Virus record (IMG/VR): IMGVR_UViG_3300028398_000002
Coordinates: 1-47,779 of that record
Reading direction: 5' to 3' (one strand)
DNA length: 47,779 bases
Source: a virus
Every line of letters begins with the position of its first letter. Positions within the stretch are counted from its first letter, which is position 1. Shown here one piece after another: positions 1 through 47,779 of the stretch. The notes beneath the pieces were generated by a model, which saw only the letters and a list, made by a program, of their open reading frames with translations, did no database searches and was not told where the DNA came from. The translations under genes were made by a program, and so were the position numbers.

Positions 1-127
1 CAATAATAACCTCCGAAATAGGATAAAATTTGTCATATTTATAAGAGCGTACCTTCGGAAAAACTTTTTGCCGCGCACAACGGCGTTGAATGGGTTAACC
101 TTAAGTACCGCCAAAAGGTTAACCCAT
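1..127. repeat. Direct terminal repeat, copy 1 (circular overlap)
   Basis: Bases 1-127 are identical to 47653-47779. The copy holds the ribosome binding site of terS (CCTCC at 10-14, read leftward) and the left arm plus most of the right arm of a 24-bp hairpin. An exact overlap of 127 bases is what an assembler with k=127 leaves on a circular or circularly permuted molecule. It is probably not a biological terminal repeat, although a real short repeat cannot be excluded from sequence alone. Confidence 0.95.
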
Positions 128-138
128 TCAACGCCGTT
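79..138. other. Perfect 24-bp inverted repeat upstream of terS
   Basis: Bases 79-102 and 115-138 are perfect reverse complements with a 12-base loop (103-114). The arms contain the palindrome GGTTAACC. Neither side is followed by a clean T-run, so it does not look like an ordinary intrinsic terminator. It lies 79-138 bases upstream of terS on the transcript reading into terS. Possible roles are a cos/pac or terminase recognition element, a replication origin element, or a structured leader that modulates transcription of the late operon. Confidence 0.85.
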
Positions 139-280
139 AGCCAGTCTCGTATTCAGCCGTAACGATTACCCGCTCCAAAAGTAATCGAAAACGGCGTCGC
201 GGTTAAGTGGTTGTCGACCGAGTAGCCATCTCGATATGAGACGCACACTCTAACAACCTCCCGCATACTCAACCGAAGTC

Positions 281-310
281 AAATAACACGCCGGATAGTC
301 AATCCGGCAA
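281..310. repeat. 30-bp direct repeat, unit 1
   Basis: Differs from 324-353 at a single base (C300 versus A343) and starts 43 bases before it. Each unit contains the stem GCCGGAT/ATCCGGC around a 5-base loop. Only two units were found, so this is not a CRISPR array. Duplicated hairpins of this kind could be protein-binding iterons or repeated RNA elements. Confidence 0.85.
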
Positions 311-323
311 AAATGTCGAGCTG

Positions 324-353
324 AAATAACACGCCGGATAGTAAATCCGGCAA
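324..353. repeat. 30-bp direct repeat, unit 2
   Basis: Second unit of the repeat at 281-310, with stem arms 333-339 and 345-351. The single change between the units falls in the loop, so the stem is kept intact. This suggests the folded form matters. Confidence 0.85.
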
Positions 354-492
354 CCGATTCCAAGACGGGCCAGGCTTGGACATCGGTTCACCGCCCCGTA
401 GCCGTCAGGACGGCTTTATCGTTCGAAGTGGCCAGCTCCGAAAATGCCGAAGAGTATCGGTCGGCTAACCCGACAATCTCCGACACACGAAA

Positions 493-521
493 ATTGTAAC
501 AAACTTTCAAAAATTTGTCAA
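493..521 (-). promoter_or_regulatory. Leftward sigma70 promoter P1
   Basis: Read on the minus strand, TTGACA (516-521) is separated by 17 bases from TACAAT (493-498). The predicted start is near 486, directing transcription through the structured region toward terS. The -35 box matches the sigma70 consensus fully and the -10 box at five of six bases. Confidence 0.7.
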
Positions 522-581
522 GAACGCGACACACTTTTCAGCGACGCTTTGCAGCGCCGCCTAAAAAGGAGGTGCGCCATT

Positions 582-610
582 ATTTTAACACGCGAAGTCG
601 TTTTTGTCAA
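582..610 (-). promoter_or_regulatory. Leftward sigma70 promoter P2
   Basis: On the minus strand TTGACA (605-610) lies 17 bases from TAAAAT (582-587). It shares the block CGTTCTTGACA with P1 in the same register, so the two promoters look like duplicated elements about 89 bases apart. Both fire toward the terminase operon. Confidence 0.65.
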
Positions 611-1257
611 GAACGTTTTAAAAATTTTCACGCTAACCGAAACTTCGACGCCAAACCGGATAAATCACACGCCGTAAATCCGCAAATCACCACAAACGCC
701 CTAACTATTAACGCGCGTAACATGCGCGCATTTAAAATTTTAAACTATTGACTCTAAACTTATACAATTTGAAAGTGTAAATGTTTAAAAGTCTAATCAA
801 CCTCTCTATTCCTGTAAGGCCCTTTTTTGACTTTTGCCAAAAAAAATATGCAAAATCCGCAACAACTGCTTAAAAAATAGGCAATCAATTTTTCCGATTT
901 TTATTTATATATGCAATAGGGATTTTATACACTTAGACAAATAGAAATCAAATAAAAAAATATTATAGTTAAATAATGGGCGGTGTGTGCTGTTAGCCGC
1001 CAAAATAAGAGGGTTAGCGTGTGATTAGTGCCTCAAAAAATTCTCTTGAAAAATTGTGGATTTTTTGTATTAAAATTTTTCTTGAAATTTAGACTTGTAT
1101 AATACAAAGACTATATATTAATTTTTCTAATATTACCCCTATATTAAACAGGTCTAATAGAATTTGCTCGATTTTATACTGAACTTTTTATGCTTTATAT
1201 AAACTTTTACTTTTTATATTTATTAAAATCTCTTTTCAGTTTTATTTAAGTCAACTA

Positions 1258-1266
1258 TGTTACAAT
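1258..1266 (+). promoter_or_regulatory. Extended -10 promoter for the primase gene
   Basis: TG-T-TACAAT is an extended -10 element whose predicted start near 1272 leaves a leader of about 24 bases before the primase ATG. There is no clear -35 box; the upstream region is T-rich instead, as in promoters of several AT-rich bacteria. An alternative start from TTGAAA-N16-TATTAA at 1046-1073 would give a leader of over 200 bases. Confidence 0.45.
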
Positions 1267-1295
1267 ACTCGTACAAAAACAAAAAGGAGGTCAAA

Positions 1296-4200
1296 ATGAG
1301 AGTACCAAAACTCTTTATTAATTCGAATTCATTTGTATATACAGATGACACTAAAATCCCGTTCGATATAAAGACGGGTAAGAGAGCTTCAGTAGTCAAC
1401 GAGGCTACGTGGAGTACTTACCGAGAAGCCAAAGACTTCATTGAATCACATCCCGATAACGTTTTAGGTGTGGTCGTAAACGAACCCTTTGTGTGCATTG
1501 ATTTAGATCACGTGCTGCCTATTCATCAAAACAAAGTAGACGAGCTGCTAAGTTCGCTTACTGCACAAATCGGTAATTTCTACGCTGAAATTTCTCCCTC
1601 AAATCACGGTCTTCATTTGTGGTTCAAAACGTCCGGAAACTACCGTTATATTGGCAGAAAACTCGAATCTAAATTCGGATTCACCATCGAAATATACTCC
1701 GGCGGTAAGCGTTATATCACCGTAACCGGAAATACCTACGGTGACTATAGTGATGAAAACGTCGACACATGCAATTTCGATGTACTTATCGACGCGATAC
1801 AGAATACATTCCTGATAGATATTTCAACTGATACCGATACATCCGAATTACCTTGTAATCCTTATCAACTACAAAATTATGTACTAACTCACTACCCAGA
1901 ATTAGGACTCGATACTTCGAAACTATCCCCGCAACGATTGAATGAAGTTATCCACACGGCCGATATATTGAACCCTTTGACATACGGAGCTATGTTGAGA
2001 GAAGGTGAGCCGGATGTTAGTAAAATAGAATTTCGTTTGTGTGTAGAATTTATGAAACGTGGAATTTTTGATATATCCATCATAGATAAATACTATCGCG
2101 AAAGCAAACTATATCAATATAGACTAAAAAGCGCCCACCCTAAAAAATGGGCTAAGCGTGAAGATTATAGGTTACGTACGCTTGCAGCCGCTTTTCAAAC
2201 CGTACTTGCAACTACACAAACTAAAATAGAAACGGAGCGCACGATAATGTTAGATTCTCCGAATTTCAGTGACGAAGATAAAATACACTTGACGGAAGAT
2301 GACGTGAAACACGTACCGATACCGTTACAGAAACTTGCATTGAAACAACTCGTTTCAAGCTCACGTGACGAAAACGCTTTAGTCTATACTCACTATCAAA
2401 GCGAGTTGTTACGAGTACGTGACGAATTGAAAGCGTTTTTCGATTGTGAATATGTTCAATTGCCGCTGTCGGTGGTGTCGGTCGTATCGTTACCGCACGA
2501 CGTTCCAAAATATGTTGATATAGAGGCATTATCGGCTTATATCTCGAATATGTTCGTGCAATCTCGACGCGGGCAATATGCGTTATTTTGGTTGTCAAGC
2601 AGCGGAAACCTTCGCACGTTCAACTTGACGAGCTTGGAAGATGCTTTGATGCACGCTTTTGACGATCGAAAATTGAATCTTTTAGGTAGGTTGAAATTTA
2701 TTCCTATACTAAAAAATCATTATGAAAAAGATGCGGAAAAGTTCGCATCAATGCTTTCACTACTTGATGATGCGGAAGTTGTAGGCACGGAATTGTATCA
2801 TCAAAAAGATGTAGATTCGAAACGTATCACAAAATTCATTTCCGATTTTGACGCTCTCGTGCCGCTAAAACTACACGCTGAAAGAGCTAAAATTTTGAAA
2901 GGATTGCGACAGGAAAAGAAAGTATTTGTAGATGCTATCCGAAAATTCTTGATAACCCGTCGTCAGGTCGCATCGAGCATAAAAACCGTGTATCACTACA
3001 ACGAACCGAATTATGTGCGTTTCGACGTTAAGCAGCCTATCTTACACCTCAATAAAATTTTCACTCTGCAATCGGATGACACGGCGCTAACGGAACGAAT
3101 TACGTTACTATCGAAAAGTTTAAAGCGTTTTGTGTCTCCAGATGTAGACGTAAGCTTACCAATCACCGTAAACGGCGGCAATATTGAGTATTTCGCGAGT
3201 AGACTCGATATAGAGAAATTGCGAAACTCCGCTGAATACAAGCTTTTGAAACACCATTTCGAAATAGATGACGTAATTAAATTCATAATAGCGTGTGATG
3301 TGTCGCAAACGGCGGAAAAACTCGGATTTTTATTAGTTCGCGCGCCGTCGAATTTTGGTAAAACATACCTATTCAAAGATATTTTGTCGTTTCTAACTGT
3401 CGAGCTTCCATCCAGTACGTTAACAGAAATTTTGAAAGGTGCTACCGTAGGAGTGTCATCGTTGGAGTTTGATGCGAAAAAAGCGGTGTTCATAGATGAA
3501 TGGCGTGCGAAATACATCGATAAAGTGCAGCTATTATCTTTGGGCAAATATTTGCCGATCACCGCAAAATTCGAATTGCGTAACCACGTGAAGGTAGGCG
3601 CTAAAATTTTTGTTGTGGACGGAGACCCGTTCGGTGAGTCCGTAGATGAGCAATTCCGTAATAGATTTTCGCTATTGAATTTCACTGATAAAGGTACGTT
3701 CGACGAAGCGAAACAAAAGTTCGGATTCGATATATACGATTCTACGCTTGTCGATCGTTTGAAATCGATAGCGTTCATACTTGCAATTCATTACTATCAT
3801 CAAATTTTTCAAGACGGCGTTAACGCAGCGGATAAATTCCTGCTCGATTTTCACGAGCGTCACAAATTGACCGCGACAAGTCTCGACATAGTTGTGCGTG
3901 ATGAGATTCAAAACATATTGAAAGAGGTGTACGAAACGCTGTTATCGCACGGTTTGGATGGTACGAAAGAGGGTGTTGAAAAGTTGCGAAATAACAGTTT
4001 CAGCCTACCTACGAAAGCGCGGCGCTATTTATCGATATTCGCAATTCACAAACCTCGTGACAGAGATATTCCAGTACTTGCCGTGCGTTCTAAAGGCCGC
4101 CTAAAAACATTTTTGATCGAAATGCTTAAAGGTAGCGACACCTTTTCCGAAGCGATGGAGATTATGAAACACGATAAAATTATAGATGATATACTTGATA

Positions 4201-4361
4201 AAAAATTTGTAGCCGTGCACTATTACGACCCCGAAAGAGATGTCGCGAGCCGTAACACGAATTACTACCCGATTAAACTAAACGAGGAATTGTGTATGCA
4301 AGTATTGAACGAAGTTGCGGTGACAAAAACTAAACCCGCTGAAATAGAAATCAAGATATGA
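1296..4361 (+). CDS. Primase-polymerase (AEP) fused to an SF3/D5-like helicase
   Basis: The 1021-residue product should start and drive phage DNA replication. The N-terminal part has archaeo-eukaryotic primase motifs: D69-x-D71 (CIDLD), S102-N-H104, and an acidic E132 strand followed by GGKRYITVTG. The C-terminal part is an ATPase with Walker A APSNFGKT (683-690) and Walker B FIDEW (D734, E735). An alternative upstream ATG at 1257 lacks a ribosome binding site, whereas AAAAAGGAGG precedes the ATG at 1296. The layout is that of stand-alone phage replicases with primase and helicase in one chain. Here a family A polymerase is also present, so it is probably the priming helicase. A likely terminator follows at 4363-4399. 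Confidence 0.85.
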   Translation: MRVPKLFINSNSFVYTDDTKIPFDIKTGKRASVVNEATWSTYREAKDFIESHPDNVLGVVVNEPFVCIDLDHVLPIHQNKVDELLSSLTAQIGNFYAEISPSNHGLHLWFKTSGNYRYIGRKLESKFGFTIEIYSGGKRYITVTGNTYGDYSDENVDTCNFDVLIDAIQNTFLIDISTDTDTSELPCNPYQLQNYVLTHYPELGLDTSKLSPQRLNEVIHTADILNPLTYGAMLREGEPDVSKIEFRLCVEFMKRGIFDISIIDKYYRESKLYQYRLKSAHPKKWAKREDYRLRTLAAAFQTVLATTQTKIETERTIMLDSPNFSDEDKIHLTEDDVKHVPIPLQKLALKQLVSSSRDENALVYTHYQSELLRVRDELKAFFDCEYVQLPLSVVSVVSLPHDVPKYVDIEALSAYISNMFVQSRRGQYALFWLSSSGNLRTFNLTSLEDALMHAFDDRKLNLLGRLKFIPILKNHYEKDAEKFASMLSLLDDAEVVGTELYHQKDVDSKRITKFISDFDALVPLKLHAERAKILKGLRQEKKVFVDAIRKFLITRRQVASSIKTVYHYNEPNYVRFDVKQPILHLNKIFTLQSDDTALTERITLLSKSLKRFVSPDVDVSLPITVNGGNIEYFASRLDIEKLRNSAEYKLLKHHFEIDDVIKFIIACDVSQTAEKLGFLLVRAPSNFGKTYLFKDILSFLTVELPSSTLTEILKGATVGVSSLEFDAKKAVFIDEWRAKYIDKVQLLSLGKYLPITAKFELRNHVKVGAKIFVVDGDPFGESVDEQFRNRFSLLNFTDKGTFDEAKQKFGFDIYDSTLVDRLKSIAFILAIHYYHQIFQDGVNAADKFLLDFHERHKLTATSLDIVVRDEIQNILKEVYETLLSHGLDGTKEGVEKLRNNSFSLPTKARRYLSIFAIHKPRDRDIPVLAVRSKGRLKTFLIEMLKGSDTFSEAMEIMKHDKIIDDILDKKFVAVHYYDPERDVASRNTNYYPIKLNEELCMQVLNEVAVTKTKPAEIEIKI

Positions 4362-4362
4362 C

Positions 4363-4399
4363 CCGCACTTTAAACCGCCTAAGCGCGGTTTTCGTGCGG
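4363..4399 (+). terminator. Stem-loop terminator after the primase gene
   Basis: CCGCAC (4363-4368) pairs with GTGCGG (4394-4399), and inside it AAACCGC (4372-4378) pairs with GCGGTTT (4385-4391). The stem starts right after the TGA stop. The following T-run is interrupted (CTTAATTT), so termination may be partial. It separates the primase transcript from the promoter at 4448. Confidence 0.55.
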
Positions 4400-4447
4400 C
4401 TTAATTTGAGTTGGTCAAAATTTTTTGTCGTTTTTACTGCAAAATAC

Positions 4448-4476
4448 TTGACATTTATTGCAAAATTTGCTATAAT
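4448..4476 (+). promoter_or_regulatory. Perfect consensus sigma70 promoter
   Basis: TTGACA (4448-4453), a 17-base spacer and TATAAT (4471-4476) make a full-consensus sigma70 promoter, probably the strongest in the genome. The predicted start is near 4483, just before the first hairpin of the structured RNA. It drives that RNA and may also read into the small early genes. Confidence 0.9.
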
Positions 4477-4482
4477 ATAAGT

Positions 4483-4730
4483 AAGAAAAGGGGTTAGAGA
4501 TAACCCCAAGAGGCGAGGCCAGCTTAAAGGCCGACCCCAAGACCGCGCGGAGAGACGCGCCGCCCCCGACGACGGTCGGGATGGTGATCGGAGTGTGAGC
4601 GGCTCCGACGGCAAGCGGAGGCCCTACCGTGATAGGGCAGGCTTAACGTGAGCTACGGGCACTAAAATAAGAAGATATTATATCCAAAAGAGTAATGAAG
4701 CTTACTCTTTTGGATATAATATGTTTTGAT
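4483..4730 (+). ncRNA. GC-rich multi-hairpin RNA of unknown class
   Basis: About 245 bases without a gene, much more GC-rich than the flanks, lie directly after a perfect promoter. Stems seen: GGGGTTA/TAACCCC with a GAGA tetraloop (4490-4507); GGCC/GGCC (4517-4532); GCGCG/CGCGC (4545-4560); CCCGAC/GTCGGG (4565-4580); TCGGAG/CTCCGA (4588-4608); GCCCTA/TAGGGC (4621-4638); and a perfect 21-bp stem (4675-4695/4702-4722) followed by GTTTT. No tRNA, group I or group II intron core was recognised. It is either a small noncoding RNA ended by the last hairpin or an extended structured leader for the following operon. Confidence 0.65.
4675..4722. other. Perfect 21-bp inverted repeat (terminator and/or operator)
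   Basis: Arms 4675-4695 and 4702-4722 are perfect complements with a 6-base loop. A short T-run follows (GTTTT), so it may end the upstream RNA. The right arm contains TATAAT (4715-4720), which would place a start near 4727 for the operon beginning at 4762, so the same palindrome could act as a promoter/operator. Confidence 0.7.
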
Positions 4731-4761
4731 ACATATTATGAAAATTTATAGGAGGTGCAGA

Positions 4762-5172
4762 ATGGCTTACTTTAAAAAAGAGTGGGCGGCTGAATTACGA
4801 AGCCGTCTTAGAAAAGAGTTTCCATCTAAAAGCGGATGGAAAATTTCGGTTCGTGTAAAAGATTATCAAGCGGTGTATGTAAAACTTATGTCGGCACCTA
4901 CAACGATAGAAGATGTCGTGGGTGAGCATTATCTAATTGACCTAAAAGATGCAGGATATGTTCGTGTGAATCCGCATTTTATTAATGATAACCTTAGAGG
5001 TGAGCTTGCACGATTCTTTAATCGTGTATTGGAGTTGCTGGTTGAAATTACCGGAACTTCAAGCTCACCTAATGACCCGTATTATCACTATAGTGAGTAC
5101 GGCGATTATCCATATTACACAAAGTTATCGTTAGGAGATTTTGAAAAACCGATTCAATTTAAGGAGGTGTGA
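4762..5172 (+). CDS. Small early protein, LPD29-like
   Basis: 136 residues. The start chosen is the ATG preceded by AGGAGGTG; upstream in-frame codons lack such a signal. The N-terminal half (ELRSRLRKEFPSKSGWKISV followed by a tyrosine and the SAPT segment) resembles the LPD29 domain found in polyvalent proteins of phages and mobile elements. The C-terminal half is rich in Tyr, Pro and Asp (about 105-122). It is the first gene after the structured RNA, and its last codons (KEV-stop) encode the ribosome binding site of the next gene. Function unknown. Confidence 0.7.
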   Translation: MAYFKKEWAAELRSRLRKEFPSKSGWKISVRVKDYQAVYVKLMSAPTTIEDVVGEHYLIDLKDAGYVRVNPHFINDNLRGELARFFNRVLELLVEITGTSSSPNDPYYHYSEYGDYPYYTKLSLGDFEKPIQFKEV

Positions 5173-5173
5173 A

Positions 5174-5739
5174 ATGTTTGGATATAGCGTAAGAGATTAT
5201 CAATCGTTATCGGAATTGGTTAAATCGATTAATTCCGGCGTGTTAGCAGCGAAACCGGAAACGGCAGCCGCCAAATATGCTGTTGAAGCAACGCTTTCAT
5301 ATACGGTTATACGGCCTCGATCGATTTAGAAGATGAGCTTACGGCTCATTTAGATATTCTCTGGGAGGCGGGTGCAAATTTTGACGGCGAAGCAGCGCTT
5401 GAAGAGGCTATAAAGCTTTATACGGATGAGTTGAAACAGATATTGAACTCATCTCCATATAAATTAAAAAAGATTGAAAATAGAGTAGCTTTTAATCAGA
5501 ATGACGTGTGTATTATTTTGGCTACGTTTGAAACTCTATTCGGTGAAGTGTCATTTACGTTGAGCTATTGGTTATATGATGATGGTCCCATTTTTAGAGC
5601 CGCTTTTCTATTTCATGACGGGACGGACGGCGAAAGATTTACCGCTATCCACCCAGCGGGTCGAGTATGGATAGAGAGGGCTGCTGCGTCATCTATCGAC
5701 AGAGCTGATTTAATAGAATTTTTAAAGAAGGAGGTGTGA
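5174..5739 (+). pseudogene. Small early gene interrupted by a one-base frameshift
   Basis: Translation from ATG 5174 (signal AAGGAGGTG) stops at 5327-5329 after 51 residues. The frame one base back is open from 5287 to 5739 and reads like protein (for example ASIDLEDELTAHLDILWEA), ending in the usual KEV-stop/ribosome-binding overlap with the next gene. That second frame has no start signal of its own. One missing base within 5287-5326, for instance in CTTTC, would restore a protein of about 188 residues. No classical slippery heptamer is visible, so a real mutation or a sequencing error is more likely than programmed shifting. The family is not recognised. Confidence 0.75.
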
Positions 5740-5740
5740 A

Positions 5741-5970
5741 ATGGCTTTTATAATGAGCGGAGACGAAACAATTAATATTGATAGTATCTCTCATATCCGA
5801 TTAGTTGAAAATCGACAAACTAAAGAGTTCGGTTTGCTGATTTTTCTAAACGGTAACAGAAAAAACTGTTGGGTGAGCGGGATTTCACTCTTAGATTTAG
5901 CTCTTACGAAGATGCGTACAAAGTGTTATTGAGGGTCACAAAAAATTCTGAGAACATTACTTTAATCTAG
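5741..5970 (+). pseudogene. Small early gene, second one-base frameshift
   Basis: From ATG 5741 the frame gives 63 residues and stops at 5930-5932. The frame one base back, from about 5881, continues as DFTLRFSSYEDAYKVLLRV and ends at TAG 5968-5970, directly in front of the AAGGAGGTGC of the next gene, where a stop is expected. Adding one G to GGG at about 5878-5880 joins both parts into about 76 residues (…VSGDFTLRFSS…). The product is a small unknown protein. The shift is in the same direction as in the preceding gene. Confidence 0.75.
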
Positions 5971-5983
5971 AAGGAGGTGCAAA

Positions 5984-6142
5984 ATGACTAAAAAAGAAGT
6001 AATGGATACAAAGAAAAAGGCTCAAATGTTTAAAGAAATGGCGGAAAAGACATTACAAAACGGTGAGTATGTCACTTTTGACAGTGATGATATTGAAAAC
6101 GTTTTGAATGCTTACATAGCTTCACTGCGGGTTATAAGCTAA
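5984..6142 (+). CDS. Small hypothetical protein (52 aa)
   Basis: ATG 5984 follows AAGGAGGTGCAAA, the standard early signal of this genome, and the frame runs 52 residues to TAA. The product is charged and probably helical, with an N-terminal Lys-rich stretch (TKKEVMDTKKKAQMF) and an acidic middle (DSDDIENVL). No family is recognised. It is kept because both its initiation signal and its spacing match its neighbours. Confidence 0.65.
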   Translation: MTKKEVMDTKKKAQMFKEMAEKTLQNGEYVTFDSDDIENVLNAYIASLRVIS

Positions 6143-6177
6143 TTGTGCGACGAATTGCTAACAAAAGGAGGTGCAAA

Positions 6178-6762
6178 ATGAAACTCGAAACTTTACGAAA
6201 AAGCTCCGCAGCGGAGCTTGAAAACATAGCTAACGCTTACGATCTCCCGTTTACTACGACGGAAGATACGATAAAACGAATTTGCGACGCGGCAGGGCTT
6301 GTTTATGTTAGGCCTGATGCGGATGATATTATAGACAATGCTGAATCACTACCTGTTCCGTATATTTTTGGGTTAACGGATTCGGATGATATTATAAAAA
6401 ACACTCGATTCACAGTTGAGCTGGTTGCACGTATTCGTATTAACGGGCTGATAAAGTCTGGCGGTCAAATGTCGAAACGCGAAAAAGCGGTGTTGATAGC
6501 GACTTACTTTTTGGGTGCTACGAAACAGCACCGCATAGCTGAGACGATTTTAACCGTTCAAACTTTGATGGGTGTGGGCGATTCGAGATTTCACGCTATG
6601 CGAGGCGATTTCAATCATCCGCTACGTTTCGCAATTCACGCTGTTAATATACTTGATGCAAATGAGTTTGAAGCTTTATTTCAACGCGCGGCAATGAAAC
6701 TTGCCGTTGACGACGTTACTGAAAATGATGATGAATTTTTAGAGCAAGGAGGTGTAAAATGA
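6178..6762 (+). CDS. Hypothetical early protein, distant relative of the following paralogues
   Basis: 194 residues from ATG 6178 after AAAAGGAGGTGCAAA. The stretch MSKREKAVLIATYFLGAT (about 100-117) resembles the TLxxNEKGxxIAT segment of the proteins encoded at 6759, 7783, 8147 and 8514, so it may be a longer member of that family. The C-terminus GGVK-stop is the next gene's ribosome binding site read as protein, with ATGA start-stop overlap. Function unknown. Confidence 0.7.
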   Translation: MKLETLRKSSAAELENIANAYDLPFTTTEDTIKRICDAAGLVYVRPDADDIIDNAESLPVPYIFGLTDSDDIIKNTRFTVELVARIRINGLIKSGGQMSKREKAVLIATYFLGATKQHRIAETILTVQTLMGVGDSRFHAMRGDFNHPLRFAIHAVNILDANEFEALFQRAAMKLAVDDVTENDDEFLEQGGVK

Positions 6763-7118
6763 AACTACAAATAAATCATAACGCGGCTACGCTGCCGGAA
6801 GCGTTCGACATAGATTTTACAAAGCAAGCGGATTTATTCATCAAACCGTTTGCAACATTGACCGCAAATGAAAAGGGCTTTATCATAGCGACTCTATTGG
6901 CTGAAAATTGTTCTTATGTAGAGCAGTTAGCTGTCGAGTTGACATGCACGGATGAGCAGGGCTCGATACTGTATAGTAAAATCAAACGTTGGCTTTATGA
7001 CAAAGAACAAATATCGGAAGTTGTGGATGAGTTGTTCACTATGTTGACCGATAGCGAGATCGATAAAGCCGTGTTGATAGCGCGTGTAATGATGAGGACT
7101 ATCGTTGAAAATAGATAA
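6759..7118 (+). CDS. Early paralogous family protein A
   Basis: 119 residues. It shares with the genes at 7783, 8147 and 8514 an N-terminal pattern: a hydrophobic strand, a His at position 7, and then a conserved segment FATLTANEKGFIIATLL. The rest is predicted mainly helical. It starts at ATGA overlapping the previous stop. Tandem small paralogues in an early phage region often include host-takeover or anti-defence proteins, but nothing here shows the function. Confidence 0.7.
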   Translation: MKLQINHNAATLPEAFDIDFTKQADLFIKPFATLTANEKGFIIATLLAENCSYVEQLAVELTCTDEQGSILYSKIKRWLYDKEQISEVVDELFTMLTDSEIDKAVLIARVMMRTIVENR

Positions 7119-7129
7119 GGAGGTGCAAA

Positions 7130-7786
7130 ATGAAATTGAACGACATTATAAAGATAATGAAACCATTTGCGGCGACTGCATCTACTCCAATGAGATATAA
7201 AGAGCATTGCAGAGACGAAATGGTTTACATCTATGGCAGCCCAAAAGGGCTGGTAGCGAGTAACCTTTACGCTTTTTTGTGGGTAGGCGTGCCAGCCGAT
7301 CGGTCAGGATTGATTAGGGTTCGACCAAACGACTCGACTGACGGTGTGCTAACTACGTCGTTAGGGTCGGCTCCTGCATTACTATCGTTGACGCCTGTAG
7401 TAATACATAAATGGGAGTTAGCTATTAAAGGTCACGAGGAAACAAAACATTATACGTTTGACGATTTCGGAGATTCAAATTTACGTTTAGCGGATATAAT
7501 GAGCTTTACTGCTACACATTCGAAAATAATTTATTCGGTAGCGTTAGAGCCGCTCATAAAATTTGTCAAAAATAAAAATGTTTCAATCAGCACGATAGGG
7601 ATACCTGATGACTCGAATAGAAACGTTTTGTTTCTTGCCGGAAAGATTAAAAAATCCGATACAAGCGTACCGTTTGTAGCGTCGTTTTCGCTACTCGATG
7701 TAAACTACGAGCACAATCAAACTTACGATAAAAAGCGGGTGACGAAAGTGCTTAACTCTATTGAAACTTTTGGAGGTGTAAAATGA
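7130..7786 (+). CDS. Hypothetical early protein (218 aa)
   Basis: ATG 7130 follows AAGGAGGTGCAAA. The 218-residue product seems soluble, with alternating strand-like segments and a C-terminal stretch (about 150-190) around SISTIGIPDD and VPFVASFSLLDV. It interrupts the run of paralogues (6759 before, 7783 after) and is translationally coupled to the latter by a GGVK-stop/ATGA overlap. I do not recognise a family; the strand-rich pattern alone does not justify a clamp or binding-protein label. Confidence 0.65.
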   Translation: MKLNDIIKIMKPFAATASTPMRYKEHCRDEMVYIYGSPKGLVASNLYAFLWVGVPADRSGLIRVRPNDSTDGVLTTSLGSAPALLSLTPVVIHKWELAIKGHEETKHYTFDDFGDSNLRLADIMSFTATHSKIIYSVALEPLIKFVKNKNVSISTIGIPDDSNRNVLFLAGKIKKSDTSVPFVASFSLLDVNYEHNQTYDKKRVTKVLNSIETFGGVK

Positions 7787-8145
7787 ATGTAATTTTCGAT
7801 CACGAAAAAGAGAAGATTACGGATGCGGTCGGTGTAACTGACTTTGCCGCTGCAATGGAAAAACCGCTTTCGGAAATGAGCGACACGGAAAGAGTCGCTA
7901 TGGCCGGAATTGGTTTACAATCGATATTGAAGCGTGACGAGTTTGACGGTTTGTGCTTTTTCATAGAAAAAGAGCGCGGTATACTAATTTCAGAGCAATT
8001 TAGAGATTGGTTGAGGAATAACTCTAAAATTACGAAAATTTTGGAATTAATGGTAAAAGTATACCCTGAACTAATTGAAAAGTTGGCGTTCATAGGCTAT
8101 CTACGGGCGGCAACTTACTACACATACAATAATGAGGAGGTGTGA
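7783..8145 (+). CDS. Early paralogous family protein B
   Basis: 120 residues. It is closest to the next gene: both begin MNVxFDH, have AVGVTD at about 16-21 and the segment MSDTERVAMAGIG (LTDNEKVALAGIG in the neighbour), then a C-terminal block with IEKLAFIG. Start is ATG 7783, overlapping the previous TGA. The two are clearly products of gene duplication that have diverged. Confidence 0.75.
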   Translation: MNVIFDHEKEKITDAVGVTDFAAAMEKPLSEMSDTERVAMAGIGLQSILKRDEFDGLCFFIEKERGILISEQFRDWLRNNSKITKILELMVKVYPELIEKLAFIGYLRAATYYTYNNEEV

Positions 8146-8146
8146 A

Positions 8147-8512
8147 ATGAATGTGAAATTTGATCATACAAAAGACCAAATTGATAAAGCCGTAGGTGTG
8201 ACTGATACGTTTGCGTTGGTACAAAAATCGTTTTCGAAACTAACGGATAACGAAAAAGTGGCGTTAGCGGGTATCGGTTATAACGTGTTGAGAGCCGACG
8301 AAAATAAACTATTGAGTTTCATATTTAATATTGAAGCGGATGTAGGTTCCGCTGCGTGCGTAAAAATTGGCGAAACGATAGCGAATGAAACGAAAGTGTC
8401 GAAAGTTCTTGAAACTCTTATGAACGAATATCCTGATTCGATAGATAAATTAGCTTTTATCGGGCGAATAGAGCTACTGTCGAAAATTTTAAATGAGAAA
8501 GAGGAGGTGTAA
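8147..8512 (+). CDS. Early paralogous family protein C
   Basis: 121 residues from ATG 8147 after GAGGAGGTGTGAA. It is a paralogue of the preceding gene along its whole length (MNVKFDH, AVGVTD, LTDNEKVALAGIG, IDKLAFIG). It ends EEV-stop, again encoding the ribosome binding site of the next family member. Function unknown. Confidence 0.75.
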   Translation: MNVKFDHTKDQIDKAVGVTDTFALVQKSFSKLTDNEKVALAGIGYNVLRADENKLLSFIFNIEADVGSAACVKIGETIANETKVSKVLETLMNEYPDSIDKLAFIGRIELLSKILNEKEEV

Positions 8513-8513
8513 A

Positions 8514-8897
8514 ATGAATATAAAATTTAACCATAGCGGAGAAACAATATTCAATGCGTTCAACGTACCGAACGACAGAGAAGGTCATATTTTGGTAGAC
8601 AAGCTTGAAACGTTGAGCGATAACGAAAAAGGGCTGCTGATTGGCTTAGCTTTGACGGCAGCCGATAATGCAGAACAACAGTTCGCGTTTGAACTATCAG
8701 AGCTGAACAATAGTGCTTTTATGACCGAATACACACGGTTGAACCGTCGCGTAGCAAATACTCTAATTTCAAAAGCAGTGGAGAATCTATGTTACGATTA
8801 CTCGGAAAATGAATTAGATGTAATGGTACGTGTTTCACGAGTAATACTCCGTCACATTGCATATCATAACGTTAAAGGAGGTAATAATGAGGAATGA
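8514..8897 (+). CDS. Early paralogous family protein D
   Basis: 127 residues from ATG 8514. It shares MNIKFNH, an AF-V motif and LETLSDNEKGLLIGLAL with the other three paralogues and is closest to the first one (6759) in its C-terminal half (…LISKAVENL… versus …ISEVVDELF…). The end of the gene overlaps the start of the HTH gene by 11 bases, and its codons for KGG supply that gene's ribosome binding site. Confidence 0.75.
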   Translation: MNIKFNHSGETIFNAFNVPNDREGHILVDKLETLSDNEKGLLIGLALTAADNAEQQFAFELSELNNSAFMTEYTRLNRRVANTLISKAVENLCYDYSENELDVMVRVSRVILRHIAYHNVKGGNNEE

Positions 8898-9063
8898 GGT
8901 TAAACTTTCTAACGTAGCACGCGCTACAGGCGTGCCACAACGTACGCTTTACGAGTGGAAACGTACGCGGCGGAAACTATTTGATGTTTTGATCGAGTGG
9001 TATGTTAAAATATATCTACCGAAAACACTGAACGGAGAAAAAAGTGTGTCCGGCGACGTTTAA
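8887..9063 (+). CDS. Small helix-turn-helix DNA-binding protein
   Basis: 58 residues from ATG 8887 after AAAGGAGGTAATA; a longer in-frame start would lack this signal. Residues 6-25 (KLSNVARATGVPQRTLYEWK) form a clear helix-turn-helix with the recognition helix QRTLYEWKRTRRKL, followed by a basic stretch. It is probably a phage transcriptional regulator. The operator is unknown; the palindromes at 4675-4722 and 79-138 are candidate targets. Confidence 0.7.
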   Translation: MRNEVKLSNVARATGVPQRTLYEWKRTRRKLFDVLIEWYVKIYLPKTLNGEKSVSGDV

Positions 9064-9280
9064 ATTGGCATTCCACGCGGTAGCGTGGTGTATGTCTCCG
9101 CCGCAATGGGTTGATATAGCGTTTTGTTTGCCTAATGCGCCGGATAAACACGGGATAGCGTGCGTAAAAAGCGGCAATGAGTTAAAGAGCGTCAATGTAG
9201 AAATGGCTACGGTAAAAGGCCGTGAAATCTTTGTGATCGATAGGTGTGACAATGTTGAAGCTGCGGAAATGGCAAAGTGA
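9044..9280 (+). CDS. Hypothetical protein (78 aa), GTG start
   Basis: GTG 9044 follows GGAG at 9034-9037 and overlaps the end of the HTH gene by 20 bases. The product is 78 residues, with an AFHAVAWCMSPPQWVDIAF stretch near its N-terminus. It overlaps the helicase start by 29 bases. Start signal and tight packing support it, but it has no recognised family. Confidence 0.5.
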   Translation: MCPATFKLAFHAVAWCMSPPQWVDIAFCLPNAPDKHGIACVKSGNELKSVNVEMATVKGREIFVIDRCDNVEAAEMAK

Positions 9281-10460
9281 GTTCATAGCGTGGTACAGCA
9301 AAAACTGCGATCAACGCCCATCCGTGTATTTGCACGGTGATTTGGGCACGGGTAAAACTATCGGAGCGTTAGCGTTGTTAGCCAAACTCGATTTAAAGCC
9401 GGATAATTTTTTCATTTTGGCGCCGCTTTCGGCTCATCCGTCGTGGCAAAACGACGCTAAACATTTCAATATTGAAATCAAGCCGAATAAAAATCTATTT
9501 ACCTATGAAAAGTTTGTGCGTTTAACCAAAATTCCGGTTGTAAAATTTATCGTTTGCGACGAAGCGCACCGTCTTAAAAACGTCGAGGCTAAAATCACAA
9601 AAAGATTGTGGAAATATTATCGAGACATCCCAAAACTTTTGATGTCCGGCACTATGGCCGATCGCGAATATGAGCTATTTTCACAATTTCGATTGATTGA
9701 CAAAAAACTATTTGGCGATTTGAGTTGGACTAAGTTCAAACGTAAATACTTTTTCGTAGACTCTTACGGTCGGCCGACGGCGCTATTATCAAAAGAAGCG
9801 CGTAATGAGATAATTGAAACAATTCAGCCATACATTTACCGCGTGTCGCTTGATGATGTCGAAATGCCGGAATTGGCGTGTCTCTATACGAAATTACCAC
9901 CGTCTAAAAAGATCATTGAGAAATGGCGCGATTTCGAATCGGAAATTGAAAATCCGATCGCGTCATTTACCCGCGAATACGCTATCGCTCAGGGTATTGA
10001 CCCTGAAACCGGAGAGCTTTTCGACAAAACCAAAATAGACTGGGTGTTGGATTTCTTGCAAGACAACCCAAAAACAATTGTGTTTTCATATTTTCGCGCT
10101 CCGGTACTTGAAATCAAAAAGCGTTTAGGGGATAAATTTTTCTATGTTTTAGGAGACTATAAAAATGACGTCGAAAGTATATTGACCGCCGGAAATCGAC
10201 CAGTAATCGCTACATACGCTATTGCGGAGGGTATCAATTTACAACACAATTATAACACGTTGTTATATATGAGTTTGCCGCTTGCATATCGATCGTATTA
10301 CCAATCGAGGGGGCGTGTGTATCGTAGCGGACAGAAATATAAAGTCGTAGCTCAACATATTTTGATGCAGCCGATCGACTACGAAGTGAAGCGTATTATC
10401 GACAAAAAAGAGGAACTGGCGGAATATCTACGACATAGACCCGTAGCGGGATACAAATAG
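9252..10460 (+). CDS. SNF2-like superfamily 2 helicase
   Basis: The 402-residue ATPase probably translocates on or unwinds DNA during replication or recombination. Motif I is GDLGTGKT (about residues 27-34), motif II DEAH (about 97-100, in VCDEAHRLKN), motif III SGT, and motif VI is in QSRGRVYRSGQ near 350, an arrangement typical of compact phage SNF2-type helicases. ATG 9252 is preferred over GTG 9246 because TAGG lies 7 bases upstream. It heads the block with dUTPase, VRR-NUC nuclease and DNA polymerase. Confidence 0.88.
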   Translation: MLKLRKWQSEFIAWYSKNCDQRPSVYLHGDLGTGKTIGALALLAKLDLKPDNFFILAPLSAHPSWQNDAKHFNIEIKPNKNLFTYEKFVRLTKIPVVKFIVCDEAHRLKNVEAKITKRLWKYYRDIPKLLMSGTMADREYELFSQFRLIDKKLFGDLSWTKFKRKYFFVDSYGRPTALLSKEARNEIIETIQPYIYRVSLDDVEMPELACLYTKLPPSKKIIEKWRDFESEIENPIASFTREYAIAQGIDPETGELFDKTKIDWVLDFLQDNPKTIVFSYFRAPVLEIKKRLGDKFFYVLGDYKNDVESILTAGNRPVIATYAIAEGINLQHNYNTLLYMSLPLAYRSYYQSRGRVYRSGQKYKVVAQHILMQPIDYEVKRIIDKKEELAEYLRHRPVAGYK

Positions 10461-10470
10461 GAGGTGTAAA

Positions 10471-10740
10471 ATGAAGGATAAAAATATAGCTGAGGCGGAG
10501 AAATTAATTTATCTAATACAAGATGAGATAGATAAATATATTTCTACCAATAGAAAACCACCAAATGTCATTTTAGTCGATGAGGCTACATATATAACGA
10601 TAAAGCGTTATGCAAATGAGGTATTTCCGAGATTGAGCCCTTTATTCATAGAAAATTGTTTTGACAGAGTTGATACGTTATTCGGCTTGCCCTTAGCGGT
10701 TTTTTACGGTGTTAAGGGTCGGGTTTTGAAAGTATTTTGA
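10471..10740 (+). CDS. Hypothetical protein (89 aa)
   Basis: ATG 10471 follows AGGAGGTGTAAA. The 89-residue product has an N-terminal helix and then a compact alpha/beta pattern (NVILVDEATYITIKRY, DTLFGLPLAVF). It lies between the helicase and dUTPase in the replication block. No family was recognised. Confidence 0.65.
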   Translation: MKDKNIAEAEKLIYLIQDEIDKYISTNRKPPNVILVDEATYITIKRYANEVFPRLSPLFIENCFDRVDTLFGLPLAVFYGVKGRVLKVF

Positions 10741-10753
10741 TAAGGAGGTGTAT

Positions 10754-10984
10754 ATGAAAAGGTTTAATGTGATTGTACATTACACGGTTGTGAAACAAAA
10801 CGGTGAAACGGTTGAAAGCGGAGATTTGTCGTATAGCAGCGTAAGTAATACGACTTTTGACGAAACGATACCGGATATAGTATCGGATGTAACATTTGCA
10901 TTATCGAAAGCTCACAATTTCGAAAACAATCAACGTGCGCTATATCTTGAAATAATACCGATAAAGGAGAGTTCCAATGTTTAA
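10754..10984 (+). CDS. Hypothetical protein (76 aa)
   Basis: ATG 10754 is preceded by AAGGAGG 6 bases upstream; the in-frame GTG at 10748 overlaps that signal and is rejected. The product is strand-rich (RFNVIVHYTVVKQNGETVESG) with a C-terminal helix. It overlaps the dUTPase start by 8 bases, so the two are probably co-translated. Unknown function. Confidence 0.65.
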   Translation: MKRFNVIVHYTVVKQNGETVESGDLSYSSVSNTTFDETIPDIVSDVTFALSKAHNFENNQRALYLEIIPIKESSNV

Positions 10985-11414
10985 AGTTAAAGATAGTCGG
11001 TTTTTACCGCAACGTCAAACGGCTCATAGCGCCGGACTCGATGTTAAAGCGCGGAGTATTATATGCTGTCATCCACAACGAATAGCTTTCGTTCCGATAG
11101 GTGTGTGGATTGATCAATCGTCACACGATTATTTTGAATTACGTGAAACTCACTATATCGGATTGTATATCCGATCTTCGTTGGCTAAAAAAGGTTTGAT
11201 GCTGGCAAATGGAACCGGAATTATAGACATGGATTATCCGAATGAAATTATGATGATGATTTACAACGCCGGAACCGATTCATATACGATAATGGAAGGA
11301 GATCGAATCGGTCAAATAATCATTCAGCCACACAATTCGGCTCAAATTGCTGAAGGTTGGGAGTGTGTAACCGATACGCGCGAGGGCGGTTTTGGTTCGA
11401 CAGGTAAATCGTGA
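10977..11414 (+). CDS. dut: dUTP diphosphatase
   Basis: 145 residues, the usual length of a trimeric dUTPase, converting dUTP to dUMP and pyrophosphate. All five motifs are visible: AGLDVKA (19-25), RSSLAKKG (about 68-75), GIIDMDYPNEI (about 81-91), EGDRIGQ, and the C-terminal REGGFGSTG. It keeps uracil out of phage DNA and feeds dUMP to the ThyX encoded at 17537. Confidence 0.93.
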   Translation: MFKVKDSRFLPQRQTAHSAGLDVKARSIICCHPQRIAFVPIGVWIDQSSHDYFELRETHYIGLYIRSSLAKKGLMLANGTGIIDMDYPNEIMMMIYNAGTDSYTIMEGDRIGQIIIQPHNSAQIAEGWECVTDTREGGFGSTGKS

Positions 11415-11427
11415 AAGGAGGTGCAAA

Positions 11428-11436
11428 ATGACATAA
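11428..11436 (+). other. Two-codon minigene ATG-ACA-TAA with full ribosome binding site
   Basis: AAAGGAGGTGCAAA, the strongest initiation signal type of this genome, is followed by ATG ACA TAA, nine bases before the start of the nuclease gene at 11446. It could be an accident of gene loss, a device for reinitiation at 11446, or a minigene comparable to the lambda bar minigenes (ATG ATA TAA). Confidence 0.5.
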
Positions 11437-11445
11437 AGGATTTTT

Positions 11446-11784
11446 ATGAAACCAGTATACACAAAAATCTGGGAGTACACACCGCCAAAACCGAAACGTT
11501 TCGAAGCTGAAAAAGAAACGTATCAATACTTTAAACGTGTGATCGGTTTTAAAGGTGGATTTAAATTGTACTCTCCCGTACTTCGTGGATTGCCGGATTT
11601 TGTAGTTACGGAGTTACAACACGAAAAGTTAAATGCGGGCTTTTATGAGGTCAAATTTAAAAATAATTGGCTTCGGCCGACGCAGGAAAAGATACTTTTC
11701 GAGTTGTCTAAAATAGCTCCTGTTTATGTTGTCAATATTCAAGTCGACGGCAGTTTAGCCGTTAAACAGTTAATACGTTTTTAA
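11446..11784 (+). CDS. VRR-NUC family nuclease
   Basis: 112 residues with the PD-(D/E)xK pattern of VRR-NUC enzymes: RGLPDFVV (about 44-51), FYEVKFKNNWLRPTQEKIL (about 65-83). The catalytic set would be D48, E67 and K69, with Q79 from the following helix. Phage members cut branched DNA, such as Holliday junctions. It lies between dUTPase and the polymerase. Its own signal is only AAAGGA, so translation probably depends partly on the minigene upstream. Confidence 0.82.
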   Translation: MKPVYTKIWEYTPPKPKRFEAEKETYQYFKRVIGFKGGFKLYSPVLRGLPDFVVTELQHEKLNAGFYEVKFKNNWLRPTQEKILFELSKIAPVYVVNIQVDGSLAVKQLIRF

Positions 11785-11829
11785 GCGTATTGATGATAAA
11801 ATAAAATATATCTTAAATAGGAGGTCATT

Positions 11830-12342
11830 ATGAGTAAATTCATAGTAGTTACCGAAGAGGTTGGCAATAGCCCGTTTAAACAATTTAAATTTGAAGAAGT
11901 CGGCACGTCTTTGCCGATACTTTTGATGTCTCTTGGTGATGCTACATCACCGGAATATGGTGATTTTGTTGTGCTTCAAGGACTTCAATTTAACCCTGAG
12001 GCGAAAAGTTTGGATGAGTTGATCGAAACGGCTCAACTCGTAAGCTTTCCGAACCAGACCGTTTTGAATAATAAAATACAAAGCGGCGCTATGAGGCTAC
12101 GTGAACCGTATATTATCACTCTAAAATGGAAAAAAGGTGATAAGTATGACAACGGCAAAAAAGTTTGCAAGTCGAACGGCTATGAAGTCGTTCATGTCGT
12201 ATTCAAAGACGACGTAAAAGAAAAGCTAATAGAGCGCTATCATCAACTATTGGGTGAAAACGAGTCACTCGTGGCGGCTACGGTTCCGGTAGATGAGTCG
12301 GTAGAAACCGATAGTAAATCAGTATACGAGCCGAAACTTTAA
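11830..12342 (+). CDS. Replication-block protein of unknown function
   Basis: 170 residues from ATG 11830 after TAGGAGGTCATT. The N-terminal 130 residues look mixed alpha/beta, and the tail (from about 145) is acidic and low-complexity (VPVDESVETDSKSVYEPKL). A soluble core with an acidic tail next to the DNA polymerase would fit a single-stranded DNA-binding protein, but no OB-fold signature can be pointed to. The hairpin at 12345-12360 follows directly. Confidence 0.6.
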   Translation: MSKFIVVTEEVGNSPFKQFKFEEVGTSLPILLMSLGDATSPEYGDFVVLQGLQFNPEAKSLDELIETAQLVSFPNQTVLNNKIQSGAMRLREPYIITLKWKKGDKYDNGKKVCKSNGYEVVHVVFKDDVKEKLIERYHQLLGENESLVAATVPVDESVETDSKSVYEPKL

Positions 12343-12344
12343 TA

Positions 12345-12360
12345 GCCCGCTTTCGCGGGC
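12345..12360 (+). promoter_or_regulatory. Hairpin abutting the polymerase ribosome binding site
   Basis: GCCCGC-TTTC-GCGGGC forms a 6-bp GC stem whose last base touches GGGAGGTG, the ribosome binding site of the polymerase at 12373. There is no T-run after it, so it is not a normal terminator. A stem in this place could limit polymerase translation; T4 polymerase binds such a hairpin in its own mRNA. Confidence 0.55.
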
Positions 12361-12372
12361 GGGAGGTGTAAA

Positions 12373-14112
12373 ATGAAAGTAAAATTAACGTCTTTGCCAG
12401 CGTCGCTTTCTGGTAAGTATGTATTTCTCGATACGGAAACAGTCGGGCTATATGGAAAAATCCGACTGGTTCAAATGTACGTTTGTGAGCCGCATAAAGA
12501 GCGCGGCGACTTGTTTCTCATAGATTGTTTCACGACGCCCGTCGTAAAGGTAATTTCTCTATTGTACGAAGCCGAAAAATTGATCGGCCATAACCTGCTT
12601 TACGATTTTCACTGCTTAAAGCAATGCGGCTTCAATGTTGATGAAGTGAATTTTGACGATACGTTTCTACTATCGCGTTTATCTAAACCTATGTGGGAGA
12701 AGTACGGGTTAGATAGATGTCTACAAAATGTTTTAGGAATTGATATTTATGCAAAGTATCTGGGTGAAGATGCTAAAAAACGACTTCAGCGTAGCAAATG
12801 GGACGGTGAGCTGCTTGATGAGCAACTATTATATGCAGCGCTTGATGTTGTGTATCTGCCGGAATTGTACTCTAAAATCTCCCACGCGAGTAAAATGATT
12901 AGTTATGAATTAGATAAACGTACGGTAGTTAATTTTGTGAAGATGGCTGGTAAACTTCCGGTAGACGTCGAGGCTATGACGGAATCGAAGCGTTCGTATG
13001 AAACACAAATATTGGAAATGAACGTACCGATTAACGTCAATTCATTTAAACAAGTTAGAGAATATCTTGACAGTGACGAAAGTGATGATGACGCGCTGGC
13101 ACGCCTATCGGCTGATACGAGTGTACCTGAAAGAGCCGCACGCGCTAAAAATGTCAGGCAAACTCGAAAATTGAGAAAACTAATCTCTTTTATAGATTCG
13201 TATTTGCCGCGAATAGATGATGACGGCTACATACACGGTCATCTTAATCTATCCCCGATCACTGGCCGAAGTGGGTGTGATGAGGTCAATCTTCAGCAGA
13301 TACCGTCAACGCTGAAATCACTTTTCAAATCTAAAGATAAATTTTTAATATATGCCGATTTTTCAAATTTGGAGTTGCGGACATTTGCCGCTGTAGTAGG
13401 TGATGAAACAATGGCGACTCTATTGAAAAGCGGTGTGGATATGCACCGCTATGTTGCGGCGTTTCTTTTTGAAAAGAGTGAAGATGAGGTGACTAAAAAA
13501 GAGCGGAAAATAGCTAAAACGTTTAATTTCAGTTCGCTATATGGTGCAAATTGGGTTAAAAAGCAGGCTATTCTGTTAAAACAGACTGGTATCTATCTAC
13601 CGGATGACGAGATGGAAAAATTGCATCTACGTTGGTTTCAACTTTTCCCTACAGTTTGGCGCTGGCATAGAGAAAGTGCCAAAAAACAACGTGCCGGAAT
13701 GTTTACGAGCACACCGCTGGGCCGTGAAGTTTTTGCGAATAGGCTAAATATGTGGCTAAACGTCCCGATTCAAGGTGCAGGAGCCGAAATTGCAAAACTT
13801 GCGTTGAATTATATGTTGAAACATATCGACCCTGAAAAGTTTTTACTTTTTGTACACGATAGTTATACGCTTGAAAGCGCTACGGAAAGAGACGCTATCG
13901 AGATAGCTAAACACGTTGCGCACGCTATGGCAGCCGCGTGGCGTGAATATATGCCGTTATGCGCTATTCAAGATATTCCTATGCCGATAGATGTCGATAT
14001 AGCGCCGCCCAATGTTTCGTGGGCGGAGCTTCAAGAAGGCGAAAATATTTGCGGCCGCGTGACCGCGACAGGATTAATTGGCTCAAAAATAGAACTTAAA
14101 AAGGAGGTGTGA
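12373..14112 (+). CDS. Family A DNA polymerase with 3'-5' exonuclease
   Basis: The 579-residue enzyme is a replicative Pol I-type polymerase. Its exonuclease domain has D20-x-E22 (DTETVGL), D78 in HNLLYDFH and Y154/D158 in YAALDVVY. The polymerase domain has motif A ADFSNLELR (near 330), motif B KTFNFSSLYG (near 380) and motif C VHDSY (near 493). In motif C the usual HDE is HDS, while the metal-binding Asp remains. It has no 5' nuclease domain, as is normal for phage enzymes. It ends KEV-stop and is coupled to the following nuclease. Confidence 0.92.
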   Translation: MKVKLTSLPASLSGKYVFLDTETVGLYGKIRLVQMYVCEPHKERGDLFLIDCFTTPVVKVISLLYEAEKLIGHNLLYDFHCLKQCGFNVDEVNFDDTFLLSRLSKPMWEKYGLDRCLQNVLGIDIYAKYLGEDAKKRLQRSKWDGELLDEQLLYAALDVVYLPELYSKISHASKMISYELDKRTVVNFVKMAGKLPVDVEAMTESKRSYETQILEMNVPINVNSFKQVREYLDSDESDDDALARLSADTSVPERAARAKNVRQTRKLRKLISFIDSYLPRIDDDGYIHGHLNLSPITGRSGCDEVNLQQIPSTLKSLFKSKDKFLIYADFSNLELRTFAAVVGDETMATLLKSGVDMHRYVAAFLFEKSEDEVTKKERKIAKTFNFSSLYGANWVKKQAILLKQTGIYLPDDEMEKLHLRWFQLFPTVWRWHRESAKKQRAGMFTSTPLGREVFANRLNMWLNVPIQGAGAEIAKLALNYMLKHIDPEKFLLFVHDSYTLESATERDAIEIAKHVAHAMAAAWREYMPLCAIQDIPMPIDVDIAPPNVSWAELQEGENICGRVTATGLIGSKIELKKEV

Positions 14113-14114
14113 AA

Positions 14115-14891
14115 ATGGAAAAGATAACTATTCGGCCGTCATCAATTTCGACGTTTGTAAATTGCAATTATAAATGGTTTCGACATCATATCAAAGGCGA
14201 CCCCGTAATTCCAAATATACGAATGACGGTCGGGACGGCGGTGCATAAAGGCGCTGAAGTCGGCTATACAGAAAAAATGGTGCGCGGTTCGCTTCCGCCG
14301 CTTTCAGTGATGACGGATGCAGCGATAGAAACGTTTCACGAAAAATTGAAAGAGGATGAGCCGCAGCGTGACGACACGCCGCTGAATGATTGGGAGAAAA
14401 CGATCGTTACCGACATTGATCTATATGCCCCTATTATGAAAACGGTTACACCCGTTGCGGTTGAAAAGCGCTATGAAGTGCGGCTAAACAATCCGCATAT
14501 TGAAAGCGTTGCGGGTACTCTCGATATTGTATTACGCGGCGGAGTAGGTGACATCAAAACGACCGCGCGAAAAGCGACGCCTTCAAAATACGCTTTGCAA
14601 CTTTCAACTTATGCGCTTTTAGCGAGTAAAATCGAAAATAAAATCTACAACACAGCTGAAATTCACAATATAGTCCACGATAGAGATATATACGTAATGC
14701 CGCTACAATTAAAAATCGAGCAGGCGCGGTTTGTGATAAACAATATGATTGATAAAGTAAATGCGTATTTTGACGGTATCGCATCTGGTGAAACATTGTT
14801 TAGCGGCAATCCGGCGTCACCGTTGTGTAGTTCGAAATATTGTGAGCTTTATAATGAATGTCCGTTTGTAAAAGGAGGTGTGAAATGGTAG
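14115..14891 (+). CDS. Cas4/RecB-like PD-(D/E)xK nuclease with Fe-S cysteines
   Basis: 258 residues from ATG 14115 (AAGGAGGTG upstream). Nuclease motifs are HKG near 45, GTLDIVL near 135, GDIKT near 145 and a QLSTYALL helix. One Cys near the N-terminus (VNCNYKWF) and three in the C-terminal CSSKYCELYNEC match the four-Cys iron-sulfur arrangement of Cas4/AddB-like nucleases. It probably resects or processes DNA ends during replication or recombination, working with the polymerase upstream. Confidence 0.85.
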   Translation: MEKITIRPSSISTFVNCNYKWFRHHIKGDPVIPNIRMTVGTAVHKGAEVGYTEKMVRGSLPPLSVMTDAAIETFHEKLKEDEPQRDDTPLNDWEKTIVTDIDLYAPIMKTVTPVAVEKRYEVRLNNPHIESVAGTLDIVLRGGVGDIKTTARKATPSKYALQLSTYALLASKIENKIYNTAEIHNIVHDRDIYVMPLQLKIEQARFVINNMIDKVNAYFDGIASGETLFSGNPASPLCSSKYCELYNECPFVKGGVKW

Positions 14892-14968
14892 AGAAATATT
14901 ATCGCGAATTGATTTTGATAATTGTGTTGATAGGCGTGGTTATTGGAATGTTGCAGGAGATAAAATGA
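14885..14968 (+). CDS. Single-span membrane micropeptide (27 aa)
   Basis: ATG 14885 follows AGGAGGTGTGAA encoded in the end of the nuclease gene. The frame gives 27 residues with a basic N-terminus (MVEKYYRE) and one hydrophobic segment (LILIIVLIGVVIGML). Its stop overlaps the next ATG (ATGA). Ribosome binding site and coupling support it as real. Confidence 0.6.
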   Translation: MVEKYYRELILIIVLIGVVIGMLQEIK

Positions 14969-15264
14969 AACGGTTTGATTATTCTATCGAAGAGATTTAC
15001 GATTGCAGCTTTGAAGAGTTTTGCCGACGTGCGTATATAAGTCCCGAAACGTTCATTCGATTGATAGAAGCTGAGATTGAAATTTTAACCGATGCGCGGA
15101 TTCGATTAGGCGAAAAGTTTAAACGGGTCGATCTTTTCTCTAAAGAGTGGGATTACTATAACGGACTGTTATGCGAAATTAACAAGCGTATCGAGTCGAA
15201 ACAAGCTAAACGTCGAAAATATCTCTTAGCATTTAGGAGGTTAAACAATGCTGATCAGAGCTAA
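14965..15264 (+). CDS. Hypothetical protein (99 aa)
   Basis: 99 residues from ATG 14965 after CAGGAG. It is charged and mostly helical, with a long helix at about 30-60 (IRLIEAEIEILTDARIRLG) and a basic C-terminus (KQAKRRKYLLAFRR). It overlaps the next gene by 17 bases. No family recognised. Confidence 0.65.
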   Translation: MKRFDYSIEEIYDCSFEEFCRRAYISPETFIRLIEAEIEILTDARIRLGEKFKRVDLFSKEWDYYNGLLCEINKRIESKQAKRRKYLLAFRRLNNADQS

Positions 15265-15478
15265 CACATATTACAAACTTAGAAACGGTGAAATTGTGTA
15301 TATAACACATATAATACCGCCATTGGTTGGATTTCCACGCCCCGAAAATCCGGTTATTGGTATTGGGCAAAAGAGCGGGTTTATGACGTGGGACGAAAAC
15401 GGCGTGTATGCTAAACATAGCAGCTACAATATAGAAAAACCAATATCACAAAAGGAGGTGACAAATGAGCAACGTTGA
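15248..15478 (+). CDS. Hypothetical protein (76 aa)
   Basis: ATG 15248 follows TTAGGAGGTTAAACA. The 76 residues start with an SH3-like strand pattern (NTYYKLRNGEIVYITHII) and end KEVTNEQR because the next ribosome binding site lies inside the gene. Unknown function. Confidence 0.65.
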   Translation: MLIRANTYYKLRNGEIVYITHIIPPLVGFPRPENPVIGIGQKSGFMTWDENGVYAKHSSYNIEKPISQKEVTNEQR

Positions 15479-15800
15479 AAACACGCTGAAAGAGCGCGGA
15501 GCGGTTCACGGTGATTTTAGTTTAAACGCTGAAATTGCACAAAGTTTAAAAGAGGTATGTCGGCCATATAGTGAAAAATTGACTGTAGAAGAGCGCGAAT
15601 CGTTGGATTATATTCTCCAAAAGATTGCCCGTGTGCTCAGTAAAGGCGGGTTGTATAAGGATGATTGGCGCGATATAGCGGGTTACGCCACTTTAGCAAT
15701 GAATTCACTCGATAAATATGAAGGTGCTACCGATAGCAAAGTGATAAAAATGAAACTGTCTTTTGATTTAATCTGGGAGGAGGTGGAAAATGAAACTTAA
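15465..15800 (+). CDS. DUF6378-like phage protein
   Basis: 111 residues. The pattern LKERGAVHGDFSLNAEIAQ at the N-terminus and LQKIARVLSKG, DDWRDIAGYATLAM in the second half match the small helical DUF6378 family common in phages and prophages of unknown role. ATG 15465 follows AAAGGAGGTGACAA, and the C-terminus overlaps the next gene by 11 bases. Confidence 0.75.
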   Translation: MSNVENTLKERGAVHGDFSLNAEIAQSLKEVCRPYSEKLTVEERESLDYILQKIARVLSKGGLYKDDWRDIAGYATLAMNSLDKYEGATDSKVIKMKLSFDLIWEEVENET

Positions 15801-16311
15801 ACCGTGCGGCTGTGGCCGCACACCTACCGAATTATCAACATACGGTAATTATATCGGAGAATACACTTTTATTTATGGTAATTGTTGCGGTGAATGGTTT
15901 GTAGAAGTCCCTACTGATTACGAAAAAGACCCTGAGAAACTACAAAAAATAATGATGTCGGGATGGAATGAAGCTGAGCGCTACGATGTCAAAAATTCGA
16001 TAACACCCGTCAAAAAATATTCTAATCTCGATGTTTTGCTTCGACCGAAATTGTGGCTTCGTAATTATCCTGTCAATGAAGGCTGGGATGATAAGTTAAA
16101 TCAACTGATGGATAACGGTGTGGGAGTTAAACGATTAAATCACTATGAAGTTGTTTTTGATGATGGTACGGTAATCTGGGTGTCTAATTTTCCATACGCT
16201 TATGGAAGTAACGGTTTAAATGATGGTTATTTACCATCACGAAAAACCGCTCTACGTTTAGCAAAATATCTTGCGTTAAATGTACGTTATAAGGAGGTGA
16301 AAAATGGTTGA
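15790..16311 (+). CDS. Lar-like zinc-ribbon protein with an extra C-terminal domain
   Basis: 173 residues. The first 60 residues (LKPCGCGRTPTELS, then YGNCCGEWFVEV, then MMSGWNEAERY) resemble the Lar/restriction-alleviation zinc ribbon: paired cysteines, a strand and a closing W-N. Residues 65-173 form an additional domain not found in short Lar proteins. Some Lar proteins reduce type I restriction, so an anti-restriction role is possible but not shown. Confidence 0.6.
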   Translation: MKLKPCGCGRTPTELSTYGNYIGEYTFIYGNCCGEWFVEVPTDYEKDPEKLQKIMMSGWNEAERYDVKNSITPVKKYSNLDVLLRPKLWLRNYPVNEGWDDKLNQLMDNGVGVKRLNHYEVVFDDGTVIWVSNFPYAYGSNGLNDGYLPSRKTALRLAKYLALNVRYKEVKNG

Positions 16312-16585
16312 TAAAGAGAGATTAATTTTAGATCGTAGTGATGAGCTATATACCGATAATGATGTAGCTATCACATTTGCGAAACAGTGGATAGCCGATA
16401 ATCCCGATCATTGGTATGAAATTAAACGAAATTTCGGTTTTTCGCATATCTCGGATGATGTTGCACTAGATCACGTGGTGAGACAAAACCTAATTTTTAA
16501 GAATGAGAGTTTCAACGCGGCGTTTATAACATATTGTGACAGTGTAGCGGAATACGAGTATGAGAGACTAAACGGCGTTAAGTAG
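16304..16585 (+). CDS. Hypothetical protein (93 aa)
   Basis: 93 residues from ATG 16304 after AAGGAGGTGAAAA, overlapping the previous gene by 8 bases. It is acidic and helical (AITFAKQWIADNPDHWYEIKR). No recognised family. Confidence 0.65.
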   Translation: MVDKERLILDRSDELYTDNDVAITFAKQWIADNPDHWYEIKRNFGFSHISDDVALDHVVRQNLIFKNESFNAAFITYCDSVAEYEYERLNGVK

Positions 16586-16595
16586 GAGGTGCAAA

Positions 16596-17012
16596 ATGGA
16601 AAAATTGAAATTTTCGCTATATGACGTCACTTTAGACGAATATAGTGATAACCAAAATAAAGATATTGACGTATATTATCAAAATAACTATGTTGGTACA
16701 TATAAGAATAAGAGAATATACTCTGTTACGGAATTAATATATGGGATTGTTCAAAAAATAAATGAACTAATAGAAAGGCCAAATGTACGCGGTATCTTTA
16801 TATCACGTGACGGGAGTTATGAATATGTAATAAATCCAACTGTTAAAGATATTTTTAGGTTAGTAAGTGAAGCCAAGTTAAACGTTGATGATTACATAGT
16901 GAAACCTCTCTTTATAGGTGAAAAATATCTGGTTGATGTGAATGTTGGAGAGGGTGAAGATTTTGGGGATTCCGTCGATATTATTCCTGAATCTAAACTT
17001 AAATTTGTATAG
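16596..17012 (+). CDS. Hypothetical protein (138 aa)
   Basis: 138 residues from ATG 16596 after AGGAGGTGCAAA. It is acidic with a mixed alpha/beta pattern; the N-terminal 30 residues are rich in Asp, Asn and Tyr. Local base composition is more AT-rich than in neighbouring genes, which might mean separate acquisition. Unknown function. Confidence 0.65.
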   Translation: MEKLKFSLYDVTLDEYSDNQNKDIDVYYQNNYVGTYKNKRIYSVTELIYGIVQKINELIERPNVRGIFISRDGSYEYVINPTVKDIFRLVSEAKLNVDDYIVKPLFIGEKYLVDVNVGEGEDFGDSVDIIPESKLKFV

Positions 17013-17021
17013 GAGGTAAAA

Positions 17022-17273
17022 ATGAAAGCATATATCAAATCGTTTAATCGGTGGTTTAGGTTAGATGATGTAGTATATCACATATTGAGAAATCGGCCCG
17101 ATATGGCAGAGCGAATGTTGGAGCAGGAAATTGGGTCGATAGGTGTCGATTATGATGATGTAACATTTTACATCAATGCAAACGACTTTAGAGCATTGGA
17201 GTTAACAAAAACAACCCATATTATAGAAAAGTTTGGAAAAATAGAGGTTGAAGATCAACCTAAATTTAGATAA
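17022..17273 (+). CDS. Hypothetical protein (83 aa)
   Basis: 83 residues from ATG 17022 after AGGAGGTAAAA. It begins with a basic aromatic stretch (YIKSFNRWFRLDDVVYHIL) and is otherwise acidic. It is followed after 11 bases by a membrane protein gene. Unknown function. Confidence 0.6.
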   Translation: MKAYIKSFNRWFRLDDVVYHILRNRPDMAERMLEQEIGSIGVDYDDVTFYINANDFRALELTKTTHIIEKFGKIEVEDQPKFR

Positions 17274-17284
17274 GGAGGTGTGAA

Positions 17285-17536
17285 ATGGAACTACTAATAG
17301 GTGTATTTTTGATAATGGGTATATTGTTTTTTATGTCGTCGGTGGATATAGCTCCGCTTTTGCGTTTCGGAGCTATAATCTATTTGCTATGGCAAGCCGT
17401 TTTGTGGTTTGAATATGGCGATCTTGATGCACAAGCGAAGCTTATGCTTTTTACCCCATTCGTGGTTTTGTGGTTTGCGATCGAGTGGGCAATTAAACGT
17501 AGACGTAAACATAGAAACGCTAAACAGGAGGCCTAA
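17285..17536 (+). CDS. Small membrane protein with about three spans
   Basis: 83 residues with hydrophobic segments at about 2-22, 26-42 and 53-70 and a strongly basic end (KRRRKHRNAK). Start ATG 17285 after AAGGAGGTGTGAA. The tail encodes CAGGAGGCC, the ribosome binding site of thyX. It could be a superinfection or membrane-modifying protein; it is not near the lysis genes, so a holin role is unlikely. Confidence 0.65.
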   Translation: MELLIGVFLIMGILFFMSSVDIAPLLRFGAIIYLLWQAVLWFEYGDLDAQAKLMLFTPFVVLWFAIEWAIKRRRKHRNAKQEA

Positions 17537-18142
17537 ATGACGGTTACACTGTTACACGTGACACCGCTCGAAATAGCCGATCGCGCAATTGGTAAGTGCT
17601 GGGATAAAGGGTGTTATACCGGACAGAAATCAATCGATCGAATGAAGCGTGTGGCCCTGAAAAATAAGCACGAAAGCGTTATCGAGCACATTGTGTTCAG
17701 TTTCGACATTGATGGGCTGTCACGTGCCGCGCTTCAAGAATTGGCGCGGCATAGAATTGCGAGTTTAAGCGTGAAAAGCACACGCTACACATTGAAAGAA
17801 TTAGCAAAAGAGGAACCGTTCATTCAGGGCCGTAAAATTGATACGTTACGTGCCGCTAAATATGTTGTATTACAAAATGATGAGATGATAGACTATCAAA
17901 TTATTCACGCTCTCGATAAATTGCGGATGCTGGTTCAATTGAATCTTTCTAACGATAAAACAAAATACGCGCTGCCGGAAGCGTATAAAACGTCGCTGGT
18001 ATGGACTATCAACGCCAGAGCGCTTCGAAATTTTCTTATTTTGCGCTCATCTAAAGCGGCGTTACCTGAAATGCAAAAGTTGGCTATGGAGATTATAGAA
18101 GTTATCCCGAAAGAGTATAAATTTCTATTTGAAGAGGTGTGA
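17537..18142 (+). CDS. thyX: Flavin-dependent thymidylate synthase
   Basis: 201 residues. It contains the ThyX signature RHRIASLSVKSTRY (about residues 74-87, RHR-x7-S) and an upstream HESVIEH segment, and methylates dUMP to dTMP using FAD and methylenetetrahydrofolate. It completes a pyrimidine pathway with the phage dUTPase and ribonucleotide reductase. It starts right after the previous stop, with AGGAGG upstream. Confidence 0.92.
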   Translation: MTVTLLHVTPLEIADRAIGKCWDKGCYTGQKSIDRMKRVALKNKHESVIEHIVFSFDIDGLSRAALQELARHRIASLSVKSTRYTLKELAKEEPFIQGRKIDTLRAAKYVVLQNDEMIDYQIIHALDKLRMLVQLNLSNDKTKYALPEAYKTSLVWTINARALRNFLILRSSKAALPEMQKLAMEIIEVIPKEYKFLFEEV

Positions 18143-18143
18143 A

Positions 18144-18902
18144 ATGAAACCACCGTTCAAGTATATGGGAGGTAAAGCGAAATTGGCAAAAACGATCGTT
18201 GAATATATTCCACAACATAAAGTTTATGTGGAACCATTTTTCGGTGCAGGCGCGGTATTTTTCGCTAAAGAACCGTCGAAAATAGAGATTATAAACGATA
18301 AAGATAATAACGTGTACAATTTTTTTAAACAGTTGCGAGAAAATTTCGACGCACTTATGCACTATTTGAAAAATATGGAATATTCGGAACGGTTATATCA
18401 AGATTGTAAAACTATATCAAAAACGTTTAAAGAGGCAAATGATGTGTATAGAGCCGCGCTTTTCTTTTTTAATGCTTATATCAGTTTTGGCGGTAAAATA
18501 AATGGCGGGTTTAGTTATGGTAAAACTCGTGTACTAACGCTTACAGTCCAAAAAGCTATTAATAGATTGCCAGATATTAAAGAGCGACTGTTAAACGCGC
18601 TTATACATAATCGCGACTATACTTTTATACTTGAAAAATATGATTCACCAGATACGTTTTTCTACTTAGACCCTCCATATAGAAACACATCTAAATATTT
18701 GTGTCATATTAATCACGACGAATTTTATAATCGAATAAAAATGTTACAGGGTAAATGGATTCTAAGTGAATATCTAACACCGGAACTACAAGAAATTTTC
18801 GCTGATTATCAAATTATACCGCTAAAATATCAACCATCTATAGGTGCTGGTATTGGTAACAGAAGTTATGGGCAAGAATGTATTGTGTTGAATGTTGAAT
18901 AA
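18144..18902 (+). CDS. DNA adenine N6-methyltransferase (Dam/D12 type)
   Basis: 252 residues from ATG 18144 (GAAGAGGTG upstream). Motifs in Dam order: FKYMGGKAKL near the start, VEPFFGAGAVFF (cofactor binding), NDKDNNVYNFF, and catalytic DPPY in FFYLDPPYRN near 180. No matching restriction endonuclease is present, so it is most likely an orphan enzyme protecting phage DNA from host restriction. The target sequence cannot be read from the protein. Confidence 0.9.
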   Translation: MKPPFKYMGGKAKLAKTIVEYIPQHKVYVEPFFGAGAVFFAKEPSKIEIINDKDNNVYNFFKQLRENFDALMHYLKNMEYSERLYQDCKTISKTFKEANDVYRAALFFFNAYISFGGKINGGFSYGKTRVLTLTVQKAINRLPDIKERLLNALIHNRDYTFILEKYDSPDTFFYLDPPYRNTSKYLCHINHDEFYNRIKMLQGKWILSEYLTPELQEIFADYQIIPLKYQPSIGAGIGNRSYGQECIVLNVE

Positions 18903-18925
18903 AGACCACAAGATAAGGAGAATGA

Positions 18926-21109
18926 ATGACAACTGAAGCGCAACTAATGGCGGATGCGAAATTTTATGAGAGTTATTCACGGTTTTTACCGGATTTAAAT
19001 CGTTTCGAAACGTGGAATGAAGCCGTTGAACGTGTAATGAATATGCACCGTACTAAATATAAAGACGAAATTGAAAAGTCCGATATACTTGCAGGTTTAA
19101 TAGATGAGGTCGAACGTGCGTATAAAGAGAAAAAAATCTTGGGCGCTCAACGAGCGCTGCAATTTGGCGGCGAGCAATTGCTATTGAAAAATGCGCGGCT
19201 TTATAACTGTACTGCAAGTTATTGCGACCGCGTAGAATTTTTCAAAGAGGCGTTTTGGTTGATGTTGTGCGGTTGCGGTGTTGGCTTTTCGGTACAAAAA
19301 GAGCACATAAAACATCTACCCACAATCTCCCCACGTGTGAAACAAGCTAAAACGTTCATAGTCGAGGACAGCATAGAAGGTTGGGCGGAGGCGCTTAATG
19401 TATTGCTATTATCATATTTTGACATAGATTCTCCATTTCGTAGCCGAAAAATATATTTTGATTTGTCAAAAATACGGCCAAAAGGCGCGTACATAAGTGG
19501 CGGTTTTAAAGCGCCTGGCCCTGAACCGCTTAGAAAAGCGTTGGATAAAATAGAGTTTTTGCTTACAAAAGAAACCGAAAATGGTACTGTGACAATGCGG
19601 CCGATAATTGCATATGATATTATGATGCACGCGGCGGATGCGGTCATATCCGGCGGAGTACGTCGAGCTGCAACGATTTGCATTTTTAGTCCTGACGATA
19701 CGGAAATGTTGACCGCTAAAACCGGAAATTGGTTTGTAGAAAATCCGCAGCGCGGTCGTTCTAACAATAGTGTGCTACTGCTACGCGATAAAACTACACG
19801 TGAACAATTCCACGAAATTATGCAGTCGGTCAAAGATTACGGAGAGCCAGGTTTTGTCTGGGCGGATGATATAGACTATATTGTAAATCCGTGTGTCGAG
19901 GTTGGGATGTATTGCCGTGATGATAATGGCAAATCTGGTTTTCAGATGTGTAATTTGACGGAAATTAACGGCGGTATGTCCGAAACGAAGGAGGTATTTT
20001 TCGAGCAATGTAAATATGCTTCTATTTTAGGTACATTGCAGGCAGGTTACACCGATTTCGCTTTTTTGAGCGACTCAACTAAAAAAATCGTCGAGCGTGA
20101 GGCACTTATAGGCGTAGGTATAACCGGATTTATGAATAATCCAAAAATTTTATTTGACCCTGAAATTCAACGTCAGGGTGCGGAGATAGTGAAAAAATGG
20201 AATAAAATTACCGCTAAATTGATCGGAATCAATCAAGCGGCACGTACTACCGTTGTAAAACCGTCTGGCAATGCCTCCGTGCTGTTAGGTACGGCTTCAG
20301 GCATTCACGGCGAGCACGCTCCGCGCTATTTGCGTCACGTGCAAATGAATAAAACCTCAGAAATTGCGCAACTTTTTCAACGTACTAACCCGCGTATGGT
20401 CGAGGAATCCGTGTGGTCAGATACGGATATAGTAGTAGCGTTTCCGATAGAGCCGAAAGCAGGTTCAATTTTCAAGCGCGATCTTTTGGGTGTTAAACAA
20501 CTCGAATATGTCAAATTGACTCAAATGAATTGGATAGCGAGTGGCACTAATAAAGAGTTGTGTGTTAAACCGTTTTTGACTCACAACGTATCGAATACAA
20601 TCACGGTGGATAATTGGGATGATGTAGAAAACTACATTTATAATAACCGCGAGTTTTTGTGTGGCGTATCTCTATTAGCGGCGGCTGGCGATAAAGCGTA
20701 TCCGCAAGCTCCGTTCACTGAAGTATTAACACACACGGAAATACTTGAAAAATACGGTACCGTTGCGCTTTTCGCGTCAGGACTGATTGAAGCAGGATTG
20801 AATGCGTGGGATGGTAATTTGTGGTTAGCACTCGATACGGCGCTGGGTTTTGGCGAAACTTTAGATGATACACACAAAGATTTATTAAAACGCGATTTCG
20901 TTCGAAGATTTAAAAAATTTAGTCGAAATTTTGTTTCGGAAAATGAGTGTGCAAATTGTTTAAAAGATGTTTACAATCTTCACAAATTTTGGAAAATTAA
21001 ACGCGATTCGAAACCTATCGATTGGGCAAAAGAGTTGACTAAACGTGAATATACCGATATAGATACGATAGCGGCCGAAGCGTGTGCAGGAGGTAAGTGT
21101 GAGTTATGA
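18926..21109 (+). CDS. nrdJ: Class II (adenosylcobalamin-dependent) ribonucleotide reductase
   Basis: 727 residues, the size of a monomeric B12-dependent ribonucleoside-triphosphate reductase. Visible features are LYNCTASYC (about 92-100, first redox Cys), the GGVRRAATI segment, the active-site strip NPCVEVG…MCNLTEIN (about 320-345), and a C-terminal CAGGKCEL redox pair. It makes deoxyribonucleotides without oxygen, provided the host supplies adenosylcobalamin. ATG 18926 follows AAGGAG. The end overlaps the next gene. Confidence 0.92.
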   Translation: MTTEAQLMADAKFYESYSRFLPDLNRFETWNEAVERVMNMHRTKYKDEIEKSDILAGLIDEVERAYKEKKILGAQRALQFGGEQLLLKNARLYNCTASYCDRVEFFKEAFWLMLCGCGVGFSVQKEHIKHLPTISPRVKQAKTFIVEDSIEGWAEALNVLLLSYFDIDSPFRSRKIYFDLSKIRPKGAYISGGFKAPGPEPLRKALDKIEFLLTKETENGTVTMRPIIAYDIMMHAADAVISGGVRRAATICIFSPDDTEMLTAKTGNWFVENPQRGRSNNSVLLLRDKTTREQFHEIMQSVKDYGEPGFVWADDIDYIVNPCVEVGMYCRDDNGKSGFQMCNLTEINGGMSETKEVFFEQCKYASILGTLQAGYTDFAFLSDSTKKIVEREALIGVGITGFMNNPKILFDPEIQRQGAEIVKKWNKITAKLIGINQAARTTVVKPSGNASVLLGTASGIHGEHAPRYLRHVQMNKTSEIAQLFQRTNPRMVEESVWSDTDIVVAFPIEPKAGSIFKRDLLGVKQLEYVKLTQMNWIASGTNKELCVKPFLTHNVSNTITVDNWDDVENYIYNNREFLCGVSLLAAAGDKAYPQAPFTEVLTHTEILEKYGTVALFASGLIEAGLNAWDGNLWLALDTALGFGETLDDTHKDLLKRDFVRRFKKFSRNFVSENECANCLKDVYNLHKFWKIKRDSKPIDWAKELTKREYTDIDTIAAEACAGGKCEL

Positions 21110-21587
21110 CGAGTGGTTGAAAGAGTTTAAAGCTAAACGTTCGGAGATTGTCCGGCGTTTAGTGGCGGACGGGTATAGCGATAGAGAAATAGCAGCTTAT
21201 TTCGAGTTCGATAATATGAAAGTTAAACAGGACAAATTTTGTCCTCTTTATAGTCAAAACAAAAAATGTCACAATGTCGAGTATTTGAACTGTTTTAATT
21301 GCGCGTGCCCATACTTTGAAATTATAGACGAACCTATCGAGATAGACGATCGAAAATTGGTTAGCTGGTGCACTATTGATTCGAAATATGCTAAACTATT
21401 CGTAGATGATAACGATAACGTACATTGCGATTGTACGGATTGCACCGTACCGCATACGAAAAAATCAGCGGTTAAATATGTTTCACGTGAAACATTCACG
21501 TATCGGGTAGACGATTCGAGCAGTTTTCTCGATACGTTACGGTCGTTTCAATTGAGTGAAATTTTAGGAAAATTCAAATTGTGGTGA
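21099..21587 (+). CDS. Cysteine-rich small-domain protein downstream of the reductase
   Basis: 162 residues from GTG 21099 (AGGAGG five bases upstream); GTG 21084 is in frame but overlaps that signal. The N-terminus has a short helical motif (DGYSDREIAAYFEF). The centre is cysteine-rich: CPLYSQNKKCHN, NCFNCACPYFE, then CDCTDCTVPHTKKSAVKY. This is the pattern of the metal-binding cysteine-rich small domain (PF04071 type) often found near cobalamin genes, which suits a neighbour of a B12-dependent reductase. A perfect parS palindrome lies in its coding sequence (21478-21495). Confidence 0.7.
   Translation: MSYDEWLKEFKAKRSEIVRRLVADGYSDREIAAYFEFDNMKVKQDKFCPLYSQNKKCHNVEYLNCFNCACPYFEIIDEPIEIDDRKLVSWCTIDSKYAKLFVDDNDNVHCDCTDCTVPHTKKSAVKYVSRETFTYRVDDSSSFLDTLRSFQLSEILGKFKLW
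21478..21495. promoter_or_regulatory. parS-like ParB target, site 1
   Basis: ATGTTTCACGTGAAACAT is a perfect 18-bp palindrome containing TGTTTCACGTGAAACA (21479-21494), identical to the bacterial chromosomal parS consensus TGTTNCACGTGAAACA. It lies inside the cysteine-rich protein gene (codons for YVSRETF). An identical copy is at 28421-28438. No ParA or ParB gene was recognised in the genome. Confidence 0.88.
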
Positions 21588-21588
21588 A

Positions 21589-22101
21589 ATGAAGCTGACA
21601 AAACACGAACGTGATAAATTACTGTTAGAAAATTTGAAATTGATTTACAAAATAATAAACAAATATTTTCCTACAGGTGATTTTAATGAATATGTAAATC
21701 AAGGGATTATCTCTTTCATTAAAGCTATCGAGAAATTTGACCCTACAAAAAACGTTAAATTAACGACATTTGCGTATCGTGTAATCAAAAACGATTTGAT
21801 GGATTATACTATGAAAAATCGTGTTGTAGCCGCTCCGGTTAGCCGAAAGAATATTCCGAAAACTTATTTCGAAAGCGATATCGAGCCGGAGCTTCGCGAC
21901 GCTATTTTTCAACACGAAAGCGACGCCTTTTTTGAAGCTGCAAAAGACGAATTATTACGAAAGATAGAAACACGTTTAGCATCGAGCGAAGCGCGTGCGT
22001 TTAAAATGCTTTTAAACGGCAAAACTTTCAAAGAGATTTACAAAGCGACTGGCGTCACAAAAAAGAAAATGCGGCGTTTAGTGGCGATTTTACAAGATTA
22101 A
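21589..22101 (+). CDS. Phage-encoded sigma-70 family RNA polymerase sigma factor
   Basis: 170 residues. Region 2 is clear: DFNEYVNQGIISFIKAIEKF followed by KLTTFAYRVIKNDLMDY (core binding and -10 recognition). The C-terminal RAFKMLLNGKTFKEIYKATG and VTKKKMRRLV is a region 4-like helix-turn-helix. It probably switches host polymerase to the leftward late genes. It is the last rightward gene and its stop overlaps the stop of the convergent endolysin gene. The ribosome binding site is weak (TGGTG). Confidence 0.88.
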   Translation: MKLTKHERDKLLLENLKLIYKIINKYFPTGDFNEYVNQGIISFIKAIEKFDPTKNVKLTTFAYRVIKNDLMDYTMKNRVVAAPVSRKNIPKTYFESDIEPELRDAIFQHESDAFFEAAKDELLRKIETRLASSEARAFKMLLNGKTFKEIYKATGVTKKKMRRLVAILQD

Positions 22102-22484
22102 TACACACGTTCAAAGTGTGGGACATCTATAAAACTATTGAAATTACCGCCCCAGCGATTACCTTCTCTCAATGACTCCCAGAAATCACCCAAAAATTGT
22201 GTATCCTCTTTTTTATATGTAAGCCTTCCGTTTACGAAAATATTGAAATCAACCGCTAAACGTTTGAGATGATTAGACTGTAGCGTCATAGATTTTCGTT
22301 TTGTTTTAATGAAACCGATTTTTTTGTCCGTCAAATCAATTTCGTAACCGTAATAATATAGCCTCTGCTGATCTTTCGTACGATATGCTTCTCCGAAGGT
22401 CAATATCACACTGTTTTTAGCTGCAAACTCGATAAGTTTTGCTATATCTTGTGTAAACTCCCACTGAACTTTTACCAGACTCAT
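22098..22484 (-). CDS. M15 family endolysin (peptidoglycan peptidase)
   Basis: 128 residues. The zinc-binding pattern of M15 (VanY-like) peptidases is present: SNHLKRLAVD (about 70-79, for SxHxxGxAxD) and the downstream PHFE near the end (about 122-125). It should cleave peptide cross-links in the cell wall. There is no signal peptide, so release depends on the holin. It is the last gene of the late arm; its stop shares TTAA with the convergent sigma factor gene. Confidence 0.85.
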   Translation of the reverse strand: MSLVKVQWEFTQDIAKLIEFAAKNSVILTFGEAYRTKDQQRLYYYGYEIDLTDKKIGFIKTKRKSMTLQSNHLKRLAVDFNIFVNGRLTYKKEDTQFLGDFWESLREGNRWGGNFNSFIDVPHFERVY

Positions 22485-22485
22485 A

Positions 22486-22761
22486 TCACCCCTTTAAATG
22501 TGTTTGAGCGACTAATTCTTTCAGCACGTCGAATATAAACGAGTATCCTGCTAAGGTAATCGCTACGACTAACGTTATTACCAGCGTGAGTTTGCCGCCG
22601 ATTTTTGACGTTTCTTTAGATAAATTATCTATCGAATCAGATAATTTATCTAATTTTTTCACGTGAGTATCGTAAGCTGCTTCTAATTTTAATGTAGAGC
22701 TTTCACACCTTTGCCCGATTGGACATTCAGACCAATTAATTTGACTTGTTTCGGCACTCAT
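22486..22761 (-). CDS. Coiled-coil membrane protein of the lysis cassette (XhlA-like)
   Basis: 91 residues: a polar N-terminus, a heptad-like helix (about 25-55, DTHVKKLDKLSDSIDNLSKE) and one strong transmembrane segment (about 57-80, LTLVITLVVAITLAGYSFIF). This layout resembles XhlA/BhlA-type holin-associated proteins. It lies between the outer spanin and the endolysin and overlaps the spanin gene end by 26 bases. Confidence 0.7.
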   Translation of the reverse strand: MSAETSQINWSECPIGQRCESSTLKLEAAYDTHVKKLDKLSDSIDNLSKETSKIGGKLTLVITLVVAITLAGYSFIFDVLKELVAQTHLKG

Positions 22762-22963
22762 TCAATTTCTCTCTTATCCTGTAATATGTATAATCGTTTA
22801 AAAGGATACCGCGAAACGGCGCGGCTTCTCCTTTTTCTATCCAATGCACTTTAATCGAAGGGTCATTTATGATGACACGCGCACAACCTGAAAAATTTAT
22901 ACTAATCAATAATATCGTGAATAATTTTTTCAGATTGTTTATCGTCGCGCTTTTTGAGCTCAT
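22736..22963 (-). CDS. Outer-membrane lipoprotein spanin (Rz1-like)
   Basis: 75 residues with a basic N-terminus (NNLKK), a hydrophobic core (LFTILLISI) and a lipobox FSGC with Cys near 27. The mature part is short and charged. The gene begins inside the preceding gene (22902-23072) in another frame, overlapping it by 62 bases, the nested arrangement typical of Rz/Rz1 pairs. This supports a Gram-negative host. Confidence 0.78.
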   Translation of the reverse strand: MSSKSATINNLKKLFTILLISINFSGCARVIINDPSIKVHWIEKGEAAPFRGILLNDYTYYRIREKLNECRNKSN

Positions 22964-23072
22964 CCGCCAACTCTTTTTTTGCTTTTGCTTTTTTGGCGTT
23001 TTGAATTGCCGTTTTAACCGCGTTAACGATAGACGTCAACGCGGCTAAAATTGAAGCGAGTTTAGAAATCAT
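22902..23072 (-). CDS. Inner-membrane spanin candidate (Rz-like, 56 aa)
   Basis: ATG 23072 overlaps the holin stop (ATGA). The 56 residues hold an N-terminal hydrophobic/amphipathic helix (LASILAALTSIVNAVKTAI) followed by a long Lys/Glu-rich helix. Position after the holin and the embedded lipoprotein gene argue for an i-spanin, though it is short for that role. Confidence 0.6.
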   Translation of the reverse strand: MISKLASILAALTSIVNAVKTAIQNAKKAKAKKELADELKKRDDKQSEKIIHDIID

Positions 23073-23275
23073 TTGATTTTAGCGGATGCAGTCACACGCC
23101 CGTAAACGGCAATTAGTGAACCGACGGCGGCTACAATGTTAGTTATATTCGTAACTAATTGATTTTGAGTTTCAGTATCTATTTGATACCCCGCCAGACT
23201 TGCTACAACCGCTACCAGCGTAACGATCGAACCCCAGATCGTTTTAGATTGCCACCATTTTTTAGTTTCGGTCAT
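23069..23275 (-). CDS. Holin
   Basis: 68 residues. KKWWQSKTIWGSIVTLVAVVASLAG gives a first membrane span (about 13-30), and NITNIVAAVGSLIAVYGRV a second (about 44-62), with a basic tail. The W-SKTIWG start is common in small phage holins. GAGGAG precedes ATG 23275, and the candidate late promoter at 23305-23314 lies 30 bases upstream, so lysis may be timed separately. Confidence 0.8.
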   Translation of the reverse strand: MTETKKWWQSKTIWGSIVTLVAVVASLAGYQIDTETQNQLVTNITNIVAAVGSLIAVYGRVTASAKIK

Positions 23276-23304
23276 TTTTCACTCCTCATAATGCTTTGTC
23301 ATCT

Positions 23305-23314
23305 TATTATACGT
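23305..23314 (-). promoter_or_regulatory. Candidate late promoter motif ACGTATAATA, upstream of holin
   Basis: Minus-strand ACGTATAATA with -10-like TATAAT at 23306-23311 and a predicted start near 23299, about 24 bases before the holin ATG. A weak -35-like TTGGAA lies 17 bases upstream. The same 10-mer occurs before two other late genes. Confidence 0.6.
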
Positions 23315-23610
23315 TAGTAATACACTAATTCCAAAATTTGATCGGCTTTTCCGCTCCATCCGCTTGTTAATGTGACTTCAGGCTGAAATATATACAATCC
23401 TGCTTCATCAAAATCATCGGAAGTCGTATAGTACACAATTGTGTGACCTTCAATTCCGGCATTTCGCGTCACAACTAAACCGGACGGTTTCGTGATATGC
23501 AGCGTAGCAGATTGAATCGTATCCGCTGTTATATTATTTGTACCGTCAGGGTCAATATCAAAAATCAATTTCGTTCCGGTATCGTTTACGTGTAGTTTGT
23601 TTTCAGTCAT
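23314..23610 (-). CDS. Small structural protein, Ig/BppU-like
   Basis: 98 residues from ATG 23610, which overlaps the previous stop (ATGA); GGGAG lies upstream. The sequence is strand-rich (KLIFDIDPDGTNNITADTI, SATLHITKPSG, YIFQPEVTL), like the N-terminal beta domain of baseplate upper proteins. It follows the CUB-containing tail gene, so a virion accessory role is likely. Confidence 0.55.
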   Translation of the reverse strand: MTENKLHVNDTGTKLIFDIDPDGTNNITADTIQSATLHITKPSGLVVTRNAGIEGHTIVYYTTSDDFDEAGLYIFQPEVTLTSGWSGKADQILELVYY

Positions 23611-25340
23611 AGTATCGGTGTCTCCCACGTTTTTGATAGTGTAATCGGTGTACGGTAATATTTTACCTCGATTTCACTCGATTGATCGAGTATCCGCACA
23701 TTCGTGTCAAATTGTTTCGAAATTACGTTTGCTATCGCGGTTAAAATATCGAAACGTTGTGTTAAATATGTAGATACGTTTAATTGTGAATCAAATAATT
23801 TTGTGTAAACGTTCGACACGGCAGCGGCGGAATCGAATACAACCGTCACGGGAGTCGAAACCGCTACATTTGAATCGAATAGCGCGCTAAATTGCACACT
23901 TACCCCCGCAACTGAATCGAAAATGTTCGTAATCTGGTTCGATACGGATACGACAGTATCGAATTTCGCTACATATCCGGTTTGTGTTGTAACATTCGCA
24001 AGCGTATCGTGTGACACGGTTTTCAACGTCGAAATTTTGGCTTCCGAATCAAATAAAGTTGATAAGTTTGTAGCGACTGTTATCGTCGAATCGAAATTAA
24101 GCTGCTTTGATGTTGAAACACTGATTTGTGTATCGAACGACGCTACATATCCGGTTTGTGTTGTAACGTTTGCGAGCGTGTCGAATAGATTCGTGATAGC
24201 CGTTGAAATCGAAGCAGCGGAATCGAAAACACCGCTAATATTTACGCTTATTGACGCTGCGCTATCGTGTAAAATAGTTACGTTTGTAGCTACACTTGAT
24301 AATGAATCAAATACTTCGCTGATAGCAGTACTTAAATTCGTAGTCGTATCAAATTGTTTTGAAATTGCGGTTGAAACGGTTGCACGTGAATCAAAAGTAG
24401 CAGAATATGTTGCTACCGACGAAACAATCACTTCAGTATCAAATGTATTCGATATGTTAGTTTGTGTAATTGTAGAAAGATCGTGCGTGATTACAAAATT
24501 AAAGTCGGTAGTTGGGTCAGTTAAAATAGTAGCTGAAAGAATTGCAAAGCCTGAGCGAGTTTGGCTTTTGTCACTGTTAAAAGTTATTTTTAAACCACGT
24601 TGTGGATAAAAAAACGGTGTGGAAAATCCATCAGCGTTTACACCGCTGGTTTTTAAAAAGATTTCACCGGAATCAATATCGGAGATTGTTACAAAATCAA
24701 AATTATATTCTGTATCAAATGCAGAAAATTTAAGTGAAATACCGTTTACAACATCCGGTGCATAGCATAATACACTTCCAACTACGTTTGCATCATAATT
24801 ATTTGGATAATTTGTTGAAGTAACACCTACATTCGGTTGAAAAACTAAACTATCCCCATTTAAATACCACGTTGTAGGTAGTTGTGCAACCACAAAATTA
24901 TCTTCTCGTGATGATAAATCAGTTGTATCAGTTAATATATCTACTGAAGGAATAGAAAAACCTTTAAACGTTACCGATACATCAGATACAAATGTTAGCT
25001 TAATCTTTGAAGCAGGAATTAATAGGCTCCACGCGCCTAAATTACCGGAATATTGGCCCACTAAAAAATCTAAATTAGTCCCTACATAAAGGCGCACAAA
25101 ATCATAATTTTTTTCCGTGTAAAAATCAGCGAAATTTATTCTTATATATAACGCTGTAGGTTCGTCTATAATTAACTCGGCTACATTTTTATTTGGAGTT
25201 GTAGGATAGTTATTTGGATAATTTATTGTGGCAATACCGTATGTCGTCGTTTGTTCTAACAATGGGTATGTAGGGTCGTTTGTTAAACTCCATCCGGCAG
25301 GTAAAGTTCCGGTAGTAAGATCACGTGTAATTACTGCCAC
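23607..25340 (-). CDS. Tail fibre-like protein with two CUB-like domains and 19 tetradecapeptide repeats
   Basis: 577 residues from GTG 25340 (start shares a base with the previous TAG). Residues about 37-132 and 170-270 each follow the CUB pattern (NYPNNYP, then a strand, then YDFVRLYVG or FDFVTISD, then LTFVSD or ITFNSD with a terminal GF). Residues 286-556 are 19 tandem units of mostly 14 residues with the form FDSxAxVSTxIxxL; three units have 16. The array would form a long fibrous or solenoid shaft. Probably a host-surface-binding tail appendage. Confidence 0.75.
   Translation of the reverse strand: MAVITRDLTTGTLPAGWSLTNDPTYPLLEQTTTYGIATINYPNNYPTTPNKNVAELIIDEPTALYIRINFADFYTEKNYDFVRLYVGTNLDFLVGQYSGNLGAWSLLIPASKIKLTFVSDVSVTFKGFSIPSVDILTDTTDLSSREDNFVVAQLPTTWYLNGDSLVFQPNVGVTSTNYPNNYDANVVGSVLCYAPDVVNGISLKFSAFDTEYNFDFVTISDIDSGEIFLKTSGVNADGFSTPFFYPQRGLKITFNSDKSQTRSGFAILSATILTDPTTDFNFVITHDLSTITQTNISNTFDTEVIVSSVATYSATFDSRATVSTAISKQFDTTTNLSTAISEVFDSLSSVATNVTILHDSAASISVNISGVFDSAASISTAITNLFDTLANVTTQTGYVASFDTQISVSTSKQLNFDSTITVATNLSTLFDSEAKISTLKTVSHDTLANVTTQTGYVAKFDTVVSVSNQITNIFDSVAGVSVQFSALFDSNVAVSTPVTVVFDSAAAVSNVYTKLFDSQLNVSTYLTQRFDILTAIANVISKQFDTNVRILDQSSEIEVKYYRTPITLSKTWETPIL
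23673..24485 (-). repeat. Tandem 42-bp coding repeat array (14-residue units)
   Basis: Nineteen consecutive units, each starting with FD or HD, encode residues 286-556 of the tail protein. Units are diverged in DNA, so this is an old array under protein-level selection. Two 16-residue units share the longer block TLANVTTQTGYVA, suggesting a more recent internal duplication. Confidence 0.85.
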
Positions 25341-25684
25341 TATTTAACCTCATATGCTGAAACTATTTTTAATATTTCTTGAGTCTGGCGCGGATAACGT
25401 ACATAAAAAGCTGAATTTTTAATCAATTGATACAGTTTGTCCCAATCTCCTATAATAGCTGCGTCTATAAGCGGTTTTAGTGTTGGAAATGCTGTTATTC
25501 CTAAAGTATAACTAATATATACTAATACCGAAAACAATGTTTCCGGTAAATTAGCTGTTAACGGATTATATTTTAAAATTTCAGTCTGTATCGCATTAAG
25601 TTTTTCTTTACGTTCTCTTAATGTATCATTTGTATCAATAGGTACGATTGAATCCATATATTCTATAAATTCTAAAGTGGACAT
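25340..25684 (-). CDS. Tail-region hypothetical protein (114 aa)
   Basis: 114 residues from ATG 25684 (TAAGGA upstream; TTG 25687 is in frame but less likely). It is helical (LRERKEKLNAIQTEILKYN; SVLVYISYTLGITAF). It lies between two strand-rich virion proteins and is coupled to the CUB-like protein by TAGTG. It may be a fibre assembly factor or minor structural protein. Confidence 0.6.
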   Translation of the reverse strand: MSTLEFIEYMDSIVPIDTNDTLRERKEKLNAIQTEILKYNPLTANLPETLFSVLVYISYTLGITAFPTLKPLIDAAIIGDWDKLYQLIKNSAFYVRYPRQTQEILKIVSAYEVK

Positions 25685-25693
25685 CAATCATCC

Positions 25694-26083
25694 TTACGGA
25701 TTTTCAGTTGCTGTCACTTGCACATCTGCCAGCGTGTAGTTTCCTGTCGTAACGGTTCCGTCATTAGTAGCTACAAGCCTAAAATACACATTCGTGATAG
25801 CATCGGCTGTTCGACCGTCCATATCGGCTGGTGTAACGCTCTCAGCCCACGTGGTGCCGTCAAGCGACACTTGCCAGTTCAGTCCTGCCTCTTCGTTCAC
25901 TGGTTGAACCGTGATTCCGGTATAGTTATATTGTGTAGCTACAAGATAAGCCGTTACGGTGGAAGATGTAACGGTACCGCCGCTATTATCGAGAGTCACG
26001 TTTACGCTGATAGGATTAGTTCCGTCGTTTTGAGATACGTAATCATAAGGCGCTGTGTTAGTTTTAGATAGTTGCAAGCTCAT
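25694..26083 (-). CDS. Ig-like or beta-sandwich virion protein
   Basis: 129 residues rich in Thr, Asn and Val with alternating strands (ISVNVTLDNSGGTVTSSTV, NWQVSLDGTTWAESV, TNVYFRLVATNDG). The design is that of a small beta-sandwich, probably attached to the virion or fibre. It has its own AGGAG signal and a candidate late promoter at 26108-26117. Confidence 0.6.
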   Translation of the reverse strand: MSLQLSKTNTAPYDYVSQNDGTNPISVNVTLDNSGGTVTSSTVTAYLVATQYNYTGITVQPVNEEAGLNWQVSLDGTTWAESVTPADMDGRTADAITNVYFRLVATNDGTVTTGNYTLADVQVTATENP

Positions 26084-26107
26084 TTATTTTCTCCTGTTTT
26101 GTTTTTC

Positions 26108-26117
26108 TATTATACGT
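26108..26117 (-). promoter_or_regulatory. Candidate late promoter motif ACGTATAATA, upstream of the Ig-like gene
   Basis: Minus-strand ACGTATAATA overlaps the GTA-TAA end of the upstream gene. GATTTTTT (26129-26136) lies 14 bases upstream of TATAAT, at the same distance as in the copy at 42990-42999. The predicted start near 26102 leaves about 19 bases before ATG 26083. Confidence 0.6.
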
Positions 26118-26574
26118 TACGCGAAGATAAAAAATCCCACAAACGACGTGGATTGTACCACGAATTGTAATGTTTCAAATCTATACCGCAAAGCTTCAAT
26201 GCGGCTGCACATAACTCAGAACAAAACCACGCTTTCTGGTCGTCAAATTTCAACGCTAAAATTTGTGCGGTGAAGATTCCAATAAAGTCATAAGGTTTAT
26301 CAACTTGACTCAATAAGAATTTTTTCATTTCATTCGCTGAATTGTCATCTACATCGAGATAAATCATATCCCAGTTATAAGAGCTATACGTTCTAACCGT
26401 TCGAACCACTTTACCTTTAATTGCATCAGCTGAATAGGTAGTTTCGTCGATCACAATTTCACAATGACTATATTTCGACCCTACGGTCCTATGCGGTATC
26501 GATTGCCACAACCTTATAGCGCGATCTAATATACTGCCGCGCCCTTTATAGAAAGCTATTACAATAGTTTTCAT
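26110..26574 (-). CDS. YiiX-like (permuted NlpC/P60) cysteine hydrolase
   Basis: 154 residues. KYSHCEIVID (about 34-43) supplies the catalytic His and WFCSELCAAAL (about 116-126) the catalytic Cys, the reversed order typical of permuted NlpC/P60 enzymes such as YiiX. It lies among the tail-fibre genes, not in the lysis cassette, so it may be a virion-associated peptidoglycan- or lipid-linked hydrolase used at entry. Confidence 0.7.
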   Translation of the reverse strand: MKTIVIAFYKGRGSILDRAIRLWQSIPHRTVGSKYSHCEIVIDETTYSADAIKGKVVRTVRTYSSYNWDMIYLDVDDNSANEMKKFLLSQVDKPYDFIGIFTAQILALKFDDQKAWFCSELCAAALKLCGIDLKHYNSWYNPRRLWDFLSSRNV

Positions 26575-26613
26575 AAGTTTTCCTTATAATTAAACTATAA
26601 TTTATATATTTAA

Positions 26614-28386
26614 TTAAACATCAGTAACATAACTTAAATTCATTACTACAGAACCTACATTATAGTTTGAGGGGGGGAGATTTATAGTCCCGTCGCTTAC
26701 AATTTGGATTCTTGCAAAACCCGTTGAATCGTATCTCAATGGTTGTATAAACATCGTAGTAGAATATGATGGAATAGCAGTTGACGGCAGTACTCCCATT
26801 ATTTCGGATGTGGCATTATTGGTATTAACGACTCCTTTTAAGTATATTGCAGAGCCTATTTTACAATAAAATAAACTTCCGGTATGCCCGTTTAGCAGCG
26901 AAATTGGGTGCCAATCCGCACCTTTTGTCACAACCTCTTTCCACTCCGTCCAATTGCCTATCCCCCACATTGTCCTACAATAAACTTTGTTAGATGTAAA
27001 TGAAAATAATATTTGAGTTGAAACATTATAGCTAGACGATGGAGATGCTCCATTTACTACTAATGTACCTTGAAATGTAGTTTCAGGTGTATTGGAATAG
27101 GCATTCCCCGAAGTATTAACTCGATAATTTCCCGGTTTTACGATAGTATCAAAATCTACCGAACCAGTAAGTTCATTTTCGGCTTTTTGGATTGCGTCAT
27201 CATTACCTGCGTGCCAGATTTGATTATTATTTATTGTCACCGCATCTTTCGCAATTTTTAAACCTTGATTAGCATCGTAGCTGATTTGAAATGGTGAATA
27301 CAAATAAGTAAAGTTACCATCAGTACTTCGTGTTTGAATCTGCCAGTGGTTCCGGTAAACAACTTGATAAAACATCGATTCGAAGCCAGCATTTGTATCT
27401 TCCATTCTAAAACCAGGTGTAGCTTTACTCATTATTAAATTATTTATCGTAGTTTCACCTCCGATATCAACACCATTGGCAAAATCATTTGCATAGTTAA
27501 TAAACAGTTTATTACCATCAGCGCTTGCAAACCCCACTAAGGCACGTTTTGCATTTATTCGCAAATCTCTTCCAACAGTAAAAATAATGTTGTCACCATC
27601 TGTACCTGATGCAAATTGATCTAAAGTTCCCGATTTTTTAGCAAGGTCAGAATCGTTACCCGTGTGATAGATTTTATGTTTCGTAGTTTGGCTTGCGTCG
27701 GGATAAATGTACAATTCTCTATCGCTGCCAATATTTAAAGTTGCGTAGTGAGCTAATGTCGAAGGAGATACAACGGCAGGCATCACAACGCCTTCGGTAG
27801 CGGTTTCAGCTACGTCGTTAAAAACCAGCGCATTTAATCCTGTAACATCACTATCGTTAACGTTTATCGCGGGCGCTCCGGTTTGGCCGCCCCAGCCGCC
27901 CGTTTGTGAATTAGTCCAATTCAAACTTCCGGTCATAGAATTTGCGACATCTTTTCTTACGAACGTATTTGAATTTAAACCGTCTAACAAATCTGCATCA
28001 AGACCACTACCAGCACCGTCTACATTTTTAATTTTTGTTAGAATTGTGCTGTCAGATACGTTATTCAAACTCGTATTCGCTTTCAAATCCAATTCGGAAA
28101 TTATTTTAGCTGCCGACCATATATCGCTTGCCGTAGTTCCGTTATCGTTCAACGACGCGCCGCTGATTGTAGATGCGTTTATATTGTATTGTGCTGTTAA
28201 CTCAACCCAGTCAGTGCCGTTAAATTTTTCAAAGCGGTTATTAGAGCTTGACCACCTAATCGTTCCTACAGGTAAATTTGTACCTGTATTGTCGAATAAT
28301 TTTGCCGCATCTTCGTCACGGGCTTTCAGATAGTCGAGAAATGATGTATATTGCGTACCAATTTGTGGATTTGACCAATCAGCCAT
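26614..28386 (-). CDS. Tail fibre protein with pyocin-knob-like C-terminus
   Basis: 590 residues. The N-terminal 150 are fibre-like (FVRKDVANSMTGSLNW is a common tail-fibre repeat). Residues about 410-490 (IVKPGNYRV near the start, FTSNKVYCRTMW in the middle, WTEWKEV at the end) match the knob domain of pyocin/tail fibres. It should bind the host surface. AAGC-rich spacing is absent, and CGGAGG precedes ATG 28386. A parS palindrome and TATAATG lie directly upstream. Confidence 0.82.
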   Translation of the reverse strand: MADWSNPQIGTQYTSFLDYLKARDEDAAKLFDNTGTNLPVGTIRWSSSNNRFEKFNGTDWVELTAQYNINASTISGASLNDNGTTASDIWSAAKIISELDLKANTSLNNVSDSTILTKIKNVDGAGSGLDADLLDGLNSNTFVRKDVANSMTGSLNWTNSQTGGWGGQTGAPAINVNDSDVTGLNALVFNDVAETATEGVVMPAVVSPSTLAHYATLNIGSDRELYIYPDASQTTKHKIYHTGNDSDLAKKSGTLDQFASGTDGDNIIFTVGRDLRINAKRALVGFASADGNKLFINYANDFANGVDIGGETTINNLIMSKATPGFRMEDTNAGFESMFYQVVYRNHWQIQTRSTDGNFTYLYSPFQISYDANQGLKIAKDAVTINNNQIWHAGNDDAIQKAENELTGSVDFDTIVKPGNYRVNTSGNAYSNTPETTFQGTLVVNGASPSSSYNVSTQILFSFTSNKVYCRTMWGIGNWTEWKEVVTKGADWHPISLLNGHTGSLFYCKIGSAIYLKGVVNTNNATSEIMGVLPSTAIPSYSTTMFIQPLRYDSTGFARIQIVSDGTINLPPSNYNVGSVVMNLSYVTDV

Positions 28387-28411
28387 TTTAGCCTCCGATT
28401 ATAATTATTTC

Positions 28412-28417
28412 ATTATA
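28412..28417 (-). promoter_or_regulatory. -10 element next to parS, upstream of the tail fibre gene
   Basis: TATAAT on the minus strand, preceded by AGG and followed by G, lies four bases from the parS palindrome, which would cover the -35 region. Predicted start near 28405. It is a variant of the ACGTATAATA late motif. Confidence 0.5.
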
Positions 28418-28420
28418 CCT

Positions 28421-28438
28421 ATGTTTCACGTGAAACAT
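28421..28438. promoter_or_regulatory. parS-like ParB target, site 2
   Basis: ATGTTTCACGTGAAACAT, identical to the site at 21478-21495 over all 18 bases and containing the full parS consensus (28422-28437). It sits in the only notable gap of the tail region, between the stop of the host-specificity gene and the -10 element of the fibre gene, so bound ParB would cover a promoter. Confidence 0.88.
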
Positions 28439-31400
28439 TAATACCCCCGCGCTTGCCAATAAATATCGCCACTCACCCGTGCCCCCGTTTGTGAGTCAAA
28501 TAGATAAACATTAAATCCTGTCGGGTACGGGACATCGTTAAACTCGATAGAATGAGTTACACTATTTGTACCTTGATAGGTAACCGTAATCGAGTCCACA
28601 TCGACAAAATTTTTATTGAATGGTATAAAAGTTCCGTTCGTGTCAGCCGCGTTACACGTAGCATTTCCGAAATCGCTTATCTCTTTACTATCCAGACGTA
28701 CTGAAAGGTCACTCAACGCTACAAGCGACTTATCATCGGTGGATGTAAAGTGTACCGTTATGCGCACATATCTAAATTGTGTACCGTAAACACGCCGTGT
28801 ATTTTGGTACAACGTCCACGTAGTGCCGTCATCCGATAATTCTACATCGACACTGATTGAAACGCCCGTTCCTATAATATCGGAAACAGTATAATCAACA
28901 TTTACCATCGACGACGCCAGCGTCACACCGTAATCGAATGTTTCAATGTATGATGCGCTTTGCGGATACGGTTGTGACCAGATTGGATAACCCGCGTCAA
29001 TTTGATCTTGCGGTGATGTCCACCCGCGCGTTGAAAAATGCTCATCGTATGTTTCGGTAATGTTGATAGGTGCCCATAACTTACCGTCACTTAAATGCGC
29101 GTTTGTTTTCGTACCGGAAAAATCGCTATTCCAATTTACTTTTAGGATATAGTTTGGCGGTGAGCTAACAGTTACTGTCACACTCTTAGCCGTGCCGATA
29201 TTACCAGCACTGTCACGAATTGCTACCCAGTAGGTATATTCGCCGCCGGACGTTTCGAAAATCAGTGTAAACGTTCCGGTTTTCGTTCCAATAACTTCAG
29301 CCGTCGCAAAATCCGTTCCGCGTTTAATTATAGCGGTATCAAACGGTAACGAGCCTAAAACGTAATCCCACGTCAAAATGACGTTGTTATCAAGTACTTG
29401 ATATGATACGCTTGTTACCTCCGGCAGTGTGACAGTATGCGTGTATGTCGTTGTAGCCGATTCGTTTCCTACAATATCGACCGCTTTGATTGTGAACGTT
29501 TTAGATTGCCACGTAATTGGAATCGAGTACGCTAAAGCATCTACGGTCACACATTGAGAATCCCAACACACAACATAATGAGAGATAGGTAACGTAGCCG
29601 CTTGACCGCTCCACGTCAGCACTAAAACAGTCTTATCGACGCGACCGTTCACAATAGGAGAATTTGGACTATCAATAGTCACGGTGGTTGATTGAGCTTG
29701 CCCGCTCTGTCCATGAATGTCAACAGCTTTGACGGTAAATGTTTCGCTACCGAGCCAATCCGCCGGAGTTATGTACGAGTTTGTGTTTACAATATGATCT
29801 ATACCGTTATGCGTCACAACATAATATTCAATAGGAAACGACTGGTTAATCACTTCCCAGTCGAGTTTTACTTTACCGTCGATAAACGTATATGTCAAAT
29901 TTGTGATATTCGGCACGTTAAACACATTTGAAATTGTCAACGGTGATGATTCGAATCCACGAGTATCAACCGCTACGACTGAAAAATTAACCGTTTCATA
30001 GGAAGCAACTTTTAACTTAATAGTTGTTTCTCGTGTCGTGAATGTTTCATTAGTTTGTGTATTAGTGACTCGATAATGATCTATCGGGTTACTACCCGCG
30101 ACACTCTCCCACGATAGTACTACGTAAACATTATCAATCGACGCTACACCGTTAGAAATGGTGGGCGGTGTAACAGTAACATCTTTTACAAATTCAGCAC
30201 TTTCAATCTGTCCGCTCATCACTACCGTGAAACCGTATGTAAATGTACCCGTTGACGGTTGCGGCAATTCGAAAATATTGTTAGCGTATATTTTAATATT
30301 TCCGTTGTTATTGAGTTTAAACGCTAACGGAGCGAACGAGCCATCATTGTAAATGATTTCAACTCTAATTTTACTGTTTTCAAACGTATATCCAACATCA
30401 AGAATAACAGGCTTCTCTACTGTAACTACTATAGAAGCACGATTTACACTTACATTACCGGATGTATCGATAGCTTCAATTTCTACCGTACCGCTATCAC
30501 GAAAACCTAAATTGTACGTTGTAGACGTTACACGGTCGGCTACCAATACACCGTTATAGTAAATATTGTAACCAGCTAAATCGACATCATCGACCGGAGT
30601 CCACGATATTTCTATACCGCTATCGAAAATCACGTTGTACGATAGCCCCGTAACATCGGACGGCGGAGCGGACTTACCTTGATAGATATAGTTCACACCT
30701 GCGGCATCGTTAAGCGATTGAGTCCATCCGGTGAGTACCGAAACAACTTTAAATGTATACTCTTTAGTTTCTTGCAGCGATAATGCGTTAATACTGATTG
30801 ACGTACTTTCAACTTGTTTAGCTAATGTTATAGCCGCGCCGCCGTCGGTAGGTATAGCGTAGATGTCAAATTTAGCCGACATCGAGCCGCTGAACTCCCA
30901 GCTCAAATCGATAAAACCGACTATCGTACCATCTTTTCGTTTTTCAAGGTGCTCACTAACTATGATATTTTGAGCCGTCGGGTAATCAAGGACGGGCGGT
31001 TCGAATGTCGGCAATTCAAACGAATCATCAAGTAAAATAGATTCGTTGTAATCGACTGCTATAATATGAAAATTGTTATCAACCGACCGCGAAATATTGA
31101 CGATTCTAAGTTTTTGATAGTTTTTCGTTGTGGTTCCGATTGTATAAACTGAATACTCCACCGGAGCGGTTGAAAACGCTTGTGTTACGTCAAATTCGGT
31201 ATAATCGCCTGCACTCAATGCTGCCGTGTCAAGTGTACGTTGTTCAATCGTATCATCCGAATGACGAATCAAAATCGTATAAGTTTGTGTAGGGTCGATA
31301 GTCACAGGTTCATCTAATACGACGTGTGTCGTAGTACTCCCCGCTAACGTCCGGCCGCTCTCTCCCCAATTCGGCACATCGTGCGCAAAATAAACCACGT

Positions 31401-33453
31401 CGCCCACTTCACACGCCAGTGCATCGACAGTTGAATCCCATTCAACCACACGCTTTTGCGTTTGAGTTGTACCGTAAAAATATCGCGCTAATCGATAAGC
31501 TAAGTGCGCTTGCGTAACTCCGATAGCGTCGATAGTCTGTTTTTTATTTGATGACACGTTTGACGGATATTGTACGAATGACGGTCGGTAATCGTTTTCA
31601 AAATCATAAAATTTAACTTCGATAATGTCGGCTATATCCTCTTTTCCGACGTACGTTGTTTTATACGACCCCGCAACTATGTTACCCATTGAAAAGATTT
31701 GAGTTGCGGCACGCGGTTTATCAATAATAACACTATATTTATCACCTTTCAATACCGGAGTTGCTCTACCTACCATACATACGCGCTGTAACGTAGTCCA
31801 CACATCGACCGAAAAGTCGATCAATCCATGAAATTCAGCTCTATGGCGTGTAAGCGTCGAGCCGTTGAACGTGAAAGAAACCAACTCATTACACCACGTC
31901 GCAAAATCGACGAACGCCTGAAAATCTATGCTTTCATACGGTATTCCGGCTCCGTATCGTCTATTTGTCAAAATATCCCACGCTATCCACGCCGGATTGG
32001 ATGGTTCAACCGTAGCGTAAAACGCTCCCGTATCGTCATAGACGTCGATCGGCTTACGTCTTATTTTCGTTATAACTGAATTTATAGAGCCGCCAAGCGT
32101 TTTGGACGCTTCGATTCCAAGCGCTAATTTAGCAATATATGGATGACTCAACGAATCTAAATTTCGTTCAATATACGCTTCAAAAAACACGGTGTTGATT
32201 TCTCGTGACGTAGCGACATCGGCGGTTACTTTTGTAATTTTTATATCGTAAGTATCGCCGCTGTTTACGCTTAAAGTATAACGTTTTCTAATTTTGTGAG
32301 TTGTGTTACCGGAAATTTTTACCGTATCGAACCATTGTGTGTTATAGATTGGTCGTGATCTTCCTGTTTTGTACCATCCGGCACCAGGACTCGTTTCACT
32401 CCATTGATATTGCGGTACCCAGTCTATTGAATCGTTTCGCCATTCGTATTCAGTGCCCACAACATCTTTTCGATATTCGTAATATGTAGTCCACGTAGAA
32501 TCAGAAGTTCGTTTATATTCGATTTTTAGATACACATCTCTATTATCCAAACCGCCGGAATTATTAGCATAAAAGAGTCCTTGCGGCAATGTAATCAACA
32601 CATCTATACGATCAAGATCGTTCGACTGAGTCGTAGCGGTTACGGGCGTAGCATTCGTAACTTCGCTATTAACCGATATGTATTGTCTGTATGCGTTCTC
32701 ATCGGTATAGAGTATAGTTTTGTTTCCGGCGGCATCGAAAACGACTGTTTTACCAAACGCCTGCTGAGTCAATGTACCTGTACGATAATCATAAAAAGCG
32801 CGTTCAATTTGTGGAAACGGTATATTATTAACGGTAATATCATTTTCGCTAATCGGTTCGATTTCACCCTCACACAAAACCAGTCCCATATACAACATTT
32901 CGCTGTTTTCGTCGGGATAATCTTTGAAAATCGAATAGATATTACCGCCCACATTATACTGGCCGTATAGAATCGGAATCGGCCGCCCAATTTGGCTAAC
33001 GGTAGTCGTACCAGCCCAGCCGTAAGTCGGTGACGTGTCGAAAGATTCAGAGTTCAACTGCCCAAGTTTAGGTTGAACGGGTACGAGTGCATTTATAATA
33101 ACAAGTCCGGCCGTAACTAAGCTTGCAGTTATTAAAGCAGTACCGATTGCGCTTGAAATATTAAGAGCTGATGCGATAGATGCTGCAGCTGCGGGAGCAT
33201 AAACCGCAACGACTATCGTCAATATCGTCGCTATCACTTCCGGCACGGCGTGTTTTCCAAGATACGGAGCGTAAACTACCTGATCACCGTCACGTAATAC
33301 AATATCGAGCGTTTCTATCGATCTACCGTTCACCGAAACAATGTATGTCCCGTTTGACGGTATAACATCGCTCAAAAGCGTACCGTCGTCAACATTTGAA
33401 AAATCTATCTCTTTTTTCGTCAGTGGGTTTTTGATATACGCTACTCTAACCAT
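28438..33453 (-). CDS. Tail tip host-specificity protein (lambda I-J fusion)
   Basis: 1671 residues. Residues 1-70 resemble a ubiquitin/MoaD-like fold (IVSVNGRSI, LRDGDQVVYAP), as in lambda gpI. A glycine-rich hydrophobic region (about 80-115) follows, then the gpJ-like tip domains (PIPILYGQYNVGGNIY; TLGGSINSVITKIRRKP). About six fibronectin-III-like modules occupy the second half (ISWTPVDD, VLSWESV, LDWEVI, LTWSGQ, LTWDYV). A galactose-binding-like end finishes the protein. It docks on the host receptor. Confidence 0.88.
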   Translation of the reverse strand: MVRVAYIKNPLTKKEIDFSNVDDGTLLSDVIPSNGTYIVSVNGRSIETLDIVLRDGDQVVYAPYLGKHAVPEVIATILTIVVAVYAPAAAASIASALNISSAIGTALITASLVTAGLVIINALVPVQPKLGQLNSESFDTSPTYGWAGTTTVSQIGRPIPILYGQYNVGGNIYSIFKDYPDENSEMLYMGLVLCEGEIEPISENDITVNNIPFPQIERAFYDYRTGTLTQQAFGKTVVFDAAGNKTILYTDENAYRQYISVNSEVTNATPVTATTQSNDLDRIDVLITLPQGLFYANNSGGLDNRDVYLKIEYKRTSDSTWTTYYEYRKDVVGTEYEWRNDSIDWVPQYQWSETSPGAGWYKTGRSRPIYNTQWFDTVKISGNTTHKIRKRYTLSVNSGDTYDIKITKVTADVATSREINTVFFEAYIERNLDSLSHPYIAKLALGIEASKTLGGSINSVITKIRRKPIDVYDDTGAFYATVEPSNPAWIAWDILTNRRYGAGIPYESIDFQAFVDFATWCNELVSFTFNGSTLTRHRAEFHGLIDFSVDVWTTLQRVCMVGRATPVLKGDKYSVIIDKPRAATQIFSMGNIVAGSYKTTYVGKEDIADIIEVKFYDFENDYRPSFVQYPSNVSSNKKQTIDAIGVTQAHLAYRLARYFYGTTQTQKRVVEWDSTVDALACEVGDVVYFAHDVPNWGESGRTLAGSTTTHVVLDEPVTIDPTQTYTILIRHSDDTIEQRTLDTAALSAGDYTEFDVTQAFSTAPVEYSVYTIGTTTKNYQKLRIVNISRSVDNNFHIIAVDYNESILLDDSFELPTFEPPVLDYPTAQNIIVSEHLEKRKDGTIVGFIDLSWEFSGSMSAKFDIYAIPTDGGAAITLAKQVESTSISINALSLQETKEYTFKVVSVLTGWTQSLNDAAGVNYIYQGKSAPPSDVTGLSYNVIFDSGIEISWTPVDDVDLAGYNIYYNGVLVADRVTSTTYNLGFRDSGTVEIEAIDTSGNVSVNRASIVVTVEKPVILDVGYTFENSKIRVEIIYNDGSFAPLAFKLNNNGNIKIYANNIFELPQPSTGTFTYGFTVVMSGQIESAEFVKDVTVTPPTISNGVASIDNVYVVLSWESVAGSNPIDHYRVTNTQTNETFTTRETTIKLKVASYETVNFSVVAVDTRGFESSPLTISNVFNVPNITNLTYTFIDGKVKLDWEVINQSFPIEYYVVTHNGIDHIVNTNSYITPADWLGSETFTVKAVDIHGQSGQAQSTTVTIDSPNSPIVNGRVDKTVLVLTWSGQAATLPISHYVVCWDSQCVTVDALAYSIPITWQSKTFTIKAVDIVGNESATTTYTHTVTLPEVTSVSYQVLDNNVILTWDYVLGSLPFDTAIIKRGTDFATAEVIGTKTGTFTLIFETSGGEYTYWVAIRDSAGNIGTAKSVTVTVSSPPNYILKVNWNSDFSGTKTNAHLSDGKLWAPINITETYDEHFSTRGWTSPQDQIDAGYPIWSQPYPQSASYIETFDYGVTLASSMVNVDYTVSDIIGTGVSISVDVELSDDGTTWTLYQNTRRVYGTQFRYVRITVHFTSTDDKSLVALSDLSVRLDSKEISDFGNATCNAADTNGTFIPFNKNFVDVDSITVTYQGTNSVTHSIEFNDVPYPTGFNVYLFDSQTGARVSGDIYWQARGY

Positions 33454-33860
33454 TGAAAAAATCCTGCCACTCTATTTTTCCAAAACAAACTATCAATGCT
33501 ATCGATTCTCACAACGCCGTTTTCCACTATATGGACGAAATGTTTTTCGCTACACATATAACCTATATGCTCTATTATACCGCCGAAAGCCAGTAAAACT
33601 ACGTGCGCATCTTTCGCTTCGCATTCAGCCCATCGAGATCGAGAATCGGTTTTGATTTTCGCATATTCTTGTGTGAAAATAGTTGAAACATTTTCAAGAT
33701 TGTTATATTGCCAATCGTCATCTATAGCTATGTTACGATCGTGCCACATTAGCCACACGACCAAACCCCAGCAGTCGAAACCGTTAATCGGGTCGCGCCC
33801 GTGCAATTTAAACGGCGCCCCGATTACATCGCGAACCGCTTTTTTGTCAACACAACTCAC
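33441..33860 (-). CDS. Tail assembly NlpC/P60 peptidase (lambda K-like)
   Basis: 139 residues. GFDCWGLVVWLM (about 28-39) has the catalytic Cys, and HIGYM near 100 the His, as in the NlpC/P60 half of lambda gpK. It lies between L- and J-type genes, as in lambda, and lacks the JAB half of gpK. GTG 33860 follows GAGGGT. Confidence 0.85.
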   Translation of the reverse strand: MSCVDKKAVRDVIGAPFKLHGRDPINGFDCWGLVVWLMWHDRNIAIDDDWQYNNLENVSTIFTQEYAKIKTDSRSRWAECEAKDAHVVLLAFGGIIEHIGYMCSEKHFVHIVENGVVRIDSIDSLFWKNRVAGFFQWLE

Positions 33861-33861
33861 G

Positions 33862-34491
33862 TCAAACCCTCAACACGGCAGCCGGCATAGACGGAAACGC
33901 GAGAAACGGTAAGTCGTTCGTCCGTCCGAAAAGCGTTTCACAATCTTTTAACGATTTACCGCACGACGTCGCCGCTCCCGTATACGTGCATCCGGTTGCG
34001 GAGTCTTTAAAAACCGCTTGACAATAATCAGGGATACATTTTCGCTTCGGCACGATAATTTTCGTAGGATTTGCAACTCCGAGCGTAAACGTTACAGTAA
34101 GTTCGTTCGCTTCAACGCTTAACACCGTCAAATCAAGCGTTATATCGGCTACATTGTTAGCCAGCGCGTCGGTATGTACGATAAACAATTTAACTTTCCA
34201 ACCGGAACCGTAATCGGGATCACTCTCAACATAGTTTTGAATTACCCGCGAAACATTCGATATAGACAAATTAATTTCCGGCAATTTACCGTTCACATCA
34301 AATTCTATTTCGGAATGTATAATTGCCAGAGCTTGCCACGTTTGGCCGTTCCATGTCACATCTTCCGTATTGCGCACAAAATATAGTTTAGTACCGTCAT
34401 TTAGCGTCACTTCCAAAAATAATAGAAACACACCGTCATCATCGAGCGCATTTTTAGCTATAGTAGTTTCAGCATTTAATGGCAAAGGCAT
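33862..34491 (-). CDS. Minor tail protein L, Fe-S type
   Basis: 209 residues. The C-terminal part has C-x4-C near 153, then Cys residues in TGCTYTG, SCGKSLKDC, matching the lambda gpL C-terminus that carries an iron-sulfur cluster. The N-terminal part is strand-rich (VFLLFLEVTLNDG; INLSISNVSR). It joins the tail tip between M and K/J proteins. Confidence 0.82.
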   Translation of the reverse strand: MPLPLNAETTIAKNALDDDGVFLLFLEVTLNDGTKLYFVRNTEDVTWNGQTWQALAIIHSEIEFDVNGKLPEINLSISNVSRVIQNYVESDPDYGSGWKVKLFIVHTDALANNVADITLDLTVLSVEANELTVTFTLGVANPTKIIVPKRKCIPDYCQAVFKDSATGCTYTGAATSCGKSLKDCETLFGRTNDLPFLAFPSMPAAVLRV

Positions 34492-34492
34492 A

Positions 34493-34825
34493 TTAAATCT
34501 CCCTAAATATTACATCGGAAATAGTTGCTGTCGTAGGTGATACGAAAACACGTCGCGGCGGTTGTGTGAATCTCACTGTAACCGTGCCGCGATTCTGCGG
34601 TAAAGCCAATTGAAAGGCTTGAAACGTTTCAACCGTATCGAAAAACGACATTATCGTATCTGCATCAGCATTTGAAATATTTTTAAACTCATAATTGAAA
34701 ATTTTTCGGCTTCGCGTATATTTTCTCCGAGTCTGTACGTATCCGTTTTCTAACTTATCTTTAATAGCTGAATCTTCAACGGTTTCATTGTATGACGTGG
34801 GCGGGATATTAGGAAACACTGCCAT
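34493..34825 (-). CDS. Minor tail protein M
   Basis: 110 residues in the pattern of the phage minor tail M family: FPNIPPTSYNE, then LENGYVQTRRKY, YEFKNIS, IMSFFDTVETFQAFQL. It lies between the tape measure and L genes, as in lambda. The start overlaps the tape-measure stop (TAATG). Confidence 0.82.
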   Translation of the reverse strand: MAVFPNIPPTSYNETVEDSAIKDKLENGYVQTRRKYTRSRKIFNYEFKNISNADADTIMSFFDTVETFQAFQLALPQNRGTVTVRFTQPPRRVFVSPTTATISDVIFREI

Positions 34826-37095
34826 TATTTGCCTCCAATTAAAGCTTTAAATGCGGGGTTTGTACGCGCGTGTTTCAAAACTACGTTTATAATCTCATTT
34901 TCGCGGTTGCGCTGAATCGACGTCACATCGAAATCAACAGGCAATCCGGTTTCATTCGAAACATTTATCGTCACATTAGTCGATCTATTAGCAAGCGCCG
35001 CCGCCTGATTTTTTGTCAGCACAACTTCGCCCACCTGTAAAATTGCGGGCACCTCATCACTACGTAGTCCCACAACTCCGCCGCTATGGAATTTTTGAAT
35101 CCCATTCGGTACCACGACGCCGCCAGTGTGAGCCGTAGGGAGTCCGACACTTTGTAAGATAGGGTTCAACACTTTCATCATCATCATTTTCGCCAGCATA
35201 TCGGCTATGTAGCGTTGCACCGCTTCAGAAAATGATCGGAAATAGTCTTGCAGCGATTTTATCTTGCCCCGCATCGAGTCGAAAAACAAATCGCTAAACG
35301 AGCTTTCCATCGCTTCAGCCGTGTTATACATCAATTCTTTCAACTGAATAGTCAACGGCTTAATCTCTTTGATGTATTGGTTAAAACCAGTGATCAAGCT
35401 CTTTGATAAGCTGCTTTGAATCTCATCAAGCTGATTTTTAGTTGTAGCCAATTCGCCGTTCAACTGAATTAGCGTTTGTGTTAACATTTGAGCTTGTACG
35501 GGGTCGAACGTGTGTTGCAACTGATATTTGATAACTGAAATTTTCTCTTTTAAAATCTCGATCTTATCCGTGAGATACAACACGACGTCGATTTGACCGG
35601 ACGACTTTTTAAACTCTAACAATGCTTTCAGCGATTCAAGTCCGCTCAATGCTAAACGTGATTGAAACTCAACTTCTTTTTTAAGCCGTTCTTGCCGATA
35701 TTTATCTTCAATCTCCGCTTTTTTCTCTTCGACTACTCTTTTAAGCCTAATTTCTAAAAGCCCTGTCGCCAATCCTGCAGCTTTCGCTTTTGCCAATAAA
35801 TCCGCTGCCCACGTGTCCCATTTTCGTTTTTGTTTATCAATATCCGGCGCCGTAGCGTCAAAGATTGCCGCTTGTATCTCTTTTAGAGTTTGCCACGCCT
35901 CATCGGATACCGTGATTTTATCAACTTCGACATTAGGTGCGGGTAGGTTATTCGGAAGATTTTTTGTAAAATCGTCCCAATTAATTTTAAACGCAATAGC
36001 ATCTTCAGTTTCTTTTTGAATTGCTTTAATTTTAGCGCGCCAATCAGCTACAATCGCATTCAAACCTTGCTTCAACACAATATCGCGCGTAGCCGTAGAA
36101 GCTTTTCGCCACTGATTGAAAAGTTTCAACGCTCCTATGGCAGCTTCGATCGACTCGACCAGCATCCGCCAACCGCTCACAATGTAAAGCAATAGCGGTA
36201 ACGTTTTCATTAACAATTTACTAAGTTGCGAGTATAGCGGTATCAAATTAGTTGAAAGCGAGTCTTTCAAATTCTCAAATTCAGCGTTCATTTTTTGAAA
36301 CGTTTCGAATGTCGTTTCGTGTACCTTTTTAAAAGCTTCAATTGTGCCGCGACTCTGTTTCATCACTTTATCGAGTACGGCCATTTTTTGCTCATACGGC
36401 GTTAATTGATCAACGGTTTTACCAATCTTTTTTGCATAATCTTCAAAAGCTTGTCCGAGTTTAATCGTGATACCCAAGTTATCAAGAATCAACGGTGACA
36501 GACGGCCCACACCCGTAACAATATCGTTAAACGCCGCCGTCACATCTCTCCCAGTTAGTCGTGCTCTATATCGCGCAACCTCCATCAATTCAGCCATCTT
36601 TTTGTACGGGATACCAAGTGACTTCGCTTGATTGATCGCTTTAACGAGTGACGTGTCATCGATTAGCCCGCCGGAGGCTTTTTTAACCTCATCAAAAATC
36701 TTTTTAACATCTTCGCCCGCACGCTTTGCCGTGATTGCGAACGCTTGAAGTATCTGTTGTGTTTTTGCAGCTTCACGAGCTAAATCGAAACCTTTCATAA
36801 GCGCGTATGTCGCGCCGCCAATCGCCGCAAAAGCTTTTATCCACGCTGTTTTAACGCCGTTCGCCGCTTTTTTCGCTGTTTCACGGAGCTGCTCAAATCC
36901 ACTCTTAGACTTAGTTGTCATTTGATCAAGTGACGATTCAATCTGTTTTATAGCACTATCAAAAGTTTTAGTCGATAATTTACCGGACGAAAAGCTCTTT
37001 TTCAGATTTTCGAGGTTGTGCTTAACATTTTTTAGCTGTTTCGACATTTCGTCGCGTAGTTTTATGACGGCGGTCAATTCGACTTGTTTTGCCAT
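34825..37095 (-). CDS. Tail tape measure protein
   Basis: 756 residues, mainly helical: N-terminal coiled coil (LRDEMSKQLKNVKHNLENLKK), a hydrophobic/glycine-rich patch (about 75-90), a second membrane-like segment (LLLYIVSGWRML near 290) and a C-terminal globular end with HTGGVV and FHSGGVV motifs. At about 1.5 angstrom per residue the tail would be near 110 nm. GGAG precedes ATG 37095. Confidence 0.88.
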   Translation of the reverse strand: MAKQVELTAVIKLRDEMSKQLKNVKHNLENLKKSFSSGKLSTKTFDSAIKQIESSLDQMTTKSKSGFEQLRETAKKAANGVKTAWIKAFAAIGGATYALMKGFDLAREAAKTQQILQAFAITAKRAGEDVKKIFDEVKKASGGLIDDTSLVKAINQAKSLGIPYKKMAELMEVARYRARLTGRDVTAAFNDIVTGVGRLSPLILDNLGITIKLGQAFEDYAKKIGKTVDQLTPYEQKMAVLDKVMKQSRGTIEAFKKVHETTFETFQKMNAEFENLKDSLSTNLIPLYSQLSKLLMKTLPLLLYIVSGWRMLVESIEAAIGALKLFNQWRKASTATRDIVLKQGLNAIVADWRAKIKAIQKETEDAIAFKINWDDFTKNLPNNLPAPNVEVDKITVSDEAWQTLKEIQAAIFDATAPDIDKQKRKWDTWAADLLAKAKAAGLATGLLEIRLKRVVEEKKAEIEDKYRQERLKKEVEFQSRLALSGLESLKALLEFKKSSGQIDVVLYLTDKIEILKEKISVIKYQLQHTFDPVQAQMLTQTLIQLNGELATTKNQLDEIQSSLSKSLITGFNQYIKEIKPLTIQLKELMYNTAEAMESSFSDLFFDSMRGKIKSLQDYFRSFSEAVQRYIADMLAKMMMMKVLNPILQSVGLPTAHTGGVVVPNGIQKFHSGGVVGLRSDEVPAILQVGEVVLTKNQAAALANRSTNVTINVSNETGLPVDFDVTSIQRNRENEIINVVLKHARTNPAFKALIGGK

Positions 37096-37696
37096 TTCGT
37101 TAGCTCCATTTTCAATCTATTCATAGCTATGACATACCAGTACGGTTGATCTATTATACCGCCGGACGTGTATAAAAACCCCGCTTCGTAATGTTGAAAC
37201 AATTCGATCAATTCAGTAACGCGCTCATCGTAGAGTAAAAGTTTTGGGCAAAAAGAAAAGCGATAGTCCCCGATCACAAACGTATCGGCATCGGGTAGCG
37301 TACCCGTACGTGATGGAAAAAGTTTACCGTCACACGCGCGTTCTTTGTAGTGTGCATATTCGCGACATTTATCACAATCGAAATTTTCAAGTTCGTCACG
37401 AATAGCGAAAAGTGCTGCCGCCGTATCCGTTACTTTTTTGCTTCGGTAGCCGCCTCCAACACGGCGTTGAAAATTTCAAAAACTTCGTTGAACGTAAGTT
37501 TATCTTTATCATCACCTACGACGACTTGTACTACACGATCAATATCGTCATCGGAAATGCTATTTAGAATATCGACATCTTCGCCAGCTTCCATCATACG
37601 CTTCACAAGTCCAAAAATTCGCGCCTCTTTAATCTGTTTCCACGTCAATGTAGAAATTTCTATGTCTCCGATACTCGTTTTGATAACTTTTGCCAT
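37074..37696 (-). CDS. Tail assembly chaperone GT, made by -1 frameshift
   Basis: The G gene ends GCA-AAA-AAG-TAA. This contains A-AAA-AAG (37433-37439), a classical -1 slippery heptamer. After slipping back one base the ribosome reads 119 more codons to 37074, giving about 207 residues. The T part (VTDTAAALFAIRDELENFD, then CDKCREYAHYKERAC) has no good start of its own and overlaps the tape-measure start by 22 bases. This matches the conserved G/GT system of siphophage tails. Confidence 0.85.
37430..37696 (-). CDS. Tail assembly chaperone G
   Basis: 88 residues from ATG 37696 (GGAGG upstream). Helical and acidic, beginning with a short strand and the helix LTWKQIKEARIFGLVKRM, as in G-type chaperones. 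Most ribosomes stop at TAA 37430-37432; a fraction shifts to make GT. It helps the tape measure and tube assemble. TATAAT at 37722-37727 may give it extra transcription. Confidence 0.85.
   Translation of the reverse strand: MAKVIKTSIGDIEISTLTWKQIKEARIFGLVKRMMEAGEDVDILNSISDDDIDRVVQVVVGDDKDKLTFNEVFEIFNAVLEAATEAKK
37433..37439 (-). promoter_or_regulatory. Programmed -1 frameshift site AAAAAAG
   Basis: Minus-strand A-AAA-AAG in the G frame, immediately before the TAA stop. It is the same heptamer used in E. coli dnaX. The zero-frame stop next to it and the open -1 frame of 119 codons make function very likely. Confidence 0.85.
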
Positions 37697-37721
37697 TATA
37701 ACCTCCAAATCAGTTTTTTAA

Positions 37722-37727
37722 ATTATA
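37722..37727 (-). promoter_or_regulatory. -10-like TATAAT upstream of G
   Basis: GGGTATAATT on the minus strand overlaps the GTA-TAA stop of the tail terminator gene and lies 26 bases before ATG 37696. It is a weaker relative of the late motif without the ACG; it could simply reflect the GTA-TAA gene end. Confidence 0.3.
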
Positions 37728-38148
37728 CCCTATTTTCGCGGTACGTCACATCCATCGAGACATTCAAAACGATATAACCGTCCATAAAATGGTCGTTTAT
37801 ATCTTCAACTATCGTATATGATACATCTATCACACCGTCCGAAAATTGTTCGTTAACATCTAAACTATTCTGAATCAATTCCACATACTCGTCAATCAGT
37901 TTGAAATACTCATCTTCGTTCGTCTCTCGATCGATCACCGTGAAACCAAGATTTACACTTAAAACGTTATAGTCGTAAACGCCTGTCTGGTTTGCAGATG
38001 TCGTAGAAGCAGCATTATAGCACACCATTGGTAAATCGGAACGTTTAATCCCTTCCAACGGCTCCAAACCACGTTTGATGCGTTTAGCTTTGCCAGCGAA
38101 AATCTTTTTCAACATCGCTTCGAAATCTTTTAGTAGTTGTGCTCTCAT
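37723..38148 (-). CDS. Tail terminator-like protein
   Basis: 141 residues upstream of the G chaperone, where tail terminators lie in HK97/lambda-type phages. The pattern is alpha/beta: LLKDFEAMLKKIF, then LPMVCYN, SVNLGFTVIDRET, DVSYTIVEDI, YIVLNVSMDVTYRE. AAAGG precedes ATG 38148. Assigned mainly by position, size and strand pattern. Confidence 0.6.
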   Translation of the reverse strand: MRAQLLKDFEAMLKKIFAGKAKRIKRGLEPLEGIKRSDLPMVCYNAASTTSANQTGVYDYNVLSVNLGFTVIDRETNEDEYFKLIDEYVELIQNSLDVNEQFSDGVIDVSYTIVEDINDHFMDGYIVLNVSMDVTYRENRV

Positions 38149-38178
38149 AACAAACCTTTAAATAAGATAATTTTTGTC

Positions 38179-38811
38179 TCATTTAATCGTACCATACTTA
38201 GCGAGCCAGTTTTCAACGATTTTTTCAAATTTCGGTCTAAACGCTTCGACAGATTTTTGCAGCCACATAATTTTAGGTATTTTCACATGTTTAACCAGTA
38301 CAAAATACGGCCGCAATTGTTTACCCTGCTTCGCAACCAAAATAGTATTGCCGCGCTTCGATTTTATCGGAAAAAGTTCAGGATATTGTTTTGGAATATC
38401 ACCGCGCGTTCTCCAAAAAAATCGCGGCGCGCCGGACGGCGTTAAAGCGTCTCCGATAGGAATCGCCAAAGCGCCGCCAGCTTTTTTCGGATAGATATCG
38501 CCGCCGTAGTTTAGAATCGCTGCATATTTAACCGACGTCCCCACAAAAACGGCCGCGCTATACGGGTCTGTATTTTCGTAACGCCACACGCCGTAAGGTG
38601 AATTTTTATCCCCAAAAGAGTTGCGCAGCCGTCCGGTACGGACGTGTAGCGGATGACCGCGTGTCAAATATAACTTTTTTGTGTAGTTAGCGTACTCGAC
38701 GCCCGCTTGCGCTAAAGTTTTTTCAAAAAGCTTTCGACGCTGATTATCATTCTCTAAAAAGCGTAAAACGCCTTCATATTCAGCTTTTTGAAACGATATT
38801 AATATATCCAT
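38179..38811 (-). CDS. HK97 gp10-like / virion morphogenesis neck protein
   Basis: 210 residues. HPLHVRTGRLRNSF and VGTSVKYAAILNYGG are the typical landmarks of gp10-like/virion morphogenesis proteins that act at the head-tail joint. It overlaps the connector gene by 13 bases and precedes the tail terminator. Confidence 0.78.
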   Translation of the reverse strand: MDILISFQKAEYEGVLRFLENDNQRRKLFEKTLAQAGVEYANYTKKLYLTRGHPLHVRTGRLRNSFGDKNSPYGVWRYENTDPYSAAVFVGTSVKYAAILNYGGDIYPKKAGGALAIPIGDALTPSGAPRFFWRTRGDIPKQYPELFPIKSKRGNTILVAKQGKQLRPYFVLVKHVKIPKIMWLQKSVEAFRPKFEKIVENWLAKYGTIK

Positions 38812-39338
38812 CGACGGTGCTTATCCAAAATCTCTTTAACTTGAAGCGGTATGGCATTCGTATCGTAAACATAACTACCGTCGGGCGTTACTACAGATTG
38901 AACGCCGCCTTTAATTCTATCGGTTTGATAGTAGAGATGTTGACATAGTAGAAGTTGTGCATATTCAATATCAGGCGGGATAGTCTCATAACCAGCACGA
39001 TACGAAACTTCGTAAACGTTCAAAGAGCTGAAACGATTCAACCACGAAATCAGCCCAGTAGAACCGCCATCTTCAAGTGTGATTTCATTTGTGAGGTCAT
39101 AACTATCATCTTTGCGGATTATCGACTGTATCGAAATGATCGGATAGTAATGCAGCGCCAAAAATCGCGACTCCGTACCGCGTAGTTGCTCTACAAGATC
39201 GGTCGCCGCGATTTTATTTTGAATATAATTTTCCATTATAAACATAGATGATGTTAAAATTTGATTTAACAGTCTATCGGATGACGGGTCATCGAGTCCA
39301 ATCTCCAACGATTGCTTCAATTCATTCAGCGTGAGCAT
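38799..39338 (-). CDS. Head-tail connector protein (gp6-like)
   Basis: 179 residues. Begins LTLNELKQSLEIGLDDPSSDRLLNQIL and has LALHYYPIISIQSIIRKD and VSYRAGYETIPPDIEYAQLLL, the usual outline of the HK97 gp6-type adaptor forming a ring under the portal. Start overlaps the preceding stop (TAATG). Confidence 0.8.
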   Translation of the reverse strand: MLTLNELKQSLEIGLDDPSSDRLLNQILTSSMFIMENYIQNKIAATDLVEQLRGTESRFLALHYYPIISIQSIIRKDDSYDLTNEITLEDGGSTGLISWLNRFSSLNVYEVSYRAGYETIPPDIEYAQLLLCQHLYYQTDRIKGGVQSVVTPDGSYVYDTNAIPLQVKEILDKHRRWIY

Positions 39339-39532
39339 TATTTGACCTCAATATCGGCTTTGAATTTATCCTGAGTTTCTACTTTTTTACGGCTTCGCGG
39401 CGTTGGGATAATTTCCACAATGCCGTAACTTTCAAGTTTTTTCGCTTGTGCTTTGTCTATATTTTTTATCTCGACGCCAGCAGGGTAAATCCTGCCGTTG
39501 ATCGACGTCCTTACAAGTGTTTTAACCGTCAT
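39338..39532 (-). CDS. Small neck-region protein (64 aa)
   Basis: 64 residues from ATG 39532 (ATGA overlap with the tail tube gene). VKTLVRTSINGRIYPAGVE and IDKAQAKKLESYGIVEII resemble the short SH3-like proteins often found beside connector genes. Basic C-terminus (PRSRKK). Role uncertain. Confidence 0.65.
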   Translation of the reverse strand: MTVKTLVRTSINGRIYPAGVEIKNIDKAQAKKLESYGIVEIIPTPRSRKKVETQDKFKADIEVK

Positions 39533-40527
39533 CGCAAAATTACCCTCACTTCGTCATCATTTCCAACCGCCGTGAATGCCGTTTCGTATGTACGTATTCC
39601 ATCACGCGCTGCCGGAGATACGTTGTTATATACCGCACGCGGTACAATTAGCTCCACAATGTTACCCGCCGTATTTCCTACGTGTCCGCCTATAGTCTGC
39701 TCTGTACCAGCTTCAAACGTCGCCCAGATGTCGTATTGAGATAGTTTCATTGCATCGGGGTCAACGGTACCGTTTGTATTCCGTGACAATATAGAGAAAT
39801 CACCGACGCCAGTCGGGTCGTTCAAATCGTCACGTTGTGCAAGGTCGTTTGCAAGGTCAACGGTGAATTTTGAAAGTATGGGCGCATAGCCGCCAGTGAT
39901 GGATGGAGGTGTGTTACCGGACGCTTCGGCAAATGTACCGCCCATAGTCAGCCCTGCACCTTTACAAAGTGCTGGTGTCGGCATCGTTTCATACGTTAGA
40001 GATGGAAATGTCACTTCAGTCGGTGTATTGAATTTACCCGTAAATGTGAAATTGATTTTTCCTATCTGGTTAGCAGTCATATCGAATGAGCACGTGCCGC
40101 GCGCTCCGGTGATTTTATAAAGCGTGTCATCGAGATATGCGTAAATAGTCAATGATTGAAACCCACTTGATACGGGTTTAAACTCGAAAAATCCATCACC
40201 CGCACCCGCAGCACTTTCAGCCGTAGCGGTTACACCGAGTCCGCACGCTTCTAAAAGTCGAGCATAGCGCGGCGCCGTAGCACCATCATTTTGTACTCCG
40301 TTACCCTTCATTTCTACATAAAACGAAACAGATGCGTATTTTTTACCGCCAAGCGTTGCTTCCGGTGAAATAGATTCTTTGTACGGTTTTCGTTCGACTT
40401 GCTCTATCGACGGCGTGAACGAAAAGTCAAAAATTTCAATTGCGTCGGTAGCGGGGTCGGGTAGCGCATCCGTTCCGTAAGTGGTTTCGATTTTAGCGAG
40501 TATCGCGGTTCGTCTTTCTATTGCCAT
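39529..40527 (-). CDS. Major tail tube protein
   Basis: 332 residues, strand-rich, with a typical tail-tube start (ERRTAILAKIETTYGTDALP) and repeated strand/loop units (FSFTPSIEQVERKPYKESIS; INFTFTGKFNTPTEVTFPSL). Its place directly after the capsid and before the connector genes is unusual, since tube genes normally follow the neck genes. Decoration protein is the alternative, but size and pattern favour the tube. Confidence 0.75.
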   Translation of the reverse strand: MAIERRTAILAKIETTYGTDALPDPATDAIEIFDFSFTPSIEQVERKPYKESISPEATLGGKKYASVSFYVEMKGNGVQNDGATAPRYARLLEACGLGVTATAESAAGAGDGFFEFKPVSSGFQSLTIYAYLDDTLYKITGARGTCSFDMTANQIGKINFTFTGKFNTPTEVTFPSLTYETMPTPALCKGAGLTMGGTFAEASGNTPPSITGGYAPILSKFTVDLANDLAQRDDLNDPTGVGDFSILSRNTNGTVDPDAMKLSQYDIWATFEAGTEQTIGGHVGNTAGNIVELIVPRAVYNNVSPAARDGIRTYETAFTAVGNDDEVRVILR

Positions 40528-40543
40528 TGTTCACTCCTAAATG

Positions 40544-40566
40544 GCAAGCGGGTTAGCCCCGCCTGC
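40544..40566 (-). promoter_or_regulatory. Hairpin between capsid and tail tube genes
   Basis: Minus-strand GCAGGCGGG-GCTAA-CCCGCTTGC, a 9-bp stem with one G-T pair, starting one base after the capsid stop. No T-run follows. It may be an RNA-stabilising or partial termination element that sets capsid output above that of downstream genes. Confidence 0.6.
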
Positions 40567-40567
40567 A

Positions 40568-41647
40568 TTATTTGACGCCTGTTAGTTTAACGATTCCGTC
40601 GGTAAGCCCGACTTTACCGTCAAGGCGGTTGAACGCTTTCATCACAACTTGATGTTTTTCAAACGCGCCGTATCCATCCATTGTGGACTCGACGGCATAT
40701 TCACCGCGATCAAACAGGTAGTAATAGTTAAAATCACCGAAATAGATTTCAGTTTCGTTAGAGCTATCACCCAAATCTTCAGCTATGTTAGTGTTTTCGA
40801 TCACTGGTTTACCGAATAGTGTGCTAACATCGCTGTCGGCCGGAGTATAGAGCAACGGAAGTCCATTACCATCTTTAAGTTTTCCGAGTAGCTCCATTCC
40901 GGCAGATGACGTCATAAACGACGCTCTACGTCGGTATTGAGCCGGAAGCAACGATTTCAGAGTCACAAGGTCATCAAGCGATAGAGATACACCAGATTGA
41001 GCCACGCTTCCGAGTGTTTCGGTAGTGAAACCTTTAGGCTGTCCGGTACCGCTTCCGGCTGTTATCGCTCTATCCTCTTCACCAGCGAACGCTTCGGCAA
41101 ATAGTCGCGTTATGAGCTGAGACATCTCTATACGCGCATCCGCAAGTAGTTCGCGACTCATAGGTATGAGAGATTGCAATCTGTTAAGAGTGTATCTCAC
41201 TTCACCGAACGCCGCTGTCTGCTCATTCATCGCGGTGTTTTCCGCTCCCCATTCAGCACCAGGCTTTCCGGTTATTGCCGGAATGGTTCCTGATAGTACG
41301 GATACGGGTATCACGGTAACGAGCGGTCTCATCACGGTGTAATCGGGTATAGCTTCAATGAGCATATTTTTAAACTCATCCGGCACGAGAAAACCGCCAG
41401 CCGCGTCAACGCCAGCCGAAAGTGCTTTAACGGTAGTGTCGTCTCTCATCACAAGCGCTTTGAAAAACGCAGCTACGCGCTCTTCCGGCTGCATATCTTT
41501 CATAGCATCGCCGTTCGGGTCTTCCTTAGTCGGTGCTACACCGAATTTTTTGTCAACGTTATCGAGTCCAAGCTCTTTTATGGACGCTTTTATTTGTTCA
41601 GCTATCAGTTCCGAAAGTTGTTCGGGGGTTAGTGTCATTTTTGCCAT
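40568..41647 (-). CDS. Major capsid protein, HK97 fold
   Basis: 359 residues. The first 75 or so are a charged helical delta region; SAGVDAAGGFLVPDEF is the typical mature start. E-loop and P-domain landmarks follow (WGAENTAMNEQTAAFGEV; LIPMSRELLADA), and the spine/A-domain has GSGTGQPKGF and LFGKPVIENTNIA. It forms the head shell after protease cleavage by its upstream neighbour. GAGGAG precedes ATG 41647. Confidence 0.92.
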   Translation of the reverse strand: MAKMTLTPEQLSELIAEQIKASIKELGLDNVDKKFGVAPTKEDPNGDAMKDMQPEERVAAFFKALVMRDDTTVKALSAGVDAAGGFLVPDEFKNMLIEAIPDYTVMRPLVTVIPVSVLSGTIPAITGKPGAEWGAENTAMNEQTAAFGEVRYTLNRLQSLIPMSRELLADARIEMSQLITRLFAEAFAGEEDRAITAGSGTGQPKGFTTETLGSVAQSGVSLSLDDLVTLKSLLPAQYRRRASFMTSSAGMELLGKLKDGNGLPLLYTPADSDVSTLFGKPVIENTNIAEDLGDSSNETEIYFGDFNYYYLFDRGEYAVESTMDGYGAFEKHQVVMKAFNRLDGKVGLTDGIVKLTGVK

Positions 41648-41657
41648 TTTAAACTCC

Positions 41658-42962
41658 TCATTTAGATTTTAGGTGTGCAAGTAGTGCCGATAGTTCGGCA
41701 TTTTTGACCCCTTCGGGCAACTCGATTTCTATAACGAAATCGTCCTCTTTCGTCTCATCCGACTTTTCATCATCCGGTTTATCTTCAGTGCGTGTATCTA
41801 CGTCGGTTTTACCCGACGGAGCGCCGATAGATTTCACCGTGTCTATTTCGGATGTTAATTTAGCTATAGTCGCCGTAGCCTCATCGAGCTTTTCGGTCAA
41901 CTCTTTCACGGTTGAAACGAAAATTTTCGATAGCTCATCAGTTGACAAGCTTGAAAGCCAAGCTGTTTTATGCTCATCATCCCACGTTGCCAAAATTTCC
42001 GCTGGTTCGTACGATCGAAATTCCGGCGGCTCTTTGTCTACATCTTGATAATGAGCCGCCAAATGATCGTAAACGCTTTTTCGGTCATCTTCCGGTATAT
42101 CTACACCGCCGCGACCGCCAAGCAGCGCAGCCATAGCAGCCACAACGCCGCGCCATACGGCCTTTAATTCACCATCTTCTACGATATGATGCGGCAATTT
42201 GTATGCGGTAAGATTGTCGGCATTTTCGGCATCGTACCACGCAAACGCCTGCTTAAATTTTGTAAAATCGATTTCACCGTCGTTTCCGGTTGCCCACTCT
42301 TTCACACTTTTTAGCGCTTCGTCTTTCGACCACGCTTTATCAAGTACCACCGGAGTCGAGTGTACTGCTACCGCGCGTTTGACGTCCGACTGAGCAAGCT
42401 CTATCAAAATATCATCCATCGAGTTCTCCGCCGTCATCGTCGGCATTTTAAATGCACACGTTTTAATCCCCTTGCCGTGTAAAACAATTTCGGCAGTCGG
42501 GTTCGCCGGAATCGGCACAAAGGAAAGTTCGTACAATTCAGACTCCCAAATCACACGATTAGCCGAGACAAGTTTATCTTGATTTTTAGCAAACCAATCA
42601 GCATCGAGCGCTTTGATTTCCGTTTCAAACTCGTCTTTGTGGAAAACTTTTTTCGGTCGAAATCCTATCGACGTCATTTTGATGTAGCCGTTTTCTACAA
42701 GGTATTTAAGCTTTTCACCCTCTTCAGTTTCCGCAAACTCAGGTTCGAAAAGTAGTTTATCTCCGGCTTTCTCGATTCGTTTCGCTTTTGCAACAGGGTA
42801 ATCGTGCCAATTGTGCGCAAATAGGATTACCGGATTCTTTTCGTAATTTTCCGTATCGACCCCAGCCACACGGACTATATCGCCATCCCGATCAACCGTT
42901 TCATTCGTTCCGATTATTGTAATACCGGAATCGCTTTTTTCAACCGTCAAAAATTTAAACAT
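41658..42962 (-). CDS. Prohead protease fused to DUF6582-like and scaffold segments
   Basis: 434 residues. Residues 1-165 are an HK97-type serine protease: FAHNWHDYPV (His at 50 or 53), KMTSIGF (Ser98), SELYELSFVPIPANP. Residues about 200-320 (AFAWYDAENADNLTAYKLPH; WRGVVAAMAALLGGRGGVDI) match the DUF6582-like domain. The end is a coiled coil and acidic tail (about 340-434), probably scaffold. The three parts would work together in prohead assembly. Confidence 0.85.
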   Translation of the reverse strand: MFKFLTVEKSDSGITIIGTNETVDRDGDIVRVAGVDTENYEKNPVILFAHNWHDYPVAKAKRIEKAGDKLLFEPEFAETEEGEKLKYLVENGYIKMTSIGFRPKKVFHKDEFETEIKALDADWFAKNQDKLVSANRVIWESELYELSFVPIPANPTAEIVLHGKGIKTCAFKMPTMTAENSMDDILIELAQSDVKRAVAVHSTPVVLDKAWSKDEALKSVKEWATGNDGEIDFTKFKQAFAWYDAENADNLTAYKLPHHIVEDGELKAVWRGVVAAMAALLGGRGGVDIPEDDRKSVYDHLAAHYQDVDKEPPEFRSYEPAEILATWDDEHKTAWLSSLSTDELSKIFVSTVKELTEKLDEATATIAKLTSEIDTVKSIGAPSGKTDVDTRTEDKPDDEKSDETKEDDFVIEIELPEGVKNAELSALLAHLKSK

Positions 42963-42989
42963 CTCAACACTCCCGAATAGTTTCTCTTT

Positions 42990-42999
42990 TATTATACGT
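42990..42999 (-). promoter_or_regulatory. Candidate late promoter motif ACGTATAATA, upstream of the protease gene
   Basis: Minus-strand ACGTATAATA overlaps the GTA-TAA end of the upstream gene. GATTTTTT (43011-43018) lies 14 bases before TATAAT, exactly as at 26108-26136. The predicted start near 42985 precedes the protease ATG by about 23 bases, so it would drive the head genes. Confidence 0.6.
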
Positions 43000-43285
43000 G
43001 ACTTTGCACGAAAAAATCTTTCTCAGGAATTACCCCGATCTTTTTGTAGTGCGGAATTATATCGCGTTCCAATTTCGCGATAATCTCGTCCGGCGTGTCG
43101 TCAGGCTCTATATCTACCAAACGTTTAAAAACGTGATACCACAAATCTTTTCTCGTTTTTGGATAAATATACAATCCCCGCAATATACCGCGAACCGTAG
43201 AAGCGTCGAGTTCAAAATCTTCACGATCAACTTTCAATGCCCATTCATTCAATGACGGAATTACAGTACCTGCGTAATATATCAT
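42992..43285 (-). CDS. Hypothetical head-region protein (97 aa)
   Basis: 97 residues from ATG 43285 after GGGGGT; a longer frame to 43354 would run back into the MuF gene without a signal. Contains PSLNEWALKVDREDFELDA and PKTRKDLWYHVFKRL. It lies between the MuF-ART and protease genes. Unknown; an accessory or immunity-like partner of the ART domain is conceivable but unsupported. Confidence 0.6.
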   Translation of the reverse strand: MIYYAGTVIPSLNEWALKVDREDFELDASTVRGILRGLYIYPKTRKDLWYHVFKRLVDIEPDDTPDEIIAKLERDIIPHYKKIGVIPEKDFFVQSHV

Positions 43286-43295
43286 TTTACCCCCT

Positions 43296-44708
43296 TCAAA
43301 TATTCGGCTCCAAATCGATTTGATATATCGGCTGTCCCTGCTTACCCTTGCCAATCCTCGTCACATCAATAACACGATACGACATCGGTTTGACTAAAAC
43401 CTCCGCTTCGTGATCAAGCGCATTGCTAATCAATCTATCGAAAAAATATGCCGAACCCTCTGCTGGTTTTTCTATGTGAAATATAAAACCAGCTTTGACT
43501 GCATTAGAAATGGGTTTTGAAAAATCTAACGCGACAGAAAAATCGGTAGTCCAGCCGCGTAAATCCATATTCACAATATCGCCGGGATGCAATGACGTTA
43601 AATAAGCTAATTTCGCGTCGTTGAATTTGTCTACTACTATACCGCGCCAGACATCTCCGGTATAATCTCCGTCCATTTTATCTAAAACCATTTTCAGAAG
43701 TGCTTTTTCTAACGGTGATAACGTCGCTAACGTATCACTCATCAAATCGTTACGTACTTCCATTTGCATACCGTGTTTCCATTTCTCCCACGCAGAAGCA
43801 AGCGGGTCGGTATCGTTCGAGTTCAAACCGAGTTCATTCAAAACCGTATCCAGAGAATCCCGCGAAAATTTCGGTCTATCAGCCGTTAAAACATTTTCAA
43901 TTTGCAACGGTGCAACTTCAGCGGGTGTGGTAACAAGTAGCGTGCATCTACAATTCGGATGTGCAGGAGGTTGATCGGCCGTGTAGTTTTTCGACGTGCC
44001 GTCGTTTTCTATCAATGACATAGAAAACGACCCTTTTACTGGTACGATCTTTCCGTTCAACGAGCTGCATATCGGACACACAAACTCATCTAACGCGGTC
44101 AACCATCGTTTTTGAGTCATACCGAGAGATTCGCCGCTTTTCAAATAAGCGTAATTCGCCGCACGGGATAATTCCGTTCGCGCTATCGTCAATGTACGAA
44201 TAGATTTGAATTTATCGAACTTTTGAGCGATTCGCGCCGCAATCTCTTGCGCACTGTAACCGTAATGCAGCCCATCTTTTACAATGCTTTGAATTTCGCG
44301 GCGTGTCGTTTCATTGATCGATTTGATGAGTGTACCAAGTTTTAAAAGAGAGTCGTACGTAAGAATGTCTTGCACGGTTTGCCAGTCCGGTGACACCGTA
44401 ACTTTACCTTTGATTCCGGCGCCATCGGTTTGATCGTATTCAAGTTTGAATCGTTTAAAACCTAAATTCGTAGCGTTGACTACGTGCGGATGTAAAACGT
44501 GAGACAATTCCAAATCGTAATCACGTATTTTAAAATCTATCTTTTCCGTCTCTTTGTATTGCCGCACATAGTCGCGCTGCTGCCGTGAAAAGTAAGCCCT
44601 AAGCGCTGAAATTGTTCTACGCTCTAATTTATCAAGCCGATCAACCCACACAATCGTCAATTGTGTTTCGGTTATGTTTCGCAGCCGTTTGTAAACATTA
44701 GCGATCAT
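43296..44708 (-). CDS. MuF-like head morphogenesis protein with C-terminal ADP-ribosyltransferase-like domain
   Basis: 470 residues. The first 265 are MuF-like: RTLTIARTELSRAANYAY, then a zinc-type motif FVCPICSSLNGKI … HPNCRCTL. Residues about 345-470 follow the R-S-E layout of arginine-type ADP-ribosyltransferases: R355 in DVWRG, GWTTDFSVALDFS (about 385-397, TTD in place of STS), and E434-x-E436 in HEAEVLV. MuF proteins sit inside the head near the portal, so the domain could be injected with the DNA. ART assignment is by motif only. Confidence 0.72.
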   Translation of the reverse strand: MIANVYKRLRNITETQLTIVWVDRLDKLERRTISALRAYFSRQQRDYVRQYKETEKIDFKIRDYDLELSHVLHPHVVNATNLGFKRFKLEYDQTDGAGIKGKVTVSPDWQTVQDILTYDSLLKLGTLIKSINETTRREIQSIVKDGLHYGYSAQEIAARIAQKFDKFKSIRTLTIARTELSRAANYAYLKSGESLGMTQKRWLTALDEFVCPICSSLNGKIVPVKGSFSMSLIENDGTSKNYTADQPPAHPNCRCTLLVTTPAEVAPLQIENVLTADRPKFSRDSLDTVLNELGLNSNDTDPLASAWEKWKHGMQMEVRNDLMSDTLATLSPLEKALLKMVLDKMDGDYTGDVWRGIVVDKFNDAKLAYLTSLHPGDIVNMDLRGWTTDFSVALDFSKPISNAVKAGFIFHIEKPAEGSAYFFDRLISNALDHEAEVLVKPMSYRVIDVTRIGKGKQGQPIYQIDLEPNI

Positions 44709-45934
44709 AATTCGCTTAAACCTTTAATCGCATTAACCATCGCCGTCAAATTTTCAGGGTCAATAGTTTCAATATCCGATACCGAACCTTCAAAACCGAG
44801 TAATTCGCGAATCTCATCGAGTGACAACACTCCAAGTGTCGCGCCTATTTGCGCTTTAGATAGATTCACACGTTCACGTTCAAATTGAGCCTGCACATCT
44901 TCTCTCACAACCTCAGCGAATTTGAATTTAGCGTTTATACCAAGCTTCGGCAAAACCTCATCGTTGATTTTACGCTCAATCCGGCTCAATTTCGGTGATA
45001 TACAGTTTGCCCAATACGTAGAATCGTTAGCGTCGGCATTGGCGCGATTTACATCCGTAACGATTCCAAGTTTCGAAAGTGGCACTTTGAAAATAGCCGC
45101 AATATCGCTTCGCGTCCAATTAGCCTGCTCGATATATTTCACGTTTGAAGGGTCAGTAGCTATCGATTCATATTTGAACCCACCCCACAACACCGCAACC
45201 GAACCTGCCGAATCAACGCCCTGATATTTCGTATTCCAGATTGTCTCGATACGGTTAGCGTCGGTAGGTGAAATCTTTTCGTTCGTAGTCAAAAACCCAG
45301 CCGGAACCGCACCGTTTTTGAAAAAGTTTAGAAGATACTCTTTAGAGAATTTGTGTATATCAATCTCCAAAAGCGCGGCATCGAGCGTCCCCATACCTAC
45401 GTACATATCGTTAGGATTCGGATATTTAAAATGCACAATTTCATCTACTTCAAAACGTTTGACGCCGCGAAGCCCTGTTACCCGATAATGTGAAACTCCA
45501 ATAGAATCCTGCAATGGTACGGGCTTCAAATACTGAGACGGAATCAGATAGATTTTACCCGTATAGCGGCCGCCGCGAGTTTTTTCAAAATACCAATAAG
45601 CGTTACCCGTCATCTCTAAGAATATTTGCGTCATCTCTAACATATCGTAAAACGACGGATAGATCGAGTTCATATTTTGAAATTTAGAATAAATATCATT
45701 ATCGGTTTCGATAGTGTCGCCGTTCGCATCTACAAATGCCCAATCAGTAGCGGCAACGTCCGCTGCAATAGTTGTGACACAAGCGTAAACAACACCACCG
45801 AAAGCGCGTTTAACTTTTACCGCCGCGCTAAAATTTCCTTTTGATAACGGCTGTTCGGACGGCGCCAAATTGAAAAGCCAATCCATTGCCTCTTTCGTAA
45901 CCGCCGCTATCTCTTTTTCGAGCTGTTTTTCCAT
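44705..45934 (-). CDS. Portal protein, HK97 family
   Basis: 409 residues. Typical portal outline: VVYACVTTIAADVAATDW, NAYWYFEKTRGGRYTGKIYL, IVHFKYPNP, FFKNGAVPAGFL, and a C-terminal helix (AQFERERVNLSKAQIGAT). It forms the dodecameric DNA channel. The ATG overlaps the terminase stop (TGATG); an in-frame GTG at 45937 is possible. Confidence 0.92.
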   Translation of the reverse strand: MEKQLEKEIAAVTKEAMDWLFNLAPSEQPLSKGNFSAAVKVKRAFGGVVYACVTTIAADVAATDWAFVDANGDTIETDNDIYSKFQNMNSIYPSFYDMLEMTQIFLEMTGNAYWYFEKTRGGRYTGKIYLIPSQYLKPVPLQDSIGVSHYRVTGLRGVKRFEVDEIVHFKYPNPNDMYVGMGTLDAALLEIDIHKFSKEYLLNFFKNGAVPAGFLTTNEKISPTDANRIETIWNTKYQGVDSAGSVAVLWGGFKYESIATDPSNVKYIEQANWTRSDIAAIFKVPLSKLGIVTDVNRANADANDSTYWANCISPKLSRIERKINDEVLPKLGINAKFKFAEVVREDVQAQFERERVNLSKAQIGATLGVLSLDEIRELLGFEGSVSDIETIDPENLTAMVNAIKGLSEL

Positions 45935-47184
45935 CACACAATTCCTACCCGTGATTTGAAGCTGCTGAATCTCAAAGCCACCGCGTCGGAAATATCCGGT
46001 GAGCGGCCCAAATTCTCTTTGATTTTATCTTTCGGTATCAGCATAATTTGACCTCTACTATTATACCTGCGTTCCTGCACGATTAAATCCCCGATCAAAT
46101 AATCGTCATCGATCAACTTAACGCGGCGCTCCAAAATTGCGTCGGCTAAATTGTGGTACATTTCCGAGCGTGCGTTAGCGTAAGCGTCATTATCGGCACG
46201 CTGAGCAAAATTCACGCCGTAAACCGTGTAACCGTCATCATAAAGCATATCATAAACTCCGGCACCCAAACCGCTTGAATCTATAACAATAGGCGTTGCG
46301 GCGTCGAAACGATCTTTTACTATCCGCACAATGTTACCTGCCAATTCGGTTAACGTATTTGTATCGTAACGGATAATCTGCTCCAACACGTAACCACGCC
46401 AAATGCACACTACAGACTCGTCGGTACCTTCACGCGCTACGTCTACCGTCAAAATAGACTCTGTTGTCTCAGTAGCCGCAATTACGTCGTTTTCGTCTAT
46501 CTCGATACAGGCCCGCACATCCGAGTACTCGAAAAGCGCGTTTGATGATTTTTCAGGAAATTGTGCATTATAAAGCAGATCGAATCGCCATTTCGGCAAG
46601 CGTCGCATAGCGGCATAATATTCCTCTTTCGGATAGAACGGATTATCTATCGACGTAGGATTCACAACACAAAAATCTTTATCTCCGGCGCGCCACTTAT
46701 CCCAAAATTCAAGTTTTAGCCAGTGATTCGGGTCGTACGGTGTCGTAGTCAAAAGAATTTGACCGCGCGAATATGAGATGCGCTGAATCGCGGTTTGCCA
46801 CCATTCACGACTATATAGTCCCGCTTCGTCACCGATTATTCCTTTCGCGTGTATACCCTGCAAGCGGTCAGGCGTCTCCGCTGAAATGAAATAGACGTAC
46901 CCGAATGAAAGCTCCATCGTCAAATCGGATTTGTTTAAATCGTATCTAATACCCCAGCGGTCAAAAGCAGCCGTAATGTATTTTAACACGGTACGCTTCA
47001 TAGAAATCGTAGTAGGTGCGCTCACAATCCATTCACTATTAGGGTAAGACAACATTTTTGTTAGTAGCCATACGGGAGACATAAAAGTTTTGCCGCTTCC
47101 AGTGCCGCCAATGAAACCAAGAAACGGAGCTTCGGAGCGTACCATCTCCATTTGATACGGCAAAAGCTCTATATCAAGTATCAT
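45934..47184 (-). CDS. terL: Terminase large subunit
   Basis: 416 residues. ATPase: GGTGSGKT (26-33), Walker B GIIGDEAG (D119, E120), coupling motif TTTPYD. Nuclease: LTVDVAREGTDES (near 248), VIDSSGLGAGVYD and SPDISDAVALR near the end, the acidic triad of RNase H-type terminases. It packages and cuts DNA. The start overlaps terS by 11 bases, so the two are coupled. Confidence 0.93.
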   Translation of the reverse strand: MILDIELLPYQMEMVRSEAPFLGFIGGTGSGKTFMSPVWLLTKMLSYPNSEWIVSAPTTISMKRTVLKYITAAFDRWGIRYDLNKSDLTMELSFGYVYFISAETPDRLQGIHAKGIIGDEAGLYSREWWQTAIQRISYSRGQILLTTTPYDPNHWLKLEFWDKWRAGDKDFCVVNPTSIDNPFYPKEEYYAAMRRLPKWRFDLLYNAQFPEKSSNALFEYSDVRACIEIDENDVIAATETTESILTVDVAREGTDESVVCIWRGYVLEQIIRYDTNTLTELAGNIVRIVKDRFDAATPIVIDSSGLGAGVYDMLYDDGYTVYGVNFAQRADNDAYANARSEMYHNLADAILERRVKLIDDDYLIGDLIVQERRYNSRGQIMLIPKDKIKENLGRSPDISDAVALRFSSFKSRVGIV

Positions 47185-47653
47185 CCGATTTTCGTTCGAT
47201 TAGGTTGATAGTGATAGGTGTTTCAGTGTTTCCGGTAGTTTCTACGGTAGCGTCCACACGTTCGCGATAGTCATATTTACTTGAAAGTACAAATTTAGCC
47301 ATAGAGGGATTCAATTGCTCAGTCAATCCGCCGTGCAATAGAGAGTATTCGGAAAGAGTGTTTATAATTTCACGAGCTTCCTCGAAATATGGGTCGCGGA
47401 GATATGTAGACAACGTAGATTGCCCAATACCGAGCCACACACAGAAACCAGTCTTCAAAAAAGGAATTTCAGCTTCGTAACATAAGCGGGCATATTCTTG
47501 CACAAGTTCGATCAATTCGTTTTGATTGTGAAAAAGTTTATTACCGTTTCGCCAACGGTCGTAATATTTAGAATTAGAGGGAGCTTTAGCAGGGATGAGA
47601 GCGGAATTTTTGGCTTGTGCCACACTCTTTTTTCGGCGAACTTTTCGCGCCAC
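47174..47653 (-). CDS. terS: Terminase small subunit
   Basis: 159 residues from GTG 47653; TCGGAGGTT lies 8-9 bases upstream. The N-terminus is very basic (ARKVRRKKS). The middle has a helix-turn-helix-like segment (FCVWLGIGQSTLSTYLRD, about 70-87), and SMAKFVLSSKYDYRERVD is typical of small terminases. It should recognise a packaging site, for which the upstream palindrome at 79-138 is a candidate. Confidence 0.85.
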   Translation of the reverse strand: MARKVRRKKSVAQAKNSALIPAKAPSNSKYYDRWRNGNKLFHNQNELIELVQEYARLCYEAEIPFLKTGFCVWLGIGQSTLSTYLRDPYFEEAREIINTLSEYSLLHGGLTEQLNPSMAKFVLSSKYDYRERVDATVETTGNTETPITINLIERKSDDT

Positions 47654-47779
47654 AATAATAACCTCCGAAATAGGATAAAATTTGTCATATTTATAAGAGC
47701 GTACCTTCGGAAAAACTTTTTGCCGCGCACAACGGCGTTGAATGGGTTAACCTTAAGTACCGCCAAAAGGTTAACCCAT
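47653..47779. repeat. Direct terminal repeat, copy 2 (circular overlap)
   Basis: This is the exact second copy of bases 1-127. It begins at the first base of the GTG start codon of terS and stops inside the right arm of the 24-bp hairpin, so the hairpin is complete only across 79-138 of the left copy. Joining the ends restores a continuous control region upstream of terS. Confidence 0.95.

Follow-up and report, generated by a model that had tools for sequence, protein, structure and literature searches.

Positions 4448 to 4730 of a 47,779-nucleotide virus record (IMGVR_UViG_3300028398_000002; this entire stretch is called the window below) carry a strong promoter followed by a long GC-rich segment, which raises the question of whether the segment specifies a functional RNA and, if so, how that RNA acts. 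An earlier note on this DNA had proposed an unassigned functional RNA, in the form of a discrete, terminated transcript acting in trans. The terminase, portal, HK97-type capsid and J-like fibre genes of the window lie on the minus strand and the replication genes on the plus strand. A 127-base end repeat (1-127 and 47653-47779) is as long as a typical assembler k-mer overlap, and from the sequence the genome is probably circular in the assembly, representing a near-complete siphovirus.

The promoter (TTGACA-17-TATAAT) lies on the plus strand at 4448-4476 and matches the sigma70 consensus at 12 of 12 positions, in agreement with its earlier description as perfect. It is the sole exact match in the window, where 0.03 would be expected by chance. 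Transcription is predicted to start near 4483. The spacer contains a GCAAAATTTGC dyad (4460-4470), which by its sequence may serve as an operator.

The RNA predicted from this start (4483-4735) folds with a free energy of -109.3 kcal/mol (z = -7.9), and none of 200 shuffled sequences was as stable. A fold scan of the whole window placed 4321-4800, together with 1-240, among the most structured of 1192 scanned segments. The stretch is GC-rich, and the seven hairpins that had been reported in it were recovered between 4490 and 4722 as P0, P1, P2, P3, P4, P5 and an AU-rich hairpin. The z-score is owed largely to two of them. P0 (GGGGUUA-GAGA-UAACCCC, 4490-4507, plus strand) and the AU hairpin (20-21 bp, 4675-4722, plus strand), which is flanked by an A-tract and a U-tract, each had a pair probability of 0.99. 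The plus-strand core between them, P1-P5 (4511-4648), was less distinctive, with z = -1.7 when 4508-4665 was folded alone without restriction and z = -3.3 (1 of 300 shuffles) when 4511-4648 was folded locally. Thus, folding energy alone is no proof of the core.

Evidence for the core came from a related phage, IMGVR_UViG_3300028030_000017 (G001), found via an alignment of DNA polymerases from six phages. Large parts of G001 and the window are collinear, and identity is 75% for the capsid, 67% for the terminase, 60% for the helicase and 52% for the DNA polymerase. A homologous RNA is present on the minus strand of the G001 contig L059 (12663-12513), behind the same type of promoter and downstream of the primase gene and a number of small genes. 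G001 has six exact-consensus sigma70 promoters (L059 positions 16486, 15879, 15540, 14464, 13026 and 12705, minus strand), of which five drive small genes and the sixth drives the homologous RNA. In most of them the -35 element is overlain by a TACTTGACA..TCAAGTA dyad, which differs from the dyad of the window; this common dyad suggests that a single repressor controls all six.

The strongest conservation was observed in P1 and P2. P1 (4512-4537) contains 2 + 4 bp, a CGA/GAC internal loop and a AGCNNAAA loop; P2 (4545-4560) has a stem of 5 bp and a GARAGA loop. This region aligns between the two phages over 50 ungapped columns with 10 differences, six of which fall in stems and pair up exactly as three double compensatory changes, each in a different helix (two in P1 and one, G-C to U-A, in P2). 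All 11 pairs (22 cells) are kept, whereas only 18-40% pair when the partners are slid, and simulated random substitution gave a probability of about 5e-5 for this compensatory pattern. Loops and linker (AGCNNAAA, GARAGA and CCANGACC) are also conserved across the two phages.

The remainder of the core was compared by structure. P3 (4561-4586; pair probability 0.96-1.00) occupies the same position in G001 and shares its conserved CGC/GUG base. The position of P4 (4588-4608), UCGGAG/CUCCGA in the window and CACGCC/GGCGUG in G001, is matched under local folding; in the window its pair probability was 0.25 in the unrestricted fold and 0.88 with the span set to 50. P5 (4613-4644; pair probability 0.91-0.95) is a two-part stem with a 6-nt loop, and its G001 counterpart, a 6-bp stem with a 6-nt loop, appeared under local folding only. 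The order P1, 7-nt linker, P2, P3, P4, P5 is common to both independently made local folds, which were closer to one another than all 1000 shuffles. When P3-P5 alone were shuffled, 55-113 of 1000 were as close, and the match in order of these modelled hairpins is suggestive only. Neither P0 nor the AU hairpin occurs in the G001 RNA. The GAGA-loop hairpin pointed out previously is thus present but not conserved. Of the reported 21-bp stem and T-run the stem is real, but the tail is only GUUUUGAU, a weak terminator tail.

Comparison of the two phages also excluded a coding function. Nonsynonymous codons outnumber synonymous ones in all six frames, and an antisense open reading frame (4614-4351) was rejected because of this excess and the lack of a ribosome-binding site. 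Neither a tRNA nor a tmRNA was found in the stretch. Although the RNA resembles ROOL, GOLLD, HEARO, 6S and raiA RNAs in being GC-rich, structured and non-coding, and some of these are carried by phages, a search of the window against Rfam 15 with these families included gave no hit at the gathering threshold. At E values up to 10 only sub-threshold matches were obtained, mainly to miRNA hairpins, and none was credible; the miRNA matches covered the AU hairpin only and were discarded. The G001 RNA did not match Rfam either. As its fold has been kept through matched mutations in a distant relative, we conclude that this is a real functional RNA, and the sequence comparison supports placing it outside the known families, as the earlier note had proposed.

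In both phages the RNA starts the main early operon, which in the window extends from 4762 to 22101 on the plus strand and encodes a helicase, DNA polymerase, nuclease, ThyX, ribonucleotide reductase and a sigma factor. The latter (phrog_351; 21589-22101), located at the operon end and 51% identical in G001, suggests a switch for late transcription. No promoter matching at least 11 of 12 consensus positions follows the RNA on the plus strand of the window up to 22101, or on the operon strand in the stretch of G001 that was read. The first gene of the operon (4762-5172, plus strand) encodes an LPD29 domain (PF18847/phrog_10415) and is preceded by a Shine-Dalgarno sequence (AGGAGG, 4750-4755). 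In G001, the Shine-Dalgarno sequence is followed by only MPYLTAQRL where the LPD29 gene would be. This peptide resembles LPD29 starts in other phages (MAYITTEQ...) and looks like a remnant. Since the RNA was kept in G001 where the gene is only a stub, it is not just a switch for the LPD29 gene and probably serves more than that gene.

The same observation bears on the possibility that the RNA is a 5'-UTR that stabilises early mRNA or tunes its translation, through 5' end protection or protein-binding autoregulation, and does not act on polymerase. Its location directly 5' of the first Shine-Dalgarno sequence would suit such a role, as would the 5'-terminal P0 in the window and the proximity of a stem to the Shine-Dalgarno sequence in G001. 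However, P0 is not conserved, the presumed first gene is a stub in G001, and the conservation of loops and linker exceeds what a stability stem needs. We consider this explanation unlikely.

A DNA-level element, such as a replication origin, a hairpin primase loading site or an RNA that primes replication, is very improbable. The RNA does adjoin the 3' side of the primase gene in the window, and a sign change of the GC skew falls within the primase region, followed by an upward step beyond 4400. In G001, however, several small genes lie between the RNA and the primase gene while the position relative to the promoter is kept, and the retention of a G-U pair in P3 is slight evidence for RNA. Across window positions 1-23000 the skew climbs from about 0 in the primase gene to about +0.2 downstream of the RNA, a rise to be expected were heavy transcription to begin at this point; the step is slight in G001. 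The window primase itself (1034 amino acids; 1257-4361) has no Pfam match; over its N-terminal portion it matches primases including that of Nitratiruptor phage NrS-1.

Whether the transcript ends before the operon is central to the proposal of a discrete RNA acting in trans. Cleavage at the 21-bp hairpin by an enzyme such as RNase III, or termination there, would release a free regulator, decoy or anti-defence RNA, and the very strong promoter, the compact GC-rich fold, and the RNase III-type size and A-tract/U-tract flanks of the AU hairpin are consistent with this scheme. From its sequence the hairpin may be a terminator (at best a weak one), a pause or an RNase III site. However, the terminator characteristic of a stand-alone phage small RNA is represented in the window only by a weak U-tract, and in G001 both the AU hairpin and any terminator between the RNA and the next ribosome-binding site are missing. 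Moreover, a ribosome-binding site lies directly downstream in both phages, in G001 about 10 nt past the last stem, which is GC-rich. A free trans-acting RNA is therefore possible but doubtful, and the earlier view of a discrete, terminated transcript is not supported: the RNA sits as an operon leader in both phages, and the hairpins emphasised in that view are unconserved. That the RNA precedes the operon in both phages, and that G001 lacks a terminator, favours a leader acting in cis.

A classical attenuator switch is not visible in this leader because no competing pairing was predicted between the AU hairpin and the core; the hairpin arm pairs elsewhere in the window RNA with a probability of 0.0002. 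A possible overlap of stems was seen in G001 alone. With no such alternative pairing, a long operon, and a strong stem directly after the leader, elongation becomes the likeliest target. We thus infer both the action in cis and the action on elongation, and tentatively favour a structured 5' leader of the early operon, working mainly in cis, that would modify elongation much as the put RNA of phage HK022 does. According to this model, host RNA polymerase with the housekeeping sigma factor would initiate at the perfect, probably repressible promoter, and the nascent RNA would fold immediately into the compact chain P1-P5. Next, the chain would meet the strong stem just ahead of the first gene, which is the AU hairpin in the window and the GC stem in G001. 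The folded leader, by itself or together with a factor from host or phage, would alter the elongating polymerase such that it reads through this stem and the following ~17 kb by processive antitermination or anti-pausing. Apart from the leader stem, no convincing intrinsic terminators needing suppression were found within the operon.

The comparison with put is one of arrangement. Like HK022 putL and putR, the RNA is a phage cis element of consecutive stem-loops that opens an early operon behind a sigma70 promoter, and putL is situated just downstream of its promoter (PMC9378689). Put suppresses termination by binding the zinc-binding domain of the RNA polymerase beta' subunit, and by analogy the present RNA may modify polymerase similarly. 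It lies downstream of an early promoter and ahead of the early operon as put does, but it is larger, with ~140 nt and five hairpins compared to ~70 nt and two stem-loops. A relationship by sequence was rejected, as the best match of the RNA covariance model to the whole HK022 genome scored 6.7 bits (E = 2.9).

The boxB elements of phage lambda are stems with GNRA-like loops, and the 5-bp stem and GARAGA loop of P2 are similar. Unlike lambda nut, the conserved fold is larger here; inspection by eye revealed neither a boxA-like CGCTCTTA upstream of P2 nor an evident arginine-rich N-like segment in the first operon genes. We regard it as a new phage RNA whose general kind, the structured operon leader, is already known, and by sequence it belongs to none of the families tested.

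RNA-only antitermination has been described in very few phages. That this leader is a new class unrelated to put, which alone makes polymerase resistant to termination and drives the 17-kb operon, with the second leader described below perhaps doing likewise, is quite improbable. If this were true, a second unrelated RNA at the same genome place would mean that phages invented such a device more than once, and it would provide a new handle on RNA control of RNA polymerase. Should the RNA act in another way, it is still a structured RNA supported by comparing two phages, missing from Rfam and carried by a phage group of which hardly any members have been sampled.

Across IMG/VR motif scans, phage records and 399 genomes of one phylum, the RNA is known from two phages only; the 399-genome search, confined to a single phylum that may not be that of the host, is weak evidence of absence. 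RNA motif scans yielded 8 viral and 37 genome hits, of which only G001 was real and the rest had no RNA context; another 24 loci were retrieved with a looser motif, all lacking the remainder of the RNA. No credible match to the covariance model was obtained in 41 other phage loci or 7 genomes, and a single 26-bit hit among the 399 genomes, from the phylum around a Clostridia MAG, was dismissed as lying in GC-rich, coding-looking DNA. Blastn against phages returned only promoter or short chance matches. Single-protein scans with the primase and the DNA polymerase found no relatives, and a host search in two phyla by capsid and terminase gave remote matches or none. Similarity of the window to L107, a 15-kb contig with a capsid match of 50%, is limited to structural genes.

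A second multi-hairpin leader precedes the terminase operon on the minus strand of the window (486 to ~75), behind the strong minus-strand promoters TTGACA-17-TACAAT (521-493) and TTGACA-17-TAAAAT (610-582). Its fold has z = -8.7, and still -4.4 without the last, 24-bp hairpin (138-79). It had no match in Rfam, and the G001 contig does not include the corresponding region. Between 352 and 288 (minus strand) it contains two tandem, near-identical terminator-like hairpins, GCCGGAUU(U/G)ACUAUCCGGC, with GUGUUAUUU tails.

Follow-up and report, generated by a model that had tools for sequence, protein, structure and literature searches.

The analyzed DNA, referred to as the window, comprises 47,779 nt and is the entire IMG/VR record IMGVR_UViG_3300028398_000002. 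As an identical 127-bp direct repeat was found at both ends, the genome is likely complete. Judged from its sequence, the phage is a siphovirus, and its lifestyle looks lytic. A rightward block of genes encodes a primase, a helicase, a DNA polymerase, a dUTPase, a class II-like ribonucleotide reductase (RNR), ThyX-like and Dam-like proteins, and lastly a sigma-like factor; the lysis and virion genes follow in a leftward block. The sign of the GC skew flips near the convergent junction, at approximately 22 kb. The primase gene is preceded by a long, apparently non-coding region (1–1256) with repeated AACACGCCGGATAGT-type units, which is possibly a regulatory RNA or an origin. Table 1 summarizes the features around two parS palindromes.

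Table 1. Coordinates of the two parS sites, their neighboring genes and the terminal repeat in the window.
Feature	Position	Strand	Description
Direct terminal repeat, left copy	1–127	+	right copy at 47653–47779; exact 127-bp identity of the ends
RNR gene, upstream of site 1	18926–21109	+	phrog_367, E 1.7e-97
Site-1 gene	21084–21587	+	167-aa Cys-rich protein, apparent two-module fusion; site encodes VSRET in the linker
parS site 1	21478–21495	.	18-bp palindrome ATGTTTCACGTGAAACAT, exact match; 16-bp consensus at 21479–21494
Sigma-factor-like gene	21589–22101	+	directly after the site-1 gene, last of the + block; PF04542, 43.8 bits; phrog_351
Tail-fibre-like gene, downstream of site 2	26614–28386	-	phrog_10588, phrog_972
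parS site 2	28421–28438	.	same 18-bp palindrome ATGTTTCACGTGAAACAT, exact match; 16-bp consensus at 28422–28437
Tail-tip gene (lambda gpJ-like), ends at site 2	28438–33453	-	PF24801 and PF13550 over cut-off

A sequence-only reading of this DNA had reported a perfect 18-bp palindrome with the complete ParB target at site 1 and had considered its two copies to be beyond chance, and both statements held. When both strands were searched, the bacterial parS consensus 16-mer, TGTTTCACGTGAAACA, was found exactly twice, and each copy matched the palindrome TGTTNCACGTGAAACA that defines bacterial chromosomal-type parS. The two sites were identical over 20 bp (TATGTTTCACGTGAAACATT; 21477–21496 at site 1). 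The number of exact 16-mers expected in the window was 1.8e-5 from the base composition and 3.4e-5 from a first-order Markov model, giving a probability of two or more copies of 1.6e-10 to 5.7e-10 under the two models; in 200 shuffles, a mean of 0.02 sites was obtained even with up to 2 mismatches. Two CACGTG-centered near misses at 17550 and 24378, with 2 mismatches each, were not accepted as parS, and they are uninformative because CACGTG itself occurs 18 times in the window against 9.4 expected. Site 1 is intragenic and is translated as V-S-R-E-T, and the product of its gene matched no Pfam or PHROG family. At site 2, the 16-mer adjoins the tail-tip gene at its TAA; it falls within the 51-bp gap ahead of the tail-fibre-like gene, 35 bp from the start codon of the latter.

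The reading had further stated that the genome has no recognisable parA or parB, which was confirmed by profile searches. No match to ParB_N (PF02195) was obtained in the whole record, and none to the ParA family AAA_31 (PF13614) in the window, even at E = 10. Accordingly, a phage-encoded ParABS system was not found, as neither gene was detected. Integrase, repressor and Rep were likewise absent among the ORFs scanned in the window, which include some small ORFs without an assigned family. The window is therefore not a plasmid-prophage (phage-plasmid) by its scanned gene content, and the suggestion that the phage persists as a plasmid through the host partition system found no support. What the window holds is parS of the chromosomal consensus on a phage without ParA and ParB, an arrangement referred to here as orphan parS.

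In the collections searched, no close relative of the window was found by DNA, site-1 protein, terminase or tail tip. The nearest relatives by RNR were two records, L010 (69% identical) and L011 (67%); both parS sites were absent from them, the records being fragments that have few genes in common with it. Residues 6–125 of the site-1 protein matched L010 at 9629–9958 (48%), while approximately the last 50 residues matched a short, separate ORF downstream of RNR in both L010 and L011. In L010, the two modules are encoded by individual genes that flank the RNR gene: the Cys-rich N-terminal module upstream, and the C-terminal module by a short gene (ending QLSDILGKYKLF or similar) that overlaps the RNR end. 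In the window, the modules are joined in one gene that stands after the RNR gene, and parS lies in the joining linker. The rearrangement around RNR spans 18926–21587 in the window, 9629–12368 in L010 and 9998–12362 in L011. A more distant RNR relative (61%), a 114-kb phage, had a perfect parS as well, located in a non-coding gap. Regarding the host, the best matches of terminase and Dam among annotated phages were Campylobacter phages, a weak hint at Campylobacterota. Together with the lambda-like tail tip, these matches suggest that the host is probably Gram-negative. A search of genome contigs returned RNR-bearing contigs from varied MAGs and no convincing host.

The same kind of site was examined in phi29 and its relatives. 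Four parS-type sites were found in phi29 with the sequence TGTTTCACGTGGAACA (opposite strand TGTTCCACGTGAAACA), which the consensus permits, and two to four sites were found in each of seven relatives, B103 having two. At the site in the lysin linker of gene 15, 14 of 16 alignment columns were invariant inside the site compared with 16 of 45 on either side. Moreover, each of the six third codon positions within the site was invariant across eight phi29-like phages, while only 41 of 258 were invariant elsewhere. Because third codon positions are so constrained, the site encoding the linker peptide NVSRET/NVSRGT is kept as DNA, that is, by selection at the DNA level in phi29-like phages.

To place these sites among annotated phages, a 30-mer around site 1 was compared by BLAST, and matches were obtained at 1106 places in 386 records. 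When the palindrome in the 30-mer was exchanged as a control, 105 records were matched, 97 of which were Acinetobacter phages, and the matches listed there lay in one RNA polymerase gene. The parS matches came from phages of Listeria (A511 and P100plus among them), Bacillus, Lactobacillus, actinobacterial and Pseudomonas hosts. Phages of Escherichia, Klebsiella or Salmonella appeared neither among the ten most frequent names nor in 60 rows taken from across the ranking. Enterobacterales are not known to have chromosomal ParABS, and the absence of their phages from these names and rows fits a target of host ParB. Some records filed as phages resembled bacterial contigs, namely OR846xxx–OR849xxx (Listeria phage LM 4-11-1 / 4-14-1), CAKLQF020000016 and CAKLQF020000029, and cellular transporter genes were found in the Acinetobacter ones. 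Numerous matches of this kind, filed under Listeria phage LM 4-11-1/4-14-1 or Acinetobacter phage MD-2021a, were left out of the evidence. In a naive survey, such records would raise the parS count.

Eight cultured or isolate-type records were checked whole and held one to six sites each, with neither ParB_N nor ParA detected in any of them. They were Lactobacillus phage Bacchae (two exact sites and one near), Bacillus phage vB_BcoS-136 (four), B103 (one exact and one with a single change), Butyrivibrio phage Arian (three), Arthrobacter phage Racecar (two), DSS3_MAL1 (two), the 5.9-kb inovirus PQ006135.1 (bajarodino virus 6), whose six perfect sites are nearly all intergenic, and a 4.5-kb microvirus (MG945524.1) with one perfect site at 3613–3628 inside a VP4-like gene.

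In IMG/VR, the exact parS 16-mer occurred in at least 120 stretches, while two control palindromes of identical base composition gave 0 and 1 matches. The 120 listed loci fell into 117 unrelated clusters, and the sequence preference in their flanks was essentially limited to two adjacent bases (A at -1 in 58% and at -2 in 50%), which fits one binding site acquired many times. Among the matches listed, 39% of the sites were intergenic compared with 7.3% of background positions, an approximately fivefold enrichment, with genes called by a crude method. Among 50 long records with parS, any ParB_N match was found in five and a match above the cut-off in three, and in a set of 42 IMG/VR records and 8 annotated phages, ParA was found in one; as IMG/VR records are often fragments and a few may contain host DNA, these figures set limits on orphanhood and do not prove it. 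One further example was an uncultured 18-kb phage (IMGVR_UViG_3300029906_000047), assigned as phi29-like by its terminase, head, tail and polymerase PHROGs, with six parS-type sites in three pairs, all intergenic.

The enrichment, the intergenic bias, the records without ParB and ParA across phages, and the conservation in phi29-like phages together make it well supported that such sites are genuine parS elements for a ParB that the phage does not encode. The earlier interpretation is thus supported in part, with recruitment and sequestration of host ParB both compatible with the sequence. For the window, it is rather probable that both palindromes are working parS sites for the chromosomal ParB of the host, carried by a tailed phage without partition proteins of its own. 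ParB is known to nucleate on parS, to close on CTP and to spread (PMC12704722), so that the spread protein offers a platform for ParA and SMC. Under this explanation, host ParB would bind both sites after genome entry, close as a CTP clamp, slide to the neighboring phage DNA and build a partition complex, which would act through ParA and/or SMC to tether, position or segregate the phage DNA with the nucleoid. An infecting or stalled genome would thereby be retained by the cell, particularly where the host grows slowly or is dividing. For the window phage, we infer ParB binding, the host and the benefit. Two points count against the host-ParB explanation: a benefit from partition is not obvious since the phage looks lytic, and the sites are missing from L010 and L011, fragmentary and sharing few genes as these nearest RNR relatives are. 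A broader proposal, to which we give even weight for and against, is that orphan host parS is a general and repeatedly evolved strategy of virulent tailed phages, inoviruses and microviruses in sporulating and non-sporulating hosts. Host ParB would load onto the incoming genome, which would then be treated like part of the host chromosome, and the window would be a non-phi29 example.

Four other explanations were weighed. The sites may act as decoys, with replicating phage genomes absorbing host ParB and the SMC it loads, which would disturb segregation of the host chromosome or release the phage from a control linked to ParB. With two sites on each of many copies, the phage would presumably offer more sites than the chromosome does, and phages with multiple sites do exist, such as the inovirus and the 18-kb phi29-like record with six each. 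However, many phages have only one or two sites, and the precedents phi29 and SGI1 use theirs for their own retention, although SGI1 also destabilises its helper. A decoy role is possible but unlikely. Local transcription control, in which spreading ParB represses or times nearby genes (the tail-fibre gene after site 2 and the sigma-like gene after site 1), is also possible, and we consider it distinctly improbable. Spreading of ParB over DNA is established, gene silencing through such spreading is known, and site 2 does lie in a gap upstream of a gene. However, site 1 is intragenic, only weak promoter-like matches were found beside site 2, and across phages the sites have diverse contexts, gene ends and linkers among them.

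There is a similarly small likelihood that a regulator encoded by the phage uses the palindrome as its operator, or that the palindrome acts as an RNA hairpin, its identity to parS being a coincidence. A 7-bp hairpin could form, and the phage has small genes without an assigned family from which such a regulator might come; yet exact identity to parS recurs in 117 unrelated clusters from the 120 loci listed and in tailed, filamentous and microvirus genomes alike. A terminator or hairpin role of the palindrome was rejected, as no terminator-like site was found and the hairpin z-score was only about -2. Finally, although the absence of the sites from the nearest RNR relatives would suit a chance occurrence or a neutral remnant of host DNA, this explanation is highly improbable, and chance is effectively excluded as the origin, given how rarely two exact copies would arise (probability about 2e-10 to 6e-10), the at least 120 IMG/VR matches against 0 and 1 for the controls, and the DNA-level conservation in phi29-like phages.

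The preferred explanation, binding by host ParB, has precedents among known systems. In PMC9437464, which cites Meijer et al. 2005, the phi29 chromosome is reported to be trapped in spores by Spo0J. Similar to the window, phi29 and its relatives have parS-type sites that match the host consensus and no detectable ParA or ParB, as checked in B103. The likeness extends to the placement of the sites: as at site 1, a site in phi29-like phages lies in an inter-domain linker and is read VSRET/VSRGT, and as at site 2, one site in phi29, Goe15 and Chedec 11 adjoins a stop codon. Unlike the window, a 47.8-kb siphovirus, phi29 is a small podovirus and infects a spore-former. As the host of the window phage is probably Gram-negative, spore entrapment cannot be assumed for it. 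In SGI1, two parS copies are bound by the ParB of an IncC plasmid, and the element is partitioned by the plasmid parABS and gains stability (PMC10954446). It resembles the window as a mobile element with two parS-like sites, which in SGI1 are read by the ParB of another replicon. In contrast to the window, its target is a plasmid ParB with plasmid parS, the element is integrative and not a phage, and a helper protein, Sci, is added. P1, N15, mycobacteriophages and cyanophage Mic1 also have parS on the phage genome, but they encode their own ParA and ParB and mostly use their own parS sequences, whereas the window has the bacterial chromosomal consensus and neither protein. Compared with bacterial chromosomal parS, the 16-bp consensus is identical, and the copies of the window lie on a phage and not near a chromosomal origin.

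Orphan host parS as a kind is already known from phi29. As far as the full-text literature searched shows, with most subscription papers and preprints outside it, two aspects are new: its presence in a phage unrelated to phi29 with a probably Gram-negative host, and its recurrence across many phage groups, single-stranded DNA phages included. If host ParB loads widely on phage DNA, the chromosome-segregation machinery would be a common phage–host interface, one that in the reachable literature has been noticed essentially for a single sporulation case, that of phi29. This would also provide a simple and directly testable account of how lytic phages persist in cells that grow slowly or divide, and ParB and SMC would join the host factors of infection. 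Moreover, parS would serve as a sequence tag aiding host assignment, with ParB-less hosts expected to be without such phages.

A 116.7-kb record (IMGVR_UViG_3300037518_000322; G052/L239) had been considered as an extreme orphan case and was dropped because ParA is encoded beside its array of 24 parS-type sites. These sites (up to 1 mismatch) lie between 90600 and 110500, many of them at gene starts, and no ParB was recognised in the record. With the adjoining ParA gene, the record appears to represent an element that has an unusual system of its own for partition or regulation.
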